64,000 bases of DNA from Cornus controversa (taxonomy: Eukaryota; Streptophyta; Magnoliopsida; Cornales; Cornaceae), in the NCBI GenBank assembly GCA_026545225.1, contig CM048852.1:53141146-53205145 (forward strand). The letters run 5' to 3'. Position 1 is the stretch's first letter; every line of letters starts with the position of its first letter. Position numbers and translations under genes: made by a program. Below the pieces are notes generated by a model. The model saw only the letters and a list, made by a program, of their open reading frames with translations, had not been told where the DNA came from and did not search any database. Below are positions 1 to 64,000 of the stretch, piece by piece.

Positions 1-287
1 TTATGTCCAAATTTGTCAACCAATGTATAAAGTTATGAACCTGCAGTTTCTGCTCAAAATTCAATGTCGATTAAAATTACAATAGTCCAAATCATGATCT
101 GATCATTTTGGATGAAAAACGCCTAATTTGATACTTATCCCATATATATGTATCAGATCATGATTTTACAAAGTTTATATATGTATCAGAAAATTAATGC
201 CAATTAAACCAACTAAATATATATATTCCTGTATGCATGCATGTATGTATATCTTAGTTTGTATATATGGTGGAATATATAGCCTAC

Positions 288-407
288 CTTTCCAATCAAG
301 TGAATGATGTGTTCAATGACAATTGATATTGCAACCAGCACGAAACAAACAGTTGCAACTGCCCAAGTCGGCGTTTGCTCCAGTGATCGATCTCCTGCTG
401 CTGCCAT
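288..407 (-). CDS. MLO: MLO-like protein, first coding exon (gene continues off the left edge)
   Basis: The 40 codons read [20 protein letters not shown] followed by a hydrophobic segment ending EHIIHLIGK. This is the N-terminus of the MLO family: a short extracellular tail carrying the conserved [11 protein letters not shown] block, then transmembrane helix 1 (about residues 16-38). MLO proteins are seven-helix plasma-membrane calmodulin-binding proteins; clade members act in powdery mildew susceptibility, pollen tube reception or root tropism, and one exon cannot tell which. The exon ends in phase 0 at AAAG followed by a GTAGGC donor at 287. Translation past the donor gives non-family residues, so the longer open frame down to 213 is intronic. 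I find no second MLO exon in 1-287, so intron 1 runs past the window edge. The start is the first ATG and matches the usual MLO start. Confidence 0.9.
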
Positions 408-540
408 CCTTTATATATATATATATATATGAATGCTAATTCCCTGAATATATAGAAACTCTCAACAAGCTAGTTTTTTCACAAAGAATTTCGAAGGTGT
501 AGAGAGTACATATATATAGGAGCTCCAACAGAGCAACTCA
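408..540 (-). promoter_or_regulatory. Leader and TATA region of the MLO-like gene
   Basis: Read on the minus strand, a CTATATATATG box lies at 509-519, about 100 bases upstream of the MLO start codon, which suits a TATA box with a leader of roughly 70-80 bases. An (AT)n run at 412-430 lies in the presumed leader just before the ATG. The TATA assignment is inference, since AT repeats are common throughout the window. Confidence 0.4.
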
Positions 541-779
541 GAAAAAATGGTGTCTCATATGATAAGACTCCTATTTCTTTATGTGGACTGGATAGAGAGA
601 GAGAGAAAGAGATGGGGGGGCTCATTTGACCAGGTTTTTGTGGATTTATAGACGACTTTGAGCAAGTGGAGATAGGAAAGGAAGGGAAGAAAGTGTTGTT
701 AGAGTTTGGAGTCTACTGTTTATGAAGAAGGTATTAACTGACACAGGAGCACTTGTGCTTACTGCCTTCTTCTTACAGT

Positions 780-781
<2 letters not shown>

Positions 782-816
<35 letters not shown>
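782..816. repeat. (AT)n microsatellite
   Basis: About 17 AT units, upstream of the MLO-like gene. Confidence 0.95.
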
Positions 817-819
<3 letters not shown>

Positions 820-1457
820 TATATGTTAATTGGCTTTATATAAAAAGCAGGTTTGTTGAGACCGTTTATTAGAAAGGTTTAGGATTTGTTGGACCATTTT
901 TTTTACTTTTATTTTTTTGATATCTCAATTTAGTTGTATAAAATCTCCATGAACTACCCTCCCACTGTTCAGGGGGATTTTGTGCAATTAACTTTAGAAT
1001 TATTTACTAATTTTTAAGACACATACTATAGCCACTTAGTGAATGCTAGGATGTTTAACATTTTTATTTTTATTTTTACAAATTTTGAATAATTGAAGGG
1101 ATTTAATATAATTCAAATGAGAAATGTGTAAATTAGTTATAGTTGATGGGGATATTGTGTCGTAATTAATCTAAAGGTCTACTAGCTGCCAATATAAGGG
1201 AAAATGCATGCTACATTCCTTTTAGTTGGTGTTTTCTACTTAATGTTCTTTAGTCACTTGTCTTATCTGTAATTGTCATATATATAATTGCACACATATA
1301 GACATATATATTGGATTTCCAGTTTTATGATTCTCTTCTTCATCATTTTTTGGATGACCAGACCGACCGACTACTTTGACTGGTTCTTTAATTTTGGTGC
1401 TTGTTACTTCTTCAAATTAGTCCAATGAAATGAAGTCATGGAATTTTTGAATTTTTG

Positions 1458-1459
<2 letters not shown>

Positions 1460-1527
<68 letters not shown>
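1460..1527. repeat. Compound (AT)n(GT)n microsatellite
   Basis: About 20 AT units pass directly into about 12 GT units, a typical compound plant microsatellite. Confidence 0.95.
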
Positions 1528-1528
<1 letters not shown>

Positions 1529-2791
1529 CTTCCCCACGTGAACCCAAAATTATAATTATATATATTGACATGTTGTAAAAAAATTTTGTTTTTTTTGAGT
1601 GCTAGTTTCAGACCGCAATCTTTCCGGATGGCTATGGTAAAAGTGGGGGCTGCATATTCTAGATGAAAACCATATGTTTATATGAAATTAGTATTTGATT
1701 TGCAAAATAATATAGAAAGCACATAGATCTTTCTTTTTCCAGTCCTGCACGCAGAGATTGACTCAGTGGATGATGTTTTTCTTTAATAATATTTATTTAC
1801 CAAAATGAAACAAAACCAAAACAAAAAACAAAAAACAAAAAATAGAAGAACCTACTTCAACCTTAATTCATTGATCATTAGAAATTCCCCTCTTCTTTGT
1901 GTGGAAGTTTTTGAAGAATTTTCTGTGAAAGTTAGAGAGAGAATTATTAAAGAAGTAATGCAAAAAAATACTACTTTCCTTTTCTCTTAAGTTTGATGAG
2001 CAAGTTCTTGTTCTTTGCTAAAAACATGGTTCAAGATATTATAGGTTGTCTCTAGAATTTAAGAGTTTGTAACTCTACCGATGGGCAATGGTAATGACTT
2101 ATATTTGCAAACAAAAATAAATAAATAAATAGAAAGGATATATTATATTATAGTGATTTATATTTAGATATCATGAGTTCAGAATTTTATATGTGCATGC
2201 ATCCAAAGGTCTTAAATCACACGAGCCACTTCTTCGGCTTCAATCCAAATATCACTACTCAAAATTAAATAGGAGTGAGTTACCGGTTTGATTCTTACAA
2301 AAATTAAGAAATTTTTATTATTATTATTTTTTATTTATATTGGCAAGAAAATCACACACACTCACACGTTGTTGTCTAGAATTTAAACCTTCAACCTTCT
2401 ATTTTAAAAAAAATTAAGAAAGTACCACTGGTGATGAAAACATTTATTAATTGAATAGTGAGATATATAAAAGCACATTGAAGACTATAAAAAATAGCAG
2501 TAACATAAGAAGACTTGTGGATTAATGCATTGAACACAAATACCTAATTATTTGAAGTATTGAATTTGGGATATTTCAAAGAAAGCCGTGGGACTTTTGG
2601 GTGGAATAGCAGTTCAAATTGTTGGAAACGTGGATGTCTCTCTTGACTATTAGAGTAATGTGATATGATGATTAATTAAGAGTTGCTTGTTAAATCATTT
2701 TGTCACTCTTCATTCAGCTAATAACAGATCTAAAAGAGTTCAGATAAAAAGAAATTTAATCCGTTTGTTGTGTGTATTAATTACTTTGAAG

Positions 2792-2794
<3 letters not shown>

Positions 2795-2831
<37 letters not shown>
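2795..2831. repeat. (AT)n microsatellite
   Basis: About 18 AT units in intergenic DNA. Confidence 0.95.
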
Positions 2832-2832
<1 letters not shown>

Positions 2833-3607
2833 TCATGTTGAAATTACAATAAAAGTTATCATAAAAATATATTTCAAGATTACCTAATATCAATTAAAAG
2901 AGTTTCGATTCAACTTATATACCTTTCACCTGAATAATTCATTTATGATTCTCAATGTAACTTGAGCATTATTTTACTATAATTTGAATTTGAGAGTGTG
3001 TGAAACTTGAGCATTATTTTACGTCAACACTAATGCTCCATTTAATAGGAAGAGAAGAGAAGAGAAGAGAGGAGAGGATGGAAAAAACAAATGTCTTTCG
3101 TTTGATTCGGTAAAAATGAGATACGGAGGAGGAAAAGGAAAAAAATTTTGACTAGTCATTTTTTTTTTTTTACAAAATTTTATCTGTCCAAACATGACAA
3201 TAACAGATTCCTCAACCAATAACAATATGACAATAACAGATTCTATACATAATACTAGGTTTGAATTTGAAGTATGGATCAATGGGTTTAGCTTATTTCA
3301 ATTTTATGCAAACTTTTGATGTAGAGGTAACTACAAAATATTCCATTGACCAAATCATATTGTTTGTTATATAAAAAAAGAGAATCAGTCAAACTAAATA
3401 TCAATTCTTCGGTAGGTTTAGGATACATATAAAAATATATAATCCCTTTTCAAGTCTAACGTCTAGGACTAAATTACTAATATTCCAATCTCAAAACCAA
3501 TTACTAGTAGTTTATAAGGTATAGAAAATAAACTTGACCAAGTCCTGTAAAATTTTATCCTCGGGTAAAAGAAAAATAATAGAATGTCAAGTTAAGAAAT
3601 TCGCAAG

Positions 3608-3610
<3 letters not shown>

Positions 3611-3647
<37 letters not shown>
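3611..3647. repeat. (AT)n microsatellite
   Basis: About 18 AT units in intergenic DNA. Confidence 0.95.
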
Positions 3648-3649
<2 letters not shown>

Positions 3650-5835
3650 CTTCATATGATAAGGACAGAAGATACTATTTAATGGTCAAAATAATTAAAA
3701 AATTAATCATATCATTCAAAAAAATAATAGAATGTCAAGTTAAGAAATTGACATGTTACTATATCTTTATATATATGTATATATATAATTTAAAATATTT
3801 TTTGTTATCTACGATTTAAAGTTATATTATCGTGGGCATATATATATATATACATGAATTGTGCCTTAAAAGACTAAAACGTAATATATGGGGAAAGACC
3901 CGTGAACGTGTTGAAGCAAGTGAAGCTTTGACGTTGACTTCTTGCTAGTGGTGTCTAGACTTGATGCCTTGATGAGGATTAACGTGGTTGATTCAATCAG
4001 GTTGTTCACGCAGTATGACCTAGTCATCCCTAAATGAAGTCGGGCTGTCTATTACTTTTACACGGCAACAGTGTTTTTTCTTGAGACTCGAACACGCTCA
4101 CCTTTTCTATGAGTCATGAGGAGAGAGAATAATTTCTGTATTACTTTGAATTTTTTTTTTCCAGGCTTAAATTATAAAGTGATTGATTTTAAAAATTTAT
4201 TTTTCACATTAGTTGAATTAAACAAAATAATCACATGTATGTTGAAAAACATTATTCAAGTTCAAAATGCCCTTCAATCTCTTATTCTAACCCACAATAA
4301 ATTATGTTTAGTTTCTGTGCGACTGAAGGAGCGTTGTGCGTAACTAAATAAAATGTAACAGAAGAAAATCAAATTCATTGCAAAGCATCACTGCCTGAAT
4401 AAATTATTGGTCGTTGATCATCTCTTATTACAAAAATATGGTCTCTTATTTTGCTTTAGTGAACTTTTATTTTTTACTTTAAAAATAATAATAATAAATT
4501 AGTGAATTAATTTTTAAATTGTATGAAAAATTTATATGTCAATGGTTCTTAATTTTAAGATTTTTTAAATGTGATGAATGATTTCACTAGTCACTTTTTT
4601 AAATTGTCATTATCAACTCTATAATTCATATTTGCTTGTTTGACTATGTTCTTAATTTGATTTAATTAACAGACATATTCTATGTAGAATGACTCATAAC
4701 TCATTTTCTGATAAACTCAAATTTTGTTTGCATTTGCAAGCATATTTGAAATTTATAGGAGTTTATTTGAGAAATTTAAATTTTTCTTATTTTTGTATCT
4801 CATGTTTTGATATAATATCTCTTTCTGATACGACATATTTTTTTAGACATATCAGACCGAAAAGTTACCCAAACATATCTAAAAAATTTACTTTATTCCT
4901 ATCCAGATATAGCTGATGTGTTATGATACCACAAGTGTATACAAGCGTATCCACTTGCATTAATTTAAGAGGAAAAAGAAGTTAGCTGTCATTTAGGGCC
5001 ATATCAGACGGTCTAATTTTGACTACTTGACGGCATAAGAACATACTCACAAGTGTTTATATAACGTATATTTTTTACTCGATTACTTTGTATAACGTAT
5101 ATTTTGCTTTATTTTATGAATTTGTTCACCTTTACTGGATTACTTTTATATTTTTTGAGTAAAAGAATTATTTGATTTAAGAATGATAATTTGATATTTT
5201 GGAATAAGAGATTAAGGGACATTTTGTACCTGAATAATACTTTTTAATGCATATGTAATTATTTTATTTAATTCAATCAAAGTGAAAAATGAACTTTTAA
5301 AATAAATTACTTTGTAATCTAATTTTTATAACTTTATTTAAGTGTAATTTTTCTTTTTTTCAACTTTTGCTAGGCTGTCGACCGAACGCATCACGTGGTC
5401 ACCATCTGATGGTCAACTTTTTTTTTTAGCACATCTAACGCAAAGATTTGTATAAAAAGTTTGACTTTTTCATTCATCTATGTCCATTGAATCCAATCAG
5501 TTGCAATTTTATCCAGAGACTCAGAGTATGCTACATTTTCCCAAATTAACCAACTTTTTCAAGTTTCAACGTTAGGCTTTGTTAGGTTCGTGGAATTAGT
5601 GGGGAAAAAAAAGAGAAGAAATTGTGATTTCCCTCTTGATTTTCTCTCCTATTTATTATAAAATAATATTCTTATTTCTTAAAATGTTTATAAAAAGAGC
5701 AAGAAAAAAAAATGCAAAATTAAAAATATCTCGTTTTCTTATGTTCTGCTTTTCCACTTTAATTTTCCATTGTAACCAAATAATTAAGGAACATGAGTGA
5801 CTTCTCTTGCATTGTTTTTTCTTTTATTTCACTTA

Positions 5836-6287
5836 GGCTATGTTTGGTACAATGAAAAAAAGAAAAGAGAGGATAACAATAGTAACGAGAGAAAGAAAGA
5901 AAATGATAGTGTTAAATTTTTATTGTATTTGGTTAATTAATAAAGAAAAAGAAATGAAATGATCATTAACATTTTGAAAAAAGAAAAGAAATAAAACTAT
6001 TTAAAAAATTTATCATTATACCCTTTTATGTTTAAAAGAATAAATTTTAGCTTTTATTAAAATAAGAACAAAATTTCATTAAAAAATGGTAGTCTTTCTT
6101 TCTATTCTTTTCCGTTTTTAGAAGGATAACAAAAGCTACCATTCATCATTAATTTATCCCTTCAAATCTTTCTATTTCCTTTCATTTCCATTAAAAAATT
6201 CATTCAAAACACAAAAAAAATATATCCCTCCATTTACTTTCTTTTCTTTTCTTTTTTTTTTTCATTTCTCTCCAACCAAACTAGGCC
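5836..6287. mobile_element. Tourist-like (PIF/Harbinger) non-autonomous element
   Basis: The element starts GGCTATGTTTGGTAC and ends ACCAAACTAGGCC, an imperfect terminal inverted repeat of about 15 bases. It is flanked on both sides by TTA (5833-5835 and 6288-6290), the three-base target duplication typical of PIF/Harbinger elements. The 452-bp interior is purine-rich on the left and pyrimidine-rich on the right and has no coding capacity. Family assignment rests on the termini and the target duplication. Confidence 0.65.
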
Positions 6288-6377
6288 TTAGTTACTGAAC
6301 AAAATGGAGTTGATTGATCAGTTATGTCCTTGCATGATAGTATGTGTTTGTTTTTTTTATATGTATAGATAAATTAA

Positions 6378-6590
6378 GAGCAATGCTATATGTCATGAAA
6401 TTATTTCATGAATTTGTATCATGAATGATGTGGCAGGTAACGTGGAGAGTTAGTATTGGTGGAATTCCCCCCATACACATAGTCCCATGATATTATCACT
6501 AAATCTCACCAATACTAATTCTCCACGTCACCTGCCACATCATTCATGATACAAATTCATGAAATAATTTCATGACGTTTAACATTTCTC
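6378..6590. mobile_element. Foldback MITE, Mutator-like, with perfect 9-bp target duplication
   Basis: Two arms of roughly 95 bases are near-perfect inverted repeats of each other around a short centre near 6475-6500; shared blocks include TCATGAAATTATTTCATGAA and GATGTGGCAGGT. The 213-bp element is flanked by identical nonamers ATAAATTAA (6369-6377 and 6591-6599). A 9-bp duplication is the mark of Mutator-like elements. No coding capacity. A transcript would fold into one long hairpin. Confidence 0.85.
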
Positions 6591-6599
6591 ATAAATTAA

Positions 6600-8220
6600 T
6601 GTCTTTGTTGAATATTTGATTTTTGTCAAATTGCATTAAACTTCTTGTGCTTTAAAAGGTAGGAAAATAAATCATGTACTATTTTTGCATCAAATAATTT
6701 CTCTTGCTTTCAAAAGTTGCAAAAATTTCCTTTTTGTCAAAAAAATAAAAAAAACTTTTTGCATAACTATTTTACCTTTTTCAATTAACATTACACTGCC
6801 AGAGACTGAAACATGATTTGGACTTTTGTGCTAACCAATATGACAAGAAATTATTATATACTACGAAAATTTTGTGTATTGAAAAATCTCACCACTAATA
6901 ATACTTTATATTTTATAATTTTTTTAAAAAGTAAAAAATAGTGTTTTAACACTTGTAAGATTTTTATATTCAAGAAATTCTCAAAATATTGTAGAATTAT
7001 TCCAACACCACATCCTAGTTGTACCAAAGAAAAATGATATTCAACTCTATGAACCAACAGAGAGTAGGAATAATTACAAAAACTACTTTAATAATAATGA
7101 TTGAAACTCAGTGCCAAATAAGAAGTCAAACAATTCATATTTATATATAACATGTAGATGTACAATTTATTTGGGTGATTAATTAAGGTTAGGACCATAA
7201 TACAGGTGGCAGACTTCTGTTGCTTTGTTGGAGAAGATGGACTGCAGCTAATAATACAATGACACATGCATGGCCATTTGATGACTGGTATTAATTTGAT
7301 TAGTTGACAATCGCGGTGCGTACTCATCTTGATAGCAACGGCAGCGAGTTGCACTTTCATTAATGATTCAAAATTTTAAGTTATTAGATAGTATTTGCTT
7401 ACTCACGTCAATTCTCTTTTCTATCCAAATTCATGGACCAAGTCCCCTCGTGTAGATGCCTTGCACTGCAACATTTAATATGGGTCCAATGATTCAAATT
7501 TGAAAAGGATTAAATGATTATGCGAATGGACATTTTTCGGTAAAAGGGAGTTTTTTTTTATTTTTTGTAACTTTTGAAAAAAAAAAAAGAAAACATATTT
7601 TGTCACTTTTTTGAGAACACAAGGGATTTAATGCAATTTCGCCTTTGATTTTTTATTTATTTTATATATATTTACACATATTTGATGACTCCAATCATCA
7701 TGAAAACAATTTTAGATTCTGAACATTATTAGACCAAAAGAGTGGGGATTTAAATGGTTCAAGGCTGATATAACATTTAAAAGAGAGGAAGAGCTATAGA
7801 CCAAATCTATACTTTTAATCAATGGGAAAAAAATTCAATCCTTACCGTAATTATGGTACCATGCTGGTCCTTGTACCATTGCATGAAAATTATTTTTCAT
7901 AATTTTACAAAGTTTGTATCACCTGAAGTATGTTTCTTGTCCAATAATATTTTTTTACTGTCCATACTTCAAGTTCTCGTAAAGGCAAAATGAGTATGTA
8001 AATTTTTTGTCATAAAAAAAAAAAAAAAAAAAACATAAAACACATGTCTTCAAGTCCTCGGAAAGGCAACATGAGTGTGAATTTAAAAAAAAAAAACGTG
8101 TCTTCACAATATTTGAGAGTAAAAGTGTCATGTTATCTTTTTCAATAGATTAAAGAACAAAATAAACAACTAAAATATTTTTAACAATATTTATATTTCA
8201 TTATGTTTTACTAGTAGTTG
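6600..8220. other. Intergenic DNA without recognisable genes
   Basis: AT-rich sequence with poly-A/T runs (for example near 7578 and 8017). Short open frames on both strands, including the 90-codon frame at 7088-7360, match no family I know and have no supporting features. Confidence 0.55.
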
Positions 8221-8236
8221 AAAGTACACAAAAGAA

Positions 8237-8400
8237 ATCATGCGGAGTAACTCAGTTGGTCAGACCTTGATTTTGCTCTTCAATGATAATCAGTTCGAGT
8301 CTTCTCAGAGCCACTGGAGATTTGCCCAGTCGTTAATTTCAAGACATTGTGGTATTAGTTGAGGTGCGCACAAGTTGACCCGGACACCCAAGAAAAAAGA
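8237..8400 (+). mobile_element. tRNA-derived SINE with 15-bp target duplication
   Basis: An A-box-like stretch (GTAACTCAGTTGGT) and a B-box-like stretch (CAGTTCGAGTCT) lie about 45 bases apart, as in tRNA-derived Pol III promoters. The 3' part (ATTAGTTGAGGTGCGCACAA, then CCCGGACACC) is a tail I recognise from a widespread plant SINE family, and the copy ends in an A-rich run. The flanks at 8222-8236 and 8401-8415 agree at 14 of 15 positions, which fixes both ends. Confidence 0.85.
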
Positions 8401-8580
8401 AAAGTACACGAAAGAGCTTGACATAAAATATATGAGGCGGGCAAGACATGCCACCATGAGAATGTTATCTTTTCCGAAAGAGTTTAGAAAGACTTTCTAC
8501 CAAATTTTTAATGAAATTGATAATTTGATGATATTCTAACTTCACAATGAAAAATTTCTTCTCAATTTCTTCCTTTTAAA

Positions 8581-8955
8581 TAGGAGTGCATAAAGAATCA
8601 GTGAAACCGAAATCGTAGTTGAACCTAACCGAACTGAACCATTCACTATGATTCCGATTCCAAATTTTTAGAAACCGGTCAGGTTCCAAGTAACCGTTAG
8701 AACATATATATATAATAAATACTAATAACTTATAATCTATTGTTATAATTAGGAGTGCACAAAGTATGAGTGCATTTCTTGTCAATTTCAAATAAATAAA
8801 TAAAAATTGACAAAGTACCGTAGGAATTAATACTAGAAGTCTAGAATTGAACCACACCGAATTCAATGATTTCGGTTTCAAAATTAAAGAACTGTTAAAA
8901 ACAGTTCTAATTCCACCAAAAAGGATAAAGAAGTAGATTGTGTGCACCCTTGCTT
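8581..8955. mobile_element. hAT-like MITE relic(s)
   Basis: The left end TAGGAGTGCATAAAG and the right end TGTGTGCACCCTTGC form an imperfect inverted repeat of the GGGTGCACA type seen in plant hAT-like MITEs. A second copy of the left end occurs inside at about 8751, so two elements may be overlaid. The ACCGAA/GAACC-rich interior fits such MITEs. I see no clear 8-bp target duplication. The 129-codon open frame on the minus strand is spurious. Confidence 0.45.
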
Positions 8956-8959
8956 TTAA

Positions 8960-9420
8960 AGACATAAAACAAATATGCCTTGCAACTCAACAAAATTTTG
9001 CATAAATTTAGTAAGTTTAGAAATATGGTTAACAACATGCTCCCCTCACATCATATGAACGCTGGACTTTTTGATGCAGTCTTGTAATAACAAAATACAA
9101 ATAGATATAGTCTTGCCATATTACAAGGAAATTAGAGCCTCTATCACAACATCAGAAAGTGATATTCTTTGTTAAAGGCCCAGGCCCAAGACCAAGCATA
9201 GATTTTTGCATCCTTCCTAGCCCAAGTAGATAAAGGTGTTTTAGTTGTACATGAACCCAGGTCATCATATACTGACCCATTAAAATCAAGCCGACGCTGA
9301 TTCTGGCTGAGATAAGTTTATCCCCATTAGGTTCAGCCCAATCTGCAGACTACTTTACTAATTGGGCTTCAAAGGTCCGCATTGAAGAATGGAAAAAAGG
9401 AAAAGAGGGAAAAATAAAAT
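8960..9420. other. Intergenic DNA downstream of the tRNA gene
   Basis: No gene found. A T-rich run (minus-strand reading of 9390-9420) directly follows the tRNA and can serve as Pol III terminator. Confidence 0.5.
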
Positions 9421-9492
9421 GGGGCATTCCGAGAATTGAACTCGGGACCTCTCGCACCCTAAGCGAGAATCATGCCACTAGACCAAATGCCC
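9421..9492 (-). tRNA. tRNA-Pro(AGG): tRNA-Pro (anticodon AGG)
   Basis: The minus strand folds into a standard 72-nt cloverleaf. The acceptor stem pairs GGGCATT with AATGCCC and leaves discriminator base C at 9421. The anticodon arm is CTCGC-TTAGGGT-GCGAG, so the loop gives anticodon AGG (A34, later inosine), decoding CCU and related proline codons in cytosolic translation. The T arm carries GTTCAATTC, and no intron or CCA tail is encoded, as expected for a nuclear gene. A CAACAAC stretch lies directly upstream (9493-9499), the CAA motif that marks plant tRNA transcription starts, and a T-rich terminator follows within 20 bases. All parts look intact. Confidence 0.97.
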
Positions 9493-10057
9493 GTTGTTGA
9501 CATAGTGTTTTGTGCTGACTAATATTTATACAAGACATATATAAAACAGTAAATAGTAAATACACCCAAAATGTCATTTACCAAATTTAGACAAGAAATG
9601 TAGAGTTTAAAATAAGCTCCCAAAATCCTCTTCTTTTTTTTTTAACCATAATTTTTTTTTATCTGCCCACTTCTATAATTTGATGGAGACGGAAAAAAAA
9701 AGGTGTTAGTTTTTAGCATTAAGAAACCTAGCCTTTGTTCATCTCTCTCTGACTCTCTTACATAATATTTGTCATGTTCTAAACATTATCTATCCTAAAT
9801 TTAAATCTATTTTCACCGAGACTTCAATCCTAGAGTTCGGTCGGTAGGAGAGATCACTTGAATCATATAATCATATTATGCTTTGTATAATATATATAAA
9901 ATAATAATAATCATAAAGAATAAAGACCTTTTCTTAAGCTATGCAACAAGAAAAGTAGCGCAAGTAAAAAAACATAAAAAACTCCTCACTCATTTTCTTT
10001 TCACTCCTTTTTCCACCCTTTTTTGTGATTTTTTCTTTGTTGTTACCTTCACTTTGT
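9493..10057. other. Intergenic DNA between tRNA-Pro and the TRIM
   Basis: Low-complexity AT-rich sequence, no gene seen apart from the tRNA upstream motif at its left end. Confidence 0.5.
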
Positions 10058-10629
10058 TGTAGTAACCCTTGTGGACGGGTGTGAGTGGGCGGGTGCGAAG
10101 ACAGACACTGGGCTGAGCTACCACACTGACAGGGTGCAGGGTACTCAATCCCACATCGCCTAGGTGTGAAAAAGGGGATGTGCTTATATGTAGTATGTTC
10201 TCTTCAAATGGTATGAGGCCTTTTGGGGTAAAACCCAAGAGCAAAACCGTGCGAGCTCAGGTCCAAAGCGGACAATATCATACCATGTGTTGGAGCGGGG
10301 TATTACAGTTGGTATCAGAGCCTAAACCCAGTCGGAAGAAGTGTGCCGACGAGGACGTCGGGTCTTGTAGGGGGTGGATTGTAGTAACCTTTGTGGACGG
10401 GTGTGAGTGGGCGGGTGCGAAGACAGACACTGGGCTGAGCTACCACACTGACAGGGTGCAGGGTACTCAATCCCACATCGCTTGGGTGTGAAAAAAGAGA
10501 TGTGCTTATATGTAGTATGTTCTCTTCAAATGGTATGAGGCCTTTTGGAGTAAAACCCAAGAGCAAAATCGTGCGAGCTCAGGCCCAAAGCGGACAATAT
10601 CATATCATGTGTTGGAGCGGGGTATTACA
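10058..10629 (+). mobile_element. TRIM (terminal-repeat retrotransposon in miniature), looks whole
   Basis: Two direct terminal repeats of 250 bp each (10058-10307 and 10380-10629) begin TGTAGTAACC and end GTATTACA. Between them are only 72 bp: a primer-binding site TGGTATCAGAGC (10310-10321), complementary to the 3' end of initiator tRNA-Met, and a purine-rich tract at 10368-10379 just before the right repeat. The element is flanked by the 5-bp target duplication TTTGT (10053-10057 and 10630-10634). It has no coding capacity, as usual for TRIMs, and would depend on proteins supplied by other elements. About nine of 250 positions differ between the repeats (near 3.6%), which suggests insertion within the last few million years at typical plant rates. 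Open frames crossing it are spurious. Confidence 0.95.
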
Positions 10630-10639
10630 TTTGTGATGT

Positions 10640-11822
10640 AGAAAATTGTAATTGGTAAATTTCAGTATCAAAACTAAACATAATCGAGTTGTAATCTTTC
10701 AATTCTATTTTTATAATTGATCATACAATTGAAGACAGAGAGCAAGCATGAACTTCTACAACAAACATGTAAATGATCTTTATAGGAGTGAAGCTTGAAA
10801 TTTCGGAAGAATACATTAATGTATTAAGCAAGGATTTGATCGTTGAATTTTTTGAGTGGTTTCGATTGTATGTGATATCGTTAATCAAGTATGAGAGTCA
10901 CGTAACCCAAGTAAAGTGGTGAGAACACGTAGTTTAAGTATAAATACTTTCTGATCTTGAAAATTAAGGTTTTTCAAACAATTTTTAAAAATCGCCAGGG
11001 TTAGACCGGTCTAGGAAAGGGCTAGATCGGTCCATAAGGCCTCAAGATCTCATTATGATATTTCTACAAATCTGGACCAATCCATGCCTTATGATGTGGC
11101 TTTTTGGCTTTGCAAGCTTCCTATTTCGACTGGGATTGAACTTTGAAATTTTCTAAAACGTTGGGACTTGTTTCCAATTGATTTTTGACTTTTTTTTTTC
11201 AAGAAAAATTAGGATTGAAAACATATATATAAACCTCATATGATTTCTCTCTCATTACACTTTCAATATACATCAAAATCATTATTTTTAGAGAGAGAAA
11301 ATATTGAGATATTTTTTCAACAGAGAACTTTAATTTTCTGTTTATATTTTTTAGAGAACACACATATACACAAATGAGTGATTTAAGATGTGTCTCTCTC
11401 TCCGCTTGATCAATCGTTCAAAAATTATTTCAAATTTGTTATTGATCAAGACATTGGATCGTTTGGATTCTTCTACAACTGTCCGTTGGTAAGAAAAGAG
11501 AAGAAGATCGCATTAAAAAAAGGACTGAATACTTGCGGAGTGTTCGTGTTCTTCCAACTACCCTTTTGCAAGGATTGTAACATTAGCCAGTAGTCTGTAA
11601 CAATTGGACGAAGACTCGCAAGTGTAAGTTTGAGGTGTTCCGCATCAAATTCTTGGAAGAGTGGAGTGAGTGTGAGTTTGGGACATAATCTGTTGTATTT
11701 TGCTTCGAGATGGTGGATTTGGTTATTCGGGGCGACAAGCCTCACCTGTAGTTTTTTTTCATTATGAATTTTTCACGTACATCGAGTGTCATTCTGAACT
11801 TTAGTTTATGTATTTGGTTGAT
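10640..11822 (+). other. Unassigned repeat-like DNA, possibly an old LTR fragment
   Basis: The sequence contains an imperfect repeat of a GACCGGTCTAG-type motif (10999-11035), a TATATATAAACC box near 11223 followed by pyrimidine- and GAGA-rich leader-like sequence, and a G-rich stretch near 11580-11745. This layout resembles the promoter and R region of a plant LTR, but I could not define both ends, so the assignment is weak. The 67- and 90-codon frames on opposite strands match nothing. Confidence 0.25.
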
Positions 11823-12699
11823 GGAGGCGATATTCGTACTCCACTTTTCTCCGACTACACTCCACTCCCTTTTTTCTTTTAAAGAAAATGATAAGAAAGT
11901 CCTTAAACTTATTAATACATCATCCCTTATTTTATAATACCATAACTATCATTTTCACTAATAAGGCATGCGCATAATTTTTTCCCCTTAAATCTACTTT
12001 CAACAAGCAATTACAACACCAAATAAGAGGAAAGCTCCTCATCAAGATTCTATAAATAAGACATAGAATAACTAATACTATTTTATAAAACTTTTCTTTC
12101 AGTTTAATGGCTACATGTCAATCACACAATAAGCAAGAACCAATCTCCAGTTTGACACATCCTAAAAAATAAAAGTTATCACTAGTTTCACTAACATTAT
12201 AAATATAACTATCACAAATCAAATAAAAGATTTGTTGAGAAAACAATTAAAGCCTCTTAATTAAGGTTCAACGACTTTTGTTCCAACTTTCAAAGAAAAA
12301 ACAAACACTTTCAACTTGAGAATGCATCTAATATGTTTCAATTGTTCAACAACCTTACTTACAACTACAAGTTAGAAATACCAATCCAAAAGGCAAAAAA
12401 ATCAAATAAAACTTATCAATGGCAGATGTTAAAATTATCTTAAATGACCACCCGCTCACATATGCAAATTGTATAGAAAAAAATTGATTAATTTAATCAT
12501 TTAATTTAATTGGGGAGAGATGGATGAAAAAAAAAACGTTAATTGGAGATAGAGGGATGAAAAAACCGTACCAAAACTAGAAGGGTAATTGTGATATTTG
12601 AAAATAAATAATTATTTATTTCTAAAGTTAGGGTTAGATGAGTTATTTTTTTAAGAATGGAGTGTATTAGGAGATAAGTGGAGTGTGAATATCATCTCC
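11823..12699. mobile_element. Non-autonomous TIR element of about 0.9 kb
   Basis: Terminal inverted repeats of 30 bp (11823-11852 and 12670-12699) share the pattern GGAG..GATATTC..ACTCCACTT..CTCC with about five mismatches. Flanking decamers TTTGGTTGAT and TTTAGTTAAT, the right one offset by one base, may be a decayed 9-10 bp target duplication, which would fit Mutator-like elements. No coding capacity. Related sequence occurs at 43770-43925 and as an insertion at 57373-57996. Confidence 0.6.
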
Positions 12700-13184
12700 C
12701 TTTAGTTAATTTTAATTGTACTTAAAATTAATTAATTTAAAAAAATTAAATAAACGAGTAAGTAAACTTAAACAGATTTTAATCAAGTTTTTCCAATCAC
12801 TTTTGAGCGCGCTACTCACACACTTTTCTCTTTTACTAATCAGGACATAGACATAATATAGACATTAATGCTATAAATGAAATAAGCCATTTATGAACTT
12901 AGATTTGACTTGTTAAAGGTTCAACTTGTATTCTTTTATTCTCGCTCATTTTGTTTTTACTGGGACTCGAATTCTCACTTATCATTTTAAGAGGCAGATG
13001 AAATAGCACTGAACTATTCATTTATTTAGTGAGTGGTACGCAAGTTTCAATTATGAGCTTGTTTATCAAATGAATTGTGCTTGATCAATAATATGGTCAA
13101 CTCATATTATGGGAAATGGTGGAAGAGAGTTTGGCCACCGACAGAGCCACCGTGGGAACAACTACCATTTTTTTTTATATAAAA
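12700..13184. other. Intergenic DNA, nothing recognised
   Basis: AT-rich, no gene or defined element seen. Confidence 0.5.
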
Positions 13185-14060
13185 TTTTTAATTTTGTATG
13201 CATATCTTATTGTAATTTTAAATCCACCAATTCTTACAATTATCAAAAACATTAGTTGCCCCCACTCAATCTTGTAAATTTTGATTTTATATAGATATTT
13301 TTGAATAATTCCAAACCTAGCCATCTCTTCTTATAGTTATCCAAAACCTTGTTATTGACTCTAGAACACTCTCTCTAACTCTAAATTCAAGTCTTTTTCT
13401 TTGAATTTCTCAATCTTTTACTTTTTCATTTTTCGTATTTTTTTATTCGCTTGCTTACATGCACTTGCGAACTCAAACGCATACACATTGATTATTGCTC
13501 CTAATCAGGGGGAAGTGAAAGCCTCATCTTTTAATATGAAATGAGAAGTGAATACTTGTTGAGCACTCACAGACGTGTAAAACGATTGAAGAGGATATAA
13601 ACAGATAGTATGGAATGGAGAGATTAATATATGCTCTCTTTGGCATGATATATTTTGGCACTCAAGTGGTCCCAAAATTCCCCAAGTGAAAGAAAGGTAA
13701 GGCTATATATATATATGAAACCTTGTCATTTCTGAAAGTATATATCTCACCTCACTCCACTCCACCGCAGAAGTACGTAGCTCGGTGGGCATGCCTTGTT
13801 TCCATTACTGATGGTGATTTAGGATTTTGGATGATATATATATATATATATCGTATGGTTTAGAGGGCTTCATCTATCCCCAGGCCAGGCATGCTATCAT
13901 TCTTTGTATTTTTATGGGTGAGAAATGTAATTTTCAATGGCATATTATTCAGGTGTAGTACTCTATCTTAGACTTATTCTCTGGGCTACATCGATCTGCT
14001 TGCTTGTAGGGGCAACTCAACTTGAGTGTGGCTGCTCTGCTCTCTGCTCTGGTGTATGTC
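13185..14060 (+). repeat. Left copy of a diverged tandem duplication with an LINE scrap
   Basis: Blocks in this segment recur in the same order at 14310-15560, for example AATCCACCAATT, TATAGATATTTTTGAATAAT, CCTCATCTTTTAATATGAAA and AGAAATGTAATTT. Around 13600-13690 the plus strand can be read as a decayed piece of the LINE reverse-transcriptase region that is better kept at 14965-15050 in the right copy. AT microsatellites interrupt it near 13705 and 13831. Confidence 0.6.
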
Positions 14061-14309
14061 ACTTAGAGGGAAAGAAATGAGAGAATATTATTTTTTTTCC
14101 TACATATATTATTATTAGTATTATTCCACTGATCCAATTCCTGCATATATAGATGTGGTTAGTTTGTTTCTCTTCAAAGGAGTATTATATATGGACATTG
14201 CTAAACTAAAATTTTACATGGTCTGTGAAGCTTGAAGGCTTAAGGTTTGACCTTTTTAGAGAGCAAATAATTTTTTAAAGACTATGTCTGCGGTGGAAAT
14301 CGAGTTTTA

Positions 14310-15560
14310 TCTGATTTCTATATACTTATCTTATTGTTATTTTAAATCCACCAATTTTTAAAATTATCAAAAATTGTAGTTGCCTTGCCCCACTCAATCT
14401 TTTAAATTTTAATTTTATATAGATATTTTTGAATAATTCCAAACCTATCTAATATCTATAACACTCTCGACTTGAAATTCCACCCATCAACTAAGTCTTT
14501 TTCTTTGACTCTCTCAAACTTTTTACTTTTCATTTTTCCTACTAGTTGCACTTCCAAACTCAAACACACACACACACACACACACACTGAGACTGATTAT
14601 TGCTTCTAAGGGGGAATGAAACCCTCATCTTTTAATATGAAAGAGAGGTGGATGCTATTTGAGCCAAAGGCATGTTAACCCTCTTTCAATCGATTTCTCA
14701 TCATTCAAGATTGAGTGTGGGAAAACCTGAATTCATCTTCTTTAAGTAGTGAGGTTATAACGCAAAACACTTGCAAAACATAAAAAATTGTTGAGGCTAA
14801 TTATAAATATATTGAATGAAAAAAATAATTAATATTTAAGTTTTTATATTTATTATCTTAATTTAAAATTTACTCTTACTATTGTCCTAGAGCAAATTCC
14901 CATAAAAGCAAAAAGTTTACAAGGCGAAAACACAAGTAGCTAGAGACTATGGAGAAGGAAAAAAAAATTGGTGGGAATGGAGAGAATACCTCTCTTTGGT
15001 GGTATGATTTTTGACACCCTAGTGATTCATTGTCAAGTGAAAGGCAGGACTATTATCATTTACGACTATTATCCAAAGGGTAATGATTTAGTCTCCAAAT
15101 TCGGCATTTTTCGAAAGTATTTATGTGAGAGGGGTGGTGGGATGGTGACCACATAAATGATTTTCCGAAAATGTGAAATTCGAGTATCATTACTCTAATG
15201 CTACATATTTTGTGCGACTCCAATAAATAATTGTTAGTGATACTATATAAGAATAGGGTCTCTCTTTTCTTTTAGAGTGTTTATCTCAATAATTACTCCA
15301 TCGCAACAAAAGTTCTAAGGTTTTCCAAATCATATGCAATGGAAAGTGGGCATGACCATCAAACTTCTTAAAAGGAGCTGTTTATTTTGCAGAGGAAAAG
15401 TTGAAAACCATGAGCACATGTTGTTTAAATGCGCCCTAATTTACGGATCGAATATGTTTTTATTGGTAAGAAATGTAATTTCGAATGGCAGATCAGATGT
15501 CTCAGACTATAAGAATATATTGTGATCAAGTTGAGTGGCTGCTCGATCTGGTGTGTGTGT
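14310..15560 (+). repeat. Right copy of the diverged tandem duplication
   Basis: Collinear with 13185-14060 over several blocks. It also carries a (CA)n run at 14566-14586 and the better preserved LINE remains. The two copies are clearly diverged, so the duplication is old. Confidence 0.6.
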
Positions 15561-15671
15561 GTATATATATATATATACTGTAAACCCCCCTTCATGGACC
15601 CACAATTTCAGTCTAAGGAATTAGAGTTGAATCTCTCATTTCTTTCCTTCCCTCCCTCCCTTCCAAGTGAA

Positions 15672-15710
<39 letters not shown>

Positions 15711-16147
15711 GTCCATGAAGGGGGGTTTACTGTTTACTGCTTCCCAAGATGCATGTGCTGTGGCTGCAACATAACATGAGTGGGGTCTTACCGGTTTCTT
15801 TCTTCAAAAATACTACTAGTACTTGATTCCTGGAGGTGTAAACTTGAGCATCTGTTATGGCTGTTTTGTACGTTTTGATGGGATTGTTGTTTGTTTACAG
15901 AATTATAGTTTCATTTTTGTTGGTATTCTATTCTTCATGTGTTTGGTGATATGCCCCAGTGTCCTTCGTTTTTTGTGTTTGCTGTGCCACTACTATATTC
16001 TTGATGGGTCAAGGCCTAGGATTGGTGCCATGGTGATATATATTGAATTTTGTACACACACATGGGGGTATACCCATTGCAACTTGTACGTTTTGTTTCT
16101 TTCAATGATATTACATCTTACCTATCAAAATAAAATAAAAAAAATAT
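14950..16147 (+). mobile_element. L1-type LINE, truncated and decayed, with 3' tail
   Basis: At 14965-15005 the sequence reads approximately VGNGENTSLWWYDF, like the GDG..TSLW..NW motif near the end of plant L1 ORF2. At 15370-15440 the peptide CLFCRGKVENHEHMLFKC is the cysteine-histidine zinc-binding module found after plant LINE reverse transcriptases. The stretch 15940-16130 matches the usual plant L1 3' end (CCATGG..., GGGGGTATACCCATTGCAAC, TTTCTTTCAATGATATTACA) and ends in an A-rich tail. Frames are broken, and the hairpin element at 15579-15732 interrupts it. The 5' portion of the LINE is missing. Confidence 0.7.
15579..15732. mobile_element. Short hairpin (MITE-like) element with G/C-run termini
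   Basis: Terminal inverted repeats of 24 bp (CTGTAAACCCCCCTTCATGG and its inverse, one mismatch) bracket a 110-bp interior containing a long TA run (15674-15706). The element sits inside the LINE relic and next to another TA run. I see no certain target duplication, since its left flank is a microsatellite, so the superfamily stays open. Confidence 0.6.
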
Positions 16148-16851
16148 GAAACTATCCCCAAATGAAAATTAAAACATTCAACTATACAAAATTGGAGTCT
16201 TTATATTGAAATTGTCTTCGATCTCACCAATTTTAAATCTAAAATTCCATACAACAAAATTGTTAGATTATATATTCTTTTATTATATATGTTGTTGTTA
16301 GATTATATATATATTTTTAAATTATATAAATTTTTTACACATTCTTTTAAAACATATACAATTAAAATTTTTTATTTTCTAAATTTACTTAAGCTTCAAA
16401 ATTATCTCTAACAAACGTCAAACTCAACTAATATACTTCAGACTCCACTGGATTTGCTCCATCAAGTAATACTGAAGCATGTGGTATGTAAATTGTAACC
16501 CAATAGTAGTCAAAGCGAATACAGTGCAATGTGGTTCTAGATGATGCCTTTGAGTGAGAGAGAAGAGAACAAAGCTATTAATAAAAGTTCCTTTTCCTGA
16601 ATTTTTTTACCGTTGAGACTGACACGTGTTGCCCATCCAGGCCATTTGTCTTCATCAATCTCTTTGGATTCCCTTACTTATGATTCTTGTTTGTTTCCTC
16701 TGGTGGTTGTGTTTTTAAGGGAAAGAATACAATCCCATCCCCCTCCTTCACTCTCTATCTCTTTCTCTACCTCTCTCTAAAAACCCGTGATCCTTCGTCC
16801 TCAATCCACCAAAATAGCAGAATCCCATACAAACGCTACCTAAATTCTCTA
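16148..16851 (+). other. Upstream region of the LecRK gene
   Basis: The stretch holds no separate gene. Position 16623-16628 carries an ACACGTGT-type G-box core (CACGTG), about 250 bases before the LecRK start, and 16740-16800 is CT-rich, as in many plant leaders. No clear TATA box could be fixed. Confidence 0.4.
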
Positions 16852-16872
16852 ATGGGTTGTCCCCAAAACTAG
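16852..16872 (+). promoter_or_regulatory. Six-codon upstream ORF ending two bases before the LecRK start
   Basis: ATG at 16852 opens a frame reading MGCPQN and stops with TAG at 16870-16872. The main ATG follows at 16875 after two bases. A ribosome that translates this uORF would have to reinitiate almost immediately, or must leaky-scan past it, so it could lower translation of the receptor kinase. That effect is inference; the arrangement is read directly. Confidence 0.6.
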
Positions 16873-16874
16873 CA

Positions 16875-19031
16875 ATGTCGTCACTTTCCTATGAAATTTC
16901 TGGCATTATATTCATAACTTTCATTCTATTCCTCTGTTTTTCCGGCAATGTTGTCGGAACAACCGAATTCGACTTTGGAACGTTAACTCTCAGTAGTTTG
17001 AAGCTTCTCGGCGATGCCCATTTGAGCAATGGGACTGTGAAGCTCACTCGTGACCTCGCCGTACCCAACTCCGGCGCCGGCAGAGTTTTATACTCTAAGC
17101 CCGTCAGATTCCGGCAGCCGGAGAGTGACACGCCGACGAGTTTCTCGACTTTCTTCTCGTTCTCCGTCGCGAACCTGAACCCAGCTTCGATCGGTGGTGG
17201 TCTCGCCTTTGTCATCTCGCCGGACGAGGAGACCATCGGTGGCTCCGGCGCGTTCCTCGGGCTCATGGACGAAAACGGTGCTCCTAACGGCGTCGTCGCG
17301 GTTGAATTCGACACTCTCATGGACGTGGAGTTCAAGGACATTAACGGAAACCATGTGGGTTTGGATCTAAACTCTATGGTTTCATCACAGGTTGGTGATT
17401 TGGAGACCATCGGAGTTGATCTCAAAAGTGGCGACCAGATCAACTCGTGGGTCGAGTACTCCGGGTCGAGTCGGGTGTTCAACATATCAGTCTCCTACTC
17501 CAATCTCAAGCCCAAAGAGCCCCTTTTATCATTCAATCTCGATCTTGATCAGTACGTGAATGATTTTATGTTTGTTGGGTTCTCTGGGTCGACTCAGGGT
17601 AGCACTGAGATTCATAGCGTTGAGTGGTGGAGTTTTAGCTCATCTTTTGATGTAATCTCCAAGACTGGCCCAACATCGCCGTCGGAGGTGGTTCCGCCGC
17701 CGCCGCCGCCACCAACGGCTACTTTGATGAATCCAACGGCTAATTCTATTATCCCAGCACCACCTTCTATGGCTCCTTCTGAGTCTAATAGTACCACAAT
17801 ACAAACCCAACAAAAGAACAGCAAGTGTCATAACCAGTTGTGTAAAGAAGGCGCAGGGGCTGTGGCTGGTGTAGTAACAGCTGGTGCATTTGTTTTAGCC
17901 TTCTTTACTATCGTACTCATTTGGGTATACTCTAAAAAGTTCAAGAATGTCAAAAAATCAGAATTATTGGCCTCGGAAATTATCAAAATGCCTAAAGAAT
18001 TTAGCTATAAAGAGCTTAAATCGGCTACGAAGTGTTTCAGTTCGACCCGAATTATTGGGCATGGCGCGTTTGGGACTGTGTATAAGGGTATATTACCAGA
18101 GAGTGGCGACATTGTGGCGGTGAAGAGGTGTAGTCATAGTGGTCAGGGGAAGGCAGAGTTCTTATCTGAGTTGTCCATAATTGGGACACTTAGGCACAGA
18201 AATCTTGTTAGGCTTCAAGGCTGGTGCCATGAGAAGGGGGAAATTTTATTGGTGTATGACATGATGTCAAATGGCAGTCTTGATAAGGCCTTGTTCGAAT
18301 CGAGAATACCTTTGCCATGGCCTCATAGGCGAAAAATTTTGATGGGTGTTGCTTCTGCATTGGCATATTTGCATCAAGAATGTGAAAACCAGGTGATCCA
18401 TAGGGATGTGAAGGCTAGTAACATAATGTTGGATGAAGGGTTCAATGCGAAATTAGGCGATTTTGGGTTGGCAAGGCAGATTGAGCACGACAGATCACCG
18501 GACGCAACGGTGGCAGCCGGGACAATGGGGTACTTGGCTCCTGAGTATTTGTTGACAGGAAGGGCTTCTGAGAAAACTGATGTGTTTAGTTATGGTGCTG
18601 TGGTGCTTGAAGTGGCTAGTGGAAGGAGGCCTATTGAGAAGGAGGTTAGTGGGGTTGGCAAAGTTGGGGTTAGTAGCAATTTGGTGGAATGGGTTTGGAG
18701 TTTGCATAGAGAAGGGAGGTTGTTAATGGCAGCTGATTCAAGGCTTGGAGAAGAGTTTGAAGAGGGAGAGATGAGAAGGGTTCTATTGGTTGGGTTGGCT
18801 TGCTCTCACCCTGACCCATTGGCTAGACCTACAATGAGGGGTGTGTTCCAAATGTTGGTGGGTGAAACTGAAGTCCCTATTGTCCCAAGAGCAAAGCCCT
18901 GTATGAGTTTCAGCACTTCTCATCTCCTATTGAGCTTGCAGGACAGCGTGTCTGACTTAAATGCTATGATCAGCATCTCCACCTCCTCCTCAGAACACAG
19001 CTTCAATGGTGGGGATGTGGAACTAGTCTGA
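16875..19031 (+). CDS. LECRKS7: L-type lectin-domain receptor kinase, LecRK-S.7 type
   Basis: This intronless 718-aa protein is a plasma-membrane receptor kinase. A signal peptide (about 1-28) precedes a legume-type lectin domain (about 29-265, with AVEFDT and NGNHVGLDLNS metal/sugar-loop motifs). A proline-rich linker with seven successive prolines near 275 leads to a transmembrane helix (about 328-351). The kinase domain (about 392-665) has glycine loop GHGAFG (395-400), catalytic lysine in AVKR (417), HRDVKASN with Asp511, DFG (Asp529) and GTMGYLAPEY, so it is a complete RD-type kinase. The juxtamembrane and kinase sequence (ASEIIKMPKEFSYKELKSAT; KRCSHSGQGKAEFLSELSII) matches the LecRK-S.7 branch rather than other LecRKs. 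The rice S.7 member is known for a role in pollen development; ligand and role here are unknown. The ATG at 16875 is chosen because the open frame's earlier start is a TTG. Antisense frames are shadows. Confidence 0.95.
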   Translation: MSSLSYEISGIIFITFILFLCFSGNVVGTTEFDFGTLTLSSLKLLGDAHLSNGTVKLTRDLAVPNSGAGRVLYSKPVRFRQPESDTPTSFSTFFSFSVANLNPASIGGGLAFVISPDEETIGGSGAFLGLMDENGAPNGVVAVEFDTLMDVEFKDINGNHVGLDLNSMVSSQVGDLETIGVDLKSGDQINSWVEYSGSSRVFNISVSYSNLKPKEPLLSFNLDLDQYVNDFMFVGFSGSTQGSTEIHSVEWWSFSSSFDVISKTGPTSPSEVVPPPPPPPTATLMNPTANSIIPAPPSMAPSESNSTTIQTQQKNSKCHNQLCKEGAGAVAGVVTAGAFVLAFFTIVLIWVYSKKFKNVKKSELLASEIIKMPKEFSYKELKSATKCFSSTRIIGHGAFGTVYKGILPESGDIVAVKRCSHSGQGKAEFLSELSIIGTLRHRNLVRLQGWCHEKGEILLVYDMMSNGSLDKALFESRIPLPWPHRRKILMGVASALAYLHQECENQVIHRDVKASNIMLDEGFNAKLGDFGLARQIEHDRSPDATVAAGTMGYLAPEYLLTGRASEKTDVFSYGAVVLEVASGRRPIEKEVSGVGKVGVSSNLVEWVWSLHREGRLLMAADSRLGEEFEEGEMRRVLLVGLACSHPDPLARPTMRGVFQMLVGETEVPIVPRAKPCMSFSTSHLLLSLQDSVSDLNAMISISTSSSEHSFNGGDVELV

Positions 19032-19074
19032 ATCAAATGGTTGGGATTTTTCATAATTAATCCTTGTTTATTAA

Positions 19075-19078
<4 letters not shown>

Positions 19079-19119
<41 letters not shown>
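19079..19119. repeat. (TA)n microsatellite in the LecRK 3' region
   Basis: About 20 TA units starting 48 bases after the LecRK stop codon, probably within the 3' untranslated region. Confidence 0.95.
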
Positions 19120-19122
<3 letters not shown>

Positions 19123-19916
19123 TTTAATAATAATTATGTATGGAAAACACAATAACATAGAATGTATGCATAAGGTCTGGGGACTTAATTAGCACCTCAT
19201 TTTTGTGTGTATGATCATTCTATACATACCCACTCTCCTCCAACTAAGTACAGTAACAGGAGACAAGAAAACCAATGGGTGGGAGTCATTTTCTTGCAAT
19301 GGGTTGGAAGGCTTTTCTTTTTTGTGATTTAGTGGTGGGTTGTGTTGTTCCTTGTACAAGCAATCACATAGTCAAAAGCATACATGAGTTTGAGTAAAGG
19401 ATTGGTGAAGTATTGCGACAAAAGTATTGGATATTTATTATTGAACTTTTTCTAGATATTTCTTGGTGGGTGGTTTTTGGTGGTGTGCTTGATGAATTAA
19501 TTATATATTATGAATTTGTACCCTCTTTGTTCATACTTATCTTTATTTCTTAAATGCAATACTTTTCTCCTAAAGATCTCTGTCTTCATCATCAATTTCA
19601 CTACCAATCATGTGTGAAAATACGAGAACCTTAGATTTTTAGGTTTAAGAACTGTTCTGGCAGCTCAACATGACCAATTAATGTGTGCAATTTAGCATCT
19701 TTCAGCCGACACTTGATACCACATAAAACAAACATACTAGGAATGATTTTGAACTCCACTACAGTAGTAGAATCAAGTTGTATTTCGGAGAGTGGTATCA
19801 CACAACTTTTATGAAATACTTTCTAAATCTTATTCTAACTAATTTTAAGTTAAAAGGCCGGCCAAAGTAAAGTACTAATTATAAATAATTTTAAAAATTT
19901 ATATATATATATAGTA
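19120..19916. other. Region downstream of LecRK, no gene seen
   Basis: Contains the probable remainder of the LecRK 3' untranslated region and then unremarkable AT-rich DNA. Confidence 0.5.
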
Positions 19917-20345
19917 TAAAGACATGACTAGTAACAAAAAAATATCAGAAGAAAAAGAGAATTCATGTGACGATCATGACACAAAGTTTTTGAAAATAAA
20001 ATAAAATAAAAAGTCGTTCTTTAGTGTCTATCAAAGTTTTTGAAAATAAAATAAAATAAAAAGTCGTTCTTTAGTGTCTATTCTTGTATTTGAACTCACG
20101 TTATCGGTCTCAATGATTATTTTTAACTAAACTTTGAATATTATTTTATTAAAAGACTAGTAACAAAAAATAATAGAAGAAAAAGAAAATTCATGAGATG
20201 ATGACGACAACATGAACCTTTTGAAAAAAGAAAGAAAAAATAACATGTCATTTTTTAGTGTCTATTCTTGTATTTGAACTCGCATTTTTGTTTAGTTATA
20301 TGTCTCCTTTGGAATGATTATTTTTAACTAAACTTTGAACACTAA
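19917..20345 (+). repeat. Tandem duplication of about 230 bp with an inner 50-bp duplication
   Basis: Copies at about 19917-20145 and 20150-20345 share blocks such as GACTAGTAACAAAAAA, TTTTTAGTGTCTATTCTTGT and GATTATTTTTAACTAAACTT. Inside the first copy a 50-bp unit is itself repeated exactly in tandem (19982-20031 and 20032-20081), so the inner event is much younger than the outer one. Confidence 0.85.
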
Positions 20346-21235
20346 TCTATTGAAAGTGATTACCATTAAAATTCGAAACAATGTTTTCAAGTTGTCAATT
20401 TAGAAACTACACGCTGTCAAGTTGTCAATCTGAGCTTTTACGTCGAACATAGTAATCAATCTTAGGTTTTCTCAAATCCTTGATGATTTATGCTTTTGAC
20501 TTGATGCCCTTTGCATTAAACACAGAAAGGATAATGATGAAGGAAGAAGAGCTAGCTTGAAGAGTAAACAATCTCTAATTATAGAATTGCAACAACCTCT
20601 TTGACAATTTTACAGATCCATGAACAAATGACTCATATCTTCAGCACCATCTGAGAGTGTGAATGGCCTCCAAACCACTCCACAGCTCTGACCTGTCAAA
20701 TCCGATTAGTTATTTCAGGTTCCATGTTTTATGCCATGGGCCCAGCCACAATTCCAGCTTATTTTTTTGTTTCTTTTTGAAGCAAAGGTTATGTATCCAT
20801 TAGTTTCTTGAGGATTGCCTCAGCGACCTCAATTTACAGTAACAAGCACCAGCACTTGAACAATGCTGTATAAGTCCATCAGCTTTTACCTACTTTTTAA
20901 CATCCGAATAGGGCCGCGAAGGAATTAAGTCAGATTTGAGTTTCTTCGGGCTCGACTCGTTGGTTTGTAAGCTAAGTTCAAAATCATAACGAACTAAAAA
21001 AATTAAGATCAGACTCGGCTCGTTTAATGATAAAAATCGTTTTAACTTGCTCACTCATCAATATTTTCGAGCTTATACAAGCCTATGTCCATGAGGTTAC
21101 GTTCATGAATTTATATAAACATTTACTAAACTAGCCTAGGAATCGATCTCAAACTCGGTTCGCTTGCTTAACAAAGAGCTCAAGTTAAACGAGACGAACT
21201 CAAATTGTTCCACATTCTATAGTAAGTATTAGCCT
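20346..21235. other. Intergenic DNA with a hAT-MITE-like segment
   Basis: The part from about 20910 to 21210 is rich in GCTCG/CTCGA words (CGGGCTCGACTCG, AGACTCGGCTCG), the composition of plant hAT-like MITEs such as the one at 45244-45597. I could not fix its ends. No gene seen. Confidence 0.4.
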
Positions 21236-21600
21236 AGTGTAACGGATCGGACGTTTGTCCTCTACCCAAAAACCTACAGTATAAATTGTTCCACAATAAG
21301 TAATAGTCTACTGTAACGGGTCCGGTGCTTGTCCTTTATCCAAAAACCTAAGCCACCGAATCAAGAACTAGGCCTATCTCTGATACCAAATGTAACAGGT
21401 CAGACATTTGACTTCTACCCAAAAGCTTAATGTATTAAATAGTGCTGTATACTCACCCATTTATACCAAATTACTTTCTTGTCCAAATTCGACATGGGAC
21501 AAGACCCTCTAACATCTAGCCACTCTCTTCTAAGATTTGTACAAGCCAAATTACTTGTATATCATTTTTCTAACGGTGAAAATGGATAACATGCTTCTGA
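21236..21600 (-). mobile_element. Fragmented LTR/TRIM-like relic with primer-binding site
   Basis: On the minus strand, TTTGGTATCAGAGAT (around 21383-21397) is a tRNA-Met primer-binding site directly after a terminal-repeat end (…CCTGTTACA, about 21398-21407). Two further copies of that end sequence lie to the left (near 21237 and 21310), so the element looks rearranged and broken. No coding sequence. Only its general class can be given. Confidence 0.55.
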
Positions 21601-23303
21601 TATCAAATGAAAATGGTATTTGAAATAAATTTGTTTATTTTAATTTTAAATAATAAGTCTACAAAATATTCAAACGAACAAAATTTTGGATTTCTTTTTG
21701 CTTTATTGAGTGATTGTATTATTTTAGCTAGTAAGGCACGTTAGTGGTAATACCACATGTTTCTTCTCTAAATTGTAAACGCATCCTTGTTTATACTCTT
21801 ACATTCCTTTTCATGTTTTAAATGATTCAGATATATATTCTTTCCTTTCCACCATTCGGATTAAGACACGACAATTATAATTCTAATTAACGTAACTAGT
21901 AATCTTGTACCAATAATACTACAGTGCATTTAGATAATTAGGATAGCAAAGAAAGATTATAAAAAAATAAAGGAAACCATTAGTTAACATTTGAGGAAAA
22001 GAAAATTGTTTACTCTCATGTTTTGACAAACAGAAGAAAAAGAAAAACAGTAGTAGCTATTTATCATGTTTGTAAAAAATTAATAGAATGAAAAGAAAAA
22101 TGAAAATGGATGTATTATTATATGAATAGAAAGAGTATAAGATGAATTCACGTATCAATGCTTGGTTTGGTAGGAAGAAAGAGGGGTAGTGGTTTGGTAG
22201 GAAGAAAGAGGGGTAGAGGAAAGATAGGAGGAAAGGAAAAAAAAAAATTTGGTTTGGGTTTACAAATTTTTAATCCTTCAAATTTGGACAAAACACAAAG
22301 AAGGAAGAAATACAAGATTATTATAAGTATTTCAAATTATTAAACTTTTTTTATTTTTTTTCCTAACTTTTCTAACAAACAGAGAGTAAGATATTATCCT
22401 CTTTTCTTCTCTAGAAATGTCTCAGTCATCCATTATTCTCTTTCTTTCATCTAATTTTTTTTTTCTTACCAAACGGAACATAAGAAAAAGAAAAGTCACA
22501 ATCTTTATCCTTTTTATTTCAAATCCTCTGCTTGAAGGTTTTCCTCTCTTAATTTCCTGCCTGATGTTCAAACTTCAAACCAAATAGCATGTGATAAGCT
22601 ACCATTCCTTTCCCTTTCTTCCTACTTGATCCATCCATACATTAATATACAAACTCACATAGATATATAAGAATTTATTGTGTGGCAAATTAATAGCGAG
22701 TGGACACAAAAGCTGCAATTTATCCAATGAAAAAGCAGGAGTATGATTTATTTAAGTTCCGAAATGTGCACTTTACCTGCCAAATCATACATATGTATGA
22801 TCCATATACACACTACACAAGTTCCACAGAGAATCTTGTCTGCATCTCATTTAATTTTCTAGGTTTTACCAGTCTTGTTTGCACTGCTACTGGTCTACTA
22901 CTAAAAAAATAGTATATATAATGTTTTTAATTTAATTTTATATGGGCTCAAGTGGTAGGTGATTTTGGACCGTTATGAATGGTGGGCCTCATTCAGTGTA
23001 CTCATACTACATCATCCAGCATTCTGAACCACTTGATTATAATAAGTTGGGTTCTGGCCTTCAGTGGAGATCGAGGGCATGTTGTCCTATCATCCTATCA
23101 TAGAAAATGTGATATGGTAAAAGCATTCAGTTTTTGGTCAATTAATTATGAGTGATTTACTATTAAAAATAAAATGTAGGCCAGTGAATTTTAAAGTTAA
23201 ACGTTAAGAGTACGTTAAAATTAATGGTTGTGTGAGTTATTTTATTAGAATAAAAATATATATACATATGAGTGATTCATTAAGTTTGACACTTGCGCAC
23301 GCG

Positions 23304-23335
<32 letters not shown>

Positions 23336-23446
23336 GTCCAATGGCTTGACTATGCAATAATATATGTGTTTTTATAGTTCTTGTGAGATTTATATAACCT
23401 CTCCATATATAGATGAATAGGGTATTCGATTCCATGAATGTGAGCT
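21601..23446. other. Intergenic DNA with TIR-like fragments
   Basis: Between about 22162 and 22485 the ends GCTTGGTTTGGTAGGAAG and CTTACCAAACGGAACATAAG form an imperfect inverted repeat like other GTTTGG-type MITEs in the window. The interior is purine-rich with repeats of GGTAGGAAGAAAGAGGGG. No gene seen. A (CG)n(AT)n run lies at 23296-23335. Confidence 0.45.
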
Positions 23447-23455
23447 TTATCGTTA

Positions 23456-23723
23456 GGTTTACCCTAACACTGACTTTTTTACATGTTTGGTTTAATTACA
23501 CATGGGTGTTATGTTTGTAAAATGGTTACACTCACATCCTTTCAACACATTGAAATGACCATTATATCCCCACTATTTGAAAATGATTGTTCCTTACTAT
23601 TTCAATAGATTGGAGGACATTTTAGTTCATATTTAGATAAAAGGAAGGTGAACGTAACTTTTTTATAAACATAACACATGTATAATTAGAGCAAACTACA
23701 GGAGAAGTCATTGTATTTTACCC
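23456..23723 (-). mobile_element. Mutator-like MITE, copy 1 of a family also at 55058
   Basis: The 268-bp element is collinear with the inverse of the element at 55058-55323 along its whole length (shared blocks include GGATTGGAGGACATTTTAG and GTTATGTTTGTAAAATGGTT). The right end ATTTTACCC is kept, and the left end is decayed. Flanking nonamers TTATCGTTA and TTATCGTTG (23447-23455, 23724-23732) agree at eight of nine bases. Confidence 0.75.
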
Positions 23724-23732
23724 TTATCGTTG

Positions 23733-24506
23733 TTACACTAATACTATGACTACATCTTAACTTTTACCAAACACATCCAATTCAAATTATGAATGTGTTA
23801 AAGAATGAATGCATATTAAATACTTTTATATAATGAATATGGAACTTATATTTGGGTTAGGCATTTTGGGCCTGCCTCTTTTGAAGCCTTTCCAATTCAA
23901 ACCCATTTACTTGACAAAAACATAAACAAACCCATTTTGGGCTTTGGCAATTGAAAAACATAACAAAAGAGTGTGAATTTTCTAATTATGTTAAACATAC
24001 GCAAATTTCCTTCAAATATATCAATAATTATTGAACTATTTCCAATTGTCCTTGAGTATTACAAATAGATTGTCATTTATATATAAAAGATGACTCATCT
24101 CTCGTGTGGCCTAATTCATGCAAGCAAGCATCAATAGTCCCTTCATTTTTAAGCTTGATTATGCACCAATAACAAGATATGCTTCTAATTGTTAGAGAGC
24201 GAATCCTACCATGATCCTACAATTATAATTTTGTATCAAAATTTAATAAAAGTATATTACACAAATGGCATGCAAACATTTCTTATATGTCTCCATTTAT
24301 CAAATTTAGCTAATCTAATATGCCATATTTACTTGATGTCATCTCATTTCTATATACTTTGATGGAGTATTATATATTCATCCACATAGTCTCAACCTGT
24401 GCAACACCATGAAATGGCTTATATGTTAATACTTAATATCACTTTAAATATGCTAATTAAGAAAATATTTTATGACAATTATCGTGAGCTTGGGCTCATA
24501 ATTGAC
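23733..24506. other. Intergenic DNA, nothing recognised
   Basis: AT-rich with no gene, RNA or defined element that I can support. Confidence 0.5.
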
Positions 24507-24509
24507 TTA

Positions 24510-25293
24510 GGTTCCGTTTGGATAGACAAGAGAGAAAAGAAAGGAAATGATAACTTTAGTTACGGAAGAAAAGAAAAAAAATGAGAGAATAACAATAACT
24601 TCTATTTATGTTTGAATAAACATGGGAGAAAAGAAAAGAAAGGATAATATTATTGTTTGGATAAGATAGAAAAGAACAAAGAAAAGAAATGATAACAATT
24701 AAATTACTATTATACCCTTTTATATTTAATGGGACATGGGTGAAATAACAATTTTATTTTTCTAATTGTTGAAGGCAGTTTTGTAATTATGAAAATACTA
24801 CTTTAACTCACTATCCTTTCTCTCCCAATCTTTTCATTTTTTGGGGGATATGATATGAGAGATTAGGAAGTATAACTATCTCTCCTAATCCCTCTCATTT
24901 CTCTTCATTTAAAGTACCTAAATACAACACACTATCTTTTCCTTTATTTTCTCTACTTATCCTTCCAAATCCTTTAATCCAAACGATGTCAGAGCTAGTT
25001 TGTATTGGTGGAATTAGAAGGAAAAAAAAAAGAAAGAGAGGGATAATGCTTTTGTGTTTAGTTTGTTACTAAGGAGTGAATGAAAAGAGATATGATAGTA
25101 AATTAGTTGAAATAATTTCTTTTCCTTTCTCTTTTTAGCTTTTTCAAATAAGAATGTTATATTTTCATTTATTTTTTTTCATTATTTCTCCGGACATGAA
25201 TACATGATATTTTATCGCTTCTTTTCTTTACTTTACTCTCATAACTAATGTTATCTTTATTTATTTTTTCTTATTTTTTATCCAAACAAGGCC
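24510..25293. mobile_element. Composite of Tourist-like elements
   Basis: The outer ends GGTTCCGTTTGGAT and ATCCAAACAAGGCC are inverted relative to each other and flanked by TTA on both sides (24507-24509 and 25294-25296), the PIF/Harbinger target duplication. An inner right-type end (AATCCAAACGATGTC near 24977-24991) suggests two elements fused or nested. Interior is AGAAAAGAAAGG-rich without coding capacity. Confidence 0.5.
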
Positions 25294-25296
25294 TTA

Positions 25297-25601
25297 ATCA
25301 ATTTCAAAATATTTAAATTAAATGATATATAAAAATGATCATTAAATAGTATAAGATGATAAAAACATCCTCAAAAGTGGAGTGCAGCAAGTGTAAATCA
25401 TTTCATTTCCCCAACTAAAATGGCATAAATGAGAAAGAATGAAAATGAATATGTCAGTTTCATGAATATTACAAACCTCTGGGGACCTAAACTTAATATT
25501 CAGCCCCACTATTTACACTAATTATAGCTTATTCTACATTTATAGTTCTCACATTTGGCTCCTTCTGGATCAGTCGGATCATTCTTCCTCAGCTTGGAAA
25601 C
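25297..25601 (+). other. Upstream region of S1FA
   Basis: AT-rich sequence before the S1FA start; the leader probably lies in the last 60-80 bases. No separate gene. Confidence 0.4.
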
Positions 25602-28600
25602 ATGGACGATTACGACGGCGAATTCGCTTATCACCCACCTCCATCATTCGATCGCGCCGTACGTTTTCTATAGATTTCAAAATCCAATCTTTCTAATTTT
25701 CAATGCTATTTGCGAGATCTGTTTTCATTCACACACATTATATATATACACAAATGCGTTAGGTCTTTGATGTTGTGATCTCCGTGTTGTTGCTTGTTTG
25801 GATCTAAATCACAATGATCTGGTCTTCTATGTTTTTTTCTCTCTCTATAATTTCTGTGAATTCGAATTTTATTATCGTTTTCTGTTTGTCGTATTGGTTG
25901 AGCTTAAATTGGTTGATATATGTAGAGAACGACTAAGGTTTCTTTGCATGTGCTTTTTAAGAACGTGTCTTTTGATCCGTAAAAAAAATGAAATTAAGAG
26001 AGTAAATAGCAGAAATAAAATTGGAGTTTTCCTTTCTGTGATTGATTTTTATAGGAGATTCAAGTGGGATTTGATTTCAACATACATTATGTACCAATGA
26101 CAATTACACGTCTCTCTCTCTCTCTCAAAAATATGTTCACTTAAATTTTTAAGTTTCTTTCTATCCCTAGGTTATGTAGCTCTAAGAAATACAATTTAAT
26201 TGCTGTTTTATGTATTATTCTGCATTTTTTTTTCTAGAATTTTTTTTTTGCGAGGGGTGTTTATTGTTTGGGTAAAGTGACTCCAATTGTCAATTAAAGC
26301 TGAGCTGTTATATACTAACAGATATTAGTTTTAGTAGGACTCAAAAGCAGGAAATCCATGTGTCTTAGGCTTCACTTGTATCACCTAAAACTCATTTAAT
26401 ATTGTTAGTATCTATGAAGTTTTAACCAATGTGTATTGGGAAAAAAATTTGTTATGATTGTTCCACTTGGGACACTTGAATTCCACCCTCATTCTACAGC
26501 TAAAAAAAATGCGTTTTGAAGCTTGAGTGAAACTCTAAATTTGTGGGTTTTGTTTCTGAAATATAGGGTTAAACGTGATTTAATCAACATAAAAGTTTCT
26601 AACACAACTACCCTAGCTCAGCTCCATGAAGTTTTTGTTATATATCTTTCTGCGGCCAAACTTTTTCTGAAACCATACATTCCTCACAATCTCAATTCAC
26701 ATCCTTCTTGTCTTCTCCTTGTTCTTGTGATACTTCAATTGTGAAATGTGAACCATATCCTCGCTGATGTATAACCAATTTTCTGGCACTTGATAGTGAG
26801 GTCATCCAGCCATCTTAATAGGTTCTATTATCCTTTTTTAGCTAAGCATCTGCATTTTAACCACACTTAACTTTTTAACCACACTTAACTTATGATCATG
26901 TTTTTAAGTGCTTATTATTCAACGTTATAGAAGATGCCTAGTCTTATAGCTTTGCTAAAACGCTTACTTAAATATTTTAGGTGTGAGCTGATCACACCAC
27001 AATCCAAAAGCATCACATTGTCTGTGTTGCAATCCAGTTCTATAAGAAACACCTCACTACTGAGCCTATATATATATATGTTATTTTGCTTTATTCTTTG
27101 GGTGGTGGGCATGTTTAAATAATGAAAATGTGAACCTAATTGAAAAATATGTAGATTTACGACAGTTGATTAGGGAGGAATCATATGTTTTACTTTTATC
27201 ACTCAAAACTATATCGCTCTTTTACACAATGATCTAAAAACTGGACCAAGTTCTGGTGCTCAGACCAGAACATCACCAATCTCCTGCCCATTCTTGGAGA
27301 AGCCTCGAAGTGATTACTTTCTGAAATTGTCACTTTTAGAAGGATTACTGGGTGGTTGAACCAGAGTTTGTTCAAGTTGTTTATAGGTTTGCCTTCATGG
27401 AGGGTTTGAATCACCTATTAAAGCTGTGTAAACTCATTTGGGCCCTTTCTTTCTAGTTGAAAACTTGAAATTAATGTAATGACTAGTGGTTATGGTATTT
27501 GAACTTTAGATAATCTCAAAATTTTGGATCTCAGAAATATGTATTTGATTTGGTTTAATCAATAGACTCGTAGTGAATCGTTCTAGTGGAACCTAAGAAT
27601 CCCAAATTTTTGTGTCCTGACTGTAAATCTGATGATTGGCATGCAATTTCAAGTTTTTTATTTTTGTTGTTGAATGTTTTCACTCTTGTTTGGTGCAATT
27701 ACTTATTTTATTGTATATTTCATTCTTTTGTTGACAAAAATTTCTATTTGCATGTCTCATCTTTTGTTATCTCATCAGTTTCTTATCTTACTCCACTTTT
27801 GTGTTAAAACATTACACTTGTTTACCTTTCTTTTTTTTTTTTTGGAAAAAGATAGAAGAAAGCGACACAATTACCCTTTGAAAGCATATACGTTCCACAA
27901 TTATGTAAAAAAATTCCATTCACACCCTACTAGATAATTTTGTCAATCCTTCTCTCAAAATGATTAGTAGATTGCAAAGGTACATGGTAGAGTGCAAATG
28001 CCACATTGCTTTAGAGACCGAATACAAAAATTGGGAAAATTACACTGATCTCTCCTGAGGTTTAGTCAAATTACATGGAGCTCCCTCCTTGTTTGACAAA
28101 TTATATTGTTTCTCCCCTAAAATTTGCATCTTAATAACACGGACCACCCCTCTGTTAACAGGTAGCGCGATCAACGTTTTCAATTGCTGATAAGCCAATT
28201 TTGTCGTTTAAAGTTCCTAAAATGTCTTTTTAGTTATTGTGAAGACAAATTTGACTTGCTTACTCTAGTAAAATTACCTAAACACTTTGCCATCTTCTTT
28301 TAAGTTCAGTTTCATTCTAACTCAATTAAGTTGTTTGTATCTGACAGTCATATATATATTATATTGACATGGAGTATTATATAGGGTGGGATAAGATGGA
28401 TATAGTGAAATCCGTCCTTATTCCGCACTCCCTCCATTCAGAGGTTGTACTCGCCTTGAGCCTTTTGCCAAATGATTGAGAATAACTTTCCAAATCTTTG
28501 TAAGGTTCACTTTCGGGAAGAACATATAGATTATTAAGTAGGATGCAACAGAGCATATACATATATATACATTTTTTTCCAGTAACTATCGCTTTATAAA

Positions 28601-30359
28601 ATCTTCAAATTCTGGTATTTTAGAGGGAGAAAAGAAAGAGAAGTGAGAGAGTATATGATATTAAAATGGAATAAAATATAGCATTGCTCGTGGTCGTGGA
28701 GTTCTCGAGTTGTGCTCTCTCATCTTTTTCTCTCTACCGCACTCTCCGATTATTTTCCTGCCACCATCCCCGGCGGCGATGAAGCCAGCCGATAGCAGTT
28801 GCATAATATGAGTGGCGGTCCTCCCGGTTGGAGTGATCCAACCTCCTCATTTCAAAGACATCCATGCTCTGCTGCCACCACAAGATTGAACTCTCCAATT
28901 TATATGTTTATTTTCACTACACAGTACACATTGATCTTGATCTCATTCATGGCCGATGAGCCATTCTCTTCATCTCAACCATTGCCTTCTTCGTTTTCAG
29001 CTTCTACTACCGCTGCTTCGTTGGGTCATTCTGTGATCCAAATCATGAACAAGCTACAAGAAATTTTTGCACAGTTCGGTAGCTCCGTAGCTCATCGTCA
29101 CTTGAGCTCCTTCAGGTGGCAGAGATAGATATATATCTATATCTGCTCTGTCTTTTAAATGCTCTAATTTAGGTGTAATGAAACTTTAAGTCAAACCTTA
29201 TATTGGAATCCTAGAACAGATACGAGAGATGAAGAGAAGAGATAGGAAATGAGAGTGAGAGTTAGAATTTTTCCCACAAAAATTTTGCTTTTCCTTGAGC
29301 TTCTTATTGACTGCAGCATATATAATTGTTTATTTACACCTTTATTTATTCATATATGATATTATAGGTTAAACTGTTGACCTGACAGTTGAATCGATGA
29401 TCTGTGACCTCTTTTTTGGGTGTAGTATGTGGTTTGTAAGAATAATGCTTTTTACATACCCAAACAATTTTGGATGCAATTACGAGATCATTTTTGACTT
29501 TTAAGTAATTGCCGTAGTACAATTTCTCACCGAGCATTTTGATGTTGGATATTAATAATGTCTTTCTTTCCGGCAATTTGAGCTCCCAAAATTCCCTAGG
29601 AAGCTAGAATATGAAGTGTAACCTTCTCCTTAGGATAGGTTCGAATCAGAATATCTCTATAGCTTTAAAAATGGACCATTCTTGAATCTTTTCAGTTCTA
29701 ACCCACTTCTAAACACTTATCTTCCTATTTTCAGTCTCACTTCTCTGCTTGGGTTGAAAGGATTGATGCTCTTCACCATTCTACACTCACCCCTTCCACT
29801 CAAACACCCACTAATGAACAACTGTGCTGGGTAGTGCATTTCCCAAGTTGAACTTCAACAGAAAATATGACAGAACAACCTAATGTAACTTTTCTTTTAC
29901 ATTGGTCATATATGAATGTATCATATATAGGTTTTCTAAAGGAAACGTGAGGAAATTATTTCTTCAGCTGATAGCCTCTTTAAACTGGTATATGGTTTCA
30001 GCTGATAGCCTCTTTAAACTGGTATATGGTGACTGCATCAGAGTAGAATTTTAAATAGTTGGTTGCCTGTTTTTTTGCTTTTTTCCTTTTCCCAAGATTG
30101 TCTTCATTATAAAACATTTGCCATCCAATGGTCATATGAACAGGAAAAAGTGGTGAAAGATGTTGAAGTCAAAGGATTCAACCCAGCATTGATTGTCTTG
30201 ATTCTTGTTGGTGGGCTACTATTGGCATTCCTCATTGGTAATTATGTACTCTACTCGTATGCGCAGAAGACCCTTCCTCCAAGGAAGAAGAAGCCAATCT
30301 CCAAGAAGAAGATGAAAAGGGAGAGACTGAAGCAAGGTGTTTCAGCACCTGGAGAATAG
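25602..30359 (+). CDS. S1FA: S1FA-like small membrane/DNA-binding protein, two exons
   Basis: Exon 1 (25602-25658) encodes [19 protein letters not shown] and ends at a GTACGT donor. Exon 2 (30144-30359), after a CAG acceptor, encodes [20 protein letters not shown] and onward to the stop. Both junctions are phase 0 and the join reproduces the family pattern [18 protein letters not shown]. The 90-aa protein has an acidic N-terminus, a single hydrophobic helix (about residues 33-57) and a basic C-terminus ([20 protein letters not shown], then GVSAPGE) that is almost invariant among S1FA proteins. Spinach S1FA was described as binding a negative element of the plastid ribosomal gene rps1; the helix makes membrane association possible. 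The intron is 4,485 bp, very long for this gene, and contains the DRP3-like fragment at 28949-29128. Confidence 0.88.
25659..28679 (+). other. S1FA intron 1, 5' part
   Basis: No further exon found. Around 28034-28100 there is a single terminal-repeat-like end (AAAATTACACTGATCTCTCC, TGAGGTTTAGTCAAATTACA) resembling the Mutator-like MITEs of the window, without a visible partner end. Open frames of 60-100 codons here are AT-rich noise. Confidence 0.5.
28680..29150 (+). pseudogene. DRP3: Dynamin-related protein DRP3-like 5' fragment inside the S1FA intron
   Basis: From ATG at 28949 the frame reads [20 protein letters not shown], then [26 protein letters not shown]. Plant DRP3 proteins (mitochondrial and peroxisomal fission dynamins) begin with a serine/proline-rich tail followed by LGSSVIPIVNKLQDIFAQLGSQSTIELPQVAVVG. 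Here similarity holds up to LGS, then the frame shifts: in another frame SLELLQVA still echoes STIELPQVA, and after about 29107 similarity stops, before the GTP-binding loop. The frame ends at 29128. The 5' part (28680-28948) looks like a leader and contains a frame [11 protein letters not shown] that I cannot assign. It is a dead exon-1 fragment, not a working dynamin. Confidence 0.65.
29963..30029 (+). repeat. 34-bp exact tandem duplication
   Basis: A unit starting TTCAGCTGATAGCCTCTTTA occurs twice with a period of 34 bases, just upstream of S1FA exon 2 in the intron. The identity of the copies points to a recent event. Confidence 0.9.
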
Positions 30360-30717
30360 ACATTTGAGAGACTCTTGTTTCCTCCTTTCCTTCATGTTGA
30401 GCTGCTGCTATCTTTAGAGTTTTCCATCCATCTACATTGTCTAGTACTGTTGCCGACAAATGGTTGCACTACACAGTAATTATCTCTCTTTCTCTCATCA
30501 TATTGGTAGAGATTGAGAATCATGGTAGTGACTTCTTCTCTCATCCAGAGATGGTTCCTTTCAATAACTGTGACTTCAATATTGAAATGAACAAGTTGAG
30601 ATAATTTATATTAATATTGGAATTTCTTCTTCTTCTTCTTGTTTTTTATTTATTTATAGTCAAGTACTTAAATACGACAGTGTTCATGTTCGAGAATCTT
30701 TTGAGTTTTAAGAAATA
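30360..30717 (+). other. S1FA 3' region
   Basis: Sequence after the S1FA stop codon, probably its 3' untranslated region, with TTCTTCTTC repeats near 30626. No other gene. Confidence 0.5.
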
Positions 30718-30720
30718 TAA

Positions 30721-30929
30721 GGGCCTGTTTGGTTCATTTTTATAAAAACAATTATCAAGAACTCAGAAAAAAGTACTGTTTTCAGAGAACCATGTCTTTT
30801 TTTAATTGAGTTTTCAGAAACAGTTTTCTGAAATTGTCAAACAAACAGTTTTTTTTTTTAAATATAATTTTCAATTACAGTTCTCAGAATATTAAAAACT
30901 ATTTTCAGAAAATTAAATCAAACATGTCC
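30721..30929. mobile_element. Tourist-like MITE
   Basis: Left end GGGCCTGTTTGGTTC and right end AAATCAAACATGTCC are imperfect inverted repeats, and TAA flanks both sides (30718-30720, 30930-30932), the PIF/Harbinger target duplication. The 209-bp interior has inverted TTTTCAGAAA words. A related copy, split by another element, lies at 57286-58110. Confidence 0.7.
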
Positions 30930-30932
30930 TAA

Positions 30933-32040
30933 GACACACAAGCATAAAGTTCTATTTAAAAGACACAAAACAAATGACTATTTACAAGTAGACGGATTTT
31001 AGGAAATTATGTGCCCATTGGGTTCAATTCTGAACGCAATTTGAATTTTATTAAAGAAAAAAAGAAAGAAAACTATCTCTAAAATTAAGCCTTTTTCAAA
31101 TCCAGTTTAGCCTTTTCCGAATTCAGTTTGTTCAAAATAGTTTTTGGAAATTGTAAATCAATCGAATCTTTGAAGTATTTCTATTTTTTAATTTTTTGAT
31201 AAGAGACTGTTCTAATAGAATTTTTTGAAAAAGGACTGAATGTTCAAATTTGATTTTTGTAGCATGTCGTTTTGCAAGACAGCTACCTCTTTTGTCTATA
31301 ACTAAATTTATTGTGTTTAATTCCAATTGTCATGCAACCATCTAAAGAAAACAAAAACCAACGGTTGTGTTTCCCACCCGTGACCTGTAATAAATCTTCA
31401 ATATTAAGCATATTCTCGACTCTGTATCAAATGTCATCTCAACAAAAAAATGAGCTTTGATTAGGAGAATGTCTACCATGCATCCGGTATAAATACACGA
31501 GGTGAATCTTGTCTGTAGACTGTGAGTCCATATGTGTTTAATATATACTAAGTCGTGTACAACACACCCGGGCGGGTGTAACATAAATCTTCTCCTTGAT
31601 TAGAGAAGAAATTATAATCTACATGAACTCCATGTTCCTAGCAAACCAGTTTCATTTTAAGTTCTCTTTAACCTAGAAAAGAAAGCTATTTTAAAGAGAC
31701 TGGATCTGTAGCAACATTCAGTTTTGAAGGCTCAATAACGACATGTTCATGACATTCAGAAACCCTAAAAATGATAATAAAGTAGCTAGCTTTATCTTGC
31801 AATCCTGGCTTCTTTCCAAATCCAAAGAGCAAATCTACAAATACAATGCATTATAAACACAGCAGAGGCAATGGCTTCATTTTCAGAGTAATTTATTTAT
31901 ACATGATTCAGCAAAAGAGTGTGATAGGCATTCAAGCATGGTTCAGAAACTGCAAGTACAGTTTCACAATAACATATCAAACTGATGTATCATAAGAGTA
32001 TAGGCAGGCTAGGACCTGCCATGTTGAGGAAGAAATACTC
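30933..32040. other. Region between S1FA and the CNR8-like gene
   Basis: The two genes converge here. The right part (about 31850-32040) is likely the 3' untranslated region of the CNR8-like gene. Otherwise no gene; minus-strand open frames at 31132-31326 and 31342-31584 match nothing. Confidence 0.5.
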
Positions 32041-35026
32041 CTAGGCCCGATCACGACCCATGGCCTGCTCTCCAGGTGGTGTCAAAACCAGGACAGATTG
32101 GACTTTAAACCCTGGATGAGGAAGCCTACGACGGAGCTCACGACCTTCCTGGCAAAGGGCACATGCATGGCAGAAGATATGAGTTGCAAAGTCGCAAGCT
32201 GTTTCGCATTGCTCACGTTGCGCCTCATCCTCTACAAAGCTGCCACAGCACCCACATGATCTCGCAAGTGCCTCACAGCTACCCTGCTTGAGTCAACCGG
32301 AACCATGAAACACGTACTATAATAGCAAAAACTCTAGGGCAAAGACAATACAAGGAATCACTTGTAAAGAAATAAGAAAAAAAGCAAGTCACTCAGGGTG
32401 GTAAATCAAGTTTCGCCCTCTTGAGAGGCCTTCATCACGTATTAAGTAAACAAAGAATTGAAACCAAGTTGAGAAACCTTGGATGTTGAAGTTAGGCCAA
32501 AAAAGGCCAAAGTTTAATGTAGGGCAAGTCATGGGCTAACAAAGTGAAGAGAAGCTAAACAAGAGTAAGGAAATAATCTATGAACTCCATGTTTTAACTA
32601 AAGGAAACACTCAATAGGCTGCATGTTGATAGAGGATCATGAGCTCTTGAGGATTGTTATACTTATTGATGTGAACCTCACCATAGTCTATGGAGAAAAG
32701 TGGCAATAGTAGTACACTTATTGACTGGTTCGATGAGTTGATTCAGCAAGCAAGTTTAAATATGTATGCACTGTCCACGTTTTAAGTTTTCTATCAATAT
32801 TTTACAACAATGGAACTGCAGACTGCACATGAATAGCCAATGTCAAAGACTTTTAGGATTTATGTCGCTTAACCACAAACAAATGTATTTTAAAAGTTAT
32901 AGGAGGTTAAGGACATCTACATATTTTCACTTTTAGGAATCCATTCAAACAAATCAAGAACAGTATTTTAACTCTGCCAATGTTTTTCTATTCTTGAAAG
33001 CAAAGTTGACTAAACTTAGCCAGATGCAAGATGTAAGGATTGGCTCTTCATTATTAGAAAATATTATAGCATGTTCCAGTGATGAAAGTTCTAATATCAG
33101 TTAAAGAGAAGCACAGAACCACTGTTTAACAAAATTAAAGTACTCACACAAAAAAAACTCAGAATCTAAACAGTCAACCCATGCAAAGTGAAGTCATTTG
33201 AAAACTCAAGTACCTTTAAAAAACACATTAAAACTGACAGTTTACATAAGATGAGGACGGGACCAGAGCTTAGAAATGGAAAATATAAACTTGCCTCTAG
33301 GTTGAACTTCCGGCGGATAGCTGTACGACTAGGATATGAGAACCATGGTGCGAGGCAGTTCCAGCCGAAAAAAGCTTTTCCAATCAGGTATAGACCAGAA
33401 TATGGCAAGCAGTGATTTGTGAAAGTCCCAGGCCGAGATCCGAGCCTCTCAGCATTGCTTCCATACAGCACACAAGGGGCCACACTTCCAAGGAGACCTA
33501 CCAAACATCAAGATTATGAATAGAAAACGAAGACTGAGAAGCAAATGAAGAATAGTGATCAAAATGAAATGAATGAAATTGAAATATCAAATATCATCCT
33601 TGCCTTAATCCCGTATGAATGGGGCCGGCCACATGAAATTGAAATATCAAAACCCAAAAGTAGAGTAGCAAGAGAGAGAGGATTGATAAATCAGTTGATA
33701 ACAACTGATCCAACATTTTAAATTTGCTTCAATTGAATAAACTTAGAAAATTGTTCTACAAATACAGGATCCCTCACAAAAGCTAACTAATACCATGAAA
33801 CAAATAGGCAACTAAAAGTTTGCCCACAAAGTCAATTTGATTTTTGGCCAACTATGCACATAAAATACTAACACTGTGGATCAGTTTAACAAACACAAAA
33901 CCCAAGTCGGATGCACATCTCCCACTGATCATGTGTGAATTTAATCATATCAAAGCTGCAACTTGGTAGCAGCTGCTACCGAAGGTGACAAGTTTTTTGC
34001 AAATAACAGATCAAGTGAAACAATGACTCAAACATAGTGCAGTTCTCAAACCACATAAATAACTAATCCAGTATGTAACCCTTGGTACCCATGCTTACGA
34101 ACTCTGTATCACCCAGGAAATGATCCCATAAAAAAGTATGGAGTGAATGGCTCTTCTATATATCAATCGCTAATACACTGTTCTATATATATATGTGTGT
34201 GTGTGTGTGGTCCAGGTTTGAAAATTGAGTTTTCTGTTATCATAATGATCCTATCACAACCGCATGACTCCCCATTTGGATTGATCATCATTCTAATCAC
34301 TAGAATTTAGTTGCCAGCAACTTTAAAAAATAATTAACAAATAAATTAGCATAAAATTCAACAATTAATTAATATTTCTCAAAACAACTAATCAACAATA
34401 ACAAATAAGCATGTAATTCATTAAACTCAATCTTTGAGCGAAAACAAATGATGTCAATGTATTAAAAGAAACTCACAAACTTCAAAATCACTGCAACAGA
34501 ACTCATCGTTGCAGCCAAGACGAGCACAAATACATACACAACACATATACATACATCATATATATGTATATATGCATGAAATTCATATAGCAGTAGCACA
34601 ACACAGATCAATAATTAATACTAGAATCAACAGATCAAACCAGGACGTAAAAACCAAATGGCCATCACAAATAAACATGTAATTCATTAAACTTAAGCCT
34701 AGTAGGTCAAATAAACGATACAAACGTATTAAAGAAAACTCACAAACTTCAAGATCACTGCTACAGAACTCATCGTTGCGGCCAAGACAAGCGAATAGGC
34801 CCGAGTCCCACTGAGTCCGACGCAAAGGCTCGCCCACCACGCTCCCGTGCCCTAACGGCACCCCATCAGCGGTCCACCAAAAGGGAACGTCGGAAGGCGG
34901 CGCAGGCGATGGTTTCGTGGCCGCATACGGCTGAACAGCGGTGGCCGGATCGGCGGGTTTCTTCTCGTCGTCTACCTTGGGTTGCTGCTTGATCAGGAGG
35001 GGGTTGGATTCCTCGGAATTAGCCAT
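32041..35026 (-). CDS. CNR8: PLAC8-family protein, cell number regulator 8-like, three exons
   Basis: Exons are 34744-35026, 33295-33497 and 32041-32283 (minus strand), joining into a 242-aa protein. Exon 1 gives MANSEESNPLLIKQQPKVDD, a proline/alanine-rich stretch, WWTADGVPLGHGSVVGEPLR and ACLGRNDEFCSSDLEV. Exon 2 gives CLLGSVAPCVLYGSNAERLG with the hydrophobic segment CLPYSGLYLIGKAFFGWNC and FSYPSRTAIRRKFNLE. Exon 3 gives GSCEALARSCGCCGSFVEDE through PPGEQAMGRDRA. This is the cysteine-rich PLAC8 layout of plant CNR8-type proteins; relatives affect organ cell number or divalent metal transport at the plasma membrane. Intron 1 is phase 1 with GTGAGT. Intron 2 uses a GC donor (GAG then GCAAGT, 33294-33293) and a CAG acceptor, phase 0. 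Every residue across both joins fits the family. Confidence 0.92.
34397..34795 (-). repeat. Duplication of the exon 1 end and donor site inside intron 1 of the CNR8-like gene
   Basis: Segments 34664-34795 and 34397-34526 share long blocks, including the last 50 bases of exon 1 and the GTGAGT donor. The intronic copy (34477-34526) still resembles exon 1 codons (NDEFC.SDFEV) and keeps an intact donor at 34476-34475. Offset is about 267 bases. Using the decoy donor would add a stop codon, so the outer donor at 34743 is the functional one. Confidence 0.8.
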
Positions 35027-35700
35027 GAAGACGAAGTAAGAACAGAAACCCAGAAGAGGGAAGAGAGAGAATGTGGATTTGGAACCCTAGAAATGTAGAA
35101 TCAGAGAACTGGGCGAAGAGATCAATCAAAGGTCAAAGGTCTCTGTTTTGTAAGTTTGCTTTTTGTTTTTTCTTTTTCTTTAAAACAACAGCTGAAAAAA
35201 CTAGTAATTCTTTGGTTTCATGTAAATTGTCATTTGATTAACTTAAACAGTAGGAGTAGCAAAGATAAGATAAGAAGGAAAGAAAGAAATAAATTGTGAT
35301 AGTAAGGTTTAACCAACCATATAATTTGTCCCCTTTGGTAGCTAAATATCTATATAATATGGAGTGCAATTTAATCATAAACAACATCACATTAATTATG
35401 GAATTGTTTGAGAATATTATACTCCTAATTTTTTCTTTATTTCTCTAAATTAAATTGTGCAAGCAAAATGTAGCAATCTTCCTATTAGCAATTCATAGGG
35501 TGGGGACTAGCCGACTAGGGAAGATAATCTTTATTAATGTTGAAAATGACAATTCATCAAAGTTCAAAATTACACAATTTCAACTATTATAATATTTGTA
35601 CTTTGAAAATATTAAAAATTTGTTCACCTGAAAATTATGGTAAATATTGATTAAAAGTAGACAATTTAATTTTAAGTGTAAATATCACTTTTGCACTCTT
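35027..35700 (-). other. Upstream region of the CNR8-like gene
   Basis: Contains the probable leader (35027-35110) and promoter. No separate gene seen. Confidence 0.4.
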
Positions 35701-36640
35701 AAGGTTTGAATTTATTACAAAACTCCAACTTTGCCATGCCCTGTAAAGCAACCAACTCCAACTTTGCCATGTAAAGCAACCATCATCTTCAGCCACCAAT
35801 CTCAATGTCGAAACAACCATGTCCGAACCATTGCTGAGCCACCTATTGGAACACCATTGCCACCATGTTTACTGAAATGTACGGAGTCGTGTGATGATCA
35901 CAGAGCAAATTATAGGCTCACTGTGAAGCTTCATTCCACTGCCATTCTGGCCATACTGAGAAGACCTACAACCAGCCACCTATGCCACCACAACCGAGCT
36001 CCTCTTCGTCGTCATCCCGATCACCACCATGGCCCAACCTCTATCAAACATCCATCACCATTTCCACCACGAACACACCCATCACCGATTCCATCAAGCT
36101 CCATTGCGAAGACCCGTGTCTTCACCATCTTCAATAGCACAGAGCCACCACCTAAGTTTCTCACCACCGTCATCATTTCCTCCATGAAAGACCCACCAAG
36201 TGTAAGGGAGAGAAACGTTGAAATTGTGATTAGTAAATTTTTAGCATCGTTTGTTTTTTCTTTTTATATATAAATTGATCTTTACAAAGATCTCTATATT
36301 CTTTCCAATATATATATATATATGTAAAGTATTGATTAATTTTCACAATTGAATTATAATCTAGTAGAGACGAGAGAGAAGGAGAAAGAAGAGAAAAAAG
36401 GAGAGAAAGTTGGGGTATGTTAGTATTTTATGTAATTTTTTAGGTTAAATAGGTTGTTTGATAAAGTCAAAGGGCATACAAGTGTTTTTGCACAGTGACA
36501 GAGTTGTCTATACATGATTTGGGGTTACTTTAATAGACGGTGCATAACGTTTGGGTTTATACTCACACTATAATCAAATTTTCTCTTTGTGTGAAATAAG
36601 TTCAAACCATAGGAAATGTTAGTGATATTTACCTTATATT
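35701..36640. other. CCACC-rich repeat-like DNA
   Basis: The segment 35731-36273 holds a 180-codon frame rich in His, Pro and Thr from CACCA-type words. It lacks a recognisable domain, and it contains a U5-like fragment, so I treat it as non-coding, possibly the interior of a Mutator-like element. Confidence 0.4.
35872..35914 (+). pseudogene. U5: U5 snRNA 5' fragment
   Basis: The 43 bases align to the first 45 bases of the U5 locus at 39360 (shared TGAAAT.TACGGAG.CGT, TGATGA.CACA.AGC.AA.TAT), then similarity stops before loop I. There is no promoter, loop I or Sm site, so it is a fragment only. Confidence 0.5.
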
Positions 36641-36929
36641 TAATTAGGGTTGGGCTTAAATTAAAATGCCAATAATTCGAACCAGAATTGTAATATTATT
36701 TTTATACATATTTTTTATTTTAAATATATCATATATAATATTCAAATTATGATAATCTTTTCTTCTCAATTTTCTTTATTTAAATTTTAATTTATTGTAT
36801 GTTAACATTTTGGAGAATTCATTTCTTAAAAATTTGTTTGTAATTTTTTAAAAATATGTATCAAGTTCTTAATTTTATTTTATGTTTAGGAGTAATTTAA
36901 TGTGAAACTAACTAAATATTATTTAAAAT

Positions 36930-38050
36930 TTTTAATATGGAGATTAGTCATATAGATAACTCGAGTTTAAAAATTTAAGAATAATTGGGCTCGGATTGAG
37001 TAGTTAGGGTTGAAGACCGGATTAGAATTAAACATTTTACATGTCAGTGAACCATCCACTCCCGAACAAATGAGTTTGATGTTGAAGAGAGAAAGAGAAG
37101 GCTAAGTTGCAATGATCCTGAAGTCATTTATGTTCCCACATCGAGATAAACACAAACCGCTTTCATTTAAATATAATGCAAGCACCTAAACATGTGAAAG
37201 TCACATAGCCGTGTGGTATTGTGCGCTCGCCACTCAAAGCGGCATTTGCTTATTTTTGAAGGGATGTTTCCTCGAAAAATTTCCCTATATTCAATGTTCA
37301 ATCTTTCTAGCAAAATATATATAATCTACTGCTTCTGATAAAAAAATAAAAATGTCATGAAAAAATGACTTGGATTTGAAAAGTCCATGAATAAATCCAT
37401 TGTTGGGAGAAGGGAATTCACTGAAATACCTTAAAATAAAGTATAATTGGAGATTGATTATAAATTACAGCATTTACGACAATGAAAATCATTTCTAACA
37501 ATGATGGAGTTCTGTGTTTTTTTTTTACATGTTTACATTTTTTCTTATTAAATTAATATAAATATTCATTAATATATGAATTAACACCTGAAAATTGTCA
37601 ATCCATGACTCTTGCTGCAATTATAACATGTTTTTATCATGCATATAGTGATCAAATCTTGTAAGAGTATCTTCAATTGATGCTTCAAATTTCATACTTC
37701 AAAATGTGGCAAATTGGAATATATGGTATTTTGGTATACTCTACCCGATGTCAAATTTATTAATTTATTGCGATTATAAAATACATTTTAAAATAATAAT
37801 AATAACTCATAGATTAAAATAATGAGAAAAATTCATTTGATATACTATTTTTTGATATGCTAAATTTGACATACTTGATAATATGCCAAATGCCAAGTAA
37901 GAATTTTAGATATCAGTTTAAGAAGTTTTTGATGTCAAAAGTAGTAGTTGAAATGTCACGTATGATTTGACATATCTGTTGAAAATTCTCTAAATATTCA
38001 ATTCTCTTATTATCACTAAAATTTATTAAAGAATGTACTCGTTAGTTATC
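36930..38050 (+). repeat. Segmental duplication, left copy (contains U5 locus 1)
   Basis: Collinear blocks recur at 39780-43165, among them GATTGAGTAGTTAGGGTTGA, ACATTTTA.ATGTCAG, GTCATTTATGTTCCCACATC, ACAATGATGGAGTTCTGTG and TGTCACGTATGATTTGACAT. This copy lacks the two large insertions of the right copy. Confidence 0.85.
37133..37286 (+). pseudogene. U5: U5 snRNA locus 1, loop I deleted
   Basis: The upstream USE-like box TTCCCACATCG (37133-37143) and a TATAAT box (37172-37177) are kept. The RNA region (about 37196-37286) lines up with locus 3 but lacks about 46 bases covering the whole loop I hairpin, the part that touches exon ends in the spliceosome. The Sm-like stretch TTATTTTTGAAGG is kept. 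Without loop I it cannot act as U5, so it is a pseudogene even if transcribed. Confidence 0.8.
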
Positions 38051-38643
38051 ACTAAAATTTGATTATCAATAACAATTCAGAAAACTTTAAAGAAGTGTAA
38101 TTATCTTGTTTCTCAATTGCTTGAGTGTCCTGCCTTAATGCTCAACTGATCCTTTTATTTATAACCTCTTGGATCATACCCAAAAGATGTTGAATATTTT
38201 CCTTCTTCCCTAAGGCATAGTTCATCATCATTTTCCTTAGCTTGAAACCACCTAGGAGGTCAAGTGCTCTCCGTAACTTCAAACATGGAGTAAGCTAAAC
38301 ATTTTGCATACAACTTCATTACTGGAATTGATTTAACCAATACAAATTTATTGCTTCCATGTGAATGTGATGCATGGTTCAGTAAAAAAATAGAGGGTAG
38401 GTGGATGTGGTACTTTACTGGCTAAATGTTCAAGCGTTTTATTTATAGGACACATTGCTTAAAATTGAAGTCAATGAACATGGTTAATATAGCAACTGAC
38501 AAATGGTCCAAGAATGAATGCACAAAAGAACTTCTAAACTGCCATTAGAGCTGAATTTAACTTTATTGCAGAGTCTGAAGATCCAATTTAGGGGTAAAGA
38601 GGTTCCTCAAAGTTCTTTACTAAATGACCCTTTTTTTTAAAGT
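38051..38643. other. Intergenic DNA, nothing recognised
   Basis: No gene or defined element that I can support. Confidence 0.5.
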
Positions 38644-38783
38644 AATGATACAGATATCAAATTCGATAATTTTTGAATGAATTTTTATAAGTAGAGGATG
38701 ACATCACGATGACGTCATGATGATGTCACACCACACTTACATAAATTCATTCGAAAATAATCAAATTCGGAGGATGTATCATT
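38644..38783. mobile_element. Palindromic MITE-like element
   Basis: AATGATACAG… and …TGTATCATT close a 140-bp imperfect palindrome. The arms share ATCAAATTCG, GAATGAATTT and GATGACATCA words, with a TGACGTCA palindrome-like centre. Flanks are T-rich, so no target duplication can be fixed. Confidence 0.6.
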
Positions 38784-39287
38784 TTTTCCTTTTTTTTTAG
38801 ATGATGGTGGTATTGGACACATAAAATACCCGTTTCACATATATGGAACAATTACCAAAAAAAAAAAATCTCCAGAGTGGTTACAAAGGGATTCTTGATT
38901 TTGAGGTATTCGAGGGAACTGACCATTTGAATAATTTGACTTTGAGGTACTCAAGGGGTGTGCCCGAGTTAAGTTTCAATATAAGAAGACAAGATAAAAT
39001 GGGGATCATTTCAAGCTAGAGCACAAGTCATCAAGAGATTCCATGATCAACAAGATACACTGAGGTCTAAGCTGTATTATTGAATTTTCTGCTTATTTAC
39101 ATCAGTTAACAAGTTTTATTTTTTCTTTTGATGAACTCTGTTATAAGCCAAAATTTTATTAGAAGCTGTTGGTTAAGAGAGCTAGTGTGATATTAAAAAT
39201 GGTGAGAGAGAGAGATGCAAAAGCCATTGGTTAAAGTTTAGAGAGAGAGAAAGAGTGAGAGATGAATGAAGCCTGAAGTCATTTATA
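38784..39287. other. Upstream region of U5 locus 2
   Basis: Poly-A and GAGA-rich stretches, no gene. The last 60 bases lead into the USE box. Confidence 0.45.
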
Positions 39288-39340
39288 ATCCCATATCGAA
39301 AAGAATAAGTGAACACGAGCCACCCTCGTGGGTATATAAT
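39288..39340 (+). promoter_or_regulatory. Pol II-type snRNA promoter (USE and TATA) of U5 locus 2
   Basis: ATCCCATATCG (39288-39298) matches the plant upstream sequence element RTCCCACATCG at ten of eleven bases. TATATAAT (39333-39340) follows after 34 bases. In plants a spacing near 33-34 marks RNA polymerase II snRNA genes and about 24 marks Pol III genes, so Pol II is expected, as for U5. The RNA start should lie about 30 bases further on, near 39360. Confidence 0.85.
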
Positions 39341-39359
39341 GGAAGCACCTATATTTGTT

Positions 39360-39491
39360 GAAATTTACGGAGCCGTCTGATGAGCACACAGCGAACTATT
39401 CTTTCGCCTTTTACTAAAGAATACCGTGTCCTCGTCACTCATAGCGGCATACGCCTATTTTTGGAGGGGTGTTTCCTTCGGGAACTACACC
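39360..39491 (+). ncRNA. U5: U5 spliceosomal snRNA, locus 2 (looks intact)
   Basis: U5 is the snRNA of the U4/U6.U5 tri-snRNP whose loop I aligns the two exons during splicing. The invariant loop I GCCTTTTAC lies at 39406-39414, closed by the stem TATTCTTT/AAAGAATA. A lower stem pairs TGATGAG with CTCGTCA. The Sm-protein site ATTTTTGG is at 39457-39464. A 3' hairpin follows: GGTGT/ACACC below and TTCC/GGAA above, capped by a TTCG tetraloop. Eleven bases after it, AGTTAAA (39502-39508) fits the plant snRNA 3'-end element AGTNNAA. Both ends of the RNA are estimated to within a few bases. With promoter, loop, Sm site, 3' hairpin and 3' box all present, this is the best candidate for a working gene. 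Confidence 0.9.
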
Positions 39492-39501
39492 AACAATTCT
39501 A

Positions 39502-39508
39502 AGTTAAA
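39502..39508 (+). terminator. snRNA 3'-end box of U5 locus 2
   Basis: AGTTAAA preceded by CA-containing sequence agrees with the plant U-snRNA 3'-end formation element CA(N)3-10AGTNNAA. Confidence 0.7.
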
Positions 39509-39870
39509 TATTTTCTTTCTTATACAATATTTCTACTCAGAAAATATTAAATTTCTTAACCTAAAAATTATTTTTTATTTAAAGGAAATATTGATTTGAC
39601 GTTAACAAATCATAGTTAGGTCGATTTTGTTATGATATATTATGGGTAGGGTGTAACTTGTTATGTTATGATATATTAAGGATAGGGGTCTTGTAAGTTC
39701 AAAAATCTCAACTCAAATTTAAATTTAATTATGATTGAATTTGAGTTGAAGTGCCATTGTATTAGAATTGTAATGTTATTTTAGTCATATAGATAACTTG
39801 AGTTTAAGATTTTAAGAACGAGGATTGGATTGAGTAGTTAGGGTTAGAAATTGGGTTAGGATTGAATATT

Positions 39871-40817
39871 GGGTAAAATACCAGTTACACCTATTCAGTT
39901 TAGACAATATTTCAACTAAATCCCCTTTAGTTTCAATAATCTCGACTACACTCCATATAACTAACGTTCGTCAAATGTACTAGTGAATTTACGATTTTAC
40001 CCATAATTAATATATTTAATTTAATCAATAAAAGTTGGTGATGCTAAAAGATCTAATTGCCCTCCCTTGTATTGAATCAATTTTTCCTCCCTAACCTCCC
40101 CTCTCTCTCTAACTCTCCCTCTCAGTTTCTCTTCCCCTCTCTCTCTCCATTGCCTACCAACCACCATCGCCAGCTGGAGCACCATCGTATATCACCTCTG
40201 TTTCCCATTCTCTCAGAAGTGGGTTTGTTTCAGTCCCCCTATTTTCTCCTATTTCATTCTTTATCCTCTTTCTAGGGTTTTGGTTTCTCTCTCTAAATTC
40301 CTAATCATCCATGGTGGCTGCTGATATAGAGTTCAGATGCTTTGTCGGTGGGCTCGCATTGAAGAAATACCCTAATCGAAAGTCCATTTTGCTAGGTCTC
40401 AAAAATCGAATCTGAACCAATTCGGCTTTGTAAACCATTGACATAGGCATGGCAGCTCCTCCATGGTGACGGTGGAATTGCAGGCTGTTTAGTGGCAATG
40501 AAGAGATATTGTGTTGGGTCTCGGCTTTGGACAGTGGTTTTCATCGGTCTGTGCATGTGGTGGGCCTTCAATGATGGAGTTGTTTCGTGACAATGAAGAG
40601 GTTGGGTTGATGAACAATGGGTTGGTGCAGATGGATTTGTTATGAGATGGTTCTGAGGTGATGAAGATGGTGGATTGATGATTCTTAGTAGTTGTCTAGT
40701 GAAGCTTGGTCAATGGGATAATGGTGGTGGCTGGTGAGCTTCGATTTGCTGTGGAAGATGATGAACAGTGGTTATGTGCATATATATATATATATACATA
40801 CATACATATATATATAT

Positions 40818-40859
<42 letters not shown>

Positions 40860-41197
40860 AACAAATAATAGTATATAGATATAAATATATCAACACATGT
40901 ATGTAGCATAATAATACATAAACGAAAGTGATAGAGGCATTGTTGTACATTTATTTCCATAAGTTGAGAATATTTTTTGTAATAGTCCATTGTTTAACGA
41001 GATCAAAGATGTCATTTTATGTATGAGAAGGGCAAAAATGTCCATTTATATACTTTTCTTCCGTTGACGTCACACTAATGGAGGGAACAAATCGATACGT
41101 GAACCCAAAATTAATGAGGTGTAGTCAAGATTATTAAAACTAGAGGGGATGTAGTCAGGATATTGCCTAAACTGATTAGTGGAAGTGGTATTTACCC
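39871..41197. mobile_element. Mutator-like non-autonomous element, 1.3 kb
   Basis: Terminal inverted repeats of about 100 bp (GGGTAAAATACCAGTTACAC at left; the inverse of …GGAAGTGGTATTTACCC at right) are flanked by TTGAATATT and TTGAACATT (39862-39870, 41198-41206), eight of nine bases equal. The interior has a CT-rich, 5'-leader-like block (40080-40290) and GGTTGATGAA-type repeats but no recognised gene piece, so capture of host DNA is possible but unproven. A TA/CATA microsatellite lies at 40781-40857. Confidence 0.8.
40781..40857. repeat. Complex (TA)n(CATA)n microsatellite
   Basis: Alternating TA runs and TACATACATA blocks; frames through it give tyrosine-isoleucine runs on both strands. 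Confidence 0.95.
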
Positions 41198-41361
41198 TTG
41201 AACATTTTATATGTCAGATTGGACGAGTGAACCGTTCACTCACAGACGATGAAGTCTAAGATGTAATGAGTTAACCATCCATTCACAGACAAACCACTTA
41301 GATGTTGAAGAGAAAGAGAGAGAGAAAAGGCAAAGTTGCAATGGCCCTAAAGTCATTTATG

Positions 41362-41413
41362 TTCCCACATCGAGATGGATAAGCAAACACAAGCCGCTTT
41401 CATTTATATATAA
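41362..41413 (+). promoter_or_regulatory. Pol II-type snRNA promoter of U5 locus 3
   Basis: TTCCCACATCG (41362-41372) differs from the USE consensus RTCCCACATCG only at the first base. TATATATAA (41405-41413) follows after 32 bases, close to the Pol II snRNA spacing. Confidence 0.8.
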
Positions 41414-41432
41414 TGCAAGCACCTAAAGATGT

Positions 41433-41563
41433 GAAAGTCACAGAGACGTGTGGTGAGCACAAAGCCAAATATTCTTTCGCCTTTTACTAAAGAATACCGT
41501 GCGCTCACCACTCAAAGTGGCATACGCCTATTTTTGAAGGAATGTTTCCTTGGGAAATTTCCC
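41433..41563 (+). ncRNA. U5: U5 spliceosomal snRNA, locus 3 (variant or early pseudogene)
   Basis: Loop I GCCTTTTAC (41479-41487) and its stem are identical to locus 2. The lower stem GTGGTGAGC/GCTCACCAC is a perfect nine-pair helix whose bases differ from locus 2 on both sides, so pairing is kept. The Sm site is ATTTTTGA. The 3' hairpin differs from locus 2: TTTCC/GGAAA with a TTG loop replaces the TTCG-capped stem. The 3'-end box is weaker (TGTTCAA for AGTNNAA). It may be an expressed variant or a copy that has begun to decay. Confidence 0.75.
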
Positions 41564-41715
41564 TACAATTTAATGTTCAATTTTTCTGGTAAAATATTTA
41601 TAATTTTTTGCTTCTTTTAAAATTTCAAATTAATGAGATTAGAAGAAATAAATAAAAATGTCATGAAGAAATGACTTGGATTAGAAAAATATAATTGGAG
41701 ATTGATTATAAATTA

Positions 41716-42636
41716 AAGTAAATTGTAAAACAACTCTCATACTTTACCCATTTTGCAAATCCCTTGAAGTTCAAAAAATTCCCTAAACTTCGTAAAATGG
41801 GCAACAAATGTAATCAAAAATGAAAAATTACAAAACTTTGCAAATCCCTTGAGGTTCAAAACCCCCCCTAAACTTCATAAAATGGACAACAAATGTAATC
41901 AAAAATTACAAAACTATCCATTGGTGGAAATTGTCAAATTTCTTTTTTTCTTTTTGCATTTTACTTTAATAATTTTATAGACAATGAATTTTAATGCACA
42001 AATAAAAAAACATATGAACTACCAATAAACGTAACTTTTGGAGTTAGATGTAATTTTCTAAACTTCACTAAACATATTTTAGATTTGATTTTGGTGAATC
42101 TTTTGATATATTTAATTTATAAGATTTTACAAAAAATGTATATAAAAAGAAAAAAAATGCTATTGTTGGAAAATAAAGCAATAAACATATATAAATTCAA
42201 GAATTAGATGTAACAATTTAGAATTATAATATATATAGTATAGATTCATTTATTTGTATTTAAAAATTAAAAAATATATATAATTTGCGGACAATGTTAA
42301 CCACTAATTTATTATGAAGTAGAAGGGAAATTTGGTAGAAAACGTGTTTGAATGTAAATATAATTCTTTGTCAACAGTCATATAGTTTAGAGAATATTAG
42401 TAATTTATTTTTTAATTTATAAGGTGTTAAAATGTATATAAAATATAAAAGAATATATAAAATTTTACTCAAATCTTAGGGGTAAAGGGTATTTTTGAAA
42501 TTTTTATTTTTCATTGATGGAGAGGGGGCTCTTTTGCACAAAATGTGATAGTTAAATGGTATTTTGAACAAAAAAAAATTAGGTTTTTTTTTTTGTAAAA
42601 TGGGTAAAATATAGAGGGATTTTTTGCATTTTACCC
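41716..42636. mobile_element. Mutator-like non-autonomous element, 0.9 kb
   Basis: Identical nonamers TATAAATTA flank it (41707-41715, 42637-42645). The ends (AAGTAAATTGTAAAACAACT … TTTTGCATTTTACCC) are inverted repeats of about 45 bp sharing TTTACCCATTTT. Near its left end an 86-bp unit (AAATCCCTTGA.GTTCAAA… ) is tandemly duplicated (about 41755-41925). No coding capacity. Confidence 0.8.
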
Positions 42637-43165
42637 TATAAATTACAACATGTACAACAATGATGGAGTTCTGTGTTTTTTTTTCCATGGTTATATTTTT
42701 TCTTTATTAAATTATTATAATTATTTGTTAATATATGAATTAACACCGAAAAATTGTCAATCCATGACTCTTATTATAACATGTTAGCATCTCCAACCGA
42801 TGGTTTAAATTTCATAATGATGTGGCAAATTGGAATATGGTATTTTGGTATACTCCACCCGATGCCAAATTTATTAATTTATTGTAATTATAAAATACAT
42901 TTTAAAATAATAATAGAAACTCATAGTTTAAAATAATAGAAAAAACTCATTTAACATATATATATATTTTAATTAAATTTGACATATTTGATAGTATGTC
43001 AAATGCCAAGTAAGCATTTGTGGTATCACTTGAAGGAGTTTTTGATTTCAAAAGTAATTATTACAAATGTCACGTATGATTTGACATATTGGTTAAAAAT
43101 ACTCTAAATATCAATTATCTTATTATCACTAAAATTTATTAAAGAAGGTATTCCCTAGTTATCAC

Positions 43166-44280
43166 CAAGTAAAAACAAAATTGCTACCTCTTGCGCATGT
43201 ATATACAGCTTCACAGACACACCAAAAATAGAGTGTCCAACAGAAGTAAGATATACCAAAGTAGGAAGAACACAAATAGAATCAACTTTCAAACCATTAC
43301 AATCAACATTCTTTATTCTTTTTTTTTTTTTCTTTCTTACTTTCATCTTTTTCTTGAATAGCAAATATAGAGATAATTAAATGATTTCCTTACTTAGATT
43401 TCTATTGAAATTTATATAAATATCATTTTCTAGACTGACATGAATGTTAAATGAAAATTTAAAAAAAAAAAAAAAGTAACCTAATCAAATATATTATTTT
43501 GATGTTCCAAAATTTTCAACCCATCAAAAAAATATAAATATCTTAGATGTTTTTTCTTTGAAAATATTATGCAAAATTAAACGTAAAGATCTCCAAAAGG
43601 CACTACTAAATTACAAACATATATAGATATTTCAATGATCATGATTTATGATTTAAAATTAATGCTAGAAAAAAAAAAAAAAAGAGGAATCCTAGAAGCA
43701 ATCATCGATAATTGATATGATCAATTCTTAATTTTGACAAGCAAAATAAAATAAAGAGTTAAACATTAATGGGAGAGAGAGGGGGACAAAAAACTATTTC
43801 ATAATTGAAAGGGTAATGGTGGTATTTGAGAAAAAATAATAATTTATTTATTTATAAAGAAGTCATGGTTAGAAGTGTGATTTTCTTTATTATTGGAGTG
43901 CAATCTTAAAAAATGAGAGTGCAGTAGTAAAAAATGGAGAAGGTATTCATTGTGCATAGCTGTGCACTAGACGCATCGGAACTATTAGTGCGCTAAGTGC
44001 ACCCTGCATGTGTATTCGTAAAACAATGAGTATGCAAATATCCCATCGTTTCACTGGATCATACTTGTAACAATTCAAACTGCAAATGAGTCCCACAATC
44101 TTCATTTTCAAAAGTTTTGATATAAAATAGTAGAACACAAAGACTATTCATTGCATTCCTATTTAGTCTCTGGTCTACACCACTTCTTATATAAAAAAGA
44201 AAGGAACTCAACTGAAATAAAACTATAGCTTCAACCAAACTAATGCCAACACAATCACTCCATTACCAAAACAAAGTTTC
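43166..44280. other. Intergenic DNA with a relic of the 11823-type TIR family
   Basis: At 43770-43925 the sequence resembles the right half of the element at 11823-12699 (GAAAGGGTAAT.GT.ATTTGA, AATAATTTATTTATTT, GGAGTG). No gene is seen. The part near 44160-44280 may be 3' untranslated sequence of the peptide gene. Confidence 0.45.
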
Positions 44281-44472
44281 TTCATCCATGTATTTTCATC
44301 CCCTGCAAAACAAAAAAGAAAAATTCATAAAATAAAAATATGATAAATACAGCTACCAATTCGAACATAATCACTTCCAAACCTGATCTGACCAATCTAA
44401 AAAAAAAAATGTTGCACCACAATACTACCTAAATCGGCATTCTTTTATTACTCTCCAAAATCAAAACTTTAC

Positions 44473-44855
44473 CTATATAACACATATATATAAATTTGAT
44501 GCATATGATAAAGGTTCTTTAGTTCTTACACTTCCTCCTCCTGCATCACCAGCTCTTAAACCTTTAGATTTGCGATGTGTTTTTGGATGACCATGAGGAT
44601 GTGGAGGGATTCTGTGGGAGTGAGTCTCAGGACCTCTATAATCGATATCATAAATTCCTGAATCCATATTTAACACATCCAATCCTCCTAAGTAAAAACA
44701 ATACAAATTAGTCAGCCATGTACTAGTAGTATATGATAGATATACTAAGAGCTTACAAGGGTATTGTACAAACCTCTTGAAAGGCAAGGCACGGCGAGGA
44801 GGAGGAGGAGGAGGAAGAGAAGAATGATGGTGGTGACTCTAGGCTTGAACTCCAT
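44473..44855 (-). CDS. Small secreted peptide precursor, two (or three) exons, family not recognised
   Basis: Exon 1 (44774-44855) encodes MEFKPRVTTIILLFLLLLLL and AVPCLSR, a clear signal peptide. After a phase-1 intron (donor GTTTGT, acceptor TTACTTAG) exon 2 (44473-44687) continues GGLDVLNMDSGIYDIDYRGP, then ETHSHRIPPHPHGHP and KTHRKSKGLRAGDAGGGS. The total is 98 aa if translation runs to the stop at 44473. A good alternative donor (AGT then GTAAGA) after GGGS could join to exon 3 near 44301 (acceptor TTTTGCAG), giving a shorter tail GMKIHG. The Asp-Tyr (DIDY) motif followed by Pro- and His-rich sequence resembles tyrosine-sulfated plant peptide precursors in general layout, but I cannot place it in PSY, CIF or RGF. 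Function unknown. Confidence 0.6.
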
Positions 44856-45243
44856 GGGCATTCAAAACTGAGCTGATCACAAGTGAAGCTAGCTAGCTAG
44901 CTACTTGTTTTGGATATATGTGGATGGAGGAGAGAATGAACGGGTAAGTCATGGGGGGGTTCACGGAAGAAGCATGGGATATCAGTTAAGGTAATGCTCA
45001 GCTTTTGGCAATTGAAAACCGTCAGCATCAACACAGCAATTAGTTGCAAGGAATTGATGTGGATGTCTTGTGTTGGAACATTTATGTGGTGTAACCACAA
45101 CCAGACTTTAGGTAATCACTTTTTATTTATGTTCTTTTCTTCTCGATAGTTCCCTAAGAATCATTCCTAGATAATGTATAGCTAGCTTGAACTGACAAAC
45201 CATGAAATCAGGGGTTGAGTCACAGATCGAGCAATCAATTTAT
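44856..45243 (-). other. Upstream region of the peptide gene
   Basis: Probable leader and promoter; contains an AGCT tandem run at 44887-44900. No other gene. Confidence 0.4.
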
Positions 45244-45597
45244 AGGGTCTTGGACTGCAAATGAACTGAATTGTTCATGAATTGCTGGGACTCGGCTCGT
45301 TTAAGACTTGGCTCAGTCGAGTTCGATTTTTAAACTCATTTAGTAAAGAGCTAATTCTGAACAGTACTACTGAACTCAGCTTGTGTAGGCTCGTAAACAT
45401 AAGCTCGTGTATTTCAACGTGAGCCCAAATCGAGTCAGAACATATTTTTGTTATTAAATGAACCGAGACCCAACTTTTCAAAATAATGACAAGTTGAGCC
45501 ATAATTCAACTTTTTGAGCTCATTACAATTCTGAATCAAGTCCACAAACGAATTAGCTGAATCCGAACCGACTCAGGTCAATTCATTTGCATCCCTA
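45244..45597. mobile_element. hAT-like MITE
   Basis: GCAAATGAACTGAATTGTTC near the left end mirrors GGTCAATTCATTTGCATCCC at the right end. The interior is rich in GGCTCG, GAGTTCG and AGCTCG words, the usual composition of plant hAT MITEs. A target duplication could not be confirmed. Confidence 0.55.
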
Positions 45598-46628
45598 CTT
45601 GAAAGGTGAAAATGTTGAATTTATACAAAATAATAATGAATGTTAAGTATATCTTCAAACTTTTTGTTCCCGTACCACGTGTAGGCGGGACCAGTTGGTT
45701 ATGGGCTTTGAATGGTCCTTGTGTGTATTATTGAAGATGATGTGGAGGGGCATCCCCATTTGGCTGGAGTTTAACTCATACAGCTACCCTCTTTTCCTCT
45801 CTGTTTCTTTCATCATAAAACTCTTTGAATTCATAGTGTCTCAAGTCACAACATGCCAGGACATCTTATGTAGACTTGTGCTTATCATGTTATATATGGA
45901 AATTAAATTCTGAAAGATGGATAATATTTTATTATAGATTGGTGCAACCCATTTATGGTTGGGAATTGAATGGGCTGTTTATATATATATATATATATGA
46001 GAGAATCCACATGCAGTGGTGGTGGTACGTATTATCATTCCTCAGAAGTTTGACATGATTACAAACTGCAAAGGAAAATAGTTGATCTAATTTATAATCC
46101 CCTGGTTTTATATAATTTTAATCATTTATGCTTCACCAATCTCAAGTTTGGCAATGTAATAAAAATAGTATTTTCAAACATGCAATAAAACTAATTTTTT
46201 GAACTAACTTTCTCAAATTCTAATTACGACGCCCAAACATGAACAATACTATATACAACTGGCGACTGCCTACGAGGAGTAGCAGAGTGCATGAATAGAT
46301 TTTTTTGTAGGATAGTTTGACATTGAATTATTTTTAATGGAACTTTACAAATATTATATACTTCTCTTTATCATATATATATATATATATATATAGTATC
46401 TACGTACATATGTTATATGCGCGTCCCCGGGTTCTATCACCTGTTGGGACTAGTACTATGTGTGATTTCATTTCATAGTCCTAGATTTACTGTATTAGCT
46501 TTACCATGCACAGTCACGATGAGGAAACTCAGATCACGTGAGTCTTACAGCAGAGCTCACGTGATTAAGGGCTGGGTTAGTGCGTACTCATTCTCTCTCA
46601 TCCTTTTTGCTCACATTATTCGTCTATA

Positions 46629-46659
<31 letters not shown>

Positions 46660-47136
46660 TAAAGGACAGAAGACACGAATATTGCAATATTGTGTGATTT
46701 TTTTATTTTTTACAAAATATTGTGTGATAACTTGCCGAGAAATCTTGAAAAAAACAGGAATTGGTGATAAAGGCTTGTTTGTCCACTCAATCTCTCAACC
46801 ATCCATGATAGTGAAGTGATAATATCATATTTTCAAGTGAAACGACGTTATATAGCCAACTGACCCTTTTGATATAATAATCTATTTATGCTGCAACCAA
46901 ATGACCCCTCAATCTCTGATAAAGGCAGACCAGGCTCGACATTATACTCGGAGCAAACTTTATTGCGACTTGGGCTGGGTCCATTTGGGTCTTCATGAAT
47001 AGGATTTATAGTATGTCATGTTGGGTACAATATTAATGAAATTACAAGAATAGATTAAAGCACTCTCTAGTGTTAATACCTTGGTTTAGAGAGAGAAGGC
47101 TCAGTGCTTCACAAGTATTTGCATAAAGTGATTTTG
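45598..47136. other. Intergenic DNA, no gene supported
   Basis: Contains AT microsatellites at 45979-45998, 46373-46396 and 46622-46650. A less AT-rich patch with CACGTGAG words lies at 46420-46590 but has no recognisable product. Confidence 0.5.
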
Positions 47137-47717
47137 CTTAAGCTCTGGTTTTGGAACCAAATCCTTTGGGATTTGGATTTGAAAAGGTAATTGGAATTGA
47201 AATTGTAATGAAATTTCATTTATGTGTTTGGAACAAACTGGATTTAAAAGGTCATTTTTAGTTTGGATTTAAAATGAAATTTGGAATTAAAATAATATTA
47301 TACCATCTTTACCCTGGTTAAAATAATAAATGAAAGATTTATTTTTTTTGTTAAATATATTTCAAAAATAATATACTTGGTAAGGGTGGGTGTAATAGTA
47401 TGCTGATCAATGTAGATAGAATTACAAAATAAATAAAAAGGGTTTTCAGGATGTATTTCTAATGTTATACAGAAAGTTTGATATAAGATCATCAAAAAAG
47501 ACGTTAGAAGATATTTACAAGCGTATATAAGGAAATAGTGTTATGAGAATTTGAAATTCCATCAAATTCCACCATTTTTTATTGGATTTGAAACAGCAAC
47601 AAAACGGTATTTGAAATCCCGTGAAAACCAAATCCCATTTATAATTCCGTAGTTCCAAACAACATAAATTCCTTCAAATCCCGTTTCCAAATCCAAATCT
47701 TAATGTTCCAAACACAG
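47137..47717. mobile_element. TIR element with TTTGGAAC ends
   Basis: GGTTTTGGAACCAAATCC and GATTTGGATTTG near the left are mirrored by TTTCCAAATCCAAATC and GTTCCAAACACAGC at the right. The repeats extend over about 80 bases in imperfect form. No coding capacity. Confidence 0.5.
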
Positions 47718-47718
47718 C

Positions 47719-47949
47719 GGGCTCCGTTTGTTCCAACATAAAATATTTTTTAAAAAATATTTCTAAAATATCAAGTGTTTGGTAGCCAACTATTTAATAT
47801 TTTACAAATTGGTTGCAAAAATTCAAACATTTTGGTGTAAATATATTTTACAGGTATAACATTTTTCTTTTTAAAATATGTAATCAAACACCAAAAAATT
47901 TTAAAAATATTTTCCAGAAAATATTTTACGTCGAAACAAACAGAACCTA
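47719..47949. mobile_element. Small MITE abutting the previous element
   Basis: The left end GGCTCCGTTTGTTCCAACAT with AAAATATTTT and the right end AAATATTTTACGTCGAAACA with AACAGAACC form an imperfect inverted repeat of about 35 bp. It directly follows the element at 47137-47717 and may have inserted into its end. Confidence 0.55.
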
Positions 47950-48831
47950 AATTCAAAATTATATTCACTTCTGTCATTCTAAAATTCAGTATCACATCAA
48001 GTAACAACTATGAAAACAAATGCATAATAACACCTAGAATGAAAACCATCACAGTAGGATTAAGTAGGAACTAAATTAAGTTCGCACATTAACCCTAGAA
48101 TGAATGAAAGCCATCACAGAGGACTCGAGTCACTGCCCAAAGCTTCTCAAAGGGCTTAGTGATCAATTGCCTTCAAAGTTAAATTTAGAGAGATAATTAT
48201 GATATATCTATACACACACACACACACTAGGGTGTCTTGTTTAATAAGAATAAGTGAAATTAAAGAGTTAGTTTTAATATGGGTCATGAATAGGATGGAA
48301 GAGGCAAAAACACAAGAACCCGCCATAGCTCCATCTATCCTTTATTTGTCTTGCTGCGAAAACAACCACCAAGCACTACAGATTTATTTAATACACACTA
48401 CTTTCTAAAATTACCCCTAGTGATTTCAAACCAACTTCTGGTATTCAAGTCAGTGTAACCCAGTAATTAACTTCATAATGTGAGTGGACCAAAGAGTGTT
48501 ATTCTCTCCCAACAAGAAACCCAAAAGGTTCAACTAAGGTTTCATGGCCTCTTTTCTAGCACTCATAAAGTGCTTAAGTCAATTATGAATCAATCATTGA
48601 AGAAAGTTAGAAAAATTCCAGACACTGGAAAACATATGCACAAAAATCGACAATGTGATATAAAATTTGATGTAATACCATCAGCATGTTCGAGGTGACA
48701 AGTGTGTATTCAGAAACAGGCGACGTGCTTTGGTTATGCCCCAACATGTGTTGTGTACACAGAATCATATGGCATCCAATGCTTGCCCGTTTACTAACCT
48801 TCCCGCTAGCTTGCTTTGTAGATAAGAACTG
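47950..48831. other. Region downstream of the POLAR-like gene
   Basis: The right part is probably POLAR-like 3' untranslated sequence. A (CA)n run lies at 48213-48227. No other gene. Confidence 0.45.
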
Positions 48832-51800
48832 TCATTCTATGTATAACTTGTAAGATTCAATGTCCATTGCTCTTTTCATCCCAACCATTGTTTTCTTCGA
48901 CTCAAATTCCATCTTCTTGTCATAATCCTCATCACTCTTCTTATCTTCTTCCACCTGGGCTTCAGTTTCTTCATCTGAGAAAGAAAAGGTAAATGCTAGA
49001 TTAGACCAGTGCATTTAACAAAGCAAGCTTACTTGAGCATCATGACAAATTAGTTGTGCAAAGATTTCAACATTTACAACAATAAAAGAAATTAAGAAAC
49101 CCCTTTGATAGCATTTGAAAAGTACTTTCTTGCTTTAAACTTTGCTCTCAAAATCAAGCTAAATGCTTCAAAAGTGCCCTCCAAAACTACCAAGATAAAT
49201 CTGTTCGATGTGAATATGATTTGTTTTTAACTACTTGAGATTGAATACATGAAACCAACATTATTAACAAAATGAAATGAAAATTGCACTGATTTAGATG
49301 GAGATAAAAAGATTTGCCTGAGGCAGTTGCTAGAGAAAATTCAGTCAGGCGTTTAACGCAATCCTTTAGGGCTTGGAGTTCGGCTTCTTTCTCATGGAGT
49401 TTGAAATGGGCTTGATGCAGCTCGGACTCCAGTTCCACAATTTGACTCTCCTGTTGTTCTATGAGCAAGCGGCTCAATTTCTGATCCAGTTCAGATGGCA
49501 AAACCCCATTGAATTGATTAGAATAGGAAGTCTGACCGTCTGGTTCACTGAACACTTTAGCTAAGACTTCAGTCTGTACAACACTTGTGAGATGTTTTTA
49601 GTCAAGCTTAGAAAAAAATTTGAACTGGAAAAACAACATAGTGGCTTAGGAGCAAAACTAACTCAGAATAGAGTATACAAGACTGCCATGTATGTTAGCA
49701 TAAGCCATTTAGCGTGCCATTTCCAGGTGGTGGAATCATCTAGGAGCTACATAAACATAATGATCATATATCTCACATCTGATTTGTGCTTGCACTTCTA
49801 TGACTGTTAAAAGTAAGAGTTCTTATTTTCTACACTTGCCAGTCACTTTTACCAGGCTTCCTATAGGAACTACTTTCCCCCCAGAAACACACAGATAGAG
49901 AAACAATTACTAGTGGCATGAATTACAAGCAGTAAAATAAAATTTTAATATCCACTCGGAAAAGGCAAAAGCCAATTTAAATAAAAGAAGAAAAAGATTA
50001 CAGTATAGCTAAATAAAAGATGGGAAATAATTGTTTCAATATGTACATCGATGGGTTGAAGGTTTCTTTATAGCTATTTTTGGTTCACAAATTATTAATA
50101 AACTGGCTTGATCAGGGTTGGAAATATGATAACTACTATCAAAGCAAAACCCGCCGAACTTAATACACTGCTATTTTTTTCCTTTTTCCCTTTTCATCGG
50201 GGTCTTTTCAGTTTATAAAGCTAATATAGATTTCCAACCTCTCAAAACTCAAAAGCTACAAGTGAAACAGCCAGATTATATGAGTTTTACACATAATATT
50301 AAAATGAGGGAACCTAGTGACCTACCCAAAGCAATTTCAAAGTTTATTAGGTGACATGTAGTTGATTGAATCAAGAAAATAACTTCAGCCTAGAATTGCA
50401 CAAAACTAATAGCTCTCAATGAAAAAAGGCCACAAATAATTTTCTCTCAAGAATATTGTGGAGATAAATCCACTATTACGAAGGGGACAGATACTAGATT
50501 GAGCTCACCTCACAAACATCTGATTTTCTTCCTTCAAACCCAGAAACTTCTTTAGTGCACCCAGGAAGCTTTTGCAGTTCAGACTCAAGCTCTGCTTCCA
50601 GCTGGTCCATATCGAGCACTTCTGATGTTGGCTCTTCCGTAAGAACACTACTTGCACATTCACCGTCTTCAGTTATAGGGAGACCAGAAACTTCAATACC
50701 ATCACCATTCTTGCTGTTTGATTTAATGGCCACTGTTTGAGCATGCTTTCCTCTGATTTTATTTGAATGTCTAATACCTTCAGTACGCAGACGAAATAAT
50801 TTTCTTTTAGAAAGATCCGTTTTTAATTCTTGGACAACTTTCGCAGTTTCATCCATTGCTGAGTTCAGCCTACTGATTTCGGCTTTCCCAGCTGACATCA
50901 TGTACAACATTCCAATGCCAAGTCCCCAACCAAAACATGAGTTATCTAAAAAGAACCAGAATTAAAGTGAATAACTCATAGATTTGCAAAATGTTATACA
51001 AATCCAACATAAATTCAAGGACAAAAAAAGACTCATTCGATGTAAACTAACAAAGCCAACAAGGAGTGAGTAGCCAACAAAAGAATAGACGAGTATTTTC
51101 ACTATGAGACTCTAACAATGTTCAAAGCAGATAGTTGTTTCAATAGATTCAGGACATAATAGAGTAAATAGACCAGTGATAATCGTATGAAAGTATATTA
51201 CCATTTTCACAGTTTCACTGTTATCATTCAACAAAAATATAGATTAGTTCTAACATTTATTTTATATGAACTATGCCTGTCCAAGAACTCAACCTGTAAG
51301 GTACTTTTGGGGAACAATCATTTCTATCGATAATATAATTCTGTATCATACATATAACCACTGTATCATCGTTAATAGTGTCTCATAAGTCTCACTTAAG
51401 CTTTCACATGGCACAACACAACAGCCTGACACCATGATTCTCTTGTCCTATACATAACACTGTATTGTTTAATATGTATCAAGTATCAACGGGATGGTCA
51501 AGCCACCAACCGCAGAGTATATTGAACATGACAGTGGGCAATGACACTAATTCTATATAGCCTCTTATTTGGCAACCAAATGCACCCTAACCAATTTCAA
51601 TTGAGAGACAATGCCATCAGCTATCGAATTCAGTATTTGCATCTGCCAAGCATGTAAAGCACTTTGTGCAAAAACATAACAATTACAATACAATTTTTTT
51701 CAGAATATTCACATGCATATACAGATACAATGACAGATATGCATGCACACATAAAAATACTGTCATAATATACATCTATATTTCTATAACATAAAACAAA

Positions 51801-52318
51801 AATCTAATATAACCTTTGGAAGAACAAGATTCGTATTTTCCAATTGCATTTTTGCTAATTCGCCTCTTCTTCAAGCAAATGGGGAATCTCTTTACACTTT
51901 TTCTCTGATTCATCACAACCCCATCACCACCATCCACAAACCCACATTCCTTCTCAACATTCCCAACATCAATAGCCCTAAACCCTTTCACATTTCCCCT
52001 GATTCCTCGAGATTTCTTCCGCGAATTCTTCGATCCGGATCGAGACCCATTTCGACCCCGAGAACCGGAACTCGAGAACCTAAAGATTGATGACTCACCA
52101 GATACTGAACTGTGTGTCTCGTTGTTGTAGTCTTCACTGAGATGGATTGAAACTTGAGACTGTGCACACTCGTCAGTGTGTTGCGTGTCTCTGGATTGAT
52201 CACATTTTTGGTCAGTTTGTTCAGAGACAGTAATGGGTGGTTCGGCATTGATGCTGAGGACTCGTTTAGCGAAGAACCCAGATCCTGCTACTGCTGCAGC
52301 TAACAGAACTTGCCACAT
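48832..52318 (-). CDS. POLAR: POLAR-like protein (polarity in stomatal asymmetric division), four exons
   Basis: Exons 51814-52318, 50509-50945, 49318-49573 and 48832-48974 (minus) join into 446 aa. Exon 1 starts MWQVLLAAAVAGSGFFAKRV, a membrane-like N-terminus, and continues into a Ser/Arg-rich region. Exon 2 carries the family core: NSCFGWGLGIGMLYMMSAGK, AEISRLNSAMDETAKVVQEL, KTDLSKRK. Exon 3 encodes a coiled coil (ELDQKLSRLLIEQQESQIVE, LESELHQAHFKLHEKEAELQ). Exon 4 is acidic and ends ESYKLYIE. Arabidopsis POLAR is a cortical scaffold in stomatal-lineage cells that recruits BIN2-class GSK3 kinases with BASL. Phases 1, 0, 1 all agree. Intron 3 has a GC donor (TCAG then GCAAAT, 49317-49316) and a TTTCTCAG acceptor. 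The ATG at 52318 is used because the longer frame starts with TTG. Confidence 0.88.
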
Positions 52319-52501
52319 TGTGATGCGCAAGAACTAGGGTTTGATTTAGAGAGAGAATGGACGAGAGTACTCAGGAGTGAGTTAGAAATCACATTCAGCA
52401 ACTAAAGAATTCTGGAGAGAGAGAGAACAGAGAAGGGCTAGTGAGGGTACAGAAAGTCAGAAACTGAAGCTGAGAGGTACACTTTTAAAAAGTGTTAGGT
52501 G

Positions 52502-52604
52502 TACGTGTAAGGAGAAGCACGTTGTGACTGTTCGTACATACACGTGTTACAGGCGCGTGAGCGTGGTCTTCATGTCTTGCCTTTCCGTTTGGTACACTCA
52601 CGTG
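52502..52604. promoter_or_regulatory. Cluster of ACGTG/G-box cores upstream of the POLAR-like gene
   Basis: Two perfect CACGTG G-boxes (52541-52546, 52599-52604) and further ACGTG or CGCGTG cores (52502-52507, 52518-52523, 52554-52559) lie 185-290 bases upstream of the start codon. G-boxes bind bHLH and bZIP factors. In Arabidopsis POLAR is activated by the bHLH factor SPEECHLESS, so bHLH control here is a reasonable inference. Confidence 0.5.
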
Positions 52605-53040
52605 CTTCCCGCTTGGAACCATTTTTCAATTTTTAATTGGACTCCCATATTTTACCGCCAAAGGCCGAAAGGCGTATGTATTCCTATTTTACGAGAGCAA
52701 AGTGAATGCGTGTAGTTGTTTGCGACTCATCGATATAAATAAAAATAAATATAAAAAAAAGTTAAATACAATAATTTCCTTTGAAATTTAACCAAATTAT
52801 ATTCTGATAAATTTTTTTAAAAGTTGTACACTGTGTTTTCTTGAACTTTGCACACTTATTACTAATACACTTCTTCATCCAAAAAATTGTCTATCTCCCT
52901 TTAAAAATGCCCTCCCTCAATGTAAAATGACTTTTAAACCAATACAATGACATTTATTTACAAAAATACTTAATTTTTTTAAGACGAAATTGCCCCTTTT
53001 GTTCTCGGCGCCTTTACTATCTCTCTCTCTTTTGCTTTCC

Positions 53041-53330
53041 ATGGCTTCCTCTCTTCAACTACTGTTTTTCTTCATTTGCATGGTCTCAATCTCTGTTGCT
53101 TAAAGACCATCTTGGCCAAATCATACTATGGTCCTTCCAATGACCAAAGAAGTCTCAACATTATAGTATGTGACCCAGATATACTTGGGTACTCTACTTG
53201 TTCCCATCAAGGTTGTAGTTGATCTTGGTGCTCCTTTTCTCTTGTAATGGTAATTGCTTATCTAGGGTTCCAGCAACTACTCATTAAAAAGGGATTGTGG
53301 TGGTTGCGACTTAAGGTTCTGGCACCCCTC
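53041..53330 (+). pseudogene. EDGP/basic 7S globulin-like aspartyl protease fragment
   Basis: ATG at 53041 opens a signal peptide, MASSLQLLFFFICMVSISVA, then a stop. Afterwards a readable frame gives VLPMTKEVSTL, YVTQIYLGTLLVPIKVVVDL and GAPFLL, matching the start of plant EDGP/basic 7S globulin-type proteins (LPVTKD.STLQYVTQI..RTPLVPVKL.LDLGG.FLWV). Further on GSSNYSLKRDCGGCD parallels the following SSQCSLA…CGDC. At least three stops and frame changes show it is dead. The fragment covers only about the first 100 residues of a protein of some 430. It lies inside the Mutator-like element and was probably captured by it. Confidence 0.75.
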
Positions 53331-53667
53331 AGTGATACTGGTTTTGGGTTTGGTGGTGTATCGGTGAACTAGGGTTTTTGTGCTAGGAAATAGCACGATC
53401 TTTACACCGAGAGGGGTGAAAGGATAAGAGAGAGGGAGAGTTTGTTTGACGATTGTCGATCAACGATGTGGGGTGATTGACGATCGTCGATTAGTAAGCT
53501 AGAAAATCGATTTGCAGAGGGTAAGAGAGAATGAGAGATTTGATAAATCAAAACACCATTTGCACCCTTCACCGCCAGCACTTCCTCCATTTTCGCCATC
53601 ACCAGATCCACCTCCACCGCTCCTCCACCACCATAGCCACCGCCACTACCATCACCATAAAATAAAC

Positions 53668-53668
<1 letters not shown>

Positions 53669-53727
<59 letters not shown>
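53669..53727. repeat. Compound (TA)n(CA)n microsatellite
   Basis: About 13 TA units followed by about 13 CA units, inside the Mutator-like element. Confidence 0.95.
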
Positions 53728-55057
53728 CATAGATAGTGGTTTAACTAAACAACAGATTTTGATTTCTCAATGATTTCTCGCATGGGTTTGGCTTTTTTGC
53801 TACGTTGTAATCAGATCTGAGCTTACTGGTTGAGTTAGTCGTGGGTTCAATTAAGAGAGAGTGACAACGACGGTTGGATGTTGAGAGAGAGAGAGAGAGA
53901 GACAATCATTTCGGAGCCCGATTGTGGAGTCGTGGGGGTTGATGTTGTAGAGAATACCTTCCTTTGATTTCATAAAGTCTATTTTCATTGTTGATTTGTA
54001 CTTTGGACTGTGAATCTATATATTCTATGTATCTATGTAGATGAGAATATATGTATAAAAAACTTTGTGTTGTGTCTTTGTATATTGGGCAATTTGGTAA
54101 TTTAAGATGAGTAGATATTTTGCCTTTTTAAGATTAAAAGTTTAAGCGTATTGTAGTAAAATCACTCTGAAATTTAACATCTGTGAGTTTAATTATGTTA
54201 GAGGGGAGGTCAATGTACAATTTTTGAAAAGTTTCATTCGAGTGTAATTAGGTCAAACTTCAAGGGAGGTCATCGTATTTAATCTTTAAAAAATATATTT
54301 TAATTTTTTTTCCCAAAAGTTTAAACAAACTCACCCTAATACCCACAACACAACATGCCCCTAATAAGACTTGAATTTTTAACTTTGATCATACTATTTA
54401 GGCCAAACTTCCAATGGTAAGTAATGTAGACTTGTCAACGGATGAGATTTAAATTGAATCAAGCGAATTTGGATTAGAGTTGACTTGATCCAATTCGAAT
54501 TCGAGAAGGAATATGTTCGATTTGATCGAATCCAATAACTTGACGAATTATGTGTTATTGAATTTATATTCGATTTTATAATTTATCATATATTCGATCT
54601 GGTAATCCGATTCGTTAAGAAATTTATTTTTCTGTTAAAATTTTCAAAATAAATTTTAAATATGGTAAAATGCTCTAACACCTCCTAGGTTTACTTTTAT
54701 TGCTCACGAGTCACGGAGAATACTTCTCTCCAAAACAATGGTCAACCTTCCCCAGATTTGGTTGACCTTGCCCTGACACCCCCTACTATTTGTTGGTTGT
54801 CAGCCACATCAGAAGTCAACTAATTTGAAAATTTTAAATACCAAAACTACCATTTTTGTTTGAAATTATAATTTTAACCTCAATTATTTGGACCTTTATA
54901 CCATCACAATTTTAACCTCAATTATTTATACCCTTCCTAATTACCACTTTGATTACAAATTACTAATAATTAACATTTTTAATTTAATACTAAATATATT
55001 AATTATTATTTAAATGTGTAATCTATCAAATTATATAATCATACCTAATAAAATTTA

Positions 55058-55323
55058 GGGTAAAATACACTGACCTCCCTTGTGGTTTGTCTTTTACACA
55101 CAAATATTACGTTTGTAAAAAAGTTACACTCACCTCCCTCTTGTCCAAATATTGACTAAAATGTCCTCCAATCCATTGAAATGGTAAGGAAAAACCATTT
55201 CTTAATAATGGAGACATAATGGTCATTTTAACATGTTGAAAGAAGGTAAGTGTAACTATTTTACAAACATAGCACTCATATGTAATTAGATTAAACCTGA
55301 GGGAAGGTCAGTGTATTTTACCC
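55058..55323. mobile_element. Mutator-like MITE, copy 2 (third nesting level)
   Basis: Terminal inverted repeats are perfect over at least 19 bp (GGGTAAAATACACTGACCT). Flanking nonamers TAAAATTTA and TAAATTGTA agree at seven of nine bases. The 266-bp body is homologous to the inverse of 23456-23723. Confidence 0.85.
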
Positions 55324-55439
55324 TAAATTGTATCTATTAAAATCATAATTTAAAATAAAAAATATATATAACTTCATATATATTGTTTCTCGTACGAGAA
55401 ACTACTCCATAATCCATATCCATCCACATAGAAGAAGAC

Positions 55440-55725
55440 TAGATAGAGAAGAAGAAAGTGTTGAGATAGAGAGACTGAAATCATCAAATTGAGCAAACAT
55501 CATCATGTTCAAAATGCCCGTGGATGCGAAAGCACAATAAAGAAGTTGAAGAGAAGAATGAGAGAACATTTTCCCAATGCATTCGATTCCGATATGGACG
55601 TATTGCTTCCCCCAAAGGTCTCAGTTTTTTCTTCTCTTAGCTCTAACACTAAATTTAAGTTAGGATTTTTTATTCAAATGGAATCAATTGTAACTTTTTT
55701 TTTTCTTATTGTTTATGGAAATTAA
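55440..55725 (+). other. Captured exon-like fragment, origin not recognised
   Basis: A frame from about 55489 reads SKHHHVQNARGCESTIKKLK, then RRMREHFPNAFDSDMDVLLP PK, followed by a possible AAG/GTCTCA donor and AT-rich, intron-like sequence. The composition looks like a host first exon with a GA-rich leader (55428-55480). It begins without an ATG in frame and lies inside a transposon, so I treat it as a captured fragment, not a gene. I do not know the source family. Confidence 0.35.
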
Positions 55726-57285
55726 AGACTCATTTCAATTATTTTAGATTGAGATTTCATGATATATATATATATATATATAATGTTTGTGTGTTTTTTC
55801 TTTCAATCATGTTGATGAGGACATGTATAATTGAATAAGGTCTAAACTCTTTGCAATTTTAGCTCATAATTTGTAATTCACAATGAGATCAACACAAATG
55901 TTCTGATTTTGATGTGGACGAATTCCTTTGTTGGTGTTGTGTTTGTGGTTCATCTTGGAGTAAATTGATCTCAAATTGTTCAATTTGTTTTGGGTTTTGT
56001 TGATGTTGTTGTTTTTGTGGTTGATGGATCTCATATTATTCTGGGTTTACGTATCTGGGTTTTTAGGGTTTTGATTTAAGGAAATTGAGATGGTTCTTGT
56101 TGTTGATTTTCGGACACCTAGTGAATCTAGACCTTGAGTATTGTACACGCGCGATGGGATCCACCCTGCGTGTTGTACATGCACGTTCCAAATTCATCCG
56201 GTGTATTTACATCGGATGTATTGTACATGTACTCTGATTTTCGTCATCTTTGGGTCAAAGACCAATTCGGATTACCTGAGAATGAGATATGGGATTTCTA
56301 GCGTTTTGAACTTAAATATCATTTTTTAGAGGGGAGAGAGATAAAGAGAGTGTGGGAGATATTATTTCAAGGGTATCACTAATACTCTTGTGGATTGGAC
56401 TTATTTCACATGGAGACAAACTTTACTTATAGTGTCAATATATACTCAAACATTTTGCACCGTTTATCAGAGAGATCACAAACCGTGTATAGGCATGTTT
56501 GACATTATGCAAAAAGACTTGTATTATTTCAAGAACACTTCAGGCATTTTGTGTAGGAGTGGCATATGTAAGCCATGACGCTAGCAATTTCGTTACAAAA
56601 TGGTGAAATACAAAAGGGGTATAATGGTAAAAGTACTCAAGTCGTTAAAAACAAACGATGGTTAACTCTGACAGGGGCTTGTTAAAGCCGTTTTTGACAC
56701 AAGTATTTTCCATGAGTAATAAATTGAAACCTGGTGGGTGTTTGAGCATTTTACCCATTAAAAAAAGTAATATAAAGAGAAAGAATGGCCAAAAAAATAT
56801 GAACAAAAAGAAAGAGAAATTTAGATATTTGATTTAAACAAAGTAAACAAAAAATCAATAAAAGGAATAAAAGAATTTTAAAAATGAAAAAATTGATATA
56901 ATTAAGAATTCCTATAATGTACACTATAAAATACTATATAAATAATATTTTTTATTATATATTTCATCAACTGCATACTAATTGATGATTGATAATATAT
57001 ATATAGCACATTATATATTATATTTGATAGGATCAGATTGATCATAATCGATATTTAATTCGTTAATTTAACCAATTATCGGATTTAGATCGTTAATAGA
57101 TTATCAGGTTAAATATTCAATTTATATATGAGTTATAAACCGAATTCGGACCAAATTCAAATGAAAATTTAATCCATTAACAAGTCTAGTGGTAAAATAG
57201 AAAAAAATATTGAATTCTCATATTTTATCATTAAGGTTGTAGTTTATTAGCATTTCCTTGACCTCTACTTTTTAAAATGAAAGAT

Positions 57286-58120
57286 TAAAGGCCTGATTGG
57301 TTCAATTTCCTTAAAACAATTATAATAAATTCTAAAAACAAAAACTATTTTCAGATAATTATAAAAGACACTCCTGAGCTCATATTCGCACTCCACATTT
57401 AATGCACTCCACATTTTAAATTTAGCAACTAAAATGATTATTTTGCCCTTTTTTCTATAATGTCTTGTTAAATGAATCCAACGATTCGTTTTGTAGGAAA
57501 GGAAAAATATTTTGTGGGAAAATTTTCCTACAAAAGACACTAATTTTTTTTGCTTTCTTTAGAAACTTATGTCAACTTACTATTATGCCTCCTACTTTAT
57601 CACTACAAAATAAAACATTTTTATGCATATATTTTTAAAAGAACAATATAATACTCTATATCTCACTCGATCTTCTACAAAATTATTTATTTAGATTATT
57701 ATATTATTTTTAGGTGAACTATTATATTTTTTTTTGTAACTTTCTTCTCATCTAAACCATGAAATGGTAGTTTTCACAATTTTCTTGAAATTTTTCATGC
57801 TAATCAAATGCATGCTAGAAAATTAAATTTTCTTTCTTTCACTCCAAATTCTTTTACTTTCACTTTTCGCTATTAATTTCTATCTAACCAAACGGACCAT
57901 ATAGATTCATTTAAGAGATAAAGGGTAAACTTGTCATTTCAACTATTAAAATTAAAAGTTGAAGTGTCTGAGGTCAAATGTGGAATGTAATATCAAATAT
58001 TTTCTCAAAAAACAACTGTTTTTAATCGAGTTTTCAGAAAATAGTTTTTAGAAATTGTCAAAGAAGCATATTTTTATATAGTTCTCTAATTTTCAGTTCT
58101 CAAAAAAACAAGAAAACTAA
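57286..58120. mobile_element. Tourist-like MITE copy split by a second element
   Basis: 57286-57365 matches the left part of the MITE at 30721 (GGCCTG.TTGGTTCA, AAACAATTAT), and 57997-58110 matches its right part (GAGTTTTCAGAAA, GAAATTGTCAAA, CAGTTCTCA). The piece between is the insertion at 57373-57996. The far right end is lost. Confidence 0.65.
57373..57996. mobile_element. Insertion of the 11823-type TIR family
   Basis: The left end CTCATATTCGCACTCCACAT and the right end ATGTGGAATGTAATATCA are inverted relative to each other and match the termini of 11823-12699 (GATATTC..ACTCCACTT). It interrupts the Tourist-like copy. Confidence 0.55.
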
Positions 58121-59120
58121 AAGTTTTGCAGATGCGGGTGCGTGTAATTTACCAAGATAAAAAAAATACATATATATTGGACTCTTATATTCTCAGGCTT
58201 CCTTTCTCTTTTTATTTTATTTTAATTTTTTTTGTCTCTTGTTCTAAATATTTTTTTTTCCCAGAAATTATTCTAAATCATTTGTTTTCTTAAGCCAATC
58301 CTTCTTAAAATTATAATTTTTAGAAAATACAAAATGGGGAAAAAAAATACATGTCATACATACAGATACGATGCGTATTTTTCTAATACAATTAAATATT
58401 CAACATAGAAATATATACTCGTAGAAGACACAAATACCTACGTGCATGATATGAAATAAACAACATAATATTAGGTAAAAAAAAACTATTTTTATTGCTA
58501 ATGGTGAGAACGAGAGTTAGTTTTTTAGATAACTGAGTAAATGTGGTGAAACCTTTTTAAAAGTTTCTGTCTGATAAAGTAATTGAAAAAAAATCTAAAC
58601 AATGATGGGATTTTAGCAAAAGATCTGAACTTTAGACAGTTTCATAAACCTGTATCATCTATCAAGCCAACATGGATATATAAATAAAAAAGACAGTTAC
58701 TATGTCCCTCTCCATGGACGCTGCTTGACAAATGACAAGCCAGAGGAAATAGCAATATATTTGCCCCAAAAAGAAGCAAAAAATCTTTCTTTTTTCTTTT
58801 TCCCAAGTAAAAGAAGCAAAAAATCAATCATACATTTGCTCCCAAAAAGCAACAAAAGCAGCAATTTACAAACTCAGGTTCCTAGGTGCTGTAAGAAAGC
58901 ACATAAAGATAAAGCTTGAACTGTTTATCTATTTAAGATGCAATAAAGCAATTTAGCTATTGTAGTTGGCAGATTTTGCAATCACACCAGGCATAACAAA
59001 AACCACAAAAGAACCCATTCTTGACTTCATGTCCCTTTTCATTCATTGATTTTTCTCCTCTTGCTTGCTTCCAAAGTACTTCATTGAGCAAAGAATAAGG
59101 CAATACTAACATAACATTAA
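58121..59120. other. Intergenic DNA, no gene supported
   Basis: AT-rich, with AAAGAAGCAAAAAATC repeated near 58770 and 58810. Open frames of about 60 codons on both strands match nothing. Confidence 0.5.
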
Positions 59121-59124
59121 CAAA

Positions 59125-59260
59125 CTATGGAGCCTTCAGCTCAAGTGGTGTTCCCTCCATCCACATGGGAGGCTGAAGGAGGATTTAAGTCCCCCTTCAG
59201 GCAATAGTGTGTGTGTGTGTCTGTGTGTGTGTGTGTCTGTGTCTTACCTAATAAAAAAAG
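59125..59260 (+). mobile_element. SINE-like tRNA-derived repeat with (TG)n tail
   Basis: An A-box-like CAGCTCAAGTGGTGTT (59137-59152) and a B-box-like GGATTTAAGTCCC (59179-59191) are followed by a TGTGTG run (59205-59243) and TTACCTAATAAAAAAA. This is the layout of a plant SINE family with a GT-rich 3' end. Target duplications could not be fixed. Confidence 0.55.
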
Positions 59261-59879
59261 ATAGCACGAACAACATCCATCAACCATTTGATGCCACAAT
59301 ACAATTTAAATGCCATAAAAGCATCATCCAAGTGATTTAAAAACATAGTAAAAACAGCCCCAACTGTTTTTTCATCAATACTACACAATAGCAGCAAGTA
59401 TCCTGCTATGCTCTTTTTAAAAAGAGTGATGTTATTCAAGCTGAAAAAGTAGGCCGGCTAACCATTTTGAAAAGAAAGTAATGAAGAGGCATATTTTATG
59501 TGAGGTCCACATGATGTCATCTCATTAATGCCTATTAAATTTTCATTCGAATTGATTAGCCACTTAGTTTTTTTACTTTGAAAAATATTGTCCATTAAAA
59601 GAAGCCCAAATATTAAATACAGTCCCACCAAATGGGGCCGAATTTCCTAGACAAATTATCCAGAGAAGAATGTCTGACAGTATATTTCTCACACAGGCAA
59701 AAATAAAATCCTGCTTCAAAAATTGGAAGCAATTTACATGCCAAAAAGAAATCGAGAGCACTTCAGATAATGAAATATGAAATACCAAACTTCCTACAGA
59801 TTCACTCAATAGAAAATAAACTAAATTCAATAATTTTGACTGACAAAATGTGTGCGTGAATGTGTGTGTGTGTGAGAGA

Positions 59880-60410
59880 GAGAGTTCTTTTTTATTAGCA
59901 AACGAGGACAGGTAGGCTACCCATATACGCAGGATGTATACAAAGGAAGTTCTAAGGCAGGAATAAATAATATTAACCAAATATATAATATTATCAATAA
60001 ATTCCATAGATAGTACCCTCCCTAACAACCAAACTAACAAAAGATACAAAAGCTTGTTCTTTATCTTGTGAATTGGCTCCTCCCCACCATTAAACGATTT
60101 CTTTATACGTGCCACGTCAATCAAAGTGAAGCTGCAAGAAGGTAGTCCTCATCTTGTTAACACCATCTCCTTTCTAACTTGAATACATCTTTACCACTGG
60201 CCTAGGAAACAGGCAAACCATCCCAAAAGGGTTTTAAAAAAAGGACCAAACTTTCCTAGCAACTCTACAATGACGCAAGTGATCCACCATCTCTTCCTCT
60301 TCTTTAGACATGCAACACCAGTTAAGCACGTAAGTTTGCATCTTAGCCTTAAGTTATCAATTGTGAGAATCTTTCCAAGTGAAGCCATCTAAGGAAAAAA
60401 TGCCACCCCA
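59880..60410 (-). mobile_element. L1-type LINE 3' fragment
   Basis: On the minus strand, [15 protein letters not shown]-like sequence (near 60395-60345) is followed by CCMCKEEEE-like and DHLRHC-like residues in shifting frames, the reverse-transcriptase zinc-binding module. Further on IKKSFNGGEEPIHKIKNKLL (near 60105-60045) matches the C-terminal part of plant LINE ORF2. The frame is broken several times and nothing upstream in the element is left. Confidence 0.65.
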
Positions 60411-60799
60411 TGGGATGCCTATGAAGCATGACACAACTCCTAAACAGTATGACATGGACATGGCAATGACACGGCAACAAAGCAATATATTTTATATATT
60501 GAATTATGCTATTTATAAAAATATATATAAAAAAATTTATGATAACTAAATCCAATAGACTATAACATGGAATTTATAATATATGACAAGTTAATCCACA
60601 AATATCAATAATCACTCTTGTTGAATAGATAAAGATGCAATTATACTTTTTTTCCAACCTAAAAGGAAATCACATCTTCAATGTCGAAGGTTTGTTAGTC
60701 ACATGTCTTCAAGTTTTCAAGAATCGCCAACTGCATTTCCAAAAAATGATTTTTTTTTTCATATAATAGACACATCCAAAATGTATTGTGCCATTACTT

Positions 60800-60945
60800 G
60801 GTCCAGTGATAAAAACTCAAATGAGAAGTCTAAGAACTTAAGTTTGAATCTTAGAGCAACTACTTTATGTAAACCAACAACAAAGGTTAGGCCTGTTTCT
60901 AACGTTCCTCCCCCGATAACCTGCAGGACATACACTGGGTAATGC
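60800..60945 (+). mobile_element. SINE-like tRNA-derived repeat
   Basis: TTGGTCCAGTGATAAAAACT (A-box region) and AGTTTGAATCTTAGAGCA (B-box region) lie about 40 bases apart. They are followed by GGTTAGGCCTGTTTC and CCTCCCCCGATAACC, a body I recognise from dispersed plant repeats. Ends are estimated. Confidence 0.5.
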
Positions 60946-61099
60946 AGACACATCCAAAGTATGATAAACATGCGTCTAGTAGTGAACAATAATATATATC
61001 TGACGGGACAAGGTTCCTTCTTGTTCCTTCTTGAAGATTACATGCTTCTTTACATAGATTGATCAACTTCGGAGCCTTGGATAGTATTCTGTAATAAGA

Positions 61100-61302
61100 C
61101 TTCACCTCAGACCCATCTGACTTTGCCACATCCCATTCATTTCATCCACCTCTCCTCTAGAGAGTTGAGCATACTATACAAGAAATAGTACAAGCCACCA
61201 CTTCACCTCAGACCTACCTGACTTTGCCACATCCCATTCATTTCATACACCTCTCCCTGGAGAACTGAGCTTACTATACAAGAAATAGTACAAGCCACCA
61301 CT
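61100..61302. repeat. 101-bp tandem duplication
   Basis: Two adjacent copies (61100-61200, 61201-61302) share CTGACTTTGCCACATCCCAT, ATACAAGAAATAGTACAAGC and the rest of the unit with few differences. It lies downstream of the PPR gene. Confidence 0.9.
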
Positions 61303-61938
61303 TCAACCTCCCAATCCTTAACAGCCTTTGAAAGGTAATGTCAAAAAACCCCACCCTGGAAAACTACTAGATGATCCACCAACAAAACTTTCTATTTATG
61401 AGAGTCCATTATAGCATGAATTTTTTTTAATTAATGGACACACTCCACACCATCTGTCACACCAAAAGCATAACTCATTCCCCTCTTCTATCATAAAATG
61501 AACATATATGTAGAAAGTCTCCCCACCCTTTTCAATTGACTAGGATCCTCTCCAGTGCACTGGAGAGGATTTTTGTCCCCTTTTAATACCTTTCCACGAA
61601 CTGATCACATAAGAGTCGTTCCACTCCACGAATTGACAATTGTGGTCTTGTCCTCAGACCCTGACCTAAGTCTTCTTTCTTTATTTCCTTAAGATACTTC
61701 TCTCACTTCCATTAAGCACAGACATCATCTTTGTGCTTCATAAGTAGAGCCTTAAGTTTCAACTTTTATAGAAATTTTAGAAGCCATAGCCAGATATGAT
61801 AAAGTAGTTCGTACCTTCATAGAAATTCCAGTTTAAACTGGAACCTCCCAGGAAACCCGGAGATCTCCTTCAAAAAATCCTGAAGAGCAGTATATAACTT
61901 AATTGCTGTTTTTACCACTGCAATTATTCCGTTGAAGC
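61303..61938 (-). other. 3' region of the PPR gene
   Basis: Sequence after the PPR stop codon, likely 3' untranslated sequence in part. No further exon is needed to complete the protein. No other gene. Confidence 0.45.
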
Positions 61939-64000
61939 CTATTTCTGTAATGGAACATTCCCAGCATCCAGCATGTGCAACCACAGCTCTTCTAGCATGG
62001 CGTATATTTTGTCCCTTTCTGGATGCAAACTATCTTTAGCTAAGAAAACATGGATCCTGTCCTTAACTTCAATCCAGCTCTGACCTGGAGCTTTCCTGAC
62101 ACCCCTTTGTCTCATCAAGCTCCTCAATCTGGCAACATCCTCCCAACTGCCACTGGAAGCATATATGTTGCAAAGTAACACGTGAGCAGCAGAATTGGAG
62201 GGATCAATTTTTAGAATACTCTCCACAGCCCGTTTTCCAACCTCAAGATTTCCACGGGTCTTACAGGCAGCTAGCAGAGTCTTCCACACCAGAATGTCAG
62301 GATCAAATTCCATTTGATTGATAAAGTTCTCTGCTTCATTTATGCGTCCAGCACGAGCAAGCAAGTCAACCACACATGAACAGTGTTCTCTCGTTGGTGT
62401 AATCCCATGCTCCATTTCCATGGTTCTGTACAACTGCCACCCTTCTTCTACGAGTCCAACATGACTACAGGCAGTAAGGACCCCAACAAATGTTACCTGG
62501 TTTGGCTCAACATTCAAACTTCTCATTCTGCTGAAGAGCTTAAGAGCTTCTTCTCCATATCCAGACTGAGCATATCCCACAATCAAACTACTCCAAGAAA
62601 CGACATCAGGATTTTCCATGGAATCAAAGAGCTTTCGAGCACTTCCAAGGGATCCGCACTTTGTATACATGTCGATTAATGCATTCTTGACTGAGAGGTC
62701 AAGCTCGTCTCTGGTTTTCATGGTATAGCAATGAACTTGATTTCCCATTTCCAAAGTGGCCATTTCTGCGCAAGCTCCAAGTGTGGTCGCTAAAGTGATG
62801 TGATCAGGCTTATTGTGAGAAATGCGCATCAATGTTAATATTCTGAAAACCTCTTCAGGCCGGTTGTGCTGCATACATACAGTAAGAATTGCATTCCAAG
62901 AAACCAAATCAGCATTGCTTCTAATCTCATCAAATATCTTAAATGCATCACAGATATCCGAACACTTAGCATACATGGTAAGTAAAGTGTTGCACACTGG
63001 GACATCTGAATCAAAACCCATCTTAATAATGTAAGAATGCACCTGCTTACCTTGATAGAGACTAAACGGACTTGTGCAAGCACAAAGTAAGGAACGAACT
63101 GTGATATCATCTGGGATTAGCTTCAGATGCCTCATCCATGAAAAAAATGATATGGCTTCGCCAGCATCACCACCATAAGCAAACCCTGCTATAATGGCAT
63201 TCCAGGACACCAAATCAGGTCTATCTATCTGATAGAATACAGTTCTTGCAGAACGCAGTAGACCGCATTTTGCATACATGTCGCTGAGGGAGCAACCAGC
63301 GAAAGCATCTCTCTGTAGCCCATATTTTATACTCATCCCATGTATCTGCCTCCCATATTCAGGTTGCAGCAGACTGCCACAAGCACTAAAAGCACTGCCA
63401 AAAATAAATTCATTTGGCTGGTATGCACCCTGAGAGAGCATCTCTTTGAAATGGTCCAAAGCTTCTAACTCGTAACCTTGTTGTGTAAACCCCGCAATCA
63501 TCGAACTCCACGAGATTAAATCCTTTGTTGCAATATGAGAAAACACCTCAAATGCATCAAGTATTTGACCAAACTTTGTGTACATTGCAATTAGAGCATT
63601 TTGAGCAATAAGGTGGGAACTAAATTCTGATTTAATGACATGTGAATGCAGCTGCCTCCCTAACTCAAAATCACTCAAGCTTGAGCAAGCCTTTATTGTG
63701 CTTCCAAAAGTAAACTGATCAGGCAGGAGGCCTGCCTGCAACATTTGAAAATACAATTTAATTGCATTATTTCCTTGACCATTCTGTGAGTACCCAGCGA
63801 TTACTGAAGTCCAAGAAACCACGTTTCGCTCAGGCATTTCATCAAAAATCTGTTGAGCATCCTTCAGTGACCCACATTTCCCATACATATTAAGAATGTG
63901 ATTCTGAAGAATCAAGCCTTGCTGACAGTTGGATGCCATAATATGGTTATGAACTTTTCTGCCATGTTCTAGAGATCTCAAAGAAGAGCAGGCAGAGATC
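61939..64000 (-). CDS. PCMP-E86: PLS-class PPR protein with E/E+ motifs, homolog of At3g53360 (5' end off the window)
   Basis: The frame stays open to the right edge; the first visible residues are ISACSSLRSLEHGRKVHNHI, so the true start lies beyond 64000. About 687 residues are present. They form successive P, L and S pentatricopeptide repeats of about 31-36 residues (for example MYGKCGSLKDAQQIFDEMPE, NVVSWTSVIAGYSQNGQG, LIVGYAQSGYGEEALKLFSR). The C-terminus carries E and E+ motifs (VWKTLLAACKTRGNLEVGKR; APGQSWIEVKDRIHVFLAKD) and no DYW deaminase domain. Such proteins bind organellar RNA and usually take part in C-to-U editing; the Arabidopsis homolog is predicted mitochondrial. No frame break is seen, and it is intronless as is usual. 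The earliest ATG is not visible; the 63981 codon is TTG and is not the start. Confidence 0.95.
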   Translation of the reverse strand, partial: ISACSSLRSLEHGRKVHNHIMASNCQQGLILQNHILNMYGKCGSLKDAQQIFDEMPERNVVSWTSVIAGYSQNGQGNNAIKLYFQMLQAGLLPDQFTFGSTIKACSSLSDFELGRQLHSHVIKSEFSSHLIAQNALIAMYTKFGQILDAFEVFSHIATKDLISWSSMIAGFTQQGYELEALDHFKEMLSQGAYQPNEFIFGSAFSACGSLLQPEYGRQIHGMSIKYGLQRDAFAGCSLSDMYAKCGLLRSARTVFYQIDRPDLVSWNAIIAGFAYGGDAGEAISFFSWMRHLKLIPDDITVRSLLCACTSPFSLYQGKQVHSYIIKMGFDSDVPVCNTLLTMYAKCSDICDAFKIFDEIRSNADLVSWNAILTVCMQHNRPEEVFRILTLMRISHNKPDHITLATTLGACAEMATLEMGNQVHCYTMKTRDELDLSVKNALIDMYTKCGSLGSARKLFDSMENPDVVSWSSLIVGYAQSGYGEEALKLFSRMRSLNVEPNQVTFVGVLTACSHVGLVEEGWQLYRTMEMEHGITPTREHCSCVVDLLARAGRINEAENFINQMEFDPDILVWKTLLAACKTRGNLEVGKRAVESILKIDPSNSAAHVLLCNIYASSGSWEDVARLRSLMRQRGVRKAPGQSWIEVKDRIHVFLAKDSLHPERDKIYAMLEELWLHMLDAGNVPLQK

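What the first reader, a model, noticed from the sequence alone, without database searches (positions are those of the whole stretch)
39288..39508. A U5 snRNA gene with every expected part, in a cluster not visible to protein-based annotation
USE, TATA at Pol II spacing, loop I GCCTTTTAC, Sm site, TTCG-capped 3' hairpin and 3'-end box AGTTAAA are all read directly and in the right order. ORF-based annotation would leave this stretch empty. It anchors the reading of the neighbouring copies.
Basis: partly seen in the sequence, partly recalled or inferred. Interest (0 to 1): 0.75.

Follow-up and report, generated by a model that had tools for sequence, protein, structure and literature searches.

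The report
Ordinary plant U5 splicing RNA gene
This stretch is a normal-looking gene for U5, one of the small RNAs that cut introns out of messenger RNA; it is one of many U5 copies in what looks like a plant genome, in a small group with a weaker copy and a broken one.

Summary
Rfam's U5 model matches 39371-39486 (+) at 80.2 bits, cut-off 40. USE, TATA, loop I, Sm site, UUCG-capped 3' hairpin and 3' box lie in the stated order. The host genome (772 Mb, unnamed; a plant by inference) holds 17 U5 model hits above cut-off; this one ranks 13th, and 16 are full-length. Those 16 are conserved at the USE, TATA, RNA body, Sm site and, less so, the 3' box, with drift elsewhere; stem pairs covary. Nearby, copy C (RNA 41444-41560) is full-length but weaker. 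Copy A (37133-37301) has lost loop I and is a pseudogene; its USE-TATA gap fell from 34 to 26 bp. A, B and C share a clade with two copies elsewhere on the contig. Multi-copy U5 genes with USE and TATA, one pair in tandem, are described in Arabidopsis (PMC545797, passages). So this is an ordinary new member of a known kind. Expression could not be tested, and the gene has four private bases in the USE and RNA body, so activity is likely but not shown.

The parts
39288..39298 (+). USE (upstream sequence element) of copy B, ATCCCATATCG
   Evidence: 1 mismatch to RTCCCACATCG. The T at 39294 is private to this copy among 16.
39333..39339 (+). TATA box, 34 bp after the USE (Pol II-type spacing)
   Evidence: 14 of 16 full-length copies have a gap of 33-35 bp and a TATA with at most 2 mismatches to TATATAA.
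39367..39491 (+). predicted U5 snRNA (ends inferred, about 125 nt)
   Evidence: RF00020 hit 39371-39486, 80.2 bits. Conservation across 16 copies rises at 39367.
39406..39414 (+). loop I GCCTTTTAC
   Evidence: Invariant in 16 of 16 full-length copies
39457..39464 (+). Sm-binding site ATTTTTGG
39468..39491 (+). 3' hairpin with UUCG tetraloop
   Evidence: The TTCG loop is seen in this copy only among the 16 rows.
39494..39508 (+). 3' box CA-N6-AGTTAAA
   Evidence: Matches CA(N)3-10AGTNNAA (consensus from PMC5079582)
41362..41580 (+). copy C: full-length, diverged U5 with USE (41362-41372), TATATAA at 34 bp and model match 41444-41560; 3' box degraded (TGTTCAA, 41574-41580)
   Evidence: RF00020 73.5 bits
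37133..37301 (+). copy A: U5 pseudogene, 41 alignment columns including loop I missing; USE-TATA gap 26 bp
   Evidence: No U5 model match at E up to 1 or, alone, up to 0.1.
39871..41197 (.). element with inverted terminal repeats between copies B and C (Mutator-like by its 9-bp duplication, an inference)
   Evidence: Arms of 66 nt, 82% complementary; flanks TTGAATATT / TTGAACATT, 8 of 9 alike. Without gaps only 27 of 90 outermost bases agree.
41716..42636 (.). second element with related inverted ends, downstream of copy C
   Evidence: 9-bp flanks TATAAATTA on both sides; ends compared by eye

Best explanation
Copy B (39288-39508) is a genuine, probably active nuclear U5 snRNA gene of a plant. 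Inferred from established knowledge of plant snRNA genes: the USE and a TATA box four helical turns apart direct Pol II; the transcript is cleaved upstream of the 3' box; the RNA takes up Sm proteins at ATTTTTGG and joins the U5 snRNP, where loop I holds the exon ends during splicing (this last role recalled). Shown here: the sequence parts, their spacing, the family's conserved fold, and conservation across the genome's own copies. Not shown: transcription.
For: RF00020 at 80.2 bits against a cut-off of 40. USE-TATA gap 34 bp, as in its paralogs: 14 of 16 at 33-35 bp with at most 2 TATA mismatches; the two exceptions are L022 (gap 33, 3 mismatches) and L024 (gap 37, 2 mismatches). Mean majority fraction over 16 copies: upstream 0.32, USE 0.94, spacer 0.55, TATA 0.85, TATA-to-start 0.52, RNA body 0.92, Sm 0.90, 3' hairpin 0.50, 3' box 0.75, downstream 0.43. 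In 15 of 15 comparisons with B the RNA is more alike than promoter or flanks. 97.8% of 368 cells paired; 5 of 23 pairs with changes on both sides against a shuffled mean of 2.2, reached by 1 of 500.
Against: B ranks 13th of 17 model hits. It has a private USE base (39294) and three private bases in the RNA body (39377, 39389, 39430; the last makes a C.C mismatch in the long stem); only three of the other 15 copies have more in the body (L022 9, L024 4, C 4), though four others also have a private USE base. Conservation and covariation are properties of the family, not proof for this copy, and relatedness alone can raise the shuffle result. No expression data were available.
Confidence: 0.8

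Rival explanations
1. Copy B is a silenced or decaying U5 copy: nearly intact by sequence but no longer transcribed, or its RNA no longer stable.
For: Low rank among the genome's copies; one private USE base and three private body bases; a C.C stem mismatch; neighbours A and C are degraded.
Against: The named boxes are intact; loop I, its stem (8 of 8 pairs) and the Sm site are unchanged, while the downstream flank is only 14-52% identical to those of the other 15 copies.
Confidence: 0.18
2. Chance resemblance, or a non-U5 element.
For: Single motifs such as the 3' box pattern are common by chance (51 distinct boxes on the + strand).
Against: Model E-value 4.4e-12; the promoter pair is rare by chance (2 hits in 40 simulated windows); 16 full-length copies in the genome.
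Confidence: 0.01

Closest known systems
Arabidopsis U5 snRNA genes (ASRG survey, PMC545797; passages seen)
   Same: Multi-copy (14 in Arabidopsis), all with USE and TATA, predicted fold like human U5, one tandem U5 duplication
   Different: Here 16 full-length copies plus truncated ones were found (lower bounds); 14 of 19 copies lie in four local groups (A included); this group has two inverted-repeat elements in it
Rfam RF00020 (U5 spliceosomal RNA)
   Same: Whole model 1-117 matched above cut-off
   Different: One C.C pair in the long stem; 4-nt insertion before and 4-nt deletion within the 3' hairpin relative to the model

Membership tests
U5 snRNA (RF00020) | Covariance model match above gathering score | tested here: met
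   80.2 bits against 40
U5 snRNA (RF00020) | Loop I GCCUUUUAC on an intact stem | tested here: met
   Invariant in 16 of 16 copies; 8 of 8 stem pairs never vary. The single-sequence energy fold does not show this stem.
U5 snRNA (RF00020) | Sm site followed by a 3' hairpin | tested here: met
Plant Pol II snRNA gene | USE and TATA about four helical turns apart | tested here: met
   34 bp between them; consensus and spacing rule from PMC9845283, passages
Plant Pol II snRNA gene | 3' box CA(N)3-10AGTNNAA | tested here: met
   39494-39508; rule from PMC5079582, passages. Weak alone: 51 distinct boxes on the + strand of the window.
Plant Pol II snRNA gene | Transcription by Pol II and presence in the U5 snRNP | not testable with these tools
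   No expression data held

The most novel reading that the evidence does not exclude
The contig-8 clade (A, B, C and the pair at 39.05 Mb) is a distinct U5 isoform group with its own long stem and a GATATAA/TATATAA-type box (otherwise seen in 1 of the 12 full-length copies outside the clade), kept for a special tissue or condition; and copy A's 8-bp promoter deletion has moved it to Pol III spacing, so a dead U5 may make a short Pol III transcript.
Probability: 0.06. Interest if true: 0.4.

Novelty: new member of a known kind. Interest (0 to 1): 0.12.

Why it matters
It adds a well-supported gene that protein-based annotation would miss, and shows U5 copies at different stages of decay in one small array. 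It does not change any picture of splicing or of snRNA genes.

Tried and rejected
Further snRNA genes around the cluster: a permissive Rfam scan of 30000-50000 gave the two U5 hits and 9 microRNA matches, each below its family's cut-off. Exact USE matches at 10148 and 10470 suggested more snRNA genes, but they lie in the two LTRs of a miniature retrotransposon. Loop-I-like sites elsewhere in the genome with 1-2 mismatches: 6 sites, 2 of them fetched: L029 scores 30.6 bits, below the cut-off, and L028 has no hit; the other 4 were not looked at. Fold energy as a test was not decisive. Four ORFs were given to Pfam and 1 of 4 matched. The paper on the Arabidopsis U5 gene (PMC338915) is not held, so nothing is taken from it.

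Full report
Observation. The stretch 39288-39508 (+) reads as a plant U5 gene from end to end. The Rfam U5 model matches 39371-39486 over its whole length at 80.2 bits (cut-off 40, E 4.4e-12 for the 64-kb window). A second full-length match lies at 41444-41560 with 73.5 bits, and the window's only other match above cut-off is a tRNA.

Anatomy. USE 39288-39298, 34 bp, TATATAA 39333-39339, RNA from about 39367, loop I 39406-39414, Sm site 39457-39464, 3' hairpin with a UUCG loop 39468-39491, 3' box 39494-39508. The USE consensus, and the rule that Pol II snRNA genes have USE and TATA four helical turns apart and the U6 and U3 genes one turn less, come from passages of PMC9845283. The 3' box rule comes from passages of PMC5079582. 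A USE (at most 1 mismatch) followed after 32-36 bp by TATATAA (at most 1 mismatch) occurs at 2 sites in the window on both strands, copies B and C; 40 simulated windows gave 2 sites in all. Taken alone, the 3' box pattern (51 distinct boxes on the + strand) and the fold energy (z -1.90) prove nothing, and the minimum-energy fold of the single sequence pairs the loop I region differently from the model.

Genome. The window is part of contig 8 of an unnamed 772-Mb genome in 61 contigs; that it is a plant is inferred from the snRNA promoter type and a lectin receptor kinase. The U5 model finds 17 places over its cut-off, 16 of them full-length; this copy ranks 13th. The exact 21-base loop I string occurs 18 times: at those 17 places and in one more truncated copy, L027 (35 bits, below cut-off). 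Up to 2 mismatches there are 24 matches against 2 for the reversed control pattern. The tool calls its counts lower bounds. With copy A that makes 19 copies. Fourteen lie in four local groups: contig 1 near 73.07-73.10 Mb (5), contig 4 near 64.95 Mb (4), contig 8 near 39.05 Mb (2), and this one (3). The other 5 lie apart.

Selection. Sixteen full-length copies were aligned with their flanks. Mean conservation is high in the USE (0.94), TATA (0.85), RNA body (0.92) and Sm site (0.90), intermediate in the 3' box (0.75), and 0.32-0.55 elsewhere, the 3' hairpin included (0.50). In 15 of 15 comparisons with B the RNA is more alike than the promoter or the flanks; with copy C, for example, 0.82 against 0.68 and 0.52. 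On the RNA alignment the model's 23 stem pairs are formed in 97.8% of 368 cells. Five pairs have changes on both sides (shuffled mean 2.2, reached by 1 of 500); the count of further pair types is less striking (13 against 11.2, reached by 25 of 500); sliding the partners drops pairing to 30-48%. The 8 pairs under loop I never vary. Against B: a private USE base and three private body bases, more in the body than in 12 of the other 15 copies, one of them giving a C.C mismatch in the long stem, and a middling model score. My odds of an active gene were lowered from 0.82 to 0.80 after this last count.

The cluster. Copy A (37133-37301) aligns with C over promoter and 3' part but lacks 41 columns with loop I, and its USE-TATA gap is 26 bp through an 8-bp deletion. 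The U5 model does not report it at permissive settings. Copy C keeps loop I and the Sm site but has four private body bases, in the basal stem and inner loop among others, and a degraded 3' box. In a tree of 17 rows A and C pair (97/93), and A, B, C and the two copies at 39.05 Mb of the same contig form one clade (100/99); the order inside is unresolved, and 7 of 14 inner branches are open. Two elements with inverted ends and 9-bp flanking duplications (8 of 9 and 9 of 9 alike), as Mutator-like elements leave (recalled), lie between B and C and behind C.

Comparison with what is known. Passages of PMC545797 report 14 U5 genes in Arabidopsis, all with USE and TATA, and a tandem U5 duplication. 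The present gene is of that kind in every feature tested. Its function in the spliceosome is inferred from membership. No RNA data could be consulted.

Verdict. The least ordinary thing met on the way is outside the finding: a miniature LTR retrotransposon whose LTRs carry an exact USE with a TATA-like box at Pol III-type spacing (see Noticed in passing).

Noticed in passing
window 10058-10629: A miniature LTR retrotransposon (two 250-bp LTRs, 72-bp interior starting GTTGGTATCAGAGCC, 5-bp flanks TTTGT) whose LTRs hold an exact snRNA USE, ATCCCACATCG, with TTATATG 25 bp further on, close to the spacing of Pol III snRNA promoters. The genome search lists 66 matches to the LTR, each at least 92% identical, two of them clearly partial (lower bound). 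The USE plus 25-bp arrangement is in at least one LTR of 30 of 30 fetched loci, which were the best matches, include the window's own and overlap in five pairs. Three paper searches showed no report of it among the titles listed (15 of 43, 15 of 202, 3 of 3), and the main text of PMC10886601, on small-RNA-derived LTR elements, does not hold the terms snRNA, TATA or upstream sequence element. An snRNA-type promoter in an LTR would be unusual, but TTATATG is a weak TATA box and likeness among young copies is no proof of use.
   Followed up: partly
window 37133-37301: U5 pseudogene A: an 8-bp promoter deletion changes the USE-TATA gap from 34 to 26 bp, from Pol II-type towards Pol III-type spacing, and the old Sm site TTTTT could act as a Pol III stop (inference).
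   Followed up: partly
window 39871-41197 and 41716-42636: Two elements with inverted ends and 9-bp flanking duplications inserted in the U5 array; no stop-to-stop frame of 110 aa or more lies in either.
   Followed up: partly
window 16860-19031 (+): Uninterrupted frame for a legume-lectin receptor kinase (Pfam Lectin_legB and Pkinase).
   Followed up: no
window 9421-9492 (-): tRNA-Pro (AGG) gene.
   Followed up: no
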